NCBI GenBank assembly: GCA_950295325.1
Contig: OX485807.1
Location: 2,916,501-2,980,500, forward strand
Reading direction: 5' to 3'
Source: Polytrichum commune
Taxonomy: Eukaryota; Streptophyta; Polytrichopsida; Polytrichales; Polytrichaceae
Length of the DNA stretch: 64,000 nt
The translations under genes were made by a program, and so were the position numbers. Each line of letters starts with the position of its first letter. Position 1 is the stretch's first letter. Below are positions 1 through 64,000 of the stretch, piece by piece. Below the pieces are notes generated by a model. The model ran no database searches, was not told the origin of the DNA, and worked only from the letters and a program-made list of their open reading frames with translations.

Positions 1-1680
1 AATGATGTATGTAGCTTTGCATTGTTGGCCAAATTTAAAAATTATATACTCATTATGTAATCATATTAAGTCAATCGTATGGGTACTATTTTTGATTTAT
101 GATGTTAAATCAAATAATTTATTGCACCACCTTGTTTTTTGACATTTGTGACTTTAAATGTTTGTAATCACTGTCTCAAACAATTAGGATTTTATGGAAA
201 GTTTCTCATAAAAAATGATTTTATTTCAACCAAGGCAACCCTACAATTATTTGGATTTTATTGCATACATTTACTATGTGCTCGAATAATTTAGCCATTT
301 TAACTACAATTGGCTTACACTCAAGATTGTCCTACTAGAATGGACAATTGACTTTGCCATCAATTGTCTTGACCTTATGTCACACATGATGGAAAAAAAT
401 TGAAGAATAAAATATCATTTGACCGGTTGACTTTAGTGGTTCACCTGAAAATTCAAGTCACCTTGTCTAATTGATTGGTCAACTTGAATTGGTATAGTCA
501 ACTAGTTGAGGGGTTTTATTTGAATAATTTTTTATTTTCTTAAAATTGGGTTAAAAATTTGACTAAAATTTGAATTGGTCGAGTTGATGTGCTGTACTCT
601 TATTTACAATTTTATCAGTCAATCAAAAAATTATAGTGACTTGAAGATCAATTAGTCTATTCAATAAAAAAAATTGATTTATTAGCAATTTTAAAGCAAT
701 TTTATTCTTTAAAATAAAAAACAAACCGGTTTGGTCGACTGCTAGGCAAACCGGTCTGCTTCCATGGGCATTTTGATTGGTCAATTTAGACTCTAAAAGG
801 AAAAAAAACATTTACCCCATTATGATTGAATGTACGGCGAAGTCCATGTCCCGTCTTTTGCTAGGACAATGACGGATATGATGGTGACAACGTTGTATAC
901 AATTGGGAGGACCTCTATGATCTCTTAAAGACATTAAAATATTAATAAAATAATTAACATTTTCATTAGTTTTTTATCAGTGTGAACTTGTTCAGAAATA
1001 CCCAATTAATACGGAGCCCTAAGAGACAAGGTTAGGACTGTGTGGCGCGGTGCTGCCCAACGGTTAAAGTGGTGGAGCTCCGATCTGTTGCTCCCCCCAG
1101 CAGTGCCCCCACAAACTTCCAAGAGCCAAAGGACGTGCAACTAACCTACACAATGTCTATTGCATCAACCAACAACTAATTCAGCTTATTCTAGGTTGGC
1201 ACATGTTGTCGTTCCACCCAATCTTACACCCTAAGCTCTGCAAACTTTGCCTTATGAATACTAATTAATAAGGAAGTTTCCACCCTCAACATCACTCTTA
1301 TCTACACATTCACGCACAAAAACTATAGTGACAACGTTGAGATGTTGAAGTGATGAGTTGCATAGCCGAAGCTAAGGTGATGAGCTATGAAGCTGATGTG
1401 AGGAAACATGAACTGTTATTGCAACCCACGATCTGTAAAGCAAAGTGAGACTCACACATATAAGCCAATACAATAGAGCAGGAAGTGTTATAATAGTGGG
1501 CCTTGAGTTCGGGGATTTTGAATGAATGCCACTCCCCCTAAGAAAACTACCCGATTGCATTTTTTTTCTTGTACTTCATGGCACATAATGTAACACGTAT
1601 GAAGTCAAGACAAGAAAATCATTGTTCAAGGGCCCAAACATGGTCAAGTACACAACTCCATTACCCTACATTAATTAGGT
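1..1680. other. AT-rich intergenic stretch, no gene seen
   Basis: No open frame here looks like a protein. The only frames are 60-70 codons long and composition-driven. The stretch is AT-rich with short A and T runs. A more GC-balanced patch near 1000-1130 gave no recognisable RNA gene. No terminal repeats or known element were recognised. Confidence 0.6.
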
Positions 1681-2210
1681 TAAATGAAAGTGATTCAAAA
1701 CTATATACCAACTTTGAATTATTCAAAAAAAACAATCATAAGCATTTGATAGATACATTGATCTGCAAGCCAAGCAATTTAAGTTGACAAATTTTTTTTT
1801 CAAGAAAATCATATTCTAGAATATTCTGCAAGTAGTGTGCAAGTAGGTATATTGAACACGTAATTTTTTTTAAAATGCTAAGATTAGATTAAATAATTTT
1901 TTTTTTCTATTTTTTTTGTAACGGTGCCCTCAAGTTGATAATGTGTTCAAGGAATTTAAAAAATCCAACTTCAAAATATTTAAGGTCATGAAATGTACGT
2001 CCAAAACCATATTTAACTATTAACTTTTGAGCACTACTTTTTATGATAATTTTAAAGATCTCATCTTGAATCTTGATATTCTATATTTGACTACCAAACA
2101 CAACAATAAATGGCAACATAAGAAAATCCAATTTAAACAACACTTTGCTACTACTTTATGCATTTGACCAAAAACTATATGGTTTTAGTATTCCGGAGCA
2201 CTTTTCTTGT
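1681..2210 (+). repeat. Dispersed repeat, copy 1 (pairs with 21355-21903)
   Basis: This block is similar, in the same orientation, to 21355-21903. Both begin with AAAGTGATTCAAAACTATA, share GTGCAAGTAGGTRATATTGAACA in the middle and end with a GTATTCCGGAGCACTTTT-like stretch. Many small gaps and substitutions separate them, so the duplication is old. No coding capacity, terminal inverted repeat or flanking duplication was found, so the element class is unknown. Confidence 0.6.
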
Positions 2211-2865
2211 ATACTTGATCGTACCTGCTCCTGGTAGTTGTAGTGTATAAGGAAGTGCCCAATAGTAGTGATAATAGGATTAGACTCATAGTGAGCCGGT
2301 GCTGGGATCACATCCGGTAATATTATAAAATTAAATATGAATTGGTTGCAATAGGAATGAATCTACCCATTGTAGCACTAGTAGAACGTAGCAATCAAAT
2401 TGTCATCTAGCAAATAGTAGCACTAAGAGGTAGAGAGCCAGTAAGACGCATGAGGTTACTATGGGTAGCAGAGAGTATTTTTTCTTAACACCACCAAATC
2501 AAAACAATTGTACCTACTTCATTGGAAAGACTACTTGGATAGGAGAGACACATAGGAACCTACTAAAAACCTCTTTGGCATCCATGAGGACTACGATCCA
2601 ACCCACAATAGCGTCCTCCTCACCCAACTTAATATAAAACACAAACACTTAGACCAAGAACCCCAAACCAAAGACACCTGCTCCATTGAAAAACCAATCC
2701 ATATTCCACACATCCATCTGAATACAACCTCAGGGCGATCACACCCCCTTACGTTTCATAACCACGTGCAATAAAATTTTGCTACCCTATATTATATGCC
2801 ATAGATAATTTTAAAAATTATGATGTTTTTTCTCTACATATACATAATCATTGATAATATATATA
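2211..2865. other. Intergenic, no gene seen
   Basis: No protein-like frame or recognisable element was found. The right edge runs into a TA-rich stretch (about 2855-2865) that was the target site of the foldback element next door. Confidence 0.5.
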
Positions 2866-4120
2866 GGGGATTACTATTTCCACATCTTTTTTGGCTAGAT
2901 TCACACCTTTTTGCCGGTTCGGTTGCTGTGTCACTGAGGCGCTATATATGAGATTCTTCATGGTGCATCTGGACCGTTGATCCACCAAGGCCCATTCAAG
3001 GGCCTCAATGATCCTAGGTGGCGGTGGGGTGGGGGGCGGGGGTGGTGCTTGCCACCACGGCGGGGTGGGGCCGTGGGCCTCATGTCTTTTTTGGGGAGGC
3101 TGGATTTAGGGTGGTGTCGGGCCTAGTGGCTAGGCCTACTTATTATATAACTAGTTGGTTACCCTTACTCTACTTACCAAATAACTAGTTGGTTAGCCTT
3201 ACTCTACTTACTAAATGACTAGTTGGTTACCCTTACTCTACTTACTAAATAACTAGTTGGTTACCCTAAGCTTACTCTTAATGTAGATGGGTCTTAAATG
3301 GTTAATTTTCAAACTAGCCTACTTATGGCATGATATGAAACAAGTAGGTTAGTACGAGATGGTTAGCAAATCCAAATCAAAATTTAGGAGCTCATATGAA
3401 TATCTTAGTCATTATCAAAGTGAAGATTATGGTGTCAATAATGATCATATAGGTGTCCATACCTAACTTCAAGACTTGCACATATACCACTCAAATATAC
3501 ATGTCCAATTAAGAAGAGTGACCACGAAAGGCCCATATACATTTGTAAATAATTGTATCCTACTTAGTGTCACCTACATTACATAATCTATGTATCATCC
3601 CTATTGTCAAGCAAATCGAATATTTTCATCCGGAAATGTAATGCCTCTAATGACATTACCATTATGTTGTAATTCTATCCTATATGATTGTGGATAGTCT
3701 CCTTCCTTGCAATGGTTGTAACATGAATATCTACCAAAATACCAAGTAAGGGTAACCAACTAGTTATTTAGTAAGTAGAGTAAGGCTAATCAACTAGTTA
3801 TTAAGTAAGTAAAGTAAGGGTAACCAACTAGTTATATAATAGGTAGGCCTAGCCACTGGGCCCGCCTAGCCACTAGGCCCGACACCACCCTAAATCCGGC
3901 CTCCTCAAAAAAGACATGAGGCCCACGGCCCCACCCCGCCTTGGTGGCAAGCACCACCCCACCGCCACCTAGGATCATTGAGGCCCTTGGATGGGCCTTG
4001 GTGGATCAACGGTCCGGGTGCACCATGAAGAATCTCATATATAGCGCCTCAGTGACACAGCAACCGAACCGGAAAAAAAGTGTGAATCTAGCCAAAAAAG
4101 GTGTGGAAATAACAATCCCC
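2866..4120. mobile_element. Complete foldback / Mutator-like non-autonomous transposon, 1255 bp
   Basis: The two ends are inverted copies. The left end starts GGGGATTACTATTTCCAC and the right end finishes GTGGAAATAACAATCCCC. Similarity continues for about 270 bp inward and then through subterminal 34-bp tandem repeats, giving inverted ends of roughly 370 bp. The element is flanked on both sides by TATATATA, consistent with an 8-9 bp target duplication in a TA-rich site. It has no transposase frame, so it is non-autonomous. Long inverted ends with internal tandem repeats suit foldback elements or long-TIR Mutator-like elements; the superfamily is inferred. A transcript through it would fold into a long hairpin. 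A second, damaged copy lies at 38652-40622. Confidence 0.8.
3137..3277 (+). repeat. 34-bp subterminal tandem repeat inside the foldback element
   Basis: Four units begin TACTTACTAAATAACTAGTT and end CCCTTACTC, at 3137, 3171, 3205 and 3239. The last unit is a few bases longer. About three units in inverse orientation lie at 3745-3850 in the other end. The same repeat, with about five units, occurs at 38939-39116. There are no unique spacers between units, so it is not a CRISPR array. Confidence 0.8.
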
Positions 4121-4380
4121 TATATATATATATATATCTTTATATATTTTTGGTCATCTTCATTTTTGTAGTAATTGTTTTAGGGCAATACTGCATCATT
4201 TTAGTTAGAAACGATATATTTTATTCTATTTTATTTAAAAATGAATAAAATCATCAAATTTGGTTACCAATTTTTATTATGTAATAGATACCGTGTATAT
4301 ATTCATGAAAGAAAATTGATAAAATTTAGACCCATTTTGGTGATGCTTTATGTAAAAAGTAGATTTTTTTTATCACATGT

Positions 4381-5830
4381 GGTGTTCAACTTGACAATGG
4401 AGTGCACCCCCCGGGAACATAACAAAATGCAACCCCGACACTGATATAAAGACCACAATACCCACCCTCCACATATCCTCCCCCATAGCACATCTCCACA
4501 CATCCACAGGCTCCACCCAACATGAATACTACACCACATATATCCAATGACTCTGGAACCAATACAAACATCACTACAACTCCTCACTCACCCCAATACT
4601 CGACCCTCCACACCATGATTTCCTAACTAAATTAACATGGCTCACCCAAAGATACATATCCTCCCTACCCCCCCACCTCCCTACCAAGCCTATAATACCA
4701 AACAAGCTTTGGCCCACAACACTATACACTCCTCCATACTAGCTTTCTTCATAGATTCATTCTCATTCACCGACTCATATTACTCTAGCCCACTCACATG
4801 CCCCCCTTGAACTCCACAACTACCCCACCCCCCCACCTATAAAACACATTATTCGGATCTCACGGCAATGCATACTCCAACTAGCGGGCGCGGAGAGGCC
4901 TAGCGCACCCACCAAACTCTCAAGCCATAGTCAAAGCACTACATTGGGCTCTATACCATGAGGCCCTTAACATCCTCATCCTACCACATGAAAATTGATA
5001 CAACAAAAGACATCCCCTCACCAGCCCCCACCTAGACACCCAAGTACTCACTCACCTCAATCCACACATCCTCACATACCACCCTCAAACAAGTTTTCCA
5101 ACATACCTAGCCACAACCAAACCCAAATTAATAATGATCCTCTGCATACACCTATTCTAGAGCCCCTTCAATATTCCCATCAATGATTCAAATATTGCTT
5201 CGAAGCAACATTACACCTAATATATTTACCCCCCTTCCTACTACTTTAATACCACCTCTCCCCCTACCCGTCCCAACCTCATTCTACACACAAAAACAAC
5301 CCAAATACCCTACCACCCATAATTATAACACAAATGGTTCCTTAACCCCCCCAACCAAGGTAATGAAAAAGTCGTTGGCCTTGGTGTCTATCATCCCGCC
5401 AACAATACCCAACATGCCTATAGACTCCCCGGACGACAAAATATCATATGTTCAAACCTAACATTCATCTACGTAGCCATGTATCTCACCAAAGACAATA
5501 CCACCCACTGATATATCTTCATAGATTGCCTCAATTTCATTTACCTAATCCACAACTACCTCCGCCAATCGTCCTCTTAGCACAACTACCCACAAAAATT
5601 ACTCATACAAGCTATGATATGACGACCATCACAACACACATCCCCCCTCACACTCCAAAAATTGTGCTCACACTTAGGCATATTGGGAAACAAAGCCACC
5701 TATAAACTTGCCAAATTGGGTGCTAACAAACTCCTTCCAAATACTACCCCCCCAATCCATATCGCACATATAACCACCTTTTGGCACTTCAAAATCCTTA
5801 TAAAAAACTGCCATATTTATCGCGCACCTC
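4381..5830 (+). mobile_element. Decayed LINE fragment, RNase H and flanking region
   Basis: This C-rich stretch encodes, across shifting plus-strand frames, the tail of a plant-type LINE polyprotein. An RNase H-like beginning (NTNGSLTPPTK near 5325-5360) continues in another frame as VYHPANNTQHAYRLPG. It is followed by IFIDCLNFIYLI (a DSLN-like motif) near 5515-5550 and by SHLGILGNKATYKLAKLGAN near 5665-5730, which matches the conserved H.GI.GNE.AD.LAK.GA region. The residues after that (PPIHIAHITTFWH) fit the same families. Frame changes and stops are frequent, and the TDGS motif has become TNGS, so it is a dead fossil. The reverse transcriptase part is absent or beyond recognition. Confidence 0.6.
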
Positions 5831-6520
5831 TTCATGAGGAGTGCCCGAAACACCATGGGCACAAGGGGACCCTGGAGTGACACCACTGGTAAGAGGGCCC
5901 TGGGTGTTGGGAACGCCTCCCGCCCACGGAGACTAGGAGTCACAAGGGTAAGGCCATCAGCTATACGTAGCTTATGGCATGCGGATTCTAGAATGCTCAA
6001 GAACACCTCAATCGGAGGTACGAGTTAGGAGATATGACAATTAGAATGGGGCGTTGTCCTGGGATAAAACAAGTGAAAGGTCCATTGGCATCTACGCAAA
6101 GAGTAGATGTTGATAGAATGACTGATTGATTCCATAAGAGATCATAAGAAGAGGTTATAGTGGTCTGAAGCTGCTAGAGGCTTCTAGCTTCAGCGGCTAA
6201 GGGAAATTGTGTACATGGCCCCAACTCATAGGAGAGAGACAAAAGGTTTCTTGGCGGTGAGTTAGGGACCCTGCCCAAAGTCTTAGAGGCTTATATGAGT
6301 GAGGCAACGTGGCCAACCGAAGCCACCCGAGGCCGAACGACACGACCTTCACGGGCATTGGCCCAATGTGGGGGCTTAGTTGCCTAGTATGATTCGGGTT
6401 CTTGTAATGTTGCTCCAGCAATGCGATGATCAACTTAAGATTGGACTCCTATGGAAGGAAGTCCACATCTTACCATTGATTACCGATTAAAGTGAGAGTC
6501 CCGAAATACAAGCCTTTGGA
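5831..6520. other. Intergenic between LINE remnant and inverted-repeat arm
   Basis: This moderately GC-balanced stretch has frames of 60-110 codons on both strands, none with a recognisable domain. It may include the 3' end of the LINE or an unrelated old insertion. Similarity to the right arm begins only at about 6521. Confidence 0.45.
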
Positions 6521-6584
6521 AGTATTCACAAATTTCCAAGCCAAGGAGTGAACGTACAAGTTACAGACAAGATCAGCAGTGTAT

Positions 6585-7545
6585 TCACAAGGATACAATA
6601 TCCATGTAAAGAGGATTGACATTCTTGCCGGTACTCTCATGACCTGTGGCAACCACAGGAGGTCTCCCCTTCTCTTTCTGCAGGGAAGGATTGTCCAACT
6701 TCTGAAAATTGTATACAATTCTCAAATATCAGTCCCAGGCATTCAGTCGTCAATAATCTGACATGATTGTGGTAATATCTGAAGGGTCGATCCACTACCT
6801 CATCTCTGTAGGTGTTCAATTCAATGTGTAACTAATTGATGTTCCACGTCTCCTGTACATCAAATGAAAGCAATATTTGTCTGGAATCGGTCCATTACGT
6901 GCCTTTGTGCCAACAGACTCTCCTCATATTCCAGAATCGGTGCAAATCATTTCCTGTCTTGAGACCCCTCCTTTCAGATAATCATGAATGTTTCAAGACA
7001 CAATTGGTGTATTGGTCTTCGAAATTTCTTTCAACTACAATGTCAAAATGAGGAAAAGCCGGGCTCCTCTCAAACAAGTTAACAGTGGAAGACTTCAGGT
7101 CCCTGCCCTGCTGGTTAAACTTTAGCACATCTGTGCAGATTCAAGTCGATGGAACCATGTAAAATATACGCCAGCCACAATGAGATCAATTCACAAACAC
7201 TTTAGGCCACAGAATGCTTAAGGTACTTGCATGATCAGAGGTGTAGGCACAATGACTCAATAAAGCTACTGGTAACCTACGGAATGTTGTGAAGGATTCA
7301 ATATCCAAGAACCGAGGACTGATCGTTCTTGCTGGTCTCACCTGCGGCAGGCAGAAGACTACTTAAGAAGTCTCCCTTTCTCTCTGAATCCCTTAAAGTA
7401 AGCCGAACAAGTTGAGTCATGCAGATTGTACAAAAAACAAACAGCAGATTGTAACATACATCGACCACGCAGTCATCATGAATGAGACATGATGATTATG
7501 GCGTTTTGAAGGTCCATCTATTTCATGTTTGTAGTTGCTGCTAAA
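6585..7545 (-). repeat. Two diverged tandem copies downstream of the left F-box gene
   Basis: The stretch about 6585-6840 resembles about 7290-7545 in the same orientation. Both contain ACAATATCCA/TTCAATATCCA, then ATTCTTGCCGG/GTTCTTGCTGG, then an AGTCTCCC-type pyrimidine run and a piece ending near a conserved CATGAT motif. The same pair is mirrored in the right arm, so this local duplication predates the large inversion. It lies 3' of the F-box stop codon and may belong to its 3' untranslated or flanking region. No coding signal was seen. Confidence 0.45.
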
Positions 7546-7614
7546 TTCCAGCTGTAGTTACTTGAATGAAATGTTTCTGGTATCTACGGCTGTAATCGTC
7601 TAGTCTTCACAGAG

Positions 7615-9162
7615 CTATGCCGGCGTGAAGCTTGGTTCAAAAGGCTGAAATCTTCCGTAGAGATGCAGCACAGCCTCATCCACAGGCCATGTTTGGTCAC
7701 TAGAGCTCCAAGACTTGGCACGGATGTCATATTTCAGCAACCGCTGGCCATCGATGTTACATAAGTAAGGCCTCCCACGGATCAAACAAGTATACCAGTA
7801 ATACCTCCCCCTGGCCTTCACATCGATCAGAGACGCTGGGACAACTGTCACATGCTGCATTACTGGTGTGCTGGGAGTCCCCGGAGCTGTGACGTCGGGC
7901 GCATCAGGGTCAATGGTCGATGGGTCCATGGAGGTAATGTGGAACTCTATATCTTGTCCAAACCCCTTAATGCTCTGGGACAGTATGAGGTACACCTTTC
8001 CTTCCACAGCTACCAGAGCGTGCAACGATATGACAATAGGTAGCCGGTAGCGGGGGGATTCCTGGCCATATAACATCATCGCGATGTGGCTTTCGGAGAC
8101 GGTGGATGTGTACCATCTGTCCAGCACGGTGCTATATATGACGATACGAAATCTAACGCTGCCAGCAGGGATGTGCCCCAGGAAACAGACGAAGTCAGAG
8201 CAAGAGACACTGAGCTTGCCCAGTATCATCTGGTCGGAGTTGTCCAGGAAGCGAAGCAACTTGCTTTCACTCCATCGTCGAGTAGACGATTTATACACGG
8301 CATAGCTCCACCAAAGAAAACGAGTGGGGTGCGTATGTACATGAACCAAAGCGTAGGTCCGCTGCAGCTGATTGACCACCAGGTGTACTTTCACGAAAGT
8401 ATTCGCGAGTGCACGAGGCCGGGGGTCCACTTCCGCGGGGTTCGGGCTTGCCGGCAGCCATTGTAGAGAATGCATTATGGGATTCCAGATCCCGTAGCAC
8501 GTATACAGCGTGCCGTCCATGTGTTCCAGCAGGGTGCCAACACAAAGAAGGCCACCGGAAGCTGTCACTACGTGAACTTTCGAGTACTCCGGGCCCTCCT
8601 CTGGAAAGCTCGGCAGAGAGAGCCAAGAGTTGGTCTCATGCTCAAAGCCGGTGACCAGTGGCCCTGCAGTCGGTGCTAACCTCCTCGCACGCAGGAACTT
8701 GCAGAGTATATAACCGTAGGAGGAGTTCACATGCCTCATGTGGCCAAGCGTCTGAGGTGAACCCCTGTCTGGGCCGCTCAAGATGGCCCTCCATTTGTTG
8801 CTGTCTATAGCCATCACCGTCTCCCAGAACCGGTGGATGGGCAGGAAGCTGAGGACCCTGTCCGTGAATTCCTCTCGGAGGTGTTCCCACACTTTGGGAT
8901 CCACGAACCGGGTGCAGGATGAGGATGAGGATGCAGATGCATCATAAGCTGCGGGTAGCGCCAGAGCAGCATTTTCTGGGCCCGCCTCGGCGTTCTCTTC
9001 TTCTTCTTCTTCTTCTTCTTCTTCTTCTTCTGGAGGATCTCCACCCCGTAGTATTCTGATCCGGTAAAAGTTATAAAAGTCTGCAGTGTATCTGTTGGGC
9101 TGCATGGATGGAATGGCTGAGAGCTGAGTTGTCGACGACGATGAGCCAATTAAATCGAACAT
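7615..9162 (-). CDS. F-box protein with propeller-like C-terminal half (left-arm copy)
   Basis: The product is 515 residues from the first ATG at 9162 and likely acts as the substrate receptor of an SCF E3 ubiquitin ligase, binding SKP1 through the F-box. The F-box lies at about residues 88-130 (VWEHLREEFTDRVLSFLP...FW), preceded by a disordered Ser/Glu-rich stretch with a run of 12 Glu encoded by a GAA microsatellite. The remaining 370 residues have F-box-associated/kelch-like strands, for example LVTGFEHETNSWLSLPSFP, VVTASGGLLCVG and YGIWNPIMHSLQWLP. The frame continues 14 codons upstream of this ATG with no other ATG, probably because an intron ends there. It is a single intact coding exon, GC-richer than its surroundings. 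The right-arm twin is 32506-34038. The substrate is unknown. Confidence 0.85.
   Translation of the reverse strand: MFDLIGSSSSTTQLSAIPSMQPNRYTADFYNFYRIRILRGGDPPEEEEEEEEEEEENAEAGPENAALALPAAYDASASSSSSCTRFVDPKVWEHLREEFTDRVLSFLPIHRFWETVMAIDSNKWRAILSGPDRGSPQTLGHMRHVNSSYGYILCKFLRARRLAPTAGPLVTGFEHETNSWLSLPSFPEEGPEYSKVHVVTASGGLLCVGTLLEHMDGTLYTCYGIWNPIMHSLQWLPASPNPAEVDPRPRALANTFVKVHLVVNQLQRTYALVHVHTHPTRFLWWSYAVYKSSTRRWSESKLLRFLDNSDQMILGKLSVSCSDFVCFLGHIPAGSVRFRIVIYSTVLDRWYTSTVSESHIAMMLYGQESPRYRLPIVISLHALVAVEGKVYLILSQSIKGFGQDIEFHITSMDPSTIDPDAPDVTAPGTPSTPVMQHVTVVPASLIDVKARGRYYWYTCLIRGRPYLCNIDGQRLLKYDIRAKSWSSSDQTWPVDEAVLHLYGRFQPFEPSFTPA
8998..9030 (-). repeat. GAA trinucleotide microsatellite inside the F-box gene
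   Basis: Eleven perfect TTC units on the plus strand (GAA on the coding strand) encode most of the 12-Glu run. At the matching place the right-arm gene reads EEEEAKE, so the tract grew or shrank in one copy after the duplication. Confidence 0.9.
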
Positions 9163-9198
9163 ACTTGAATGGTCGAAAATTACCAGCAACTGAATCTT

Positions 9199-9878
9199 CT
9201 GCAAGGTTGTTGTTCGGAGCGTAGGCGCCTAATCAGTCCACAGAGAAAGAGTTATCATGTGGAATCGTAAATCTATGGAGAGAGAAAAATAATGAAGCCC
9301 GACAAATCACAAGAAGGACATCATGTTCAAGGCTGAACTGACCAAGAAAAGCGTTCAAACGTTTTATGAGACTACATCCTCCAACGCCAAGGATGCTGCA
9401 AACGTTTGGCATCAAACTGATTTTGGGACTTTATGTACACAAAGGCAGAGGATAAACAACCACACTCACATACTTGTCCACATGAAGTAGCTCTCATTAC
9501 TATAACTGTTGCTGACAATCCTTCTACCAGATTTCAAGCAGTACCAAGCAATGTGAGGCGCTCTTGCAAATGGCGTGAAAGCTAGTAAGGTGTACATTTT
9601 GCACCTAAACCGTCAACTCGCGCCCTACAGCTGAAGGGCGGTATTTATACTGTAAAACAAGACTTATAATTATGAGCAACAACCAGCTGGTTCATAATAT
9701 TATTTCAACACGTACATTTTCAATTGCAAGAGAAAGGGCACTTTGCAGCTTCTCCGGCCGCACATATGTCGACAACACCAAGCACAGTTACACCGACTAC
9801 CACATTTGTAACATAATCGGCGCCAAGCATTTGCGCAGCCCAAATGTATAAGCGTCTATCAGCAGCGCAGACACTCAC
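9199..9878 (-). other. Predicted intron in the 5' leader of the left F-box gene
   Basis: Read on the minus strand, an exon end ACTG is followed by a strong donor GTGAGTG at 9878. An acceptor ACCTTGCAG ends at 9199, 37 bases before the ATG. Both sites are conserved in the right arm (31787-32469). The intron would be 680 bases. This is inferred from splice signals only; the pyrimidine tract before the acceptor is weak. Confidence 0.45.
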
Positions 9879-10079
9879 CAGTACTAATTTGTGGGTCCGT
9901 CGGGAAGGGCTCCGCTCGATCTCTGGGTAGCCGTGCAGACTCTTGCCTGCAGCAGCACCAAATCTCCCGCTACCTGGTATCCCACTAACCCTGCAAGAAC
10001 GAAGCTCGCTAACACGAGGAGGTCCAGTACTCCGGTCCAAAGCGCGACAACCTCACAGAACACCTCCGTCCACTCCGTG

Positions 10080-10125
10080 AAGACTGGAGAAGAAACTGTG
10101 CCAGGCTGATTTATATCTAAAACTT
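10080..10125 (-). promoter_or_regulatory. Probable TATA-type core promoter of the left F-box gene
   Basis: On the minus strand a TATA-like AGATATAAAT lies at 10110-10119, about 230 bases upstream of the predicted leader donor at 9878. The same box and nearly the same 250 bases downstream recur in the right arm (31546-31555). Transcription would be expected to start about 30 bases downstream, near 10080. Position relative to the gene and conservation are the only support. Confidence 0.4.
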
Positions 10126-10410
10126 TCAACGCTTCCCAATTCCCTTTTGCCGTCTCTGGGGCTGCAGTGCGGGTCGGAGCTCATGCACATTAGATTGGGT
10201 CAGGTGCACACATGTTGGGAGGTGCTTGCCGCCTGGAGTCCCAGTTGTACTGGGCGCCTGGGGGACTGCAGAGAGCAGTTGCAGACACGCGTGGAAAAGC
10301 AAAGATGACATCTAATCTGCTCTTTGCACATGCACAGCCGCTAGCTAGATAATAACTCTAACAGCTTCCTTCCCGTACCAGCTTCTGCCTTCCTCCCCAG
10401 GACTTTGCAA

Positions 10411-10609
10411 CCATGAACGGGGCGAATTGGCTGCCAGTAGTTTACAGATGAACTGGTTGAGTTTGAGAGTTAACCGATTGCACTTCTTCAAGACTTCATG
10501 AAATTACCCATCCTCTTAGAGAAATCTATGGAATAGTATATTGATGAAGAAAATCCGGTTAGACCTGGGAACACTCGGATACTGGATGCCCAAAAATCTC
10601 CCCGGACAC
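10411..10609 (-). mobile_element. Small 10-bp-TSD element, copy a (left arm)
   Basis: This is one of nine copies in the window of a 200-230 bp element that begins GTGTCCRGGGAG and ends CTCCCCGTTCATTG. It is read on the minus strand and flanked by GACTTTGCAA (10401-10410) and TGCTTTGCAA (10610-10619), a slightly decayed 10-bp target duplication. It has no coding capacity. The right-arm twin (31034-31253) is about 20 bases longer, so this copy has a small deletion. It lies about 280 bases upstream of the predicted F-box TATA box. Confidence 0.7.
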
Positions 10610-11156
10610 TGCTTTGCAATTGTGTGCAGGTCAGAGCCACTGCCACTTGCCAAGCAGAGACAGTGTGAGCAAAACAAATGAATGAGGCGAACTGCATTTT
10701 TACGCAATGTCGATTTATCAACCCCAAGATGTCCAAGTGTTTTCACATAACATTACTCATTACTCAACGTTCAACACTCGTTATGGGGGCCTTCCAATTT
10801 TTTTTTTGCAAATTAAAAATAGATTGTTAATCCTCCCATGTGAGTTTGTAATGGTTCTTGAACCCTCAAACATTCATAAATGTTGGAACTGCCCACAACA
10901 AAGTCACCCATCTTAGAAACTTCAAAAAAGCATTGGAGTTTTGAATGAGTCTGATTGGGATCAAGACCCTAAATGACCAGCCAATGTCGGTGGAAGGGGA
11001 GGACATGTGAGAGTGGGATCGCATGCGTGCAGGACCCCTTCTTACAAACCCTTATATACTAAATAAATCAAATTAGATTAATTTATGTTTTAAATTGTGA
11101 CTAGACGAAGAGTATTATCTATACATACAAATCATAGATTGAATATGTCTCATGCA

Positions 11157-11385
11157 GTGTCCAGGGAGGTTTTTGGACTTAATTGGTCAAGATCCTAGTG
11201 TTTCCAATAGTCCAACCAGTTTCATGTCGACGTCTTTCGGTTTTCCTTTTCATTAATTAGAGGTATATTCTCTCAAATCCTCTGGAATTCATCAATGACT
11301 TTTTCAAAAACTTGAACTTCAATCTGCAATTTCTCAAACTCAACCTGCTCATCTGTAACTAGCGGTCAGCTCTCCCCGCTCATCG
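11157..11385 (+). mobile_element. Small 10-bp-TSD element, copy b (left arm)
   Basis: This 229-bp copy of the family starts GTGTCCAGGGAGG. It is flanked by a perfect 10-bp direct repeat, GTCTCATGCA (11147-11156 and 11386-11395), the clearest target duplication of the family. The internal stretches CATCTTTCGG-like, TTTGAGGTATA-like and CTCAAACTCAACC are shared with the other copies. The right-arm twin at 30256-30486 keeps the same flanks, so insertion preceded the inverted duplication. Confidence 0.8.
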
Positions 11386-12389
11386 GTCTCATGCATTTGT
11401 ACATGGGATTTAACCCCATGAAGCAAATTGCCTCAATTATGTCTACAAATTATACGCGGTTGTAGAATAAAGAAGATATTTGTCATGTATATGCTTGTAA
11501 ATTGTTTCTTATCGACAAAGTCATCAAAGTATGACACATGGGATGACAACTATTGCTTCATAACTAGACAAATAAATATATATTCCTCTAGAGTCTATAA
11601 ACTTGTATATCCAAATGAGGTGAACTCCTCTTGTGAGAAACCTTAGAAGTTGGAAGAAGAGAGCAAGATCAAACTCAAGTAACACTTCAATGCCCAATAA
11701 TCAATACTTTTATGTTCACTTACATGATACCATACATATTACAGTGAATGCCCCCCCCACCCCCCAAAGAATAAAAAAAATAAAAAATCATCCCCTAGTG
11801 AACAATGCACATACAAGCTAGTACTCAGGTTCGAAAAATCTCCAACGAGTGGATTTTAGAGGCTACAACACCTCAACTATGGAAAAAATGGACTTCTATG
11901 TTGATTCCAAAGCATGAAGACAAACGGCAAGACCCAGGATTCCATCAGCAACACCTTCGAAGACTCCTTCCAAGTTACGACCATGCGGTAACAACACTAG
12001 GGACAAGGGACAACTTGAGACCATGTTTCCTTGTTTGTCAGGCATGTAGTTAGATCAGGGAAGGACGATCAGTGGAGTGCATATATACAGTTGGATTGGC
12101 CATTAGATTGGGCCACAAGCAATTACTGCCATGCAGCGTTTTACATTGAATTCGTCACTTCCAAACATGTACATACTGGCTGGCAAATGCGTACAATTTG
12201 CAAGGATGAGATGAGATGAGTGGAAAGGTGGGGTTGCATCGACAGTTGTCTATTCTGCATGCAAAATGTACATTCTGCAAGTTATGAGATAAGTCACGGG
12301 TGGAAACAAGCGTGCAGCTAGCAACGGCCACCACATTTCTATTTTGCACTCTATTTATATCATTATAGCGACCAAATTGAGCACAATCC

Positions 12390-12618
12390 GTGTCCAGGGA
12401 GATGTTTAAGCATAATCTGGTTGAGAGATCCTAGTGTTTCTAGATCCACCCGGTTGCATGTTGACATCTTTCGGTGTTTCTTGATGAGTTCGAAGTATAA
12501 TCTCTCCAAGTTCCTCGGAAATGATCGGTAATTTTCCTGTGGTCTTGAACTTCGATTAGTTATTTCTTGAACTCAACCGATTCGTTTGTAAGTAGCGGTT
12601 TGTTCTCCCTGTTCATTG
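12390..12618 (+). mobile_element. Small 10-bp-TSD element, copy c (left arm)
   Basis: This copy of the GTGTCCAGGGAG...CTCCCTGTTCATTG family spans about 229 bp. The flanks TGAGCACAAT and TGATTGCAAT look like a decayed 10-bp target duplication (the right-arm version reads TGAGCGCAAT). It is non-coding and mirrored at 29027-29254. Confidence 0.65.
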
Positions 12619-13865
12619 ATTGCAATGGGTGCCATCCGCATACTGTACATGCTATGCAAAATTTATCAATACCCCTAATCTAAATTCTAAGGTGGTTTAG
12701 GCTTGACTAGTCATTATTAACGGTTTGCTTTCTTCTACTAATAATCTACTCTTCCAACTATGTTCATATGTGGTGGTGGTCAAATTGGGATAAGGAACAT
12801 GAGAGTTGAACTTGCTAGTTTGGAGTCAAGATGAATACCTTGTAAATTTTTGTGGGAGTGCCCGTTCATGCATTTTTCTTTAGATGCATTTCCTCCAAAT
12901 ACATATTATATTTTCAATTTGAAAATATATTGAATTCTAGCAGTATTCAAGGCCATGGTTTGTCTAAGGATCACCCACATGATTGAAGTCTAAGAGGTCA
13001 GGATACTTAAATATGCAATGTAGTTAGAATGGACTTTGAAGGGTACCCAAGGGGGTTCACCCCACATTTACAAGCATACACTACATGAATGCACCACCTT
13101 CAATTGAACACCCTTATAGACATCGTTTGGGTGGACAGTAGAAGGGATATACATATAAAGTTATAGCTAATAGATAGCAAGAATGAAAAGGTAATATCAC
13201 ACCTTAAATATAATATAACATAAGAGTACAAATATGACATAAGAGTACACATACAACATAAAAGTAGAATGAAAAGATAATATCATATCTTATATATACA
13301 AGAAAAGAAAAACTTATGAAATATATATAGGCCTCCAACGTACTTAATAATCTCTTCACAAAGTCAAACAAGAATTTAGGTATATTTGGATATGCATAAA
13401 TTTTGGACAATTCCAACTGCTCATATGACACACACTACATTGCAAAACTACACAAATATGATGGATGGCAAACATGGAATACTAACATGATTTGAAGTTG
13501 TGGTTGTTGTCTTGTTGCTTTTGTTATTGTCGTTTGATGTTTTTGTCTCCACAAATGCATAATATCCCTTATTACTTTTGGACAAGTGGTTTGTCCAAGT
13601 ATACTTATATGTCAATTAGTCATGAAAGACTATTCCATCAATTGGATGTAACACATACAAATTTGTTCTACACATTACCAAATTCAAGTCTATCCTTATG
13701 TGGTCGGTCACATCGAAATCCACACTGTGCCACTTCACTTTTGATACCAACATCACCATATTATCATCTTCAAAAGTTGGCTAATGAGATAAATTGGATC
13801 TCTTTACATCTCCACCTATTTAATTTTGCTATCTTCCAACCCATGCTATATCCCCCCTCCAAGTA

Positions 13866-14020
13866 CCAACTCTTGATGAATGGCTTTGATGACTTTTAGG
13901 TCTTCCTCTAGTTCGCATGATGAAAATGATGCAGCACAATCACATCCCAACTTGAGTGCATTGTTGCATGCCCCGTTCCGTCCCTTCAAAGTCTCACCAC
14001 AAGTTTTGCATAGAGCATGC
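13866..14020 (-). pseudogene. Fragment of an unrecognised cysteine-containing gene (left arm)
   Basis: On the minus strand the block encodes ILHALCKTCGETLKGRNGAC followed by NNALK, a CDCAAS segment and an acidic helix ending in IKAIHQELV. It matches the open frame at 27630-27827 in the right arm. Only about 50 codons survive and upstream sequence is full of stops. C..C and C.C pairs hint at a small zinc-binding fold, but I do not recognise the family. It may be debris of a transposon protein. Confidence 0.35.
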
Positions 14021-15030
14021 AAGATTCTACCTTAGTCAACATGTTGCCTATCCACATTACTTTTAAATGTGGGATTCTCATTCTCACTCGAGACTTGTTG
14101 GATTTTGAAAATCTTGGCGTCATCTACACTTACAAAAAGTTGAATGTTGATCTTCAAAACGTTCATAATTAGTTGGAATTGACAATTATAGTTTGGATCC
14201 TTGCATATTTTGGCATTTATATGTTGGAGTTAATCGAATTCCAACATCTTTCTTGAGGATAGACTTAACTCGTCTAGAGAATTATGGGTGTTGATGAAAA
14301 GGAGGAACTATAAATCTATAGGATCAAAGGAGATATACTGATGTTACTTTCCCTATCCTCCTGGTTTTTTTCTCATATTAATGATTAACCAAAATTATTC
14401 ATTTTATTTTATTGGTTAAAAACATACAAGACCGCCAAATTTCAAAACAGAGAGAATTCAATGAGCAACTCTTTAGGGTGTAGGAGGTGGAACCAAGCAC
14501 AACCACATAACACCATGAAGAGTGAAAACACTCCTAGACATAATTAACAATACCAATATTGGGCAATGTGTCAAAAAATCTCAAAGTTTGATTAGTATTA
14601 AGGAAGAACGTTACCTTTATCTTGTACTATATGTTATGCTTGTTTTGTAACATTTTCCTTCACTTTTGCTTTGAAATTGCTTACACAAAGCTTGTGATTT
14701 TATATAGAAGGTCAAGCATTGTATGGATGTGTTCTTCAACTTTGTGTCAATAATTTTGCATCAAAAATGTTTCATAAAACAAGCTTGCAATTCTTATTAG
14801 AAAATTGATCTTGAAGATACATAAGACCCTAGGGATAGTAAGGGTTAAGAAAGTGGACTTCCGTATCGAACATTTGTAGGGACATTGGTATATGGTCTGG
14901 TTTTGAAGGATTAAGATATTATTGGGTCCTTGGAGATTGTAAGGGGCATCATGTCTGTCACAAGTTTCAAATTATTATTCATCACTATGAGTGCCAATGT
15001 TTGCCAATCCTAAAAATTTCTCCATGAGAT

Positions 15031-16617
15031 TCATGAAAACTTTTGCCTGACCAAAGAATGAAATAAGGTCACCATCTATAAATTTCACGTTAGAATTCCC
15101 CAAAAGTCAACATCTTTGACTATTAAGCCTTGAAGGACTGGGGGTGTGTTCAATATAGGGATTTGCAATGTTGGAGGTTCATACAAATCATTGGAGGTTC
15201 ATACAAAATCATTTGAAATTAATCCAACATTAAACTAATCCAACAATAGATTAAATTAATCCAACATTAAACATGTGTTGAGTAATGTTGGGAAAATATC
15301 ATTGTTCGTGGTCTTGAATAACATCTAGTAGCAGTAAGGGAAGTAGTGAAGTAGACGCAATTTGGTTATGTTGAGTTAGCACTACATAACCTTAGCAAGG
15401 GTATGGATTGGTTAGGGGCAAGACTTGGAATTAGTGTATGACAAGGGAGATAACCAGTAAAGGATATATACTGCTAGGGCATGGCATAGGTAACCCTTAT
15501 ATCCCACATGGAAACTACAATCCAAAACATATAAAGATGAAATAGACCACCCTCTATGTTACAATAAATATGTTTGTAGTGTCACCAATTCTAATTTGCA
15601 ATTGCCATATAAATAGAAAGTTGGTTGTGAACAAGTGTGACCAACACATATCCACCCCTATCACCCTTTGTTTCATAGGGTGACTGCACAAACATGTGAA
15701 TTGTCCTTTGCGTAAAAAGATTTTTGTTAAAAATTTGGTGTTTGTTAAAAATTAACAAAACTCCACTTGTTTCTAGAAAGGTTCAAAGGTGTACACTAAA
15801 TATCGTACTCGGTGTCACCGATATATTTGTCTTGCTCAATACTAAATGTAAGTTACTGCCAATGTAGTGTCATCAACACTAAATGTAAACCTAGCATTAT
15901 TTGTCATTCTTGTAAAAATAATTTGAGCACTATAGATTTATAGTGTTGTAATCACTCACTTACTAAGAAATTTACCATCCAAATTTCAATCATTCTAGAC
16001 GTTATTCCATTACACAAATGTTAAGGTGCAAAATTTGCCAAAAGTGGATGAACTGAAAGTAAGCTAGATGACAATGTTTGTAAAATTATTCATAAAAGTG
16101 TCATTAGAAAAATTACCACAAATTATGACATAGAACACCATATGATACTAAATACAATATTTAGAGTAACTTGACAAGCTAGAAAGAAGGTAATGGAATC
16201 AAGCATATCACAAAGCCAAATTTCATATGAATTGTGCCAAATTTGATAATGGTGAATTTAGGTCACAGTCTTCACAAGAGCTTTTCACAGGATCGGTTGT
16301 AAAAACTCTTTTTAAAGAACGCATTCAAAAGTCCTCATGATATATCCCCTCTGTATCAATATCAAAACAATACCAAAAACTCTAGAGTGGCAAAATTGTG
16401 AAGTGTCCAATTTAGCATTTCAACAATCTATTAAACAATAACAAAGACAATCATTCTTGAACCTTTTATCCATTTATTTAGAAACAAATGGATTCTCTTT
16501 TTATTACACTGCAATTAAAATATACAAGGCCGATTGGACTCTAGGATGCACATGTGAATGCTTCAATTTGAACAAACTCTAACTTAAGTTTGACTCTTGA
16601 TCACTGGATGAACCTAA
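15031..16617. other. Start of the central spacer, no gene seen
   Basis: The spacer between the inverted arms begins here. No protein-like frame was found. It contains short AT-rich direct repeats near 15170-15290 (TCCAACATTAAAC motif) and one copy of a dispersed repeat at 15786-16130. Confidence 0.5.
15786..16130 (+). repeat. Dispersed repeat (pairs with 20775-21105)
   Basis: Same orientation as 20775-21105. Shared landmarks are CTTGCTCAATACTAAGTGTA, a GTAGTGTCAYYAACACYAAATG stretch, TTATAGATTTAT, and near the end GTGTCATTAGMAAARTT followed by CACAA. The copies are clearly diverged. No coding capacity and no clear target duplication were found. Confidence 0.6.
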
Positions 16618-17117
16618 GGGCCACTTCACACACGAGCCAAGAGCCGTGACCATGAAATTGTGAGAGCCCAAAAGAAAGTGTCCAAAGGCCGTCCCAACAC
16701 ACCTCCGAAATCATGTAGTGTGGTCACAAATCCTCAAGTGTAGTGTGTAGTCATATGTGACCGGGCCCTCAACCAAATGCTACTTCAATGAATTTCTATT
16801 CATGCAGGGTCCTTGCACATGATAAAATAGAATAAATCAACGGTTTTGAGCATTCGGAGTGCCATGGTCTCCCAGTTTTGTGTTAGACCTACCTCCAAGA
16901 GGTGGTTTTTGAGAATAGTCCAAGTGACCATGAAACATGCTCCATTCGGTGCCATGTAGGAATCCATGTAGACTTTAAATCCATCTTGCATTCACATACT
17001 CCATTGGTTCCTCAAGCATGGTGTGAAGCAAATTTGGACCGGCTCCGCCTTTTCCACCAATGAGAGTGCTTGAAGTGAAATGGTCACGGGCTCTCAGTCT
17101 CGTGTGTGCAGTGGCCC
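16618..17117. mobile_element. PIF/Harbinger-type MITE, 500 bp, copy 1
   Basis: The inverted ends are GGGCCACTTCACACACGAG at the left and its near-complement CTCGTGTGTGCAGTGGCCC at the right. It is flanked on both sides by TAA (16615-16617 and 17118-17120), the 3-bp TWA target duplication typical of PIF/Harbinger. There is no transposase, so it is a MITE. Closely related copies are at 39118-39615 and, partial and inverted, 40177-40550. The short frames inside are chance. Confidence 0.8.
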
Positions 17118-17120
17118 TAA

Positions 17121-19777
17121 GATTATGAACTCTCAAGCTGCATCTCATCCGGAAAATTGGATGGTAGTGAGAGTTTGGCCACGAATTGAGCATGAAGTAC
17201 ATGAATAAATGCAAGCTTCCAAGTTCCTGACAATCGCTCGTAGGCAGTATGCAACACGTAAAGTCAAAAAATTGAAAAATTGAAATTTTTGTACGTGGCT
17301 CACATCACAAATTGAAGTGATTAGATGGACATGTTTGTAAGGTGCTGCAAAAATTATTTCATCAAGATCACGTTATATCTACCAAAACTGCAAACATTAT
17401 CACGGAGATCACATTATGTGTACAAAAACTGCAAATGTTATCATGAAGATCACAATACGTACAAGTTGTGAGATTTGTGTAAGATTTTCAAGGTGTAAAC
17501 TTTTGTCATGCTCATAGGCCACATCTCCCACCGGTTTATGTTGGTTCGATGTATGATATCACAAGATAGATCTGGGGGATAAGGTAGAATTGTGTAAGAG
17601 TCGGTTTACACTACGGTGAAGAAGTGCAAATGGAGCAATATGATTGGCTACGAAATGGGTTTTTTACCGGCTAGGGTTTACACTTCGGCCAAGACTTATC
17701 TAGTGAAGAACTTCAAGATGGATGGAAAATTGACATGGCTGCCAACATGGCAATACTTTTTGCTAGGGAAGTTCTCTGAAAGTTAGGTTTCTTGGGCAAC
17801 TTAAAACCCTTAAACAAGAAATGTGTGGCCTCCGGACAACTCCAACTTGAAGCAAAATAATTTTTTTTTATTTTTTTTTCATCTTGTCTGCCATACAAAC
17901 TGTTGCCTCAAATAACCTTGTCTTAGGCTGAAATTCTTGATTAACTGGTGCACTTTCTTTACTCTAGTCTAAACCGGCCCTAAATTCATCAATGATCCAA
18001 TCGTGACCCCTACTTGTAGCCCCTTTGTGGATGGCAATGATTCCTAAAGCGGTCAGCATCTCCATATAAATTGTTTGTATATCTATCATATTGTGTGGCC
18101 AAGCTAGTGCAAAGTGGGTGGTAGAATTAACCAATGATATTAGTACTTGTTTTGTTCTTAACCATCCAATTTGTTGTCACCCAATATTTGATTGGATGAC
18201 CAATATTAACAATCCACACCCTAGACCTAAATCCTAACCTATACACTTCATGCCAATCTTTAAAATTTGAACCATTCACAAGACCTTAAGGACATCATAT
18301 AGTGTGTCTAATATCAATTCCCATACCCTAGCAAAATCTCTAGTTGATTTCATGTATAATCTCTCTTATCCATGAATGACATTCTTGTAGGTTTACAATC
18401 ATGTTCCATCCTCTATCATGCATAATATGTTTACTTTGCCAAGAAATAGAATGCCCCCAATCTTATGGAGATTTTGTGACCTATTGTCACAAGTAATACC
18501 ACTTTTGTGCACCCACATGCTATAAGTGCAGTTAATTAAGGTGCACCCATGTGGATCCAAATTTAGACATTCCAATTATGACATGTGTGTATCCCAATTT
18601 ATACATTCATCCTTATTTTCATATTTTTGTTATCCACTATGTCATCCAAAATGTTTAGAAAAAAAAATCCACTGACTAACCTAACTTGAAATTTTCAACT
18701 ATATGATATTTGGATCTTCTTAGTTTAGTTGCCATGGAAATAATTTCTTTGCACGACTTGTTCATGCTAAATTAAGGGAACCTCCTAAAGTTGGATGCCT
18801 TTGTAGAAGTAGTTGATCAAAATAAATGTTGGCGATAGTGGGCTCAAATGCCTTTGGCCTCAAAGGTGGCATGAAAGTTCCAAATTCATTGGGATGCACC
18901 CAGGCGTGATTTAGAGTTAGGAGCTCAAATACCCCTCAAAAGGTAGAGTGAACCAAAAAGTGACTTTGCAAATTCATTTTTATTTTATTTTTTAAACACA
19001 CATCCATGAGCTTGAAAGTGATGCTAATTTAGCCATGCCATCCATAAGCAATTCATGGTGCCTTCAATTACATTCCTATGTTCATATAATTCAAAATTTT
19101 GGATGATTATATATATATATAATATAATATAATATAATAATATGGAAAGCAACTTTGAAATGTAGCTATTGGACATTGATTTAGCTGTACTTTTCATTAT
19201 GTACACAATCATTATATTGTCAAACAACTTGATAATACTAAAATCTATGATTATATTAGGCCACCAAAATTGTGTTGAAAAATCTTTAGGCATTTTTTCA
19301 ATGCACTCTCAAGTCACTTTACACCTACTACTTTCTAGATCATTGTTGATGGCAATTGCATATATCATGTGTGTACTTATTACCTTGAAAAAATAATCTC
19401 ATTTTTCAACTTTCAATTGGTCATTATTGAACCCCACATGTTCTTCCATCCACCTACTAGATTGATGAGGAAGTATGTGACCTTAAACGTTTTTTTTCAT
19501 GCACTGCTTGGCCACTTGCCATTTAGGCATGACAAGGATCAAGGAAGCTTCACTTTACCTTGCTTGGACCCAATTTGAACGTTTTTCCAAAGTTTACAAT
19601 GATTAGAATGGCACCTTATGAATCCCATGTAGAATGTCTATGACACACTCATTGAATTCTTGACAATCTTATAATCAAAAGTCACCTCATGTCACTCAAG
19701 AATGAGGCCGTCAAGAGTAGTTGAGTGTTTGAGCTCTTGTTTGTGGGTCCCAAGCCGATGGACATTCACAAATTTAC
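17121..19777. other. Spacer DNA without recognisable genes
   Basis: Mostly AT-rich sequence with scattered old coding-like debris. About 17650-17860, on the plus strand, reads LVKNFKMDGKLTWLPTWQYF and then stops, without a recognised family. TA-rich runs lie at about 19105-19140. The remaining frames of 60-90 codons have no domain. Confidence 0.45.
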
Positions 19778-20706
19778 AGTCCTTCAATACGAGATCCGGT
19801 AATATGACAACCTTGGTATAATGACAAGTTTTGGTAACCGGACTTCTACCTCTATAATATGACTGTGACATTGTTAATGCAACAATCCTGGACCTCCAAA
19901 ATGCCACATTATAAAAGTAAGAAATACATGTATGATGGGTCCCATAGATATATATATATATATATATATGTAACTTTCACATATTATGAAATGTGGACAA
20001 AATAAATTTAATGTAAAATGATGTTAAAACATTGGAACTCAGGGAACTAGGTTCTCTATCTAAGAACCTAATCAAGAGGCTCATTTGTTTTTGTCTCTTT
20101 TGTAGCAGTTTCTCACCTAAACCCTCAACTAAGATGCATACTTTTTTTGAGCATATTGAAATCCGTATTTACCATTTTTTGGAAAGCTATTGAAATTGCA
20201 CTTCTCCAGGTAGTAATGTTGCTCCATTTTGAGTTGTATTGATAGAGTTATGACTATTTGAAGGTTGGTTGAGTTTTTGAAGTTGATTGACCTCCACCTA
20301 TTGTAAAACTAGTAGATGCTCAACATCATGCTCGATTGTTATTGACAATTTTTATAGACAACCCATTAGGTTTAAATTCTGTAAACATAATGAAATTGCA
20401 AGCCATATCAGAGAAGCTCAATAAGATATACATTGATAATTTGAAGTGACAACATCAACGGACTATTGATTCCTTCTTCAAGTCCACATGGATTTCATGA
20501 CAAAAATTTACATATTTGTGAAGAAATTTGAAAAAATGTTTTATTTTATATTATATATGTGGCCAAATATCTAATGTGTATTTTCACAAAATACCTCGGT
20601 ATTATGACAAAGAGGTCCAATTTGTCATGTAATTGAATCTGTGACACCACGATAGTATGACAATTTTCTCAATTCCCAAACGTGTCATATTAAAGAGGTA
20701 GGACTG
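19778..20706 (+). mobile_element. Decayed pogo-like (Tc1/mariner) DNA transposon
   Basis: The left end begins CAGTCCTT next to TA and the right end closes with GGACTG. Subterminal sequence on both sides carries inverted AATATGACA / TGTCATATT and CCTCTATAATATGAC / AATATGACAC... motifs, as in plant pogo-type MITEs. Near the right end the plus strand encodes a piece ending in a degraded QHQRTIDSFFKS, which resembles the conserved K-Q-T-T-I-D-S-F-F-K tail of pogo/Tigger transposases. Most of the transposase is missing and stops are frequent. A TA microsatellite sits inside at about 19949-19968. The right-hand TA duplication is not preserved, so the exact right end is uncertain. Confidence 0.5.
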
Positions 20707-20774
20707 GATCATAAGTTCTCCTTTGTATAATATACTTTCCTTTTCATATCTCACTTTGAATGTGACCACATACA

Positions 20775-21105
20775 TTATGTATTGTATTTAGTGTCACCAA
20801 TTCTATATGCCTTGCTCAATACTAAGTGTAAACAGTCTGTGTAGTGTCACTAACACCAAATGTAAACCTAATTAACATGATTTGTCATTCCTTGTCAAAA
20901 ACTTTGATCATTATAGATTTATGCAATTATTGTCACTTACATTGTGAATCTTCATCCAAATATCAATCATCCATGAGAACATTTCCTAACATAAATGTTG
21001 GGATGAAAAATATTTCAAACTTTGTCTCAATAGAAGTTGGGATGACTGTAAATGTAACTTATTCATAAGAAGTGTCATTAGCAAAGTTGCCACAATGACA
21101 CTAGA
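20775..21105 (+). repeat. Dispersed repeat (pairs with 15786-16130)
   Basis: Second copy of the repeat described at 15786-16130, in the same orientation and with similar length and landmarks. It lies just beyond the pogo-like remnant. Confidence 0.6.
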
Positions 21106-21354
21106 TGTGAAAGAAATTAGTATAGTCTATAGTTGCTCAAAGTATTGAGAGCTTTCAATTTTGAATGAAAGCTTGTGAAATCCAAGTAATGAAATTTGCA
21201 AGTTTGAGTTCTTTCTATCAACTCAAATTCTACCAAGCCTTAGAGGATTTCACATTTGGGGCACACATGTGAAAATTTGGGAAATGACTTGCACATACAT
21301 TATATTAGGGTGCAAGCACGGTAAAATGGACAACTCCAGATCCATGCCTAGTGT

Positions 21355-21903
21355 TAAGTGAAAGTGATTCAAAACTATATACTAGCTTTGACTTTTGTGA
21401 AGAAAAAAATAACAAACATTTAAAAAACATGTTGATCTAAAAAGCCAAGAAATTTATGATGATCAAAAAATAAAAATCCAAGAAAAGTCCACATGTTTTA
21501 GAAGGCAGTGCAAGTGGTGTGCAAGTAGGTGATATTGAACAAGTAATTGTCTATTTTTTTTTAAATACCATAAAATTACATTAAATTTATGACTTTCTAC
21601 AAAGTTCTATGGTAATGCCCTCAAGTATATAATGGATTCAAGGAATATGAAAATAATTCTAATTTCAAATTATTTAAGGTTATGAAATCTACGTCCAAAA
21701 CCAAATTCAACCATTTGCTTTTGAGCATCATTTTTAATGATATCTTTTGAAGATCTCAACTTGATATTCTATGTTTCAGTATTTATCACAACAATAAAGG
21801 TCATCATGAAAAATAAATCCCGTTTAAACAATAATTTGCTACTACTTTTAGGCCTTTGACTCCAAAAAAATATGATTTTAGTATATCGAAACACTTTTTG
21901 GGT
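21355..21903 (+). repeat. Dispersed repeat, copy 2 (pairs with 1681-2210)
   Basis: Same orientation and internal order as 1681-2210. The two copies are interrupted by small gaps, which indicates an old family. Class unknown. Confidence 0.6.
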
Positions 21904-22038
21904 CCACTTTACCATACTACACCCAATACTAGAAAATTTCAATAACATGATATGTATTTGGGATGTGGTTGCTATAACATAATATTGAGGGTTCCAGTAT
22001 AATCAAAGACTCGTACTTCGACCTACTTATTGTCGAGG

Positions 22039-22373
22039 CTTATGGGTGTTATTTGGTTCGTAATTCATGTTCTCCAACTTCTACTTAATGGATTTAAACA
22101 ACAAAACTCGTGTTCTATTTGCGAATCTATGATGAAACATATGCAAAAATTGGATCAAAAATCGGAACTCCCTTGTTTAGTTATGGTTATGGGAAGTCCA
22201 TATTTGTATATCTTAATTAAATACATCTAGATCCCCCCCCTCCCCCCAATTGTGTTCATTATTGAGTGTAGAGTAGTTATTAATATTTGAAGATATAGTC
22301 CAATCTCTTCTAAACATGTGTCACTAAGATTTTTGCGCTTTGATCCTCACCAAAGTACATACCAATCAAATTT
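22039..22373 (-). mobile_element. About 330-bp MITE-like element, inverted copy
   Basis: Reverse complement of the units at 59516-59836 and 59849-60164. On the minus strand it starts GGTATGTACTTTGGTGAGGA and ends near AAATAACACCCAT. The internal C run (CCCCCCCCTCCCCCC) corresponds to the position where other family members have a plain GGGAGG or a G run. There is no coding capacity. Confidence 0.55.
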
Positions 22374-24535
22374 AGGAGTCCAATTAAGAAGATGAGCCAC
22401 TTAAGGCCCATCTACTTTATGGGTTGTGCATCTTGTTCAGATGCTTTAGATAAATCATAGGCATCCACAATATTTGTAGGTCCTAGATGAATCTAAGTTC
22501 TTTACACTAATATGTGCAATTGGATTGGCCCATGCTCATTTATTGACATTCCACATTATTTTGAATTTGTACTGCCACAATAACAAATTAGAATAGATAT
22601 TTATTAACTATGGATTTCATATGAACACATAAATGAAGTTATAAGTTTGTAATTTGATTTTGGCCCAAGGTAATTTGCATGGGTAAAGAGGGCAACCTGT
22701 TAGTGAAGGCAACCTAGTTGCACATATCAGTGCAGATGAGAAATACCGGAAGTATTAAAACCTTCTGTTACATTTGTTGCAGTCATATTATTGAGATAAA
22801 TGTGTACCATAGATTTTATTTGACAAAAGTTCCATCGTACAACTCATCGACAATGTTAAGGGAGATGGGTCTTGAATGGTTACTTTTCCTAACTAGTCCA
22901 CTTCTCAATAATTTGGAATTGCTAAGACCATCACTTTAAACATTGAGTACATATATTATTATTCATTTGGAAGACTAAAGTGCCATTTCCTAGCAATTGA
23001 AAGGGGACTTTAATGCACCAAAGTAGGCCTTCTATGAATTTTGCATGCAAAAGTTGTAAGGGTTCAAAGTTTCGTTGGTAGATTACGCGAATCGTTAGGG
23101 GTCCCTGATGTTTACATGGTGAACATTCCCATAACAAATATAAACTTATTGTGCAAGATTTTGGGGTGTTAGTTTTGGGTGGGGCATACCCTCTACCTTA
23201 ATACGACTTGAGATTTGGTGCCTCCTCGCTCGGGAAGTCATGTTGCTGACACCAAAACCTTGGACTTGGGTCAAGGTGTTGCATAAAAATAAAAACTTTT
23301 CACCCACCTTACCTACCGTAAGTGCAAACTTAGCATGGGTTTACACTAGGATCCAAGACCAGAGAAATTGGAAATAAAATTTTTAATCACATGGTTTTAT
23401 TGGTCAAGATATTTTTTGGGACCCAAGGAGTTTACAATAGGGTTTGGGTTCAGTGTACTGGAATATATAAAGTGATGTGGCGCTATTGTGGTATCATTGT
23501 TTTTGTCAAATTTCAACGGTTTCCATGAGTGTGAGATATCATGAATCTTCAAGCTTGGATCCAATCTTGAGTCCTAAAACAAGGTTTATTAAGGGGTGTG
23601 TTGGCCTTGTTGAATCCCAATTTCCTTGTCCTTGGCCCTAACAAAGCTAATCTTAAGAGGTCAAGAACAACTATCCAATGTTTAGAGTTTCATTGATACA
23701 TTGGTTGGAACCCCATATTTATTTATAGTTCCTAATACAAGACATGGAAATTATACAAGAATATAAATAAGATAAGAAAGCCTTGTTCCCGTGTTATGCA
23801 TCTTAAATGGACCTTGGGGAGATGACTATTGGAATTTTAAGAAACTATGTGAGATTAAAAAAATATAAATAGGGTCAGATTAATTCGTTTAGGATAACAT
23901 TTATAATTTTATCGACTCTACCATAGCATTGGAATATAGGTCCCTTATATGATTATATAAAAAAGAGGTGGTGAATTCCTCCATTTTGGTAATTTGTAGG
24001 AAAAAAAATAGGGTCATCGACATAGGATCTCCCTAAAAAGGCGTAGTAGGATTAATAGAATAATCATGGGTTTGACCACTTGGATGAAGAGGTGTGTAGT
24101 TTTTGTCCAAATTTGAACCAAACACGTTAGTATGGCGGAAGATGTCATGGGATTTTTTTCAGGGGAAGGAATGTGTTGGCGCTCCTCAACGGCCATTGGG
24201 TTTTGCAATGGTGCCGAACATGTAGGACCTCGCTAGATGCTAAGAACCCGACAACATCCACCGTTACCCTCAAGCGCTTCGTGCGATCAGTTTTGGTTTT
24301 GTCACAACCTCAATCCTAGATCGTCAAGCTTATGCTTTTTATGAGTAGTTTCTAGGGTTTCTTTCATACAAATTGATGATACAAAGTGGCCACTTCCTTT
24401 GCAATGTTTTTTGTGTGTACTTGGTTTAGGGGTTAGCTTTCATGGTTCGTCATTTTTTTGTTGGTTTTGTGATTACGAGTTATTTTTGGGATTTTGGATA
24501 TGGTCCTGTAATGTCTAAATTTAGGGTTATAATTT
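22374..24535. other. Spacer DNA, no gene seen
   Basis: The stretch has no supported gene. About 22380-22450 and 22840-22900 carry motifs (TCCAATTAAGAAGA, GATGGGTCTTRAATGGTTA) that also occur inside the foldback elements at 3270-3560, so older copies of that internal sequence are present. A slightly more GC-balanced patch at 24150-24320 has no recognisable product. Confidence 0.45.
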
Positions 24536-25300
24536 GGTATGAAGAAGATCAAGATACATACACTCATTGATGAAGTGGCATTTCCAAATAGCTTCGGAAC
24601 TATGAAGGAGGAGAATGGAGAATCCTTAGCTAACCTAAGAGTGCGCCTAGAAGAATAGAAGGTTTTAAAGTTTGAATTCTAATATTGGGATGTAGATGAG
24701 TGTTGTAGAGTGACAACCAGTCTTAAATCCCTTAATGACCTTGAGAATAAGGTTTTCATGTTCCTTGTCATCTACGAGGAGGTTGAAGATTTGGCTTGTA
24801 AACGATAACGCCTTGGAGGTGAGTATCACTTCATGGACACAATTCAGAGCAGTGAAGTTGAGGACACAATGTCATAACCTCCCACTGTCGAGACTGGTGG
24901 ATACGATGAAATCCTTGCAAATCCACCCTTTTATTCTAGATTTAGTAGTTCAAGTGAAGAATATTTGTTGTAGTCACCAATTATGTCAACTGAGGTCATG
25001 ACAATGTCCATGGAGGGAGAGGTAAAATTGTGCAAAATATTAAAAGATGTCTCTTTGGAGGATTACGAATGGGACCTCAAGTCTTGTAGTTGTCATGGCA
25101 AAGCTATTTTGGTTTCCTATTGTTGGGAATGTAAAAAAAACTTTGGAAGAATTGATAGGCAATATACAAAGGAAAGGGTTCATTCTTCATTCATTTTTAT
25201 TATTGTTCTTATTTGTCTTGCTAGTAGTGTCCAATACAACAACCTTGTATTGATTGTCATTTTGCTACAACAACCCTTTCTAGATGGTCGATGATGTGCT
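24536..25300 (+). pseudogene. Decayed protein-coding region of unknown family
   Basis: Plus-strand frames show protein-like composition across about 250 codons but change frame and contain stops. Pieces are KIHTLIDEVAFPNSFGTMKE near 24550-24610, LANPPFYSRFSSSSEEYL near 24915-24970, and MEGEVKLCKILKDVSLEDYE followed by CSCHGK and CWECKKNFGRI near 25010-25155. Nothing matches a family I know. The setting among repeats suggests a dead transposon-borne gene. Confidence 0.35.
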
Positions 25301-25327
25301 ACACCATTTGCCAACCACAACGTGATA

Positions 25328-26074
25328 GGGGGCATTCACGGTTGGGGTACAACTTTTGGGACAAAGGACTTAAGGACTTTTTGCATTGGATCTCGGCGTT
25401 TATCATGATTTTCTATTATTTGATCAATAAATTTTAGATAAATAAGTAGATAGTTCATAGGCTTTATCAAGAAATATATTATTTCTTATTAAACCCAAAA
25501 CCCTAAACCCTTCGGCCACATCAATGGCATTTTTTACTATTCAAGTGTACATCATAGGCCAATTTTTTCCTGTTTTGCATCTTGGTACCTTGGTATAAAT
25601 GTCATGTGTCCGTTCATATAATTTCTTTTGTCCAATTCTAATACTAGACGTTCCTTTTACGTGTGGCCGTGATTATATGTATTTTTGGCCATGTTTGGTG
25701 CCACATGTAAAGTTGGGCAATTGGTATTCAATACATATTTGGTTCTATTGGTACACACTTGAAGGATGATAATGAGGAAAAAATTTGGGATCGTTTTGAT
25801 TGATTCTTCTTGTCCTTTTCATTCCTTGATCCTAAGGTGAACAATTAAGACAACACTCCTAAATGTCCTTTAAGGAATCAAAAGGATATCTTAGATGACC
25901 CTATTCCTTCTAAATTAACTTTGTAGGTGTACTCAATATGGAGTATGAAATGTAGGTATGATCCAAAATATGCTTCACAATACAAATCTAAGCATACCAA
26001 GCATGTGAAGTTATCTAAAAAAGTTCTTTTTCCGTTAGACACCCAAAAGTAGTACCCCAACCGTGAATGCCCCC
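25328..26074. mobile_element. 747-bp element with about 35-bp terminal inverted repeats
   Basis: The left end GGGGGCATTCACGGTTGGGG, continuing GTACAACTTTTGGG, is mirrored at the right end as CCCAAAAGTAGTACCCC, continuing AACCGTGAATGCCCCC, with about two mismatches over 35 bases. GATA flanks both ends and may be a short target duplication. Inside, plus-strand pieces look like old coding sequence (THLKDDNEEKIWDRFD near 25755-25800 and SKLTLQVYSIWSMKCRYDPK near 25910-25970), interrupted by stops. Superfamily undetermined. Confidence 0.55.
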
Positions 26075-26624
26075 GATAGACTTGGAGGATTGCGTTTTGC
26101 CTTGGAGAAAGACAAGGTGGAGTGGTTGGAGACTTCAAAGGTAACCCCCCCCCCCCTCATGCCATTAGCTAGTTTTAGATATTCGTTGCCATTGGTGCTA
26201 AACCTCTCACAATTCATTAGTGTTATTATGACATTGTAGAAGGTGTTGAACATGTATTTGATAGTGGAGGATGTATATTTGTATCCTAACCCTTCACATT
26301 GTAAATGTTTGTTACAAGGTTTAAGTGGGACCATAGTTGATTTTGTTTGTAAATATAATTAAAATAGTTTTTTTTTTTTTCTTGTATTTGAATGAAACTT
26401 TGTTTTTCTAGATTTGGTTGTTGTGTAAAATTTCAAGTCTTGTCACAACTTATTGTAATTCTTGTTTTGTTATGTCTGTGTTTACAACTTGTCTATTTCA
26501 GCTTGTATATTTTGTTATCTTCATGTTTATTGGTAACCCTTCAACTAGTATCCAAATGTTACTGGTTGTGTTTTGAATGGTACTTTAAATGGTTTAGGAT
26601 TGGTATTACTAATTAAAACCAAAT
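26075..26624. other. End of the central spacer, no gene seen
   Basis: Contains a C run of about 12 near 26142-26154 and a T run near 26370-26380. No supported gene was found. Confidence 0.5.
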
Positions 26625-27629
26625 GAATGACAATGGAAAAAAATTCAAGATCCGCAAACATTTGGCACTCAATGTGCTGAATTTTTTGTGAAACTTATGA
26701 CATGATGCCCTTTTCAATCTCCAAGGACCCAATAATATCTCAATTCTTCAAAACCAAACCTTATACCAATGTTCCTACAAATATTCCATACAAAAGTCCA
26801 CTATCTTATCCCTTGCTATCCCTAGGGTTTTGTGTATTTTCAAGATCAGTTTTCTAATAAGAATTGCAAGCTTGTTTTATGAAACATTTATGATGCAAAA
26901 TTATTGACACAAAGTTGAAGAACACATCCATACAATGCTTGACCTTCTATATAAAATCACAAGCTTTGTGTAAGCAATTTCAAAGCAAAAGTTAAGGAGA
27001 ACGTTACAAAACAAGCATAACATATAGTACAAGATAAAGGTAACATTCTTCCTTAATACTAATCAAACTCTGAGATTTTTTGACACATTGCCCAATATTG
27101 GTATTGTTAATTATGTCTAGGAGTGTTTTCACTCTTCATGGTGTTATGTGGTTGTGCTTGGTTCCACCTCCTACACCCTAAAGAGTTGCTCATTGAATTC
27201 TCTCTGTTTTGAGATTTGGCGGTCTTGTATGTTTTTAACCAATAAAATAAAATGAATAATTTTGGTTAATAATTAATTTAAGATATAAACACGACGATAG
27301 AGAAAATAACATGAGTATATCTCCTTTGATCCTATAGATTTATAGCTCCTCCTTCTCATCAACACCCATAATTCTCTAGACGGTTAAGTCTATCCTCAGG
27401 AAAGATGTTGGAATTTGATTAACTCCAACAAATAAATGCCAAAATATGCAAGGGTTCAAACTATAATTGTCAATTCCAACTAATTATGAACGTTTTGAAG
27501 ATCAACATTCAACTTTTTGTAAGTGTAGATGACGCCAAGATTTTCAAAATCCAACAAGTCTCGAGTGAGAATGAGAATCCCACATTTAAAAGTAATGTGG
27601 ATAGGCAACATGTTGACTAAGGTAGAATC

Positions 27630-27827
27630 TTGCATGCTCTATGCAAAACTTGTGGTGAGACTTTGAAGGGACGGAACGGGGCATGCAACAATGCACTCAA
27701 GGTGGGATGTGATTGTGCTGCATCATTTTCATCACGCGAACTAGAGGAAGACCTAAAAGTCATCAAAGCCATTCATCAAGAGTTGGTAATTGGAGGGGGG
27801 GGGTATGTAGCATGGGTTGGAAGATAG
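27630..27827 (+). pseudogene. Fragment of an unrecognised cysteine-containing gene (right arm)
   Basis: A short open frame reads LHALCKTCGETLKGRNGACN and continues through CDCAASFSS, an acidic helix and IHQELV, ending in low-complexity glycine coding where a G run begins. Similarity to the left arm (13866-14020) extends to both sides, where stops are frequent, so it is a remnant. The family is not recognised. Confidence 0.35.
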
Positions 27828-29026
27828 CAAAATTAAATAGGTGGAGATGTAAAGAGATCCAATTTATCTCATTAACCAACTTTTGAAGATGATAATATGG
27901 TGATGTTGGTATCAAAAGTGAAGTGGCACAGTGTGGATTTCGATGTGACCGACCACATAAGGATAGACTTGAACATGGTTATGTGTAGAATAAATTTGTG
28001 TGTGTTACATCCAATTGATGGAATAGTCTTTCATGACTAATTGACATTTAAGTATATTTGGACAAACCACTTGTCCAAAAGTAATAAGGGATATTATGCA
28101 CTTGTGGAGACAAAAACATCAAACGACAATAACAAAAGCAACAAGACAACAACCACAACTTCAAATGTTAGTGTTCCATGTTTGCCAACCATCATATTTG
28201 TGTAGTTTTGCAATGTGGTGTGTGTCATATTAGCAGTTGGAATTGTCCAAAATTTATGCATATCCAAATATACCTAAATTCTTGTTTGACTTTGTGAAGA
28301 GATTATTAAGTATATTGGAGGCCTATATTTCATAAGTTTTTCTTGTATATATAAGATATGATATTATCTTTTCATTCGACTTTTAGGTTGTATGTGTCCT
28401 CTTATGTCGTATTTGTACTCTTATGTTATATTATATTTAAGGTGTGATATTACCTTTTCATTCTTGCTATCTATTATCTATAACTTTATATGTATGTCCT
28501 TTCTACTGTGCATCCAAACACTGTATATAGGGGTGTAAAATTGAAGGTGGTGCATTCACGTAGTGTATGCTTGTAAATGTGGGGTGAACCCCCTTGGGTA
28601 CCCTTCAAAGTCCATTTTAACTACATTGCATATTTAAGTATCCTGACCTCTTAGACTTCAATCATGTGGGTGATCCTTAGACAAACCATGGCCTTGAATA
28701 CTGCTAGAATTCAATACATTTTCAAATTGAAAATATAATATGTATTTGGAGGAAATGCATCTAAAGAAAAATGCATGAACGGGCACTCCCACAAAAATTT
28801 ACAAGGTATTCATCTTGACTCCAAACTAGCAAGTTCAACTCTCATGTTCCCCATCCCAATTTGACCACCACCACATATGAACATAGTTGGAAGAGTAGAT
28901 TATTAGTAGAAGAAAGCAAACCGTTAATAATGTCTAGTCAAGCCTAAACCACCTTAGAATTTAGATTAGGGGTATTGATAAATTTTGCATAGCATGTACA
29001 GTATGCGGATGGCACCCATTGCAATC

Positions 29027-29254
29027 AATGAACAGGGAGAACAAACCGCTACTTACAAACGAATCGGTTGAGTTCAAGAAATAACTAATCGAAGTTCAAG
29101 ACCACAGGAAAATTACCGATCATTTCCGAGGAACTTGGAGAGATTATACTTCGAACTCATCAAGAAACACCGAAAGATGTCAACATGCAACCGGGTGGAT
29201 CTGGAAACACTAGGATCTCTCAACCAGATTATGCTTAAACATCTCCCTGGACAC
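29027..29254 (-). mobile_element. Small 10-bp-TSD element, copy c' (right arm)
   Basis: Mirror of the left-arm copy at 12390-12618, with flanks ATTGCAATCA and ATTGCGCTCA forming a decayed 10-bp duplication. Non-coding. Confidence 0.65.
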
Positions 29255-30255
29255 GGATTGCGCTCAATTTGGTCGCTATAATGATATAAATAGAGTGCAA
29301 AATAGAAATGTGGTGGCCGTTGCTAGCTGCACGCTTGTTTCCACCCGTGACTTATCTCATAACTTGCAGAATGTACATTTTGCATGCAGAATAGACAACT
29401 GTCGATGCAACCCCACCTTTCCACTCATCTCATCTCATCCTTGCAAATTGTACGCATTTGCCAGCCAGTATGTACATGTTTGGAAGTGACGAATTCAATG
29501 TAAAACGCTGCATGGCAGTAATTGCTTGCGGCCCAATCTAATCGCCAATCCAACTGTATATATGCACTCCACTGATCGTCCTTCCCTGATCTAACTACAT
29601 GCCTGACAAACAAGGAAACATGGTCTCAAGTTGTCCCTTGTCCCTAGTGTTGTTACCGCCTGGTCGTAACTTGGAAGGAGTCTTCAAAGGTGTTGCTGAT
29701 GGAATCCTGGGTCTTGCCGTTTGTCTTCATGCTTTGGAATCAACATAGAAGTCCATTTTTTCCATAGTTGAGGTGTGGTAGCCTCTAGAATCCCCTCGTT
29801 GGAGATTTTTCAAACCTGAGTACTAGCTTGTATGTGCATTGGTCACTAGGGAATGATTTTTTATTTTATTTTTTTGTGGGGGGGGGGGCATTCATTGTAG
29901 TATGTATGGTATCATGTAAGTGAACATAATAGTATTGATTATTGGGCATTGAAGTGTTACTTGAGTTTGATCCCTCTCTCTTCTTCCAACTTCTAAGGTT
30001 TCTCACAAGAGGAGTTCACCTCATCTGGATAATATACAAGTTTATAGACTCTAGAGGAATATATATTTATTTGTCTAGTTATGAAGCAATAGTTGTCATC
30101 CCATGTGTCATACTTTGATGACTTTGTCGATAAGAAACAATTTACAAGCATATACATGACAAATATCTTCTTTATTCTACAACCGCGTATAATTTGTAGA
30201 CATAATTGAGGCAATTTGCTTCATGGGGTTAAATCCCATGTACAATGCATGAGAC

Positions 30256-30486
30256 CAATGAGTGTTAGAGCTGATCGCTAGTTACAGATGAGCAGGTTGA
30301 GTTTGAGAAATTGCAGATTGAAGTTCAAGTTTTTGAAAAAGTCATTGATGAATTCCAGAGGATTTGAGAGAATATACCTCTAACTAATGAAAAGGAAAAC
30401 CGAAAGATGTCGACATGAAACTGGTTGGACTATAATTGGAAACACTAGGATCTTGACCAATTAAGTCCAAAAACCTCCCTGGACAC
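30256..30486 (-). mobile_element. Small 10-bp-TSD element, copy b' (right arm)
   Basis: Mirror of 11157-11385, 231 bp, flanked by TGCATGAGAC on both sides (30246-30255 and 30487-30496). The perfect 10-bp duplication survives in both arms. Confidence 0.8.
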
Positions 30487-31033
30487 TGCATGAGACATAT
30501 TCAATCTATGATTTGTATGTATAGATAATACTCTTCATCTAGTCACAATTTAAAAAATTAATTAATCTAATTTGATTTTTTTGAGTATATAAGGGTTTGT
30601 AATAAGGGGTCCTGCACGCATGCGATACCACTCACATGTCCTCCCCTTCCACCGACATTGGCTGGTCATTTAGGGTCTTGATCCCAATCAGACTCATTCA
30701 AGACTCCAATGCTTTTTTGAAGTTTCTAAGATGCGTGACTTTGTTGTGGGCAGTTCCAACATTTATGAATGTTTGAGGGTTCAAGAACCATTACAAAACT
30801 CACATGGGAGGATTAACAATCTACTTTTAAATTGGAAAAAAAAAATTGGAAGGCCCCCATAACGAGTGTTGAACGTTGAGTAATGAGTAATGTTATGTGA
30901 AAACACTTGGACATCTTGGGGTTGATAAATCGACATTGCGTAAAAATGCAGTTCGCCTCATTCATTTGTTTTGCTCACAATGTCTCTGCTTGGCAAGTGG
31001 CAGTGGCTCTGACCTACACACAATTGCAAAGCA

Positions 31034-31253
31034 GTGTCCGGGGAGATTTTTGGGCATCCAGTATCCGAGTGCTTCCAGGTCCAACCGGTTCCATGCTCAC
31101 ATCTTTCGCATTTTCTTCATCAATATATTATTCCATAGATTTCTCTAAGAGGATGGGTAATTTCATGAAGTCTTGAAGAAGTGCAATCGGTTAACTCTCA
31201 AACTCAACCAGTTCATCTGTAAACTACTGGCAGCCAATTCGCCCCGTTCATGG
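31034..31253 (+). mobile_element. Small 10-bp-TSD element, copy a' (right arm)
   Basis: A 220-bp copy starting GTGTCCGGGGAG, flanked by TTGCAAAGCA (31024-31033) and TTGCAAAGTC (31254-31263). It is more complete than its left-arm twin at 10411-10609. Confidence 0.75.
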
Positions 31254-31539
31254 TTGCAAAGTCCTGGGGAGGAAGGCAGAACCTGGTACGGGAAGGAAGC
31301 TGTTAGAGTTATAATCTAGCTAGCGACTGTGCATGTGCAAAGAGCAGATTAGATGTCATCTTTGCTTTTCCACGCGTGTCTGTAACTGCTCTCTGCAGTC
31401 CCCCAGGCGCCCAGTACAACTGGGACTCCAGGCGGCAAGCACCTCCCAACATGTGTGCACCTGACCCAATCTAATGTGCATGAGCTCCGACCCGCACTGC
31501 AGCCCCAGAGACGGCAAAAGGGAATTGGGAAGCGTTGAA

Positions 31540-31580
31540 AGTTTTAGATATAAATCAACCTGGCACAGTTTCTTCTCCAG
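31540..31580 (+). promoter_or_regulatory. Probable TATA-type core promoter of the right F-box gene
   Basis: AGATATAAAT at 31546-31555 is the counterpart of the left-arm box at 10110-10119. It lies about 230 bases upstream of the predicted leader donor. The roughly 250 bases downstream differ from the left arm at only a few positions. Confidence 0.4.
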
Positions 31581-31786
31581 TCTTTACGGAGTGGACGGAG
31601 GTGTTCTGTGAGGTTGTCGCGCTTTGGACCGGAGTACTGGACCTCCTCGTGTTAGCGAGCTTCGTTCTTGCAGGGTTAGTGGGATACCAGGTAGCGGGAG
31701 ATTTGGTGCTGCTGCAGGCAAGAGTCTGCACGGCTACCCAGAGATCGAGCGGAGCCCTTCCCGACGGACCCACAAATTAGTACTGG

Positions 31787-32469
31787 TGAGTGTCTGCGCT
31801 GCTGATAGACGCTTATACATTTGGGCTGCGCAAATGCTTGGCGCCGATTATGTTACAAATGTGGTAGTCGGTGTAACTGTGCTTGGTGTTGTCGACATAT
31901 GTGCGGCCGGAGAAGCTGCAAAGTCCCCTTCTCTTGCAATTGAAAATGTACGTGTTGAAATAATATTATGAACCAGCTGGTTGTTGCTCATAATTATAAG
32001 TCTTGTTTTACAGTATAAACACCGCCCTTCAGCTGTAGGTCGCGAGTTGACGGTTTAGGTGCAAAATGTACACCTTACTAGCTTTCACGCCATTTGCAAG
32101 AGCGCCTCACATTGCTTGGTACTGCTTGAAATCTGGTAGAAGGATTGTCAGCAACAGTTATAGTAATGAGAGCTACTTCATGTGGACAAGTATGTGAGTG
32201 TGGTTGTTTATCCTCTGCCTTTGTGTACATAAAGTCCCAAAAATCAGTTTGATGCCAAACGTTTGCAGCATGCTTGGCGTTGGAGGATGTAGTCTCATAA
32301 AACGTTTGAACTCTTTTCTTGGTCAGTTCAGCCTTGAACATGATGTCCTTCTTGTGATCTGTCGGGCTTCATTATTTTTCTTTCTCCATAGATTTACGAT
32401 TCCACATGATAACTTTTTCTCTGTGGACTGATTAGGCGCCGACGCTCCGATCGAACAACAACCTTGCAG
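31787..32469 (+). other. Predicted intron in the 5' leader of the right F-box gene
   Basis: Donor ACTG/GTGAGTG at 31787 and acceptor ACCTTGCAG ending at 32469, both conserved in the left arm. The intron would be 683 bases. It contains, on the opposite strand, the 87-codon frame at 32078-32341. Confidence 0.45.
32078..32341 (-). CDS. Unrecognised 87-codon ORF opposite the F-box leader intron
   Basis: The frame starts with ATG (MFKAELTKKRVQTFYETTSS) and ends KWRES. It has no domain I recognise, no signal peptide and no membrane segment. The matching left-arm stretch (9323-9590, plus strand) keeps the same start and most residues but lacks one T near the middle, so the left frame is broken. It may be a gene fragment or a chance frame in a conserved intron. 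Confidence 0.2.
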   Translation of the reverse strand: MFKAELTKKRVQTFYETTSSNAKHAANVWHQTDFWDFMYTKAEDKQPHSHTCPHEVALITITVADNPSTRFQAVPSNVRRSCKWRES

Positions 32470-32505
32470 AAGATTCAGTTGCTGTTAATTTTCGACCATT
32501 CAAGT

Positions 32506-34038
32506 ATGTTCGATTTCATTGGCTCATCGTCGTCGACAACTCAGCTCTCATTCATTCCTTCCATGGAGCCCAACAGATACACTGCAGACGTTTATAACTT
32601 TTACCGGATCAGAATACTACAGCATGGAGATCTTGCAGAAGAAGAAGAAGCAAAAGAGAACGCCGAGGCGGGCCCAGAAAATGCTGCTCTGGTGCTACCC
32701 GCAGCTTATGATGCATCTGCATCCTCATCCTCATCCTGCACTCGGTTCGTGGATCCCAAAGTATGGGAACACCGCCGAGAGGAATTCACGGACAGGGTCC
32801 TCAGCTTCCTGCCCATCCACCGGTTCTGGAAGACGGTGATGGCTATAGACAGCAAAAAATGGAAGGCCATCTTGAGCGACCCAGACAGGGGTTCACCTCA
32901 GACGCTTGGCCACATGAGGCATGTGAACTCCTCCTACGGTTATATACTCTGCAAGTTCCTCTGTGCGAGGAGGTCAGCACCAACTGCAGGGCCACTGGTC
33001 ACCGGCTTTGAGCATGAGACCAACTCTTGGCTCTCTCTGCCGAGCTTTCCAGAGGAGGGCCCGGAGTACTCGAAAGTTCACGTAGTGACAGCTTCTGGTG
33101 GCCTTCTTTGTGTTGCCACCCCGCTGGAACACATGGACGGCACGCTGTATACGTGCTACGGGATCTGGAATCCCATAATGCATTCTCTGCAATGGCTGCC
33201 GGCAAGTCCGGACCCCGCGGAAGTGGACCCCCGGTATCTTACACTCGTGGATAGTTTCATGCAAGTACACCTGGTGGTCAATCAGCTGCAGCGGACCAAC
33301 GCTTTGGTTCATGTACATACGCACCCTACTCGTGTGCTCTGGTGGAGCTATGCCGTGTATAAATCGTCTACTCGACGATGGAGTGAAAGCAAGTTGCTTC
33401 CCTCCCTGGACAACTCCGACCAGACGATACTGGGCAATCTCAGTGTCTCTTGCTCTGACTTCGTCTGTTTCCTGGGGCACATCCCTGATGGCAGCTTTAG
33501 ATTTCGTATCGTCATATATAGCACCGTGATGGATAGATGGTACACATCCACCGTCTCCGAAAGCCACATCGCGATGATGTTATATGGCCAGGAATCCCCT
33601 CGCTACCGGCTACCTATTGTCATATCGCTGCACGCTCTGGTAGCTGTGGAAGGGAAGGTGTACCTCATACTGTCCCAGAGCATTAAGGGGTTTGGACAAG
33701 ATATAGAGTTCCACATTACCTCCATGGACCCATCGACCATTGACCCTGATGCGCCCGACGTCACAGCTCCGGGGACTCCCAGCACACCAGTAATGCAGCA
33801 TGTGACAGTTGTCCCAGCGTCTCTGATCGATGTGAACGCCAGGGGGAGGTATTACTGGTATACTTGTTTGATCCGTGGGAGGCCTTACTTATGTAACATC
33901 GATGGCCAGCGGTTGCTGAAATATGACATCCGTGCCAAGTCTTGGAGCTCTAGTGACCAAACATGGCCTGTGGATGAGGCTGTGCTGCATCTCTACGGAA
34001 GATTTCAGCCTTTTGAACCAAGCTTCACGCCGGCATAG
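32506..34038 (+). CDS. F-box protein with propeller-like C-terminal half (right-arm copy)
   Basis: The product is 510 residues from the ATG at 32506 and is the twin of 7615-9162. The expected role is substrate receptor of an SCF ubiquitin ligase. The F-box is at about residues 83-125 (VWEHRREEFTDRVLSFLP). The C-terminal part carries the same FEHETNSWLSLP, GGLLCV and YGIWNPIMHSLQWLP strands. Compared with the left copy, the last 165 or so residues differ at a single position (DVNARG for DVKARG). The first two thirds carry a few dozen changes, including a shorter Glu run (EEEEAKE) and Arg for Leu at the start of the F-box (EHRREE). It is intact with no stops. The frame extends 14 codons upstream without another ATG, fitting an intron that ends at 32469. 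Confidence 0.85.
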   Translation: MFDFIGSSSSTTQLSFIPSMEPNRYTADVYNFYRIRILQHGDLAEEEEAKENAEAGPENAALVLPAAYDASASSSSSCTRFVDPKVWEHRREEFTDRVLSFLPIHRFWKTVMAIDSKKWKAILSDPDRGSPQTLGHMRHVNSSYGYILCKFLCARRSAPTAGPLVTGFEHETNSWLSLPSFPEEGPEYSKVHVVTASGGLLCVATPLEHMDGTLYTCYGIWNPIMHSLQWLPASPDPAEVDPRYLTLVDSFMQVHLVVNQLQRTNALVHVHTHPTRVLWWSYAVYKSSTRRWSESKLLPSLDNSDQTILGNLSVSCSDFVCFLGHIPDGSFRFRIVIYSTVMDRWYTSTVSESHIAMMLYGQESPRYRLPIVISLHALVAVEGKVYLILSQSIKGFGQDIEFHITSMDPSTIDPDAPDVTAPGTPSTPVMQHVTVVPASLIDVNARGRYYWYTCLIRGRPYLCNIDGQRLLKYDIRAKSWSSSDQTWPVDEAVLHLYGRFQPFEPSFTPA

Positions 34039-35140
34039 GTAGCTCTGTGAAGACTAGACGATTACAGCCGTAGATACCAGAAACATTTCATTCAAGTAAC
34101 TACAGCTGGAATTTAGCAGCAACTACAAACATGAAATAGATGGACCTTCAGAACGCCATAATCATCATGTCTCATTCATGATGACTGCGTGGTCGATGTA
34201 TGTTACAATCTGCTGTTTGTTTTTTGTACAATCTGCATGACTCAACTTGTTCGGCTTACTTTAAGGGATTCAGAGAGAAAGGGAGACTTCTTAAGTAGTC
34301 TTCTGCCTGCCGCAGGTGAGACCAGCAAGAACGATCAGTCCTCGGTTCTTGGATATTGAATCCTTCACAACATTCCGTAGGTTACCAGTAGCTTTATTGA
34401 GTCATTGTGCCTACACCTCTGATCATGCAAGTACCTTAAGCATTCTGTGACCTAAATTGTTTGTGAATTGATCTCACTGTGGCTGGCGTATATTTTACAT
34501 GGTTCCATCGACTTGAATCTACACAGATGTGCTAAAGTTTAACCAGCAGGGCAGGGACCTGGCGGTGAAGTCTACCACTCTTAACTTGTTTGAGAGGAGC
34601 CCCACTTTTCCTCATTTTGACATTGTAGTTGAAAGAAATTTCGAAGACCAATACACCAATTGTGTCTTGAAACATTCATGAGTTATCTGAAAGGAGGGGT
34701 CTCAAGACAGGAAATGATTTGCACCGATTCTGGAACATGAGGAGAGTCTGTTGGCACAAAGGCACGTAATGGACCGATTCCAGACAAATATTGCTTTCAT
34801 TTGATGTATAGGAGATGTGAAACATCAATTAATTACACATTGAATTGAACACCTACAGAGATGAGATAGTGGATTGAGCCTTCAGATATTACCACATTCA
34901 TGTCAGATTATTGACGACTGAATGCCTGGGACTGATACTTGAGAATTGTATGCAATTTTCAAAAGTTGGATATTCCTTCCCTGCAGAAAGAGGAGAGACC
35001 TCCTGTGGTTGCCACAGGTCATGAGAGTACCGGCAAGAATGTCAATCCTCTTTACATGGATATTCAATCCTTGTGAATACACTGCTGATCCTGTCTGTAA
35101 CTCGTACGTTCACTCCTTGGCCTGGAAGTTTGTGAATACT

Positions 35141-35879
35141 AGTGCCTATTTGCGACATGGTTTGATTTGAACTTGATACAAAAATTAATGATAAATTTGG
35201 GACCTGGCACGGAGGTTTATCATTGTTAACACTTCAAGGCACCGGGGAAAGTTCTATGGCCTGCGCATTAACTGCTGTTGTTATTGTTGTTGTTGTTGTT
35301 GCAGCATTTAGACAAATGCAAAGTCGTTTATTTCGTTGCCCAAAAACCATACGAGGCCACCCGCATCCGAAGCTTGAAAGGGGGGGATGCGCAATGGTCT
35401 GTACAACTCCCCTTCAAGTACACAGTCTAGGATTCAATTTGAAAAGTCTGTATTGAACACAAACCTAACAAGATTTTGGTATTCATAAACATGTAGGAAA
35501 GGTTTTATCATAGGGAATTGTTAAATCGAACACATAGTTTGTTAAAATGACCATAGACACGCATCGCACGGTCACATGACCTATCAAAATTTTACTTTTC
35601 AATGCACATATGAAGCGGAGCACAGTACTAGCATTGTGTTAATATAGATAAATTTGACCAACTTGGATGACACATCAAAACTAGTTGACATGTTACATAG
35701 ACTGTGGTTATTTTAAATATAGACAGTGTGTGGTGGATTTAACAAACCCCATGACATATACATTGAATTTATTTGAAAGCAGATCATTTGTATGAGACCC
35801 ATCACTCAAATTTTCTTTCTATATATATATCTATATATATATATATATATATACGTTGTATTTGAAAGCATAAAAGTGT
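35141..35879. other. Intergenic, no gene seen
   Basis: Contains a short GTT microsatellite near 35283-35305 and a TA-rich run at about 35820-35853. No supported coding region. Confidence 0.5.
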
Positions 35880-36310
35880 CAGTAGTAATGGGTTGAGGTT
35901 TTCTTTTTCTTAAATTTTTTGAGACAAATTAGACAACTTTATTTCATTGCCAATAAAATCAAACAAGGTCACCGAAACCCAACCAAGAGAAGCTTTACAG
36001 CCTTTTTGAGTGCACACGGTGGAATTACACAACCCCAAGAAGGGTGACAAGAAACTTAAACATGGTTAACCAGGTACTGGCAAGCGAACAGTGGATGCTT
36101 TTCTGTTGCAAGAAATTCTAGAGTTCAAATGGATGTAGAAGAGATAGTTGCCATCCCGAAGAGAGTCGAAGCCATTTATAGACTTGTTTGTAATTAGGAG
36201 CAACATCCGTCTCATTCACCACTTTCTCCCAAGCAATCCTGGCATATGAGAAATGGGTAGAAGTCAAGTGGGGTTGTTTTTGACAGTGTCGAATAAAAAA
36301 TAGCAATGGG
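35880..36310 (-). mobile_element. Probable LINE 3' fragment (zinc-ribbon region after reverse transcriptase)
   Basis: On the minus strand the frame from 36306 reads RHCQKQPHLTSTHFSYARIA and continues WEKVVNE. This resembles the C..C...E...HL...C..A..W zinc-binding region that follows the reverse transcriptase in many plant LINEs (zf-RVT). The downstream sequence is interrupted. Only a fragment remains and the assignment rests on a short motif. Confidence 0.35.
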
Positions 36311-36401
36311 AGTAATTAACATTAAACACCTCTGTACAACATCTTGAGATTATTCGTGTTATTGGATCTCTTCACTCGGACCTTTAGGGGTGAACATGAC
36401 A

Positions 36402-36590
36402 GTGTCCAGGGAGATCTTTTGGGCATAAATAATCAGTCGAGAACCCAGTGTTTCCAATCCGAACAGTTACATGTTGACATCTTTCGGTTTTCTTTATTGA
36501 TTTGAGGTATATTCTGTGGATTCCTCTAAGAAAGGTCCGTGATTTTCATGAAGACTTGAAGTCGTGTTAGTGACCTGAACGTGTTTCCAC
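36402..36590 (+). mobile_element. Small 10-bp-TSD element, copy d (3' truncated)
   Basis: Begins GTGTCCAGGGAGATCTTTTG and keeps the central CATCTTTCGG and TTGAGGTATATTC motifs. The right third of the family consensus is missing or degraded, so no target duplication can be assigned. Confidence 0.6.
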
Positions 36591-36964
36591 TACACCGATT
36601 TTGGTATTATTGACCATATTTTCACACTTAAAACATTGAGCGCAGGATATCTTGTATTGGTTCCACACCATCAACCAACCTAAAATATTTAACAGCAAAG
36701 GCTCACAGTGTAGGTTCTAGTATTTCTATTGAATTATGAATAGTGTGCATTACAATTTCTTTCAAATTAAACGGAGGTGGGTACTATATCAGGGGGTCAT
36801 GACAAGTGCAACTAGGATTGCACACCTCAATTGTGAATGATTTTCACCACACTCAATAGTCCTATTGGTGAAGGTGGAAAAGTGGCATGGGAATGATGAA
36901 CAAGGACCCCTCTCATTGTCTAATTGGGGTGGTGAAAGCATGGGTCCAAGACCTGGCGGGCTTT
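36591..36964. other. Intergenic, no gene seen
   Basis: No protein-like frame or recognisable repeat. Confidence 0.5.
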
Positions 36965-37186
36965 CCCTTCAATCTTGAGACTTCTAACCAACACCTTTCA
37001 TAAATGATAAATAAAATAATCAGCGTACATCAAAGTAGGATAAGATAAAAATTCACCCACGATTATCTCCTAGGGAAAAAATGAATGTGACCCACACTAA
37101 TTTTGAGCTAGAGACTTAGTGTGGACTGAAATGAATGTGAGCTCTAGAAAACCATTGGGGCCTATACTAATAGGACAAACTATTTA
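36965..37186 (+). repeat. Dispersed repeat (pairs with 57688-57930)
   Basis: Similar in the same orientation to 57688-57930. Shared landmarks are CTTGAGACTT followed by CCAACACCTT, TACATCAAA, a CCCACACTAAT motif and GCTCTAGAAAAC. Non-coding and diverged. Confidence 0.55.
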
Positions 37187-37195
37187 GGGTAGTTT

Positions 37196-37539
37196 CTCAG
37201 GGGGGGGGGGGCAGTGTGTTAAAAAGTTAAGGATATAGGTGCGAACAACCACTATTTTATAGGGGGGTATTACTTTCAATTCTCTTCTTTTTTCACATGC
37301 TATCATTATGTAAATTTCTACTTTGGGTTAATATAAAAATGGCTTGCATTACTTATAATTCCAAATTACCTATTATTCCATACCCTATAGTACTTTAAAG
37401 ATGTCCAATGCCATTTTTGATACCCTATATTACTCTTAAGTCCAATTATAATTTTTTGCCCCCATTTTTTTAAATACCCTATCATTTGTTCGCACGTATA
37501 TTGCTACTCCAACCAATGACTACCCCCCCCCCCCCCCCC
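37196..37539. mobile_element. MITE-like element with G/C homopolymer ends, about 344 bp
   Basis: The left end is a run of about 12 G and the right end a run of C. Inward from these lie imperfect inverted stretches (GATATAGGTGCGAACAA at the left against the complement of TTGTTCGCACGTATATTG at the right). GGGTAGTTT flanks both sides (37187-37195 and 37540-37548), a possible 9-bp target duplication. Non-coding. Exact ends are uncertain because of the homopolymers. Confidence 0.5.
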
Positions 37540-37904
37540 GGGTAGTTTTCTATATGATAACATATAACCCATGATGTAAACTATGGGCTTGCCGAAGGTA
37601 AGTCAAAGCATACATATGCTCATACTCTTCTCATAGGATTGACAAGTATACGTCTACTTAGTCCTAGTAGTGTGGGCCACAAATTTTCTCTAAAACACAA
37701 ATTAGTTTTCAACCCATGCCAAATCTTTGATTTAAAGTGAATTAGTATGGACCATGTTAATCATCCTTCAAGAAAACTACTATGGGTATACATGTTTTAA
37801 TTATATGCTATTTTTTATGTAAGGTGACTATTTTATTATACATAAAAGTTGTTGGTCAGATGTCTCGAGGAAGGCTGAGGGAAACATCCAAAGGCTTGGA
37901 CCAC

Positions 37905-38135
37905 TACCCAGGAAGTTTTTGGACCTAGTCAGTCAAGATCCTAGTGATTCTAAATCCAGCCGGTTACATGTTGACATCTTCTGATTTTGCTTTATTATTC
38001 ATTCGAGATATATTCTCCTATAGATTCTCTTTAAATGGTCGGTAATTCTCCTGAAGTCTACAACTTCAACCGGTTATTTCTCAAACTCAACCCATTGACA
38101 TCTGTAAGTAACCGCCGGTTCATCCCAAGAAGTGA
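37905..38135 (+). mobile_element. Small 10-bp-TSD element, copy e
   Basis: About 231 bp with the family order of motifs. The first bases have changed (TACCCAGGAAG in place of GTGTCCAGGGAG). It is flanked by CTTGGACC (37895-37902 and 38136-38143), the remaining part of the target duplication. Confidence 0.65.
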
Positions 38136-38651
38136 CTTGGACCTATGTTATCTCCGCCTCGATTGCACAATTAGAGCGGCCAGCACCTTAATTATTTCCA
38201 ATCAATCCTGTGCTCACATTGCAGCTAGGACTATTTAGTGTAGTGAAGTGAAGAGGTTGCTGTGGAGGAAGGGGTGGGGGAAATGTGAGCAGCAACTTTC
38301 ATCCACATTGGATGAAGAATGCATGCCAATGGATGCACAACAAGCACATTCCCCTTGACGCAAATTTTTCTTATTAACCTGGGCCTAGTACATTCCTACT
38401 AAGAATCCTAAGTGTGCCAAAATACATGTGTTTTTTTTTGTTTTTTTTTTTTGGGGGGGGGGGCTGGTTTGTCAATTGAATTTGATTATATTTTTTAATA
38501 TATTAGTATGTAAGGTGCTACAAAAATCGGAAACCTTATGTGGATTTTTTTGTAAACTAGATCTAATATGAGATGTATGGAATTTTCCAATGACATTGTT
38601 CTAGTCAGGATTTCTAGTGTATTTGCCTTCCCCTTCCCCCCCCTCCCCCCC
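38136..38651. other. Intergenic, low-complexity rich
   Basis: No gene seen. A T run followed by a G run lies at about 38431-38463 and a C-rich run at about 38634-38651. The outermost 70 or so bases expected of the adjacent foldback copy are replaced by this sequence. Confidence 0.5.
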
Positions 38652-39117
38652 GTCACTGAGGCGCTGTGAATGAGCCTCTTGATTTCGCGAGCATAGTGCA
38701 TCCGGACCGTTGATCCATCAAGGCCCATCCAAGGGCCTCAATGATCCTAGGTGGCGAGGGGGTGGGGGTGGTGCTTGCCACCAAGGTAGGTGGGGGCCGG
38801 GGTGATGCTTGCCACCAAGGCGGGGTGGGGCCGTGGGCCTCGTGTCTTTTATTTCGGGGAGGCCGGCTTTAGGGTGGTGTCGGGCCTAGTGGCTAGGCGG
38901 GCTCGGTGGGCTAGGCAGCTAGGTAGGCTAGGTAGGCCTACTTACTAAATAACTAGTTGGTTGGTTACCCTTACTCTACTTACTAAATAACTAGTTGGTA
39001 ACCCTTACTCTACTTACTAAATAACAAGTTGGTTACCCTTACTCTACTTACTAAATAACTAGTTGGTTACCCTTACTCTACTTACTAAATAACTAGTTGG
39101 TTAGCCTTACTTGCTAA

Positions 39118-39615
39118 GGGCCACTTCACACACGAGCCAAGAGCCATGACCGTGAAATTGTGAGAGCCCACAAGAAAGTGTCTAAAGGCCGTCCCAAGAC
39201 ACCTCCAAAATCATGTAGTGCGGTCACGGATCCTCAAGTGTAGTGTGAAGTCATATGTACCGGGCCCTCAACCAAATGCTATTTCATTGAATTTCTATTC
39301 ATGCGGGTCCTCACACATGGTAAAATAGAATAAACCAACGGTTGTGAGCGTTTGGAATGCGATGGTCTCCCAATTTTGTGTTAGGCCTACCTCCAAGATG
39401 TGGTTTTTGAAAGTAGTCCAAGTGACCATGAAACGTTACCCATTTGATGCCATGTAGGAATCAATGTAGACTTTACATCTATCTTGCATTCACTTACTCC
39501 ATTGGTCCTTCAAACGTAATGTGAAGCGAACTTGGACCGGCTCTGCCTTTTCCACCAATGAGAGTGCTCAAAGTGTAAGGGTCACAAGCTCTCAATCTCG
39601 TGTGTGAAGTGGCCC
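39118..39615. mobile_element. PIF/Harbinger-type MITE, copy 2
   Basis: 498 bp with the same ends as 16618-17117 (GGGCCACTTCACACACGAG and CTCGTGTGTGAAGTGGCCC) and TAA on both sides (39115-39117 and 39616-39618). It is inserted in the tandem-repeat zone of the foldback element. Confidence 0.8.
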
Positions 39616-40176
39616 TAAGTGGCAAGGGACGGCTAAGGCTGGGTCACTTCTTTTACGTACTCATACATGAATTTACACTTCAAAGCAATGTGGGCACTTC
39701 CAACTTCCCCCAACATTGTAAGGTAACCGCGTCTTAAATGGACATTCTCTTTTTTCACCCACTTGTACTAAGATACTAGGATGCCAAACATGTAATTAAT
39801 GCGAGATGATTAACACATCCAATTTGTGCCCGTGCCCACTTTCCTCATAATTTGAGGAGCTCATGTGAATATTCTATTCACTATCAAAATGAACATTCCA
39901 TAAGTTAAAACAATTACCATTTAGACATTCCCAATTATGAGATTTGTTCCATTTAGCATGGTTAATAAATTCTCAACACGATGTCCTCTATCTTTTCAAG
40001 ACATGCATTTTGGTGTCCATACCTAACTTCAAGACTTGCACATATACCACTCAAATATACATGTCCAATTAAGAAGAGTGACCACAAAAGGCCCATATAC
40101 ATTTGTAAATAATTGTATCATACTTAGTGTCACCTACATTACATAATCTATGTATTATGCCTATTGTCATGCAACG

Positions 40177-40550
40177 GAGTAAGTGAATGCAAGATGGATG
40201 TAAAGTCTACATTGATTCCTACATGGCATCAAATGGGTAACGTTACTTGGACTACTTTCAAAAACCACATCTTGGAGGTAGGCCTAACACAAAATTGGGA
40301 GACCATCGCATTCCAAACGCTCACAACCGTTGGTTTATTCTATTTTACCATGTGTGAGGACCCGCATGAATAGAAATTCAATGAAATAGCATTTGGTTGA
40401 GGGCCTGGTACATATGACTTCACACTACACTTGAGGATCCGTGACCACACTACATGATTTTGGAGGTGTCTTGGGACGGCCTTTAGACACTTTCTTGTGG
40501 GCTCTCACAATTTCACGGTCATGGCTCTTGGCTCGTGTGTGAAGTGGCCC
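40177..40550. mobile_element. PIF/Harbinger-type MITE, partial inverted copy 3
   Basis: Near-perfect reverse complement of about 39118-39503, ending GTGAAGTGGCCC at 40550. It is followed by TTAGCAAGTAAGGCTAACC, the mirror image of the sequence before copy 2. The other end of the MITE is absent. Confidence 0.75.
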
Positions 40551-40639
40551 TTAGCAAGTAAGGCTAACCAACTAGTTATTTAGTAAGTAGAGTAAGGGTA
40601 ACCAACTACACTAAATAGGTAGATTAGTATGATACCAGT

Positions 40640-41026
40640 CGGACAACTTTGAAGAAATGGGAAGGAACCAAGAGATTCCACGATCTCATATGGGATATGC
40701 AGAAGATGTATGAAGACAAGGTCTGGCAATTACACGAAGAAAGAGAAATAGGATTCACGTACCGGTCACAATTTGAAAGAGACATCGTTGAGTTACCAGA
40801 GGAGCTGCAAGCAGTAATTTTCTCTAAGGTATGGAATGATGGAAGGGAAGGAATTAGCGCCTATGTGTTAGGAGCAACGCGACATCGAGGTTACCACTAC
40901 AAGCAAGAAGGTTTGTTGTACGATTTGTATGTTAGAAAGATATTCTTACCTCTGTATGGTGGTTTGCATGGTAGTGTGGGGAACTTGAATGTGGAACAGG
41001 AACAAGAACAAGAAACAAGAACTTAA
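40640..41026 (+). CDS. Pre-gag frame of the Gypsy element (fossil part)
   Basis: About 125 residues, including WEGTKRFHDLIWDMQKMYED and a charged, mostly helical middle, ending in an EQEQEQE tail. It lies directly upstream of gag and begins at the junction with the foldback remnant. I recognise no domain. It may be the remnant of an extra ORF or of a longer gag leader. Confidence 0.4.
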   Translation, partial: RTTLKKWEGTKRFHDLIWDMQKMYEDKVWQLHEEREIGFTYRSQFERDIVELPEELQAVIFSKVWNDGREGISAYVLGATRHRGYHYKQEGLLYDLYVRKIFLPLYGGLHGSVGNLNVEQEQEQETRT

Positions 41027-41141
41027 ATCAAGTATCCAAGTAATCATCCATAGGCAAACATGTGAAGTACGGGTGCATTGAGGCGTCAGAGCTGAGAGAG
41101 CCGGCCAAGACCATGACCCCGAAACACTCTCAGTAGCGTAC

Positions 41142-42413
41142 ATGGTTGATCATGAGGATACATCTAGTACGAGAAGTACATCACCAACCCCTAGAGAACA
41201 GGAGGCAGAGAAGAAGCATGTGGAGCGCATGCATTCCAGAGAAGACCGCATAAGGCGGACTGAACAACTCAAGAGAGAAAGAGAAGAGAGGTACGCTAGG
41301 CGTACAAGACAACGAACTACAGGAAGTGAAGAGAGCCGATACGCTTCTAAACCACCGGCAGTAGGTTCCCACACCCCTAAGCCCAGCCACCATAGAAGTC
41401 AAAGTGAAGGAGGAGGTAATGGTGAGACAAGCAAAGGACATGAAGACTTGGATGAAGAGAACTTGAATCAGGGAGAAAGCGAGGAAGATGAGGATGATCT
41501 GATAATAGGAACCCCTCTTGGGACATATGTTTTGAGAACAAGAGGTACAGGTAAAAACACGGGTACGCATACCCCAGTAGATAAAGCACAGGACAACACC
41601 CATCAAGGAAACACGGCCGAGGAAAATCTTTTCAACCCAAGGAGTTGGGAGAAACTGAAGAGAAATTTTGAAGAACAATTTAGCTTTGAAGACTCCGGCT
41701 TCTCCGGAGAGAGCACACAAGATAACACGGACCAAAGAGCAAAAAGACCCATCAGTCAAGAAGAATTTGACGAACTACGAAGAAAGTTTGAAGAGAAACT
41801 TAAGCAATTCCAAAACCTTGGAATTAACACCGGAGTCAGCCCACCACCAGCCAAGAGCAATAATCCACCCAGTGTTGGAAACAACCCACCCAATTCAGCC
41901 AACATGGCTGCACAACAACGGAGAACAAAGGTTCCCTTACCGACCTACAAAGGTAAGACAAATCCCGATACCTACATGCAAGAATTTAACAATGTGTGTC
42001 TTGCCAACCAGGAAGACACAGATGCAATCAAGTTGCAATTATTTCCAGTCACCTTGAAGAAGCGAGCATTAGAATGGTACTCCCAATTTGGCCCAAATCA
42101 TTTTCCAGATTGGCCAACTTTAGGAACTGCCTTTCTTATGAGATTCAGATCAAAGAAATCGGAGGGGGAGGTCATTGAAAGCTTAGGCTCCCTCAAACAG
42201 AAGAAAGACGAGACAGTCGAAGAATTTTATGAAAGGGTTATGGTGGAATCATCAAAGATTCACCCTCAACCTAGCAATCAATTCAAGAAAGCATGGTTCC
42301 TTAATGGATTGAAAAAGGAATACGCTAAGCACATTGATTTAATGCCGACCGATGACTTGGATGAAGCAAAAGCATCGGCACGGAAGTTGGAATTAGGACA
42401 GATGAGGAAATGA
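41142..42413 (+). CDS. Gag-like capsid region of the Gypsy element (fossil part)
   Basis: The first 260 or so residues are charged and low-complexity (many Arg, Glu and Ser). From about residue 265 the sequence fits the retrotransposon gag (capsid) domain: LPTYKGKTNPDTYMQEF, then LKKRALEWYSQF, a TAFLMRF stretch, ETVEEFYERV and FLNGLKKEY. In the family this protein forms the particle. Confidence 0.75.
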   Translation: MVDHEDTSSTRSTSPTPREQEAEKKHVERMHSREDRIRRTEQLKREREERYARRTRQRTTGSEESRYASKPPAVGSHTPKPSHHRSQSEGGGNGETSKGHEDLDEENLNQGESEEDEDDLIIGTPLGTYVLRTRGTGKNTGTHTPVDKAQDNTHQGNTAEENLFNPRSWEKLKRNFEEQFSFEDSGFSGESTQDNTDQRAKRPISQEEFDELRRKFEEKLKQFQNLGINTGVSPPPAKSNNPPSVGNNPPNSANMAAQQRRTKVPLPTYKGKTNPDTYMQEFNNVCLANQEDTDAIKLQLFPVTLKKRALEWYSQFGPNHFPDWPTLGTAFLMRFRSKKSEGEVIESLGSLKQKKDETVEEFYERVMVESSKIHPQPSNQFKKAWFLNGLKKEYAKHIDLMPTDDLDEAKASARKLELGQMRK

Positions 42414-42589
42414 AGATTCCCTGATGAGAGTGACAGTGAGGAGTCAAGTGACGACTCAGAGGAAGAACGGCGAAAGAAGAAAAAGAAGACAAAGAGCAAG
42501 AAGACCAACTCAACTAAAGATGACATCAAGACTCTCAGAGAAGAGATAGAAGGATTAGCTCTAGGGAGCAGAAAATTTCAAACAGGCAT

Positions 42590-43319
42590 CATTTGTCGGA
42601 GATGCCGAAATGAAGGACACTATGTTCAAGAATGTCAGATGAAGCAATGCACAAATTGTAATAGCCTTACTCATAACACAAGTGAGTGTGTTTATGAAAG
42701 GCACGAGTCTCGGAGGCCCCGAGATAGAAGATATGGGGCAAATCAAATACAACCCCAAACCAATCGAAGGCCAGGAGTGATCACTCCTAGGCGAGAAACG
42801 AATGACAGAAGGGTTCGGTTTGAACCAAGGATAGAATTCAGAAGAGATGAGAGATCCCCCTTTAGGGAAGGCGATTACCGGCGGGAGGCGGGAGGCCCCT
42901 ACCGGGGAAATGAATATCGCAGAGAAGAACGGCCCTACTATCGGCCCAACAACAAGTACAGAGATGATTTTAGGAGGGAAGGTTATTACCCCTACAAAAG
43001 CCAAGATTACCGGAGGGAAGATGAATACCCCTACCGAGGAGGCCCCAGAGGACCTATTAACCATGACAGGTATGAGTATATCAGAAGCCTGATGGATAAT
43101 AACAACACCAAGGCAGCGCCGAGAACTGGGTTCACTGGCGGACCACAACGAGATGGCAACCCTGACGAGTGTTTCTATTGTCATCAGAAGGGCCACCGGA
43201 AGCCGGATTGTCCGCACTATATCAAACATCAACATGAGTTGAATGGATTTAGAAACACACAGCCGGCCGTGGGAGCCAACGCAGTGTCCCCTGCGGTTTG
43301 TGTGATGACGAGAGCCTAG
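42590..43319 (+). CDS. Nucleocapsid-type zinc knuckles of the Gypsy element (fossil part)
   Basis: Three CCHC knuckles are visible: CRRCRNEGHYVQEC near 42598, CTNCNSLTHNTSEC near 42649 and CFYCHQKGHRKPDC near 43168. An Arg/Tyr-rich repetitive stretch (EYRREE, DYRREDEYPYRG) lies between the second and third. RNA binding is the family role. Confidence 0.7.
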
Positions 43320-43778
43320 CGGGCTGCAGCCGAGGAAGGCAAGGAAGATAGCGAAAGTGACGACAGTGATGATGACGATGATTCGAGCAGTGGCAGCTCT
43401 GAGGAGCAGGAAGATCATCAACAAAGAGATGAGAACTCTGATGAAGAGAGAGATGTTGTGCGCGAGCCGGACGCACACCCCGATGAAGACAAAGAGGAGG
43501 TATTCGAGCAAGATGAACACGTTGATGATAAGGAGAAAGAGGAAAGGCCGATAGGAGCCAACAACGATGAATGGGAAGCTGATAGGAGAGTCCACCGGGA
43601 GGTGAGTAAAACTATCACGGAAATACAGGAGGAAGAGGGCGAAGCTCTACCCACGCCAGAAGAGTTCGCACCTTGATACCCAGAAGAAGAAGAGGCAGGG
43701 AAGCCTAACGAACGGAGCCCCGAGAAAGGAGGCGTCCCAAAGACTACCCAGGCAAGGGTAGATGAGATCTTAGAGAAT

Positions 43779-44576
43779 GTGATGAATCACACAAGAGCCA
43801 ACATTTCAATAGGGCAACTACTAGAGATAGCCCCCTATTGTAGGAAACGGGTAATGGCTGCCCTTACCAGCCAAGAAGGAACGTCTGAGAAACCGACCTC
43901 TACATACCAAGTGACAGCAAAGGCATTCGATGAGGAAATGCCCATGATATCAGTGATCGTAAAGAATAAACGAATACCGAACGTGTTGATCGATGGTGGA
44001 TCAGGAGTGAACATCATCACATACACATTGAGGAAGAAATTAGGACTCAAGAAGATAGAGCCCGCACCATTTACCATTAAGATGGCTGACCAGAGGAAGG
44101 TCATGCCCAAAGGAATCATCCGGGATGTACGCCTTGATGTGGGCGGAATCATAATCCGGACGACACTCACCGTCATTGACATGGTGAGCACCGAAGACAG
44201 TTACTCCCTTTTGCTAGGGAGGCCATGGTTAAAAGAGGCCCAAATACAACATGATTGGCCCCTCAACAAATTGACCTTAACGCAAGGGGGAAACAAGGTA
44301 GAGATAAGCACCCAAAGAACGCCGGCCCTATCACCGGCCAAAAGACCCCTAAATTGGGAAGACTACGACTGGGAAATGGGATTGTCCGATGAAGAAGAAG
44401 CGATAGTCTATGAAGCCTTCCCAGAACTTCTACCCATGGGGAACTTTGATTTGAAAAGCTTGAGGAAGCTAAGAGAACCAAGCTGCAAAACAGTGAAGAT
44501 TGATACCCACCACGAACCAGGAAACTTGGAGCACGGAAAAGAGAAACCGAGAAACCTCGGTCAAGAAAAGCAATGA
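43779..44576 (+). CDS. Protease region of the Gypsy element (fossil part)
   Basis: Aspartic-protease-like core VLIDGGSGVNIITYTLRKKL near 43984-44045, followed by LLLGRPWL near 44209, the usual second landmark of retroelement proteases. Acidic sequence follows before reverse transcriptase. Confidence 0.65.
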   Translation: MMNHTRANISIGQLLEIAPYCRKRVMAALTSQEGTSEKPTSTYQVTAKAFDEEMPMISVIVKNKRIPNVLIDGGSGVNIITYTLRKKLGLKKIEPAPFTIKMADQRKVMPKGIIRDVRLDVGGIIIRTTLTVIDMVSTEDSYSLLLGRPWLKEAQIQHDWPLNKLTLTQGGNKVEISTQRTPALSPAKRPLNWEDYDWEMGLSDEEEAIVYEAFPELLPMGNFDLKSLRKLREPSCKTVKIDTHHEPGNLEHGKEKPRNLGQEKQ

Positions 44577-45487
44577 AGAAAGAACAAGAACCTATGGAGG
44601 AGAAACCGGTATATCCCTCCCAGTTTTACAAGGCAAAAGAAGGAGAGATAGAGATTGATCGCACCCCTGCCTCAGAAGCCGTTAAAGGGAAGAAGATAGC
44701 AGGATGGACAGTTGAAGATGAAGACTTGGTGAAGAATTTAAACTTAGGAACTCCGGAGGAGCCTAAGTTAGTCAAAATCGCGAAAGACTTGGGAGAATAC
44801 GAAGCAAAGGTGAAAGAGCTACTCCTAAAATTCAAGGATGTGTTTGCTTTCACGTATAAAGACATGAAGGGCATACCCCCTCATGTGTGCGAGCACAAGA
44901 TTGAGCTGCAGCCGGAAGCCAAGCCGGTGCGACAAATGCGTTATAGGATGAATCCTAATTACGCAGCCAAGGTGAAGGAAGAAATCGACAAGTACTTGGA
45001 AGCGGGATTCATATATCATGTGGATAAAACAGAATGGCTATCACCGATCGTGATTGTGCCAAAAAAAAATGAAAAACTACGAGTGTGCGTCGACTACCGA
45101 AAACTCAACGCAGTCACCAAGGTAGATCCTTTTCCTTTACCTTTTACAGAATCCATCTTGGAAGCGGTTGCAGGACATGAGATGTACACGTTGATGGACG
45201 AGTACAGTGGATACAACCAAATCATGATCGCCTTAGAAAACCAGCTGAAGACTTCTTTCATCACCGAGTACGGAGTATTCGCGTACAGGGTAATGCCTTT
45301 TGGATTGATGTGCGCACCCGCCACCTTCCAAAGAGGCATGATGAAGATATTTGCCGATTACCTCGACAAATTCATAAAGGTGTTTTTAGATGATTTTACA
45401 GTTTACGGAACCAAGGAAGACCACATTGAGCATTTGGAAAAATGTCTCATTAAGTGCCGCGAAAATGGAGTAAGCCTGAACCCATAA
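44573..45487 (+). CDS. Reverse transcriptase region of the Gypsy element (fossil part)
   Basis: Fingers and palm motifs are in order: KPVRQMRYRMNPNY, EWLSPIVIVPKK, LRVCVDYRKLNAVTKVDPFP, YTLMDEYSGYNQI, FAYRVMPFGLMCAPATFQR and the active-site FLDDFTVYG. This is the most diagnostic part for Ty3/Gypsy, and its style resembles plant Tat/Athila elements. Confidence 0.85.
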   Translation: MKKEQEPMEEKPVYPSQFYKAKEGEIEIDRTPASEAVKGKKIAGWTVEDEDLVKNLNLGTPEEPKLVKIAKDLGEYEAKVKELLLKFKDVFAFTYKDMKGIPPHVCEHKIELQPEAKPVRQMRYRMNPNYAAKVKEEIDKYLEAGFIYHVDKTEWLSPIVIVPKKNEKLRVCVDYRKLNAVTKVDPFPLPFTESILEAVAGHEMYTLMDEYSGYNQIMIALENQLKTSFITEYGVFAYRVMPFGLMCAPATFQRGMMKIFADYLDKFIKVFLDDFTVYGTKEDHIEHLEKCLIKCRENGVSLNP

Positions 45488-45529
45488 AAGTGTTTCTTCT
45501 GCATCAATTTAGGGAGACTCTTAGGGCAC

Positions 45530-46087
45530 GTGGTATGCAAGGAAGAATTGTTGGTGGATCCAAAGAAGATAGAAGTTATCAAGGGATTACCTCCACCAAC
45601 CACCGTACGAGGAATTCGGAGTTTCCTGGGACAAACTACATACCATCGAAAATTCATATGGATGTACGCTGAGATCACTCGGCCTTTGTACTTATTACTC
45701 AAGAAAGGAGAAAAGTACATTTGGACAAAATCTTGTCAAGAGGCCTTCGAAGAAGTGAAGAAAATATTAACAACTACATCCATTTTGGTAACTCCCAATT
45801 GGACCATGGAATTCCACGTACATTACGATGCCTCCAACATCGCGATTGGAGCCGTTTTGGCTCAGAACATACACGGGGATAGAGATTCCCTAATTCATTA
45901 CGCTAGTCGACTCCTAAACAATGCGGAGAAGAACTATAGTACGACGGAGCGTGAAGCCCTAGCAATGATCTACTCAGTGGGCAAATTCAGACACTATTTG
46001 CTAGCAAACCATTTCGTGTTCTACGTGGACCATCAAGCCCTGCTATACTTGGTCAATCGACCAGTGGTGTCCGAGCGAATCGCGTGA
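45530..46087 (+). CDS. RNase H region of the Gypsy element (fossil part)
   Basis: Includes the connection region (GIRSFLGQTTYHRKFI) and the RNase H landmarks HYDASNIAIGAVLAQ, YSTTEREALAMIYSVGKFRH and YVDHQALLYLV. The standard tail of the domain follows at the start of the next region (KPGRSHVMANHLSR). Confidence 0.8.
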   Translation: MVCKEELLVDPKKIEVIKGLPPPTTVRGIRSFLGQTTYHRKFIWMYAEITRPLYLLLKKGEKYIWTKSCQEAFEEVKKILTTTSILVTPNWTMEFHVHYDASNIAIGAVLAQNIHGDRDSLIHYASRLLNNAEKNYSTTEREALAMIYSVGKFRHYLLANHFVFYVDHQALLYLVNRPVVSERIA

Positions 46088-46255
46088 TGGATGATGTTAC
46101 TTCAAGAGTATGATTTTGAAGTAGTTTATAAGCCTGGTAGGAGCCATGTAATGGCTAACCACCTATCAAGGATAGAAAACGGAGAAGACCCCTCAGGGGT
46201 ACAAGACCAGTTTCCGGACGCAAGTTTATTCATGGTTCACGTGCAACCATTCGAA

Positions 46256-49200
46256 GACTGGCGAGCACCTTTCATTGAGTACCTTACCCACGGAAGATTA
46301 TTGTCAGCTCTAGCTACCCCACGAGAACAAAACAAGATCAGGCAACTAAGTGAGCCATTCGTCCTAGACGACGAAAAGCTTAAGCGAGTCAGTATCTCCG
46401 GCAAGATACATGAGTGTATAGCCGGGGACATCATTGAAGAAGTCATAAGCGAAGCCCATGAGCAAGATGGGATACACTACAATCTAACTTCAACATGGCA
46501 TTACATACTACGCACCCCATATTGGTGGCCTACTCGACGAAGAAACGTACTGGAATACTGTCAAGAATGTCCGGTATGTAAGGTTGCTGACCAAGGAAAC
46601 GAAACTGGGAACATTACCCCACAAGATTCAGAGGACAACGACGATCCACTCCCTGTACAACCTTTGGAAGCGCAAGAAGACATGACAGGAAAAGCAGAAT
46701 CGGATTGGACAACATCATATGTCCAACACATGACATGTCTAACACACGGAACCCCCTGGGTGAGTTCCCTACCCAAAGAAGAGAAAAAATTGGTAGTGTA
46801 CCGAAGCCGTTTCTTCATACTCATTGAAGGAGAGTTACACCGCATGTTTCATAACGGCATTACAAAGAAATGTATGCCTGGAAGGTATGTGAGGAGTTAC
46901 ATCAAGACCCTCCATATACGAGAAAATCGGCATCTCCCCATAAGCGCCACCAAGGAATTGGTTCTAAAAGGCCCTTATTGGTGGCCAACTATAGCGGAAG
47001 ACGTCTCACTACTCATCACACTATGCACCGAGTGTGAAGAACGAGGAGAAGAGTTGCCAACAGAAGCAAGCTCTTCGGAACCTGGTAACGGGACGGACAT
47101 TATACCATACAAGGAAACCTTTAACGATTGGAGAACGCCTCTAGTCGAATATCTGGCACATGGAAGATTCAAAATGGACATGGAGACCCAAAGAGGGCAG
47201 AGGGAAACCATACGAGAGAGCGAAATTTTCACTTTGGAAAAGGGAAAACTTCGAAAACTGGAGAAAAATGGAATGGCTCAAATTTGCATCGCTGGTTACC
47301 AAATAAAGCATTGGATAGGGAAAATGCACGTACACCAGCAGAGATACTTAGACGACCAACAAACTTGGTTTCGATGCTCGCAAGGGAATCGGTGGTGGCC
47401 CACGATGGGGTTGTGCGACATACAAATCTACATTATGTACGACTGCCCGTCTTGTCGAAGAAGATTTCGAGGCCCGCTCCATAACATAATTTGTGGGTCC
47501 GTCATCATACAAGCTCATGACAACAAGGATTGGAGGAAATTACTTATAGAATTCCTCACATACAGGTACTTGAAAGGGCCCCGCATCTCGAAAAATCAAT
47601 ACAAGAAAATAATTCGGCAAAGCCGAAAATATTTCATTGAAGAAGGGAAACTAAAACGAATCTTGGCGGATGGAGATATTAAGATATGTATTGCGGGACG
47701 TGAGATCAACGAGTACCTGCAGGAACTACATGTTACTGAATCCGGGCAACATCTTAGCGAAGAGACAATGTGGCACCTAGTAATGTTTGGACCATATTGG
47801 TGGCCCACATGCGGAGCTGACATTAACGGCTTATGCCATCAGAAATGTACGGTATGCAGCAACCAAGCAGAATTTTCAAAGGACCAGCAAACACCATCAC
47901 CTGTGGACCGGAAAGACCTACCAAGAGGGATTGCTGCAGATTGGAGACGCCCTTACATGGAGTACCTAACATGCAGGGAAATCTTCGACCAAACTTTACC
48001 ACCATAGGTAAAAAGGGCAGTAACACAAAGCCATAAGTATTTTATGTTCACCAACAACATTTTGCAACGGATACGCAAAGGAAGGAAAAGTAATCAAGTT
48101 TGTATCCCCGAGACTCAAGTTTCCATATACCTAGCCAAGGTACATGGGGAAAGCGGACCCCACTTGGCCGCCATAGAAACATGGAAGGCCGTGGCCACGG
48201 GGACGTACTGGTGGCCAACATGGGGAAACGACGTGTGCAACCATTTAAGAGATTGCAAAATTTGCAGAATAACAAAGACCCGGGGTAAGTACCCCGAGGA
48301 AAGTCAGAGTTCAACCCCACCAAAACAAACGCTAGAGTCCGATTGGAGATAACCGATCACACAACGGCTAAGGAACTTTGAGGAGTTGAACCACGTTAGC
48401 ACACATGAAGATTTGGGATTACTCAGCCTCAAACACCGAGACGTATTTCATAGCCGAAGATGGTTTGAAATATCGATTACCAAATGGAGAAGTTAAGATG
48501 TGCGTGGCCAAAGAAGACGCCAAGGATTGGATGAAGAGGATACATGAATATCAAATACCGCATCTAACGAGAAAAGAAGTACTCACACAAGTACACAAAG
48601 GCCCGTATTGGTGGCCCACCATTTCTTCAGATGTAAACCACTTAATTGACGAATGTAAACCATGTTAGATCACTGCAACGTCAGGCCTTAAAATCGAGAA
48701 CTATGGGGCCATCCTCTTCCAGAATCAGAAGACACGTGATTGGAGAGAACCAATCCTTCAACACCTCAAAAATCCCATGGAACTAAGCAACTTTGCTTTC
48801 CATGAGGAATTGGGTACATTACGGGCAGAAGTGCCCTGTTATTTCCTAGAAGAGGGAAAGTTAAAGCGAAACTTTACAAGTGGACAAGTAAAATTATATA
48901 TCTCTCAAGAAGAAAGAATTGAATGGTTATCCACCATTCACCATCAAAGGTACCCTCACCTCTCAATGGATGAGATGGTTTTGCAGGTCAACCTAGGACT
49001 TTATTGGTGGCCCACAATACCACCGGACATTGACCACATGTGCAAGGAATGTCGGATTTGTTGGCCCCATAAATTTTCGAAGCTTATGGTTGATTGCAAG
49101 ACTGTCACCATTAACGAAAAGGAAGAACCGGATTGGAGTTCACCTTTCATCGATTACCTAACACACGGGAGGTTGACCACGGAAGCCTCCACCACCCAGC

Positions 49201-49505
49201 GACAACAAATCGCCATACGAAGTCGTCCATACATGCTAAACCACAACGGGACTCTGTTAAAAGAAGGGCCCGATGGTATGCGGAGGACATGCGTAGCTGG
49301 ACCGATAACTACAGCCATTATCGCGGAGGACATGCGTAGCTGGACCGATAACTACAGCCATTATCGCGGAGGCTCATGAAGGAATAGCTGGAGGGCACTT
49401 TTCGGCCAATATCACCTTACACAAGGTCTTAACGGCCTTGTACTGGTGGCCCACCATGAAGAGAGATGTTCATCTTTACTGCACTCAATGTGACATCTAT
49501 CAAAG
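46256..49505 (+). repeat. Eight tandem linker + H2C2 zinc modules in Gypsy pol (fossil part)
   Basis: Each module has a DWR..(I/V)EYL opening, an R......F...G.L.R....G....C middle, an H-X5-8-H pair, a (Y/R)WWPT signature and a C..C pair. Starts are at about 46256, 46703, 47126, 47528, 47939, 48341, 48738 and 49131, giving spacings of 447, 423, 402, 411, 402, 397 and 393 bases. This module corresponds to the single segment that normally joins RNase H to integrase in Ty3/Gypsy (Integrase_H2C2). The units are well diverged in sequence yet keep length and signatures. The last unit has the most canonical form (AHEGIAGGHF) and leads into the integrase core. Confidence 0.85.
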
Positions 49506-50637
49506 GGTTGGCCCAAAGATCTCAAACAACCTCCAACCCTTACATCCCACGATGCCCACGGAGGTATTTCAGAAATGGGGTTTGGATTTCATTGGACCGG
49601 TCAACCCGCCAGCCAAAGGTACCAAGAATCGGTACATTATCATGGCTACGGACTACACCACCAAATGGGTGGAAGCCGAAGCTTTAAAAGATAACACGGC
49701 TAAATCTACGGCCAAGTTCTTTTTCGAAGAGATAATTACAAAATTTGGATGCCCATTGGAAATTGTGAGCGACCAAGGAAGTCACTTTATCAATGACACT
49801 ATTAAGGTGCTCACTCAAGAATTCATGATTTTACACCGAAAGTCAACCACATACTATCCACAAGCCAACGGCCAAGCGGAGAGTACCAACAAGGTAATTA
49901 AGATTGCCTTAACCAAAATGGTGAACGCCAATCGAACTGATTGGGACACCAAATTACATGCAGCACTTTGGGCCTATAGGACAACCTATAAGGTTACCAC
50001 CAAGCACACCCCGTTTTCATTAGTGTTCGGGACGGAAGCCTTGTTACCTATGGCTTACCTTCACCCCGACGTCTATCAGAAACGGAATCAAGAGTTTCAT
50101 CCCATTCTCGAAAAGAGAATGGAACAACTCAGAACTATGGATTTAACCAGACATGAAGCCGAAGACAATATGAAACATATGCAACTATTAAGAAAGGAAA
50201 GACATGACAAACCCCGGGCGAAGAGACAATGTCAACACTGTAACCTTGGGATAACCAAGCCACCACGAAAGGGGGCCAAGAAACATGACACTTTAAAAGA
50301 GGGCCCTATTCAAGCTATGGAGGAAAGTGAAAACTCTCAAAGTAACGAAGATGGGGAGCAAAATCCTACATCCAAGACACGTTTTTATCCCGGCCAACGA
50401 ATCTTGTGGCACTTACGCCATAAAATACCCAGGCCGGGCAAGTTCAAAATACGATGGGCAGGACCTTATCTAATTCAACAAGTCTATGATAATGGATCAG
50501 TGGATGTTACCACCCTACAAGGGGACAGTTTGGGACGAGTCAACATGAACAAACTAAAACCCTACCAAGAGCCCGAAACAACCCAGGCTTATGCCTTACA
50601 AATTCTAGCATGCCACCTTTTAGAAACGGAAATATGA
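49506..50637 (+). CDS. Integrase core and GPY/F C-terminus of the Gypsy element (fossil part)
   Basis: Catalytic D,D-35-E residues are visible: D in WGLDFIGPV (about 49585), D in IVSDQGSHF (about 49771) and E in NGQAESTN (about 49879). Further landmarks are HAALWAYRTTYK and TPFSLVFGTEALLP. The C-terminal part has RWAGPYLIQQV (GPY/F module) near 50450 and then NKLKPY. No chromodomain follows. Confidence 0.85.
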
Positions 50638-52512
50638 GCAAAACAAAATCCTTTATACAAAGGGACCAGTACTACACCAATTCCCATCACCCCATCTTCT
50701 CAATCAAATAAGGAAACCATTTCACATACTGGTTCCACCTCTTACCAAAGTCAAGAAACCTTAGATGCTGAAGATTTGGAAATGCATAGGGTCATGCTAG
50801 AAGTATACCACATACATCCCTCAAAACAAGAGCATGTTCATCCAAGAGATACCGTAAACCCCCTAAGGTATGACCAAATGGATGAAGAAGAAACCCACCT
50901 ACATACCATACAATTACAACAAAAGAAAGATACCTTAAACCTCATAAGGCACAACCAAAAGGATGAAAAAGAAACCAACCTACATACCATATCCCAATGG
51001 GAACTACTATTAAGTTTAGGAGAAAGTTCGGGAAGCACAACACCTATGAGGAATACAACCCATTCCTACCCTACCTTACCCCGCTTGGAGTTAACTGGGG
51101 GGGGGAACCAACTCACAAATGAAAATTTTGCAAGAATGCGGCCTAGGAAAAGACTCACCTAGGACCGACCACTGGACCAGCAAACCAGTCGGAGCATTTT
51201 ACCCCCTTAATTGGGAGCAGGATGAGGTTATACCTTAAAGACGTACAAAAGTAATGGATAAAGTTACAGTGAATAAAGATGTGAGTTTTAAGAAAGAAGG
51301 AGACGAGCAAAGTCTTGGGAAATAAGAAGATATGTGAAATTGTGAGGAATGCAAAGATATATTAGGTCCTAAAGATGGAAGAGATTTCCAACAAATTATG
51401 ACATACGGATGAATTATATAAGTGAGGAATCAAGTATGGATGAAGACAAGCATTTTAGAAAGTTACACCACATGAGAGTCAAAAATTCCAGCTTAAGAGG
51501 GATAAAAGGTTTTGAGTATTCCAAATTTCCACACCACCTTAGATAAATGAGGGGGGATCGGAATTTTTACTTTTAGTTGAAAGAGGTTAACCTGGGAGAG
51601 TTAGGTCATATTAATAATTGGATGATAAAATGTTAGAAGTGGAACCGAATTTTGATTGCAGTCTAGGTAGGAATCTGGAAGCCCGGAATGAATAAGAAGT
51701 TTTATCTGGAAACTTTGGGATATCCTGTTGAGTTGGGTAGGAAGCTTTGAGAGCCAGCCAACGATCGGTTTTACTTAAGGAAGACTAAATTCATCGAAAT
51801 AGGTTTCCGAACACTTAACCAGAATTTCAGGAGTGGAAGTAAATAATTGCGGAATGGTGGAGTTATATTGCACTATAGGCAAGTGAATCCTTTGAAATGC
51901 GTTAAGCGTGCAAGTTACAAGGATACGGTAACTATATACCAGAAGTTACCAAACCCATATTCATTTGAAATATTCACATAACACGAGAAAGGGGATCCAC
52001 ATAATGCTCAAGTAAAATTCAAGTTACCATCAGCAATCGACATACAAACTGCAGAAATCCAAGCATAAGCAGAGGTAAACTCCAATTTTGATTTTATTGG
52101 AGGGGCCCACACATGGTGAGCCCCAAAGAAAAAGGGATTCAACCCACCGAAGTGGGGAATCCCATAAAAGAGGAGGACTTACGGTACCTCAAAAAGAGCC
52201 CACTCACACAAAGTTAGTAAGTGAGGTGAAAACGGAACTTGCACAGTCAAAGATCATGTTGAGGGGTAATACCTGGAAAATCGACAAAGTCCAGCAAGGA
52301 CCAGGCCCCACCTCCCAGTTGGCAAGGAAGTGAGCCAACTGGAGCATGAGGAACCCTAAATCAAGAACCTCAACCACCAAGGTTTCAGCTGAACACACCA
52401 GGGAGCTGTGAGGGGAACCAACTCTCAAACCCACGCTCAGCAGTTGCCCCAGGAGCACCCGTTTTGAGGAGGTTACAGAAACTACCAAATTGTTCGGAAG
52501 GAGCTAACAAGG
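50638..52512 (+). other. Region between integrase and the 3' ORF of the Gypsy element
   Basis: A short frame at 50776-51162 carries two related 22-23-residue units (DTVNPLRYDQMDEEETHLHT and DTLNLIRHNQKDEKETNLHT). The rest, 51170-52512, is purine-rich with no supported coding region. It may be the untranslated leader of the downstream ORF. Confidence 0.5.
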
Positions 52513-55125
52513 ATGGAGAGTCTATATGAGTTGATACCGCAGCTGGATGAGCAGGGGATATTTTGGAAGAATTTGCAAGCTAAGTGCTTGCAAGCTGTCG
52601 CCGCAGTGCGTTGGAGCGTGGGCGAGTCTCAGTGGTATCCTCAGTCGTGCAAGTATCTTATTTACCAAAACTTGTTGTGCAAAGCAGCGACCAGCATCAA
52701 AGAGGCGGATTTGGCAGAGATGAAGAGGAGACAAGGGGAAGAGGAGCCTGGGCGTTACATCTTTGTGGTAGATGCAGTTCTTAGACACCGGCAATTTACA
52801 ATGGAGGAGGTTAAGTTTCTCAAGCAGGTCAACTTGGAGGGCTTTGTGACTCGAATCACTTGGGGAGTGCTGCATGAGGTTCTGGTACGAGAGGCATTGA
52901 CAAATCTCCAAGAACAGACCTTCATGACAACAATCCAAGGCAAAGCATTTCCCTTAATGAAGTCAGACTGGAGAGCACAGATGCGGGAAACTTTTGAACT
53001 TACCACTCGACTGGTGCCTTCAACCAAGCAGTGGGAGCTTTCTGAATTATTTCCATCACTCAAGACGGTAGCTGAAGGGCAAGAGACGGTGAAAGTGACT
53101 GATTGCACATTTCCAGGTGCAAAGAAACCCCTCAGAATTCTGAGTTCTTTATTTTGCTTAAACACAGCTGGTCAGAACCATATATCCATCTCCTTTGCAG
53201 AATTGATCATGGCAGCCTTAAATGGCCAAGCAGTATACTGGCCTGAAGAATTCTATCAAGAATTTTGGGAGGAAGTTATCAAGCTTCACCGTAAACACTC
53301 ACTAGATATGGTGAAGGTGGTAAGGACCACCGTTGGGCCTCATCTCACCCTCTTAATCAAGGCTGCAGGGGTAATGGATTTACCACATGAAATAGAAGCG
53401 GGTTTTCGCCTGGCTAAGTCCTTTTCCACTACAGACTTAGACAACCAGCCTAAGAAGAGGAGATACACCACCAAAACAACCATACCAGCCCCTACCTTGC
53501 ATAAAACTGTAAGGGTGGTGAAACCCAGCCCAAATCCGCAGAAGGGACCTTCCACCTCAGTGCCGCAACGAGCCTCAGAGACTCCTCGCTCGGTGGTAAT
53601 TGAGACAGAAGAGCCATGGCAGACTCCAGAAGCCATACCCAATATCGTGGAGCAGGTGAAACAGGTGCACCGAAGGCTGGAAAATTTACTCACAACCCTC
53701 ACAAGCAAAGCGCCACCGGAATTACTGAAGACCCTGGATTCCCAATTCTACAGAATCCGGCGGGCGACCATTCTACAAGAAGACACACAACCGACAGATG
53801 CCCCCAACACATTGAAAACAGAGGTTCTTAAATCTCAGAGTGTTCAGTTGGAAAGGCTAGAGAAGAAGTTGGCCGAAACAGAAGAACTAAATCAGATTTA
53901 CATTGAGAGCTCTTTCGAAATGGAAGAGGAAGTGGCAAGGTTGCAGGCTGAAACTCACTCTCTCATGCAAACGAATCAAGAGAACCTGACCCAACTTCAG
54001 GATCTGAAAGAAACTCACTCAAAACAACTCGAAGCCAAGGACAAGGTAGTGGCATCCTTGCAAGACCAAATTCGGAGATTAAAGGACGAGGTAACAACGT
54101 ATAACAGGAAGGCTAGGGAGTCGCACAAAATTCGACACCAAGAGAAAGAGGAACTTACCAGATTGCGTACCGAACATGCAGAATGCAGAGCAACCAGGGT
54201 CGAGAGAGAGCAAATTTCCAACTCCAGGAACGATCCGGGGATCGGACAGACCTCCAAACGGCCAATAGATCGGATGGAACGCCAAGCCCTGGCCACGGGA
54301 GCGGCGGAGCAGATGCTCAGTGACCTGCAACAGGAGCTGCAGGTGTGCAAACAGGAAAAAGACGAGTTGCAGCACCAGCTTCAACAAGGCACACCCTCGA
54401 TGCCAATGAGCCTACCCCCATCCGTTATCCACCCGAAAACCGAAGTCTACAATCGATTGTTAGAACATACTGAACCTATCCAAACGGTTATGCAATACTA
54501 TCAGGCCTACAGGCCACTCGATCTCCTTACCAGCAATTTACCTTTACCCAAAAGGGGCGTCACCCTGAGCCTGCTACAATTTCAAGAGCTGTGGGAGCAG
54601 GCGAATTCCCGGGCAAAGGACACATTGGCTTTTATGTGGACAGTAAGTGACATTAAGCTTTCCCTTGGCACCATAGAAGTGGTAACAGCATCACCACCAT
54701 TCTACATTAGAAGATACATTCTCAGGAGCATAGCATGGTTAGCACAACACCAAACAACAAAAGACAAGGGACCCAATATCAGTCAGATTTTACCCATCCT
54801 CCGCCCTTACAACCACAATCAGAAAATGGAGATCACAAAACTCCAATACAAACATGAAACAACCTTCCACAAGGCCACAAATGCTCTTCGGAAAGAGGAT
54901 ACAACGATCTGCTACAAGGCAGTGAGGCGCCATCAGTGGCTCCTGGAGCACCACCCAGCGAAGCAAACCAATGTGACACTCCCTCAACTGAAGGAGTATG
55001 TCGCACAAACATTGGAGGACCAGAATGTGACCACAACGAAGGGCAGATTCGGCACTATTGACCATGGTACAGTCCTCCGCATGCGAACAGCCGAGCCTCC
55101 AAGCTTCACACCCTGCGTGATCTAG
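52513..55125 (+). CDS. Extra 870-residue coiled-coil ORF downstream of pol (fossil part)
   Basis: An uninterrupted frame starting MESLYELIPQLDEQGIFWKN, on the same strand as pol and ending about 40 bases before the 3' LTR. Residues 1-300 look globular (for example ISFAELIMAALNGQAVYWPE and VGPHLTLLIKAAGV). Residues 300-430 are Pro/Ser/Thr-rich, about 435-565 and 600-627 are strongly heptad-patterned coiled coil, and the C-terminal 240 residues are globular again. No signal peptide or membrane segment is apparent, so an envelope role is not supported despite the env-like position. Some plant Tat/Athila elements carry additional ORFs in this place; function unknown. Confidence 0.7.
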   Translation: MESLYELIPQLDEQGIFWKNLQAKCLQAVAAVRWSVGESQWYPQSCKYLIYQNLLCKAATSIKEADLAEMKRRQGEEEPGRYIFVVDAVLRHRQFTMEEVKFLKQVNLEGFVTRITWGVLHEVLVREALTNLQEQTFMTTIQGKAFPLMKSDWRAQMRETFELTTRLVPSTKQWELSELFPSLKTVAEGQETVKVTDCTFPGAKKPLRILSSLFCLNTAGQNHISISFAELIMAALNGQAVYWPEEFYQEFWEEVIKLHRKHSLDMVKVVRTTVGPHLTLLIKAAGVMDLPHEIEAGFRLAKSFSTTDLDNQPKKRRYTTKTTIPAPTLHKTVRVVKPSPNPQKGPSTSVPQRASETPRSVVIETEEPWQTPEAIPNIVEQVKQVHRRLENLLTTLTSKAPPELLKTLDSQFYRIRRATILQEDTQPTDAPNTLKTEVLKSQSVQLERLEKKLAETEELNQIYIESSFEMEEEVARLQAETHSLMQTNQENLTQLQDLKETHSKQLEAKDKVVASLQDQIRRLKDEVTTYNRKARESHKIRHQEKEELTRLRTEHAECRATRVEREQISNSRNDPGIGQTSKRPIDRMERQALATGAAEQMLSDLQQELQVCKQEKDELQHQLQQGTPSMPMSLPPSVIHPKTEVYNRLLEHTEPIQTVMQYYQAYRPLDLLTSNLPLPKRGVTLSLLQFQELWEQANSRAKDTLAFMWTVSDIKLSLGTIEVVTASPPFYIRRYILRSIAWLAQHQTTKDKGPNISQILPILRPYNHNQKMEITKLQYKHETTFHKATNALRKEDTTICYKAVRRHQWLLEHHPAKQTNVTLPQLKEYVAQTLEDQNVTTTKGRFGTIDHGTVLRMRTAEPPSFTPCVI

Positions 55126-55150
55126 GAAGCATGGGGACATGCTTCTCCTG

Positions 55151-55166
55151 AGGGGAGGGGGTAAAA
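55151..55166 (+). promoter_or_regulatory. Polypurine tract before the 3' LTR
   Basis: AGGGGAGGGGGTAAAA sits directly before TGTGTAGCC, the probable LTR start. Such tracts prime plus-strand synthesis in LTR elements. Confidence 0.65.
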
Positions 55167-57651
55167 TGTGTAGCCAAGATGAATGAAGCGGCTCCGAGAA
55201 GGCGACCTCGGAGACAAGGCGAGTTCGGAGGGCGAGAGGGAGCAAGCAACCTCGAGATGGAAAACAGAGCAGCTGAGAGAGAGATAGAAGACCGGGACAG
55301 GTGTCGCAAGGGGAGCGACTACAGCTCGTCAAGGCCGGGAGTGGGTAGAAGCGAGGACCTGGCTGAGGACCCTTTATAGCCGGGTATTTATGACGTGGAC
55401 AGGAGCCGGCGAGGTGACATGGGCGGCTCCGGGGAAGGAGATGAAGAGACACACGAAATTAGGGTTTAGGGGTACTAAGAGGGGAGGTTTTGAGTTATTA
55501 AGTAACCTAGGTTTAGACTTAGTGAACACTTGGCCACCTTAGGGTGGGGATTAGTATGCTCAAACAATGCCCTTTGGGAGAAATATGAAAAGACTTATGG
55601 ACGGCCAATTTTGGATGAATTTGATTAACATTTCCGTTGCACAGTGAATGAACAAACTTTGGATGAACGGGGGGGTTATAGATGATAACCAAAATTGCAC
55701 GGCACATCTAGGAAATAGAAGGAATTGCAAACAATCTAATTCTCACGAACATCTATATTTAGCACGTATGAGTTCTGTAAATAGATTCGGCAGACCTATA
55801 TTTAGACTACATCCTTCATTCAGACTAAAATTAGCCTAATTAGACATTTGGCATTAGGGGCCACACCTAACCGCTAATTCAACCAATTATAAGATTTCAA
55901 AACCTATATAAAGGGGGCACTACGGACCCTTCTAGCACCTCATTATTCATTTCAACAATCCAACGTGAGCGTCAAGAGGAGCATTATCGGGAGCGTTTTA
56001 ACGAAGACCTATTTGGAGCATTATCGGGAGCGATTTGAAGACAATCGGAGCTTCGCGATTTTACTCGAGGAATCGAAGATCTTTTCGACAACCTTGAAGA
56101 CTCTAAAACGTTTAGAGATATTTGAAGACTTAAAGGATTGAAATATATCCTCGAGCTTGAAGACTTAAAGGATTGAAATATTATCCTCGAGCTTGAAGAC
56201 GACTGAAGGCCCGCGGCTGAGGGACCACGAGGCCGCAAGGCGTGAAGACGAAGACCGAAGATTTAGAGAAATTTGAAGACTCTAAAACTTTTAGAGATAT
56301 TCGAAGATTGAAGGCCCGCGGCTGAGGGACCACGAGGCCGCAAGGCGTGAAGATGAAGGCCGAAGACTTAGAGAAATTTGAAGACTCTAAAACTTTTAGA
56401 GATATTCGAAGACTGAAGGCCCAAGGCTGAGGGACCACGAGGCCGCGAGGCGTGAAGACGAAGACCGAAGACTTAGCGACATTTGAAGATACTCGAAGAC
56501 GAACGCCTTCGAGTTTGAAGACCGAATTTAGACTGAGAGCCCGCGATACTGAAGGCCCGCGGACTGGAGACCGCGACTGGAGGACCGCGGAACCGGACGA
56601 CGAGTTACGAGACTTGAAGATTGATTCATAACGAATCCGAAGACTTGGAGATTTTGAAGATCCCTTTTGGGTGTACCTTGAAGATTGAGGGCCCGAGGTA
56701 CTGAGAGACCACGAGACCGTAGGAGCGAAGACTAAAGACCTATGAAGTACTTGAAGACTTGATTGAAGACTTTTAAAGACCGGGAGAACATGGAAAACTA
56801 AAGGACCACAAGACTGAGGGCCCATGAGACTGGAGGACCGAGAAGACTTTAGGACTTGAAGGTCTTTTCCGAAAGATTTCGCACTCAAAAGACTACAAGA
56901 CCTTGAAGACCCTAAAAGCCTTGTTCGAGAATTGGGGGACTAAGGGCCCGCAGGACCGCAAGCCCAAGACCAAGGCCCCACAAGTTCAAAGACACTTTTG
57001 GAGACCGGATTTAAGGAGTTTATAAACCAAGGTCTAACATACTTTTGGGACTAAGGAGAAGTCAAGATATCAAAGGCTAAGATACCTTAGAAACTAAGGT
57101 ATTCTTTAGAAGACTAAGGAGATTTCCTAAAGGATCTTGAGACCGATGTACTCAAAGAAAATAGGAAGATCGGAGAAGATCCTTTCAAGGAATTTAGATC
57201 GAGAGAAGTGTTCGAGGACGAAGAATTAAACTCTCGTGATTAGAGAATACAAAGAGAAACCAGACAAAATGAACTTTTAAGAGATTGAAGACATGGAGAG
57301 GGCTACAAGCCATCATTCGAGAATAAGAGAATGTGAAGATCATCAATTAGTCAATCTTTCATGAAAGTTAGTATATCATAAATGAATTACTAAAATGACT
57401 TATGAGCTTGTGTACTTTGATTGAGGATTTAGAATTGGAAATGAAATTGAAGAATATGTTGATACCATTACATTGATTGCAAAAACATTCTTTATGTTCA
57501 CAACACTTAACCTTGACATTAGGATTTCGGGGAACATAAGCTTGAAAGCTTAGGCTACTTTCTCCTTAGAGATTCATCCAAGAGGAAACACCTTCAAAAG
57601 TTAATTTAGATAAGTGTAGTGTCCATGTAAACCGGTCAGCAGCGGGTTACA
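55167..57651 (+). repeat. Probable 3' LTR of the Gypsy element, about 2.5 kb
   Basis: The start TGTGTAGCC follows the polypurine tract. A promoter-like CCTATATAAAGGGGGC at about 55901-55916 suggests transcription begins near 55930. From about 55975 the sequence is dominated by GAAGAC-type purine repeats to about 57340. The end is placed at GGGTTACA (57651) because it gives a TG...CA layout and lies before an unrelated dispersed repeat at 57688. With no 5' LTR to compare, the right edge is tentative. Confidence 0.5.
56205..56500 (+). repeat. 105-bp tandem repeat in the LTR
   Basis: Three units begin GAAGGCCCGCGGCTGAGGGA at 56205, 56310 and (as GAAGGCCCAAGGC) 56415, the last incomplete. Each contains CACGAGGCCGC, GAAGACGAAGACCGAAGA-like and TTTAGAGATATTCGAAGA segments. 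A shorter duplication of about 40 bp lies just upstream at 56110-56200. Confidence 0.85.
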
Positions 57652-57687
57652 CCGTCTAAGTTGCTGAGGGTTTGAAGGTGACCTCGA

Positions 57688-57930
57688 CAGTCTCCCTTGA
57701 GACTTTCGACCAACACCTTATATAGAATTGAAGTCATTGTACATCAAAAGTAGCACAAAATAAAAATACCCACAATAACTTTCAAAACAACTAATTAGTG
57801 TGGCCCACACTAATCTTCTACTAGAAAATAGCATGGGCTGGGAATTAATGTGGCCCGCGTTAATTATCATTATAAAAATTCGCATGGGCTCTAGAAAACT
57901 AATGTGGCTCAAACTAATAAGGTGTTGAGG
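57688..57930 (+). repeat. Dispersed repeat (pairs with 36965-37186)
   Basis: Counterpart of 36965-37186 with the same landmarks in the same order and orientation. It starts shortly after the presumed LTR end. Confidence 0.55.
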
Positions 57931-59515
57931 CTTTAAAGTAATGCCTTCCTTTCGGAGACACCTATATTTCATCCTTAAGCAATCAACAAGTGAGTGCAAA
58001 GGTGCTATCAAGTGAGTCATTATTGAAAGCAATTAATCATATGTGCCATTAAGTACAAAATAACACCACTTTGACCATTCATAATAGTGGAGTAAGAAGG
58101 ATACAAGAACACTTTTTAACGAGCACTAGCTTTGCCAAATCATAATGGGCAATCAGGGATCGATGCACTCCATGGGGTGGTGTAAGAAGTGATCCACAAA
58201 ATTAAAAGGGGGACAACACCTTCATTTAATAGATGATCATCACCCGTAATATGGTTGATTTTGTGGTGATTTTCACCTAGCAATCTAACATCAATGGAAC
58301 CCCCTTAACGAAGAGTAAAAGGATCATTTCTTAAAAAAACTTTGTAGATTTTTGTAAGTTGCCATATGAATTTACTAATTTTCGAAACAAAAATTAGTAG
58401 ACTTAATATAGATTTGCTAATCCATGGATTTTAAACAAGAATTCCAAGCTATTGAACCTGCATGAAACAAAAATAAAATAAAATAAGTTTCTTAAAGTGT
58501 CACTTCAAGGCCTTAGTTACTTAAGACTATTTAGTGTACCTCTTGCAAAGGCATGCCACAAAGCAAATCAGGATTCAATATGTAGTAGGAGAACAATCTT
58601 TATTTAGTGAATACCTCACATCTACTTTGGAGGAGATGGTTATCTTCACTCTACCTTGAGGTTTTGATCTTCATAAATGTAAAAGTAAGGTAAGGGCACA
58701 CTTCCATGTGTTGGGCAGTCTAGCAAAGCAAAATAGAATTGAGCAACATCAACAAAGCTTCCACTAGTATCTTCAAGCATATGATGGGTGAGCACTTCCA
58801 TGTGGAGTAGCAGGGCAGTTAATGAGAGAGTAGATTTGTCTTGGTGCTCAACATGCAAGTTGGAGTGTGATTGTCCTCACACTTGTTCATTTCAGATGTT
58901 GCATGATTGGTCCATTAATTGAACTCTATCTCTTGAGATGCTAGAAGAATAAGACAAATCCACAAATTATAAAAACTTCGAGCAAAATTTGAACAATAAG
59001 AATATGGCATCATGAAAAAAAATTGATGTTTAGCACAACAACCCCAAGTCCACATCAACAAGTTTCACTCAAATGTAATTCATTTGCAAGGTTATGGAAA
59101 CAAAAGGTAATCAACTCCTCGAGTCCGCAAATTTAAATAGAGATGTGCCTAAATCCAACATAGCAGATATTTGGACACCTATACATGAATGGTATGTGAT
59201 TAAATGTGGAATTAAAAAGGGACACGAATAAGACATATGTTTAAAAGAGATAAGACTACATGCTCAAAATCATTCGAGACTCAATGATGAACATGCTTTT
59301 GGGGGGGGGGGGATCTGTATCAGTACAAGAATCCTCACTTTGATAATGCATTCATATGTACTCCAAAAAGTATGTGGCAAAAGGCTACGGGCATGATTTG
59401 GATTCCACTAATCATCTTGCATTGAGGTATGTGGGTGTTATTTGGTTCCTTTTCTTATTCAAACCCCTAAGGTAGATGGGTCTCAAGTGGCTAAATTGGA
59501 CCCTTAGATTTTATT
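57931..59515. other. Intergenic, no gene seen
   Basis: No supported coding region; a 70-codon minus-strand frame at 58646-58858 has no domain. About 59190-59450 is a broken relative of the 320-bp MITE-like units that follow (ACATATGTTTAAAAGAGATA, a run of about 12 G near 59299, and GGTATGTGGGTGTTATTTGG). Confidence 0.5.
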
Positions 59516-60164
59516 GGTAAGTGGTTCGGTGAGTACCAAAGAGCAAACATCACAAAGACACATGTTTAAAAGAGGTTGGACTTTGTCTTCAAATATTAAT
59601 AACTATTCTAGACTTAATAGTAAGCACTTTTGGGAGGGCCTATGTATCCAATCAAGAAATCAACAAACATGCACTTCCGATAACCATAAGTAAATTAGGG
59701 GAGGTCCGATTTTCAATCCAATTTTTGTATATGTTTCATCGTAGATTTGCTAATGCAACACGAGTTTTTGTTGTGCACATTTAATTGGTAGAAATTAGAG
59801 AACCTGAAAGAACAAATCAAATAACACCCACATACCTTATATTCAATCGGTATGTGGTTTGGTGAGGATCAAAGAGCAAACACCATAAAGACGCATGTTC
59901 AAAAGAGATTGGACTTCATCTTCAAATATAATTTACTACTCTATAGTGAATAGTGAACACAATTGAGAGGATCTATATATCAAGTTAAGAAAGCAACAAA
60001 TTTGCACTTCCGATAACCATAATCAAACAAAAGGAGGTCTGATTTGCAATCTGGTTTTGCAGATGTTTCATCATAGATTTACTAATGCAACCCGAGTTTG
60101 TTGTGTGAATCTAATGGTAGAAGTTGGAGAACATGGAAATCATACTGAATACCACCCGCATACC
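59516..60164 (+). mobile_element. Two tandem copies of a 320-bp MITE-like element
   Basis: Unit 1 is 59516-59836 and unit 2 is 59849-60164. Both start GGTAWGTGGTTYGGTGAG and end AC.CCCRCATACC, so the ends are short inverted repeats (GGTATGTGG / CCRCATACC). Between them they share CAAAGAGCAAACA, GATTGGACTT, CACTTCCGATAACCATAA and ATGTTTCATC. A third copy is inverted at 22039-22373. No coding capacity; target duplications not clear. Confidence 0.6.
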
Positions 60165-62218
60165 TTAATTGCGTGTTTCATATCCTAACGGAAGCGGCTG
60201 CAGAGAAAAAGTGGTTCGAAGCTACCTTATCCCCTACAATCGTGCTGGTTGTTGACTTTTGTATCCTATGAGAAATTAGGGCACACTTCCATGTGGAGGG
60301 GGTCCAAATTTTTGTTATCTCCGGCACATATTCTGAGTATCAGAATCAGTGGAGAAGATTTCAGAACCTTGACAAGAGTTTGGTAGGTGTACTAGCCTCA
60401 GATCACAGGCAAATTTTTCAACAAGAGCGACTTGCTACAAGATACTGATTCCGGTGTCACGTACATACATATTCGCCAAATCCAGATTTGAAGTCATTCT
60501 CGATCTATTGAAACCCCAGGTATGAGATCAGCACATAAATTTGCAGATCTGTTGTTGTCTTTCACCGCTGTTCGGCTCGTCTTGATAATTTTGATAAGTG
60601 GTCAGGTCATTTCTCCTCACATGAGGGTTAGAGGTTAGGCTTTTGCATGGGAGGTTCATTTTTTGGAAGCAGATTGATATTTGGGATCTGATGTCTGATC
60701 TTTTCTACAGCTTTACGCAAGAGAAGTACGAAGGGGAACTAGAAAATTCGACCAAGTATGGCTTCTCTTTGGCTCATGTGATTTGTACGAACATGGCCGG
60801 CCATGGCTTCTTGCAGGTAAGGCATATCTTCCATTTACTAGCTTGCGGCCTTTCATTGCAATGTTGTTACATTCATATGTGCAAGCAGCAGTAATCAAAA
60901 ACCTCTAATTTTATCTTTCAACGATGATTTCACATTGATTCAATCGAGTCAAACTACAACATTGCATTAATACCTCCCAAAGATAGGGTTGCAATTTTAA
61001 TCCTTTGTTTCTATATTCTATAGTCGCCAAGACCTGAATTTTGGGATGCATAGGAAATTTGCTTGCATCTTCGATGAATGGCCCGATTGCTGCTATTGAT
61101 GAATTGTTTAGTTTGTCTTGTTGGAATTGCTAAGATCCACACATAGTCATTCAAAAAAGGTTCTTAAGGACCCATTTTTGAATCATCGAATATCCTGACT
61201 TTCTGTGAGTCAACCGTTGGACATAGCCAGATCAATAAACCGGCTGGGAGTATTTAATAAGGCACTTGTTAAGTCCAATTTTTGGTCAAATTAATTAATT
61301 TCTTTTGTGAGTCTTCTGGTTTCCTCGTGTCGAAACTTTGGTCTTAGTACACATTCTACTCATCAATCTGCTTGAGTCTTCCCGTTACATCTGGAGATCA
61401 GTTGCACAAACTCAAGACAAGGATGATTCTGGCATGTAAGTGATGCAGGGCAATGTGACAAGGATCCACTGTTAGGAACTGATGAAGTAAGTGGAAATGT
61501 TGCGATTGAATCCTGGTCAATACGCTTGCCACCATTTGGCTATTGCCACATGTGATTTGTTTTCTACTTCATTCTAGTTTTGTATTGCTTCCTTTTGACT
61601 GCTTTGTATTGTGTTCACAACTCTTAAGAGCTTTGAATAACTATGTTTTGATTTACTGACTTCTTTTTTCTGGCAGTTTTATTTGAAACCAATATTTACA
61701 AGGATATGTTATTGTTGTTGGCTAGATCATTATGTAAAATTGGACTTGAATTGTTTGATGGGCACTTGTTTAGATTGATGGTATTTGGTCTGGGAGGTCC
61801 ACATTGTTTTGAAGTGCTTGAATGTGCTTAGTCATGGTCTTGTAGGTTTTAAGGAAACCCTCTTTTGGGGTTATTCAATGGCATAATTTTAATACCGAAG
61901 GGAGCTCAGTAAAAAAATATGCCCTGCACGATCGTGACTCTGTTTGGCCCTGTTCTTTGTGCAGTCCTGTTATGATTCTAGAATCAAATTGGAAGGCCTT
62001 TCATGTAAGAGGACAAGATCCAACTTGGTCAAGCATGATCTTGGGGGATACATTCAGACCAAAACTGGCCGTGAAGGTGAATTTTCAAGGGTGGTTACAG
62101 CTATCGGTTTGAGAGTTCTGGTTTGAGTTTGTACCGGCACACAACCTAGTTGTTGGGATTAGACTTCTGTGGTTAAGGGTGGGTTTACATCAAGTCCAAG
62201 AAATTTGGGTCCAAAACA
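60165..62218 (+). other. Upstream region of the kinase gene with possible leader exons
   Basis: Several strong splice-like signals occur in kinase orientation: donor CCCCAG/GTATGAGAT near 60522; acceptor TTTTCTACAG ending at about 60711; donor CTTGCAG/GTAAGGCA at about 60818; acceptors TTTTTTCTGGCAG near 61677 and TTCTTTGTGCAG near 61964. The interval 60712-60817 is open and protein-like (NSTKYGFSLAHVICTNMAGH). These could be leader exons of the kinase or an unrelated transcript. No complete protein is evident. Confidence 0.3.
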
Positions 62219-62441
62219 GTGTCCGGGGAGACTGTTGGGCATACTCGGTCAAGATCATAGCGTTTCCAAGTCCAACCAGTTACGTGTTGACATCTTTCGG
62301 TTTTTCTTCATGAATTTGAGGTATACTCCATAGATTCATCTGAATTGATGGGTAATCTTCCTAAAGTCTTGAGCTTCAACCGGTTGTTTCTCAAACTCAA
62401 CAGGTTCATCTGTAACTAGCGGTCGGTTCTCCAGGTTCATT
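62219..62441 (+). mobile_element. Small 10-bp-TSD element, copy f
   Basis: 223 bp starting GTGTCCGGGGAG and ending GTTCATT, flanked by a perfect GGTCCAAAACA (62208-62218 and 62442-62452). The intact duplication indicates a relatively young insertion. It lies about 240 bases upstream of the kinase ATG, so it may sit in the leader or promoter. Confidence 0.85.
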
Positions 62442-62678
62442 GGTCCAAAACACCCCTTATTGGACCGTACTTTGGACTCAAGATTAGACCCAGGATTGAA
62501 GATTGGTTTCTCAAATTAGGAGTATTTTTCTCATTGAGGACCACCAAGATCTGGCAGTAAAACAATGCCACATTAGTGCCACTTCACTTTTTTCATACCT
62601 TGGGTCTGACATTTTGCCAATAGGCTCACTTGGTCTTGGACCCTAGTGTGAACCTACCCTAATCCAACTGCCTCCACT

Positions 62679-64000
62679 ATGCCGAAGCCTACACGTGTGC
62701 ATCTAGCAATGCTTATAGTGTTTTTGGAATCCTCTCTAAGTCCCCTTGATCGCATAGAGAAACTCCTAGCACATCCTGGAGAGCATGCCGACACGATACA
62801 ACTACATACATCGCAGTGCAAGTTTCTGGTTCGCAAGCTCTTCAAGATCAAGGAGTTTTTTTTGAACACCCGGTTTTTTGATTTCTGGGAAGTGGACCTG
62901 ATCCCCGACAACTTGAATAATGCCATGGATCAGATGCACTCTGTATTGGAGAGAGGCGAGGATCTTGTTGAAGTGTGCTGTATCAAGGATGCTTCGTGGC
63001 TGAGTATAGGAGCTGCATTTATAGATATCAAAGAAGAAATCACCGACATTCTTCTTGAGTTACAGACTTGGGTTGGGATGGTCATTGTTGGCATCGCTCA
63101 AACCAGGGGTATCGTTGGAGATCAAGTAAGTGAGCTTGAACTTTTGCGAGAGGCAGAGGAAGAATATGAGAGTTTGTTGGAAACGTTTCGTGAAAGCAAT
63201 AGCGAGCTTGACGAGGCAGCTCTCGAGGATAAGAAGAATTTTTTGGAGAAGCTGCAAAAAGTGCAAGAACTTTGCTTAGGTAATGGTCTGTTTCATACCG
63301 ATGACTGCCTTCTTGCAGTCTACATGTCATTTCGATTGGAAAGTGGAAACTTCCACCTAGATGATTCTGATGTCATCAAGGCGCTCAAAAAGTACGAGAT
63401 AAACAAGCCAATTGGAAGTGGAAGTTTTGGCACAGTGGTGGAAGTGACATGGTTAGATTCTCTGTGTGCGCTGAAAATCAGTGATGCGGGTACTGCGGAA
63501 GGCACTCGTCTGCAGAGTCTTCATCATCCAAACATTATTCAAATTTTTTATCATTGGGAGGCACCAGGCGAAGATGACCATACACATATGCAATCCTACA
63601 TGCTGATGGAGCTGATGTCTATGGATCTCGCACAATTAATCATCGCAGAGAAGACGAAGAAGCAATCGATGGAAGTTCTAACCACGTCGGAGGAGCAAAC
63701 TTCGACAATGCCGTTTCAGTTGAATGTGGCGGTTGATATTATGCTGCAGGTCGCAAAAGCAATGAGTCATTTACATGACAATAAGGTGATTCACAGGGAC
63801 CTCAAGCCAAGCAACATCCTTGTAAACCCATGCAATTATGGTGTGAAAGAAACTGTGTTTGCTCCTCGGCTATGGAATATAAAAATTGCTGATTTTGGTC
63901 TGTGCAAGAGGCATGACGATAGCAACTCATCACAAACGTTGACAAAAGGTACCCCTACGTATGCGGCACCTGAAATGTTTTGTCGCGATGGACTTAGTAG
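62679..64000 (+). CDS. Protein kinase with long helical N-terminal region (3' end beyond window)
   Basis: The frame opens at ATG 62679 (MPKPTRVHLAMLIVFLESSL) and is still open at the window edge, giving 440 codons. Residues 1-235 are predicted helical (heptad-like LLREAEEEYESLLETFRESN near 155-175) and resemble the helical bundles that precede kinase domains in plant MLKL-like and related bryophyte kinases; this is inferred from pattern only. The kinase domain starts at about residue 239: glycine loop GSGSFG (246-251), ATP-binding Lys266, HRDLKPSN with catalytic Asp374, DFG Asp405 and APE (430-432). All key residues are present, so it should be active. The segment between Lys266 and HHPNII is about 8 residues shorter than usual, so helix C looks trimmed. 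There are no introns within the visible part. Confidence 0.85.
   Translation, partial: MPKPTRVHLAMLIVFLESSLSPLDRIEKLLAHPGEHADTIQLHTSQCKFLVRKLFKIKEFFLNTRFFDFWEVDLIPDNLNNAMDQMHSVLERGEDLVEVCCIKDASWLSIGAAFIDIKEEITDILLELQTWVGMVIVGIAQTRGIVGDQVSELELLREAEEEYESLLETFRESNSELDEAALEDKKNFLEKLQKVQELCLGNGLFHTDDCLLAVYMSFRLESGNFHLDDSDVIKALKKYEINKPIGSGSFGTVVEVTWLDSLCALKISDAGTAEGTRLQSLHHPNIIQIFYHWEAPGEDDHTHMQSYMLMELMSMDLAQLIIAEKTKKQSMEVLTTSEEQTSTMPFQLNVAVDIMLQVAKAMSHLHDNKVIHRDLKPSNILVNPCNYGVKETVFAPRLWNIKIADFGLCKRHDDSNSSQTLTKGTPTYAAPEMFCRDGLS

Follow-up and report, generated by a model that had tools for sequence, protein, structure and literature searches.

A tandem array of extension-plus-zinc modules in the integrase of a Ty3/Gypsy family from Polytrichum commune

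The element and its eight integrase units

The window, the whole 64,000-nucleotide stretch of Polytrichum commune DNA analysed here, carries a Ty3/Gypsy polyprotein in which a Pfam scan recovered, in order, gag, CCHC, protease, reverse transcriptase, RNase H and the integrase core. Eight units (U1 to U8), at 46256-49500, separate the core from RNase H, and each aligns as an extension domain plus an HHCC zinc domain. The features are given below, where PF17921 is Pfam Integrase_H2C2 and the profile scores include self-scores, since the window units U1-U7 are themselves among the profile rows.

41082..43316, +, gag capsid with CCHC knuckles, split by a stop into two open frames; PF03732 E 2.8e-9 and, marginally under cut-off, zf-CCHC E 7e-4
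43677..44573, +, aspartic protease region; PF13650 E 1.8e-4, under cut-off
44504..45484, +, reverse transcriptase; PF00078 E 2.5e-21; stop TAA 45485 at end
45488..46084, +, RNase H; PF17919 E 5.4e-33, PF17917 E 2.2e-27; stop TGA 46085 at end
46088..48004, +, 639-codon open frame with U1-U4 and the first part of U5; query in copy searches
46256..46579, +, unit 1; PF17921 37.5 bits, E 2.5e-9; U1 profile 240 bits, next best 76
46703..47035, +, unit 2; PF17921 25.6 bits, E 1.3e-5; U2 profile 229, next best 65
47126..47455, +, unit 3, second zinc His replaced by Tyr (alignment); no PF17921 match; U3 profile 235, next best 64
47528..47857, +, unit 4; PF17921 20.9 bits, E 3.8e-4, under cut-off; U4 profile 225, next best 71
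47939..48265, +, unit 5, stop TAG 48005; PF17921 31.7 bits, E 1.7e-7 on 48008-48349
48341..48665, +, unit 6, stop TAA 48350, frame change before 48390, stop TAG 48666; PF17921 23.7 bits, E 5.3e-5, under cut-off
48738..49061, +, unit 7; PF17921 21.4 bits, E 2.8e-4, under cut-off; U7 profile 210, next best 98
49152..49500, +, unit 8, adjoining the integrase core, last zinc Cys replaced by Tyr, broken by a 43-bp duplication; PF17921 47.9 bits, E 1.5e-12 on 49309-50634, with 49122-49376 unmatched
49280..49372, +, exact 43-bp tandem duplication within unit 8, shifting the frame
49309..50634, +, integrase, comprising the remainder of U8, the D,D-35-E core and the C-terminal region; PF00665 (rve) 41.6 bits, E 1.5e-10

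Each module is about 110 residues long, with a DW that opens the extension domain followed by H-H-C-C, and the full module can be aligned in every unit. The first-pass annotation had placed eight linker/H2C2 units at 46256..49505, and this array was recovered: DW starts and the WWPT signature occur in all eight units, and when 46001-49600 was shuffled base by base 500 times, WWPT never arose in the three forward frames. It is also correct that only the last unit adjoins the D,D-35-E core. Some details required adjustment. The spacing of DW starts, given as 393-447 bases, is 397-447, so that its upper end stands and its lower end does not; WWPT motifs are spaced by 396-456 bases. DWR, described for every unit, opens six of them, with DWT in U2 and DWS in U8. 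Similarly, the H..H and C..C pairs ascribed to each unit are filled at 30 of 32 ligand positions, the exceptions being the second His of U3 and the last Cys of U8, both Tyr. When the pieces were scored separately against PF17921, as had been proposed, seven of the eight units (U1, U2 and U4-U8) matched at E<1e-3, in fact at E<=4e-4, four of them (U1, U2, U5 and U8) above the curated cut-off, while U3 alone gave no match. As regards the NED+NTD fold (extension plus N-terminal domain) of PFV, MLV and Ty3 integrases, a structure model, of U7 only, matches foamy-virus integrase residues 8-104.

The copy in the window is broken by in-frame stops at 45485, 46085, 48005, 48350 and 48666 and by a frame change at the start of U6. 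What remains here is a degenerate member of a Ty3/Gypsy family that exists in many copies and has tandem extension-plus-zinc modules in its integrase. No chromodomain was detected after the core when 49309-50634 was scanned with Pfam at E values up to 10, and neither PF00075 nor PF13456, which would mark an archaeal-type RNase H (aRH), was found between RNase H and the core or in the RNase H piece. No long direct-repeat pair that could represent LTRs was found around the element, and the initiator-Met primer-binding pattern, the type searched for, was not found near gag. Downstream of the integrase on the same strand, an 885-codon open frame (52468-55125) without any Pfam family over cut-off is possibly an extra ORF of the element.

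Elsewhere in the window we observed an 8.5-kb inverted repeat (6521-15034 and 26623-35140, 96% identical) carrying a matching pair of open frames of about 540 codons, 7615-9228 (-) and 32413-34038 (+); the 7618-9228 frame had no Pfam match. Arrays of a 34-bp tandem repeat with one consensus lie in both orientations at 3136-3267, 3745-3846 and 38938-39111.

Copies in the genome and relatives elsewhere

A search of the species' own genome (408 Mb), in which the best 69 of 1,252 candidates were scored, gave 106 matches. These represent at least 42 loci of the window's array type, the window included and some of them fragments, 19 of which (again with the window) show one match over at least 635 residues. 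At least 14 further loci belong to a more distant type, with no more than 51% identity over the units and 61-70% over the RNase H tail. Both counts are lower bounds because only the best candidates were scored. Several array loci lie in open frames of 2,000-3,700 codons.

Twenty window-type loci were fetched and scored for unit order and frame, internal stops not being counted (the genome search lists some stops). U1-U8 follow in order in 19 of the 20, and 15 hold them in a single frame. The exception, L027, has no recognisable U7. Frame changes occur in L022, L030, L034 and L037, and L034 also has an insertion between U5 and U6. Two other arrangements were found. At eight loci the first block is repeated, and all three of these that were fetched (L041, L043 and L045) have eleven units in the order U1-U2-U3-U1-U2-U3-U4-U5-U6-U7-U8 with no stop between the first and last unit. 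All four fetched loci of the distant type (L042, L044, L046 and L047) have five units, namely a U1-like unit, three divergent units and U8, with one stop each in two of the four copies. The profile scores of these middle units against U2-U7 are close to each other, with no clear one-to-one orthology. Over the units they share, copies from different chromosomes reach 99.9% identity (L031/L032 0.9991; L035/L039 0.9985), indicating that array-bearing copies spread recently. Two array copies with identical scores (G000:C5:13223362-13225038 and 13233642-13235318) lie in opposite orientation about 10 kb apart, like an inverted duplication.

The 639-codon frame retrieved 11 proteins, nine of which have three or more unit hits in the same order, and further protein searches added more array proteins as well as a sister family with divergent middle units. 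Searches of viral contigs, genome contigs and plasmids gave no match. In four of the proteins (P0132, P0134, P0145 and P0146) the units appear by eye to run into downstream sequence without a core, as if it had been deleted between unit and C-terminal part.

Relatives with one unit occur in Adiantum, Riccia, Calypogeia, Cryptomeria and Taxus. Three one-unit plant Ty3/Gypsy elements (P0020, Adiantum P0042 and Riccia P0061) share the order RT-RNase H-extension domain-HHCC-core and are 42-54% identical to residues 500-860 of the array-family protein P0007, at 83-92% coverage. They have a single module between RNase H and core, in contrast to the five, eight or eleven found here. In all five one-unit modules scored (P0020, P0021, P0042, P0045 and P0072), U8 is the best-scoring position profile.

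A Gypsy clade comprising P0017, P0018, P0019, P0022, P0026 and P0043 has two complete tandem modules before the core, and two only. P0088 (Mucuna pruriens) and P0095 (Rosa chinensis) also give two unit hits each, those of P0088 about 700 residues apart; both were excluded from the two-unit count. When P0018 was used to search the P. commune genome (best 41 of 4,767 candidates scored), all 41 scored loci matched in two adjoining parts no more than 25 bases apart, skipping the first unit. Thus, one-unit elements are common beside the array family, and no two-unit element was found among those 41. In a tree of integrase cores (without P0016, which was too short, and P0023, P0042, P0045, P0070 and P0072, whose core was not found by pattern), the two-unit clade falls beside Adiantum P0051 and P0056 (98/97), which show only part of a module, and apart from the array clade (100/99). 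A common origin of two-unit and array elements received AU p values of 0.125 (core) and 0.346 (units) and was thereby not rejected. Two origins fit best, one origin appearing less likely by the core tree.

Age and selection of the units

In unit trees, units group by position and not by copy. The larger tree contained 109 units (54 from the array families, 12 from two-unit elements and 43 marked as one-unit, chosen from 82 one-unit candidates); in this quick-method tree of 110 columns, with many forks open, U1-U6 form starred groups by position and U7 a group at 89. P0009, marked as one-unit, is an array-family U1 and falls there. A smaller tree did not recover U4 as a group. Mean identity is 64-80% within one position and 20-38% between positions, in keeping with the earlier description of units that lie far apart in sequence and retain their signatures. 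Fourteen columns, the four zinc ligands included, have the same commonest residue at all eight positions, the U8 rows being taken from copies other than the window.

To quantify selection, we calculated pairwise dN/dS among 13 chosen rows of the fetched copies. Units with stops or incomplete units were dropped, as were pairs with dS <0.08, >1.5 or saturated. Values were 0.10 for U1, 0.19 for U2, 0.15 for U3, 0.15 for U4, 0.16 for U5, 0.20 for U6, 0.16 for U7, 0.08 for U8 and 0.03 for the core. All 305 kept pairs, 34 of them from the core, were below 1; they share ancestry and so are not independent. The 11-unit copies gave 0.05-0.30 (three pooled) and the 5-unit copies 0.09-0.25 (four pooled). 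Every unit is under purifying selection. Together with the grouping by position and the identities within and between positions, the 0.08-0.20 found across the units supports the proposal of an old expansion kept by selection.

Across the fetched window-type copies, 669 of 686 ligand sites hold a zinc ligand. U6 retains the smallest share (64 of 77; its last Cys is Tyr in P0007 and P0015), and its dN/dS is still 0.20. Linkers, mostly 20-40 residues long, are conserved at 33-69% compared with 64-81% in the flanking units. In a neutral simulation of 639 codons, every one of 200 runs acquired one or more stops at 85% identity, and four or more at 71%. The selection claim rests on dN/dS and not on this simulation, because the public proteins had been picked for being open frames.

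Growth of the array, its possible roles and known integrases

The 11-unit copy L041 bears on how units are gained. Its first U1-U3 block is closest to L036/L038 (U2 97%, U1 83%, U3 85-86%). Of the remainder, U1, U2, U4 and U5-U8 are closest to L028 (84-97%) and the second U3 to L023 (85%). At the joint, examined in this one copy, the U3 linker runs directly into the stretch that normally precedes U1. By these similarities, L041 is best described as a chimera in which sequences from two subfamilies meet in frame at a unit linker, and a joint of this kind would be expected after unequal recombination between the subfamilies that preserved the frame. The route was likely template switching during reverse transcription.

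For the role of the array, the reading we prefer, at slightly below even confidence, is that it stays joined to integrase as a multivalent arm of separately folded modules making weak, specialised contacts. Such an arm would be flexible, and each intasome would hold many of these contacts at once. The basic modules U2-U5 and U8 would face nucleic acid, and the acidic U1, U6 and U7 would face proteins or partner modules; the arm would then hold the element's own DNA, or a chromatin target, with higher avidity and would need no additional integrase subunits. A broader and more tentative proposal is that the arm is modular and evolvable, with specialised copies of the zinc module, gained and reshuffled at linkers between subfamilies, tuning the partners of the intasome. 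The presence of 5-, 8- and 11-module forms in one genome, recent copies among them, is consistent with this. If true, the arm would give integrase an equivalent of tandem zinc-finger or multivalent reader proteins.

Alternatively, the extra modules might replace in cis the N-terminal domains (NTDs) that other intasomes take from additional integrase subunits, so that a few long integrases build a large intasome whose target is not chromatin but the DNA and protein of the element itself. The full module alignment in each unit, the modelled fold of U7 and the position-specific sequence and charge would suit such a role, as would the maedi-visna virus (MVV) intasome, in which, by the excerpted account, some NTDs are exchanged across the synaptic interface and others add protein-protein and protein-DNA contacts (PMC9065133). 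We regard it as rather doubtful; a single fixed geometry is not what unit numbers of 5, 8 and 11 would suggest. It is unlikely, to a slightly greater degree, that the protease frees the array or single modules, which would then work as proteins in their own right, for instance in the packaging of RNA or cDNA. The array does sit between two enzymes of one polyprotein, its linkers are short and variable, and the core-less derivatives keep their units, but U8 retains the usual place beside the core.

The idea that the units are passengers, added by recombination while selection merely holds the frame open, is improbable. Unit number differs between families, an in-frame joint is visible and upstream units change faster than the core, all of which would be expected. 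However, dN/dS is 0.10-0.20 in U1-U7, zinc ligands are kept at 96% and 98%, linkers are less conserved than units and all eight units remain in order in 19 of 20 loci. Because frame upkeep alone would give dN/dS near 1, this explanation is largely refuted. Finally, a one-off rearrangement at the window locus or an assembly artefact, which the local 43-bp duplication and frame changes of the window copy might have suggested, is rejected as almost certainly wrong given further copies in public contigs, at least 55 other loci in the genome and the U1-U8 order of the fetched loci. With at least 41 further loci of the window's own type, the element-level claim of the first-pass annotation survives: the tandem array is a selected architecture of the element and not a feature of a single locus.

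As had been anticipated, no described plant element with this architecture, nor any element with tandem integrase zinc modules, was found among the literature matches listed (for example, the best 15 of 298 and 8 of 66). The reference survey of plant elements discarded any in which a domain was repeated, treating them as likely prediction errors (PMC6317226); a filter of that kind may by design have hidden the array. In the Tat and chromovirus lineages, plant Ty3/Gypsy polyproteins are otherwise known to carry an additional domain, an aRH or a chromodomain, respectively (PMC6317226). Neither was found in the scans of the window copy; its addition is the integrase's own module, multiplied.

By the partial descriptions at hand, Ty3 integrase (7q5b) and prototype foamy virus (PFV) integrase (3l2q, 4e7k) have a single module per chain. 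Excerpts of the corresponding studies report that the Ty3 extension domain stabilises the LTR contact and binds TFIIIC (PMC8632968), and that complexes with viral DNA require the PFV extension domain, although it has no role in in vitro activity (PMC3738965). A parallel is the lentiviral MVV intasome, which, as excerpted, also places many NTDs around one catalytic core, some of them loosely held, with multivalent chromatin contacts via LEDGF/p75 proposed (PMC9065133). There, however, the NTDs come from 16 integrase subunits, compared with one chain in the array element. Ty3 and retroviral integrases, as far as these excerpts describe them, carry a single zinc module on each chain, and the number of subunits that join determines how large the intasome is; here, a natural family has up to eleven modules on one chain, under selection. 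Thus, what the extension and zinc domains contribute to assembly and to targeting can be compared within one genome, among families with one, five, eight or eleven modules.
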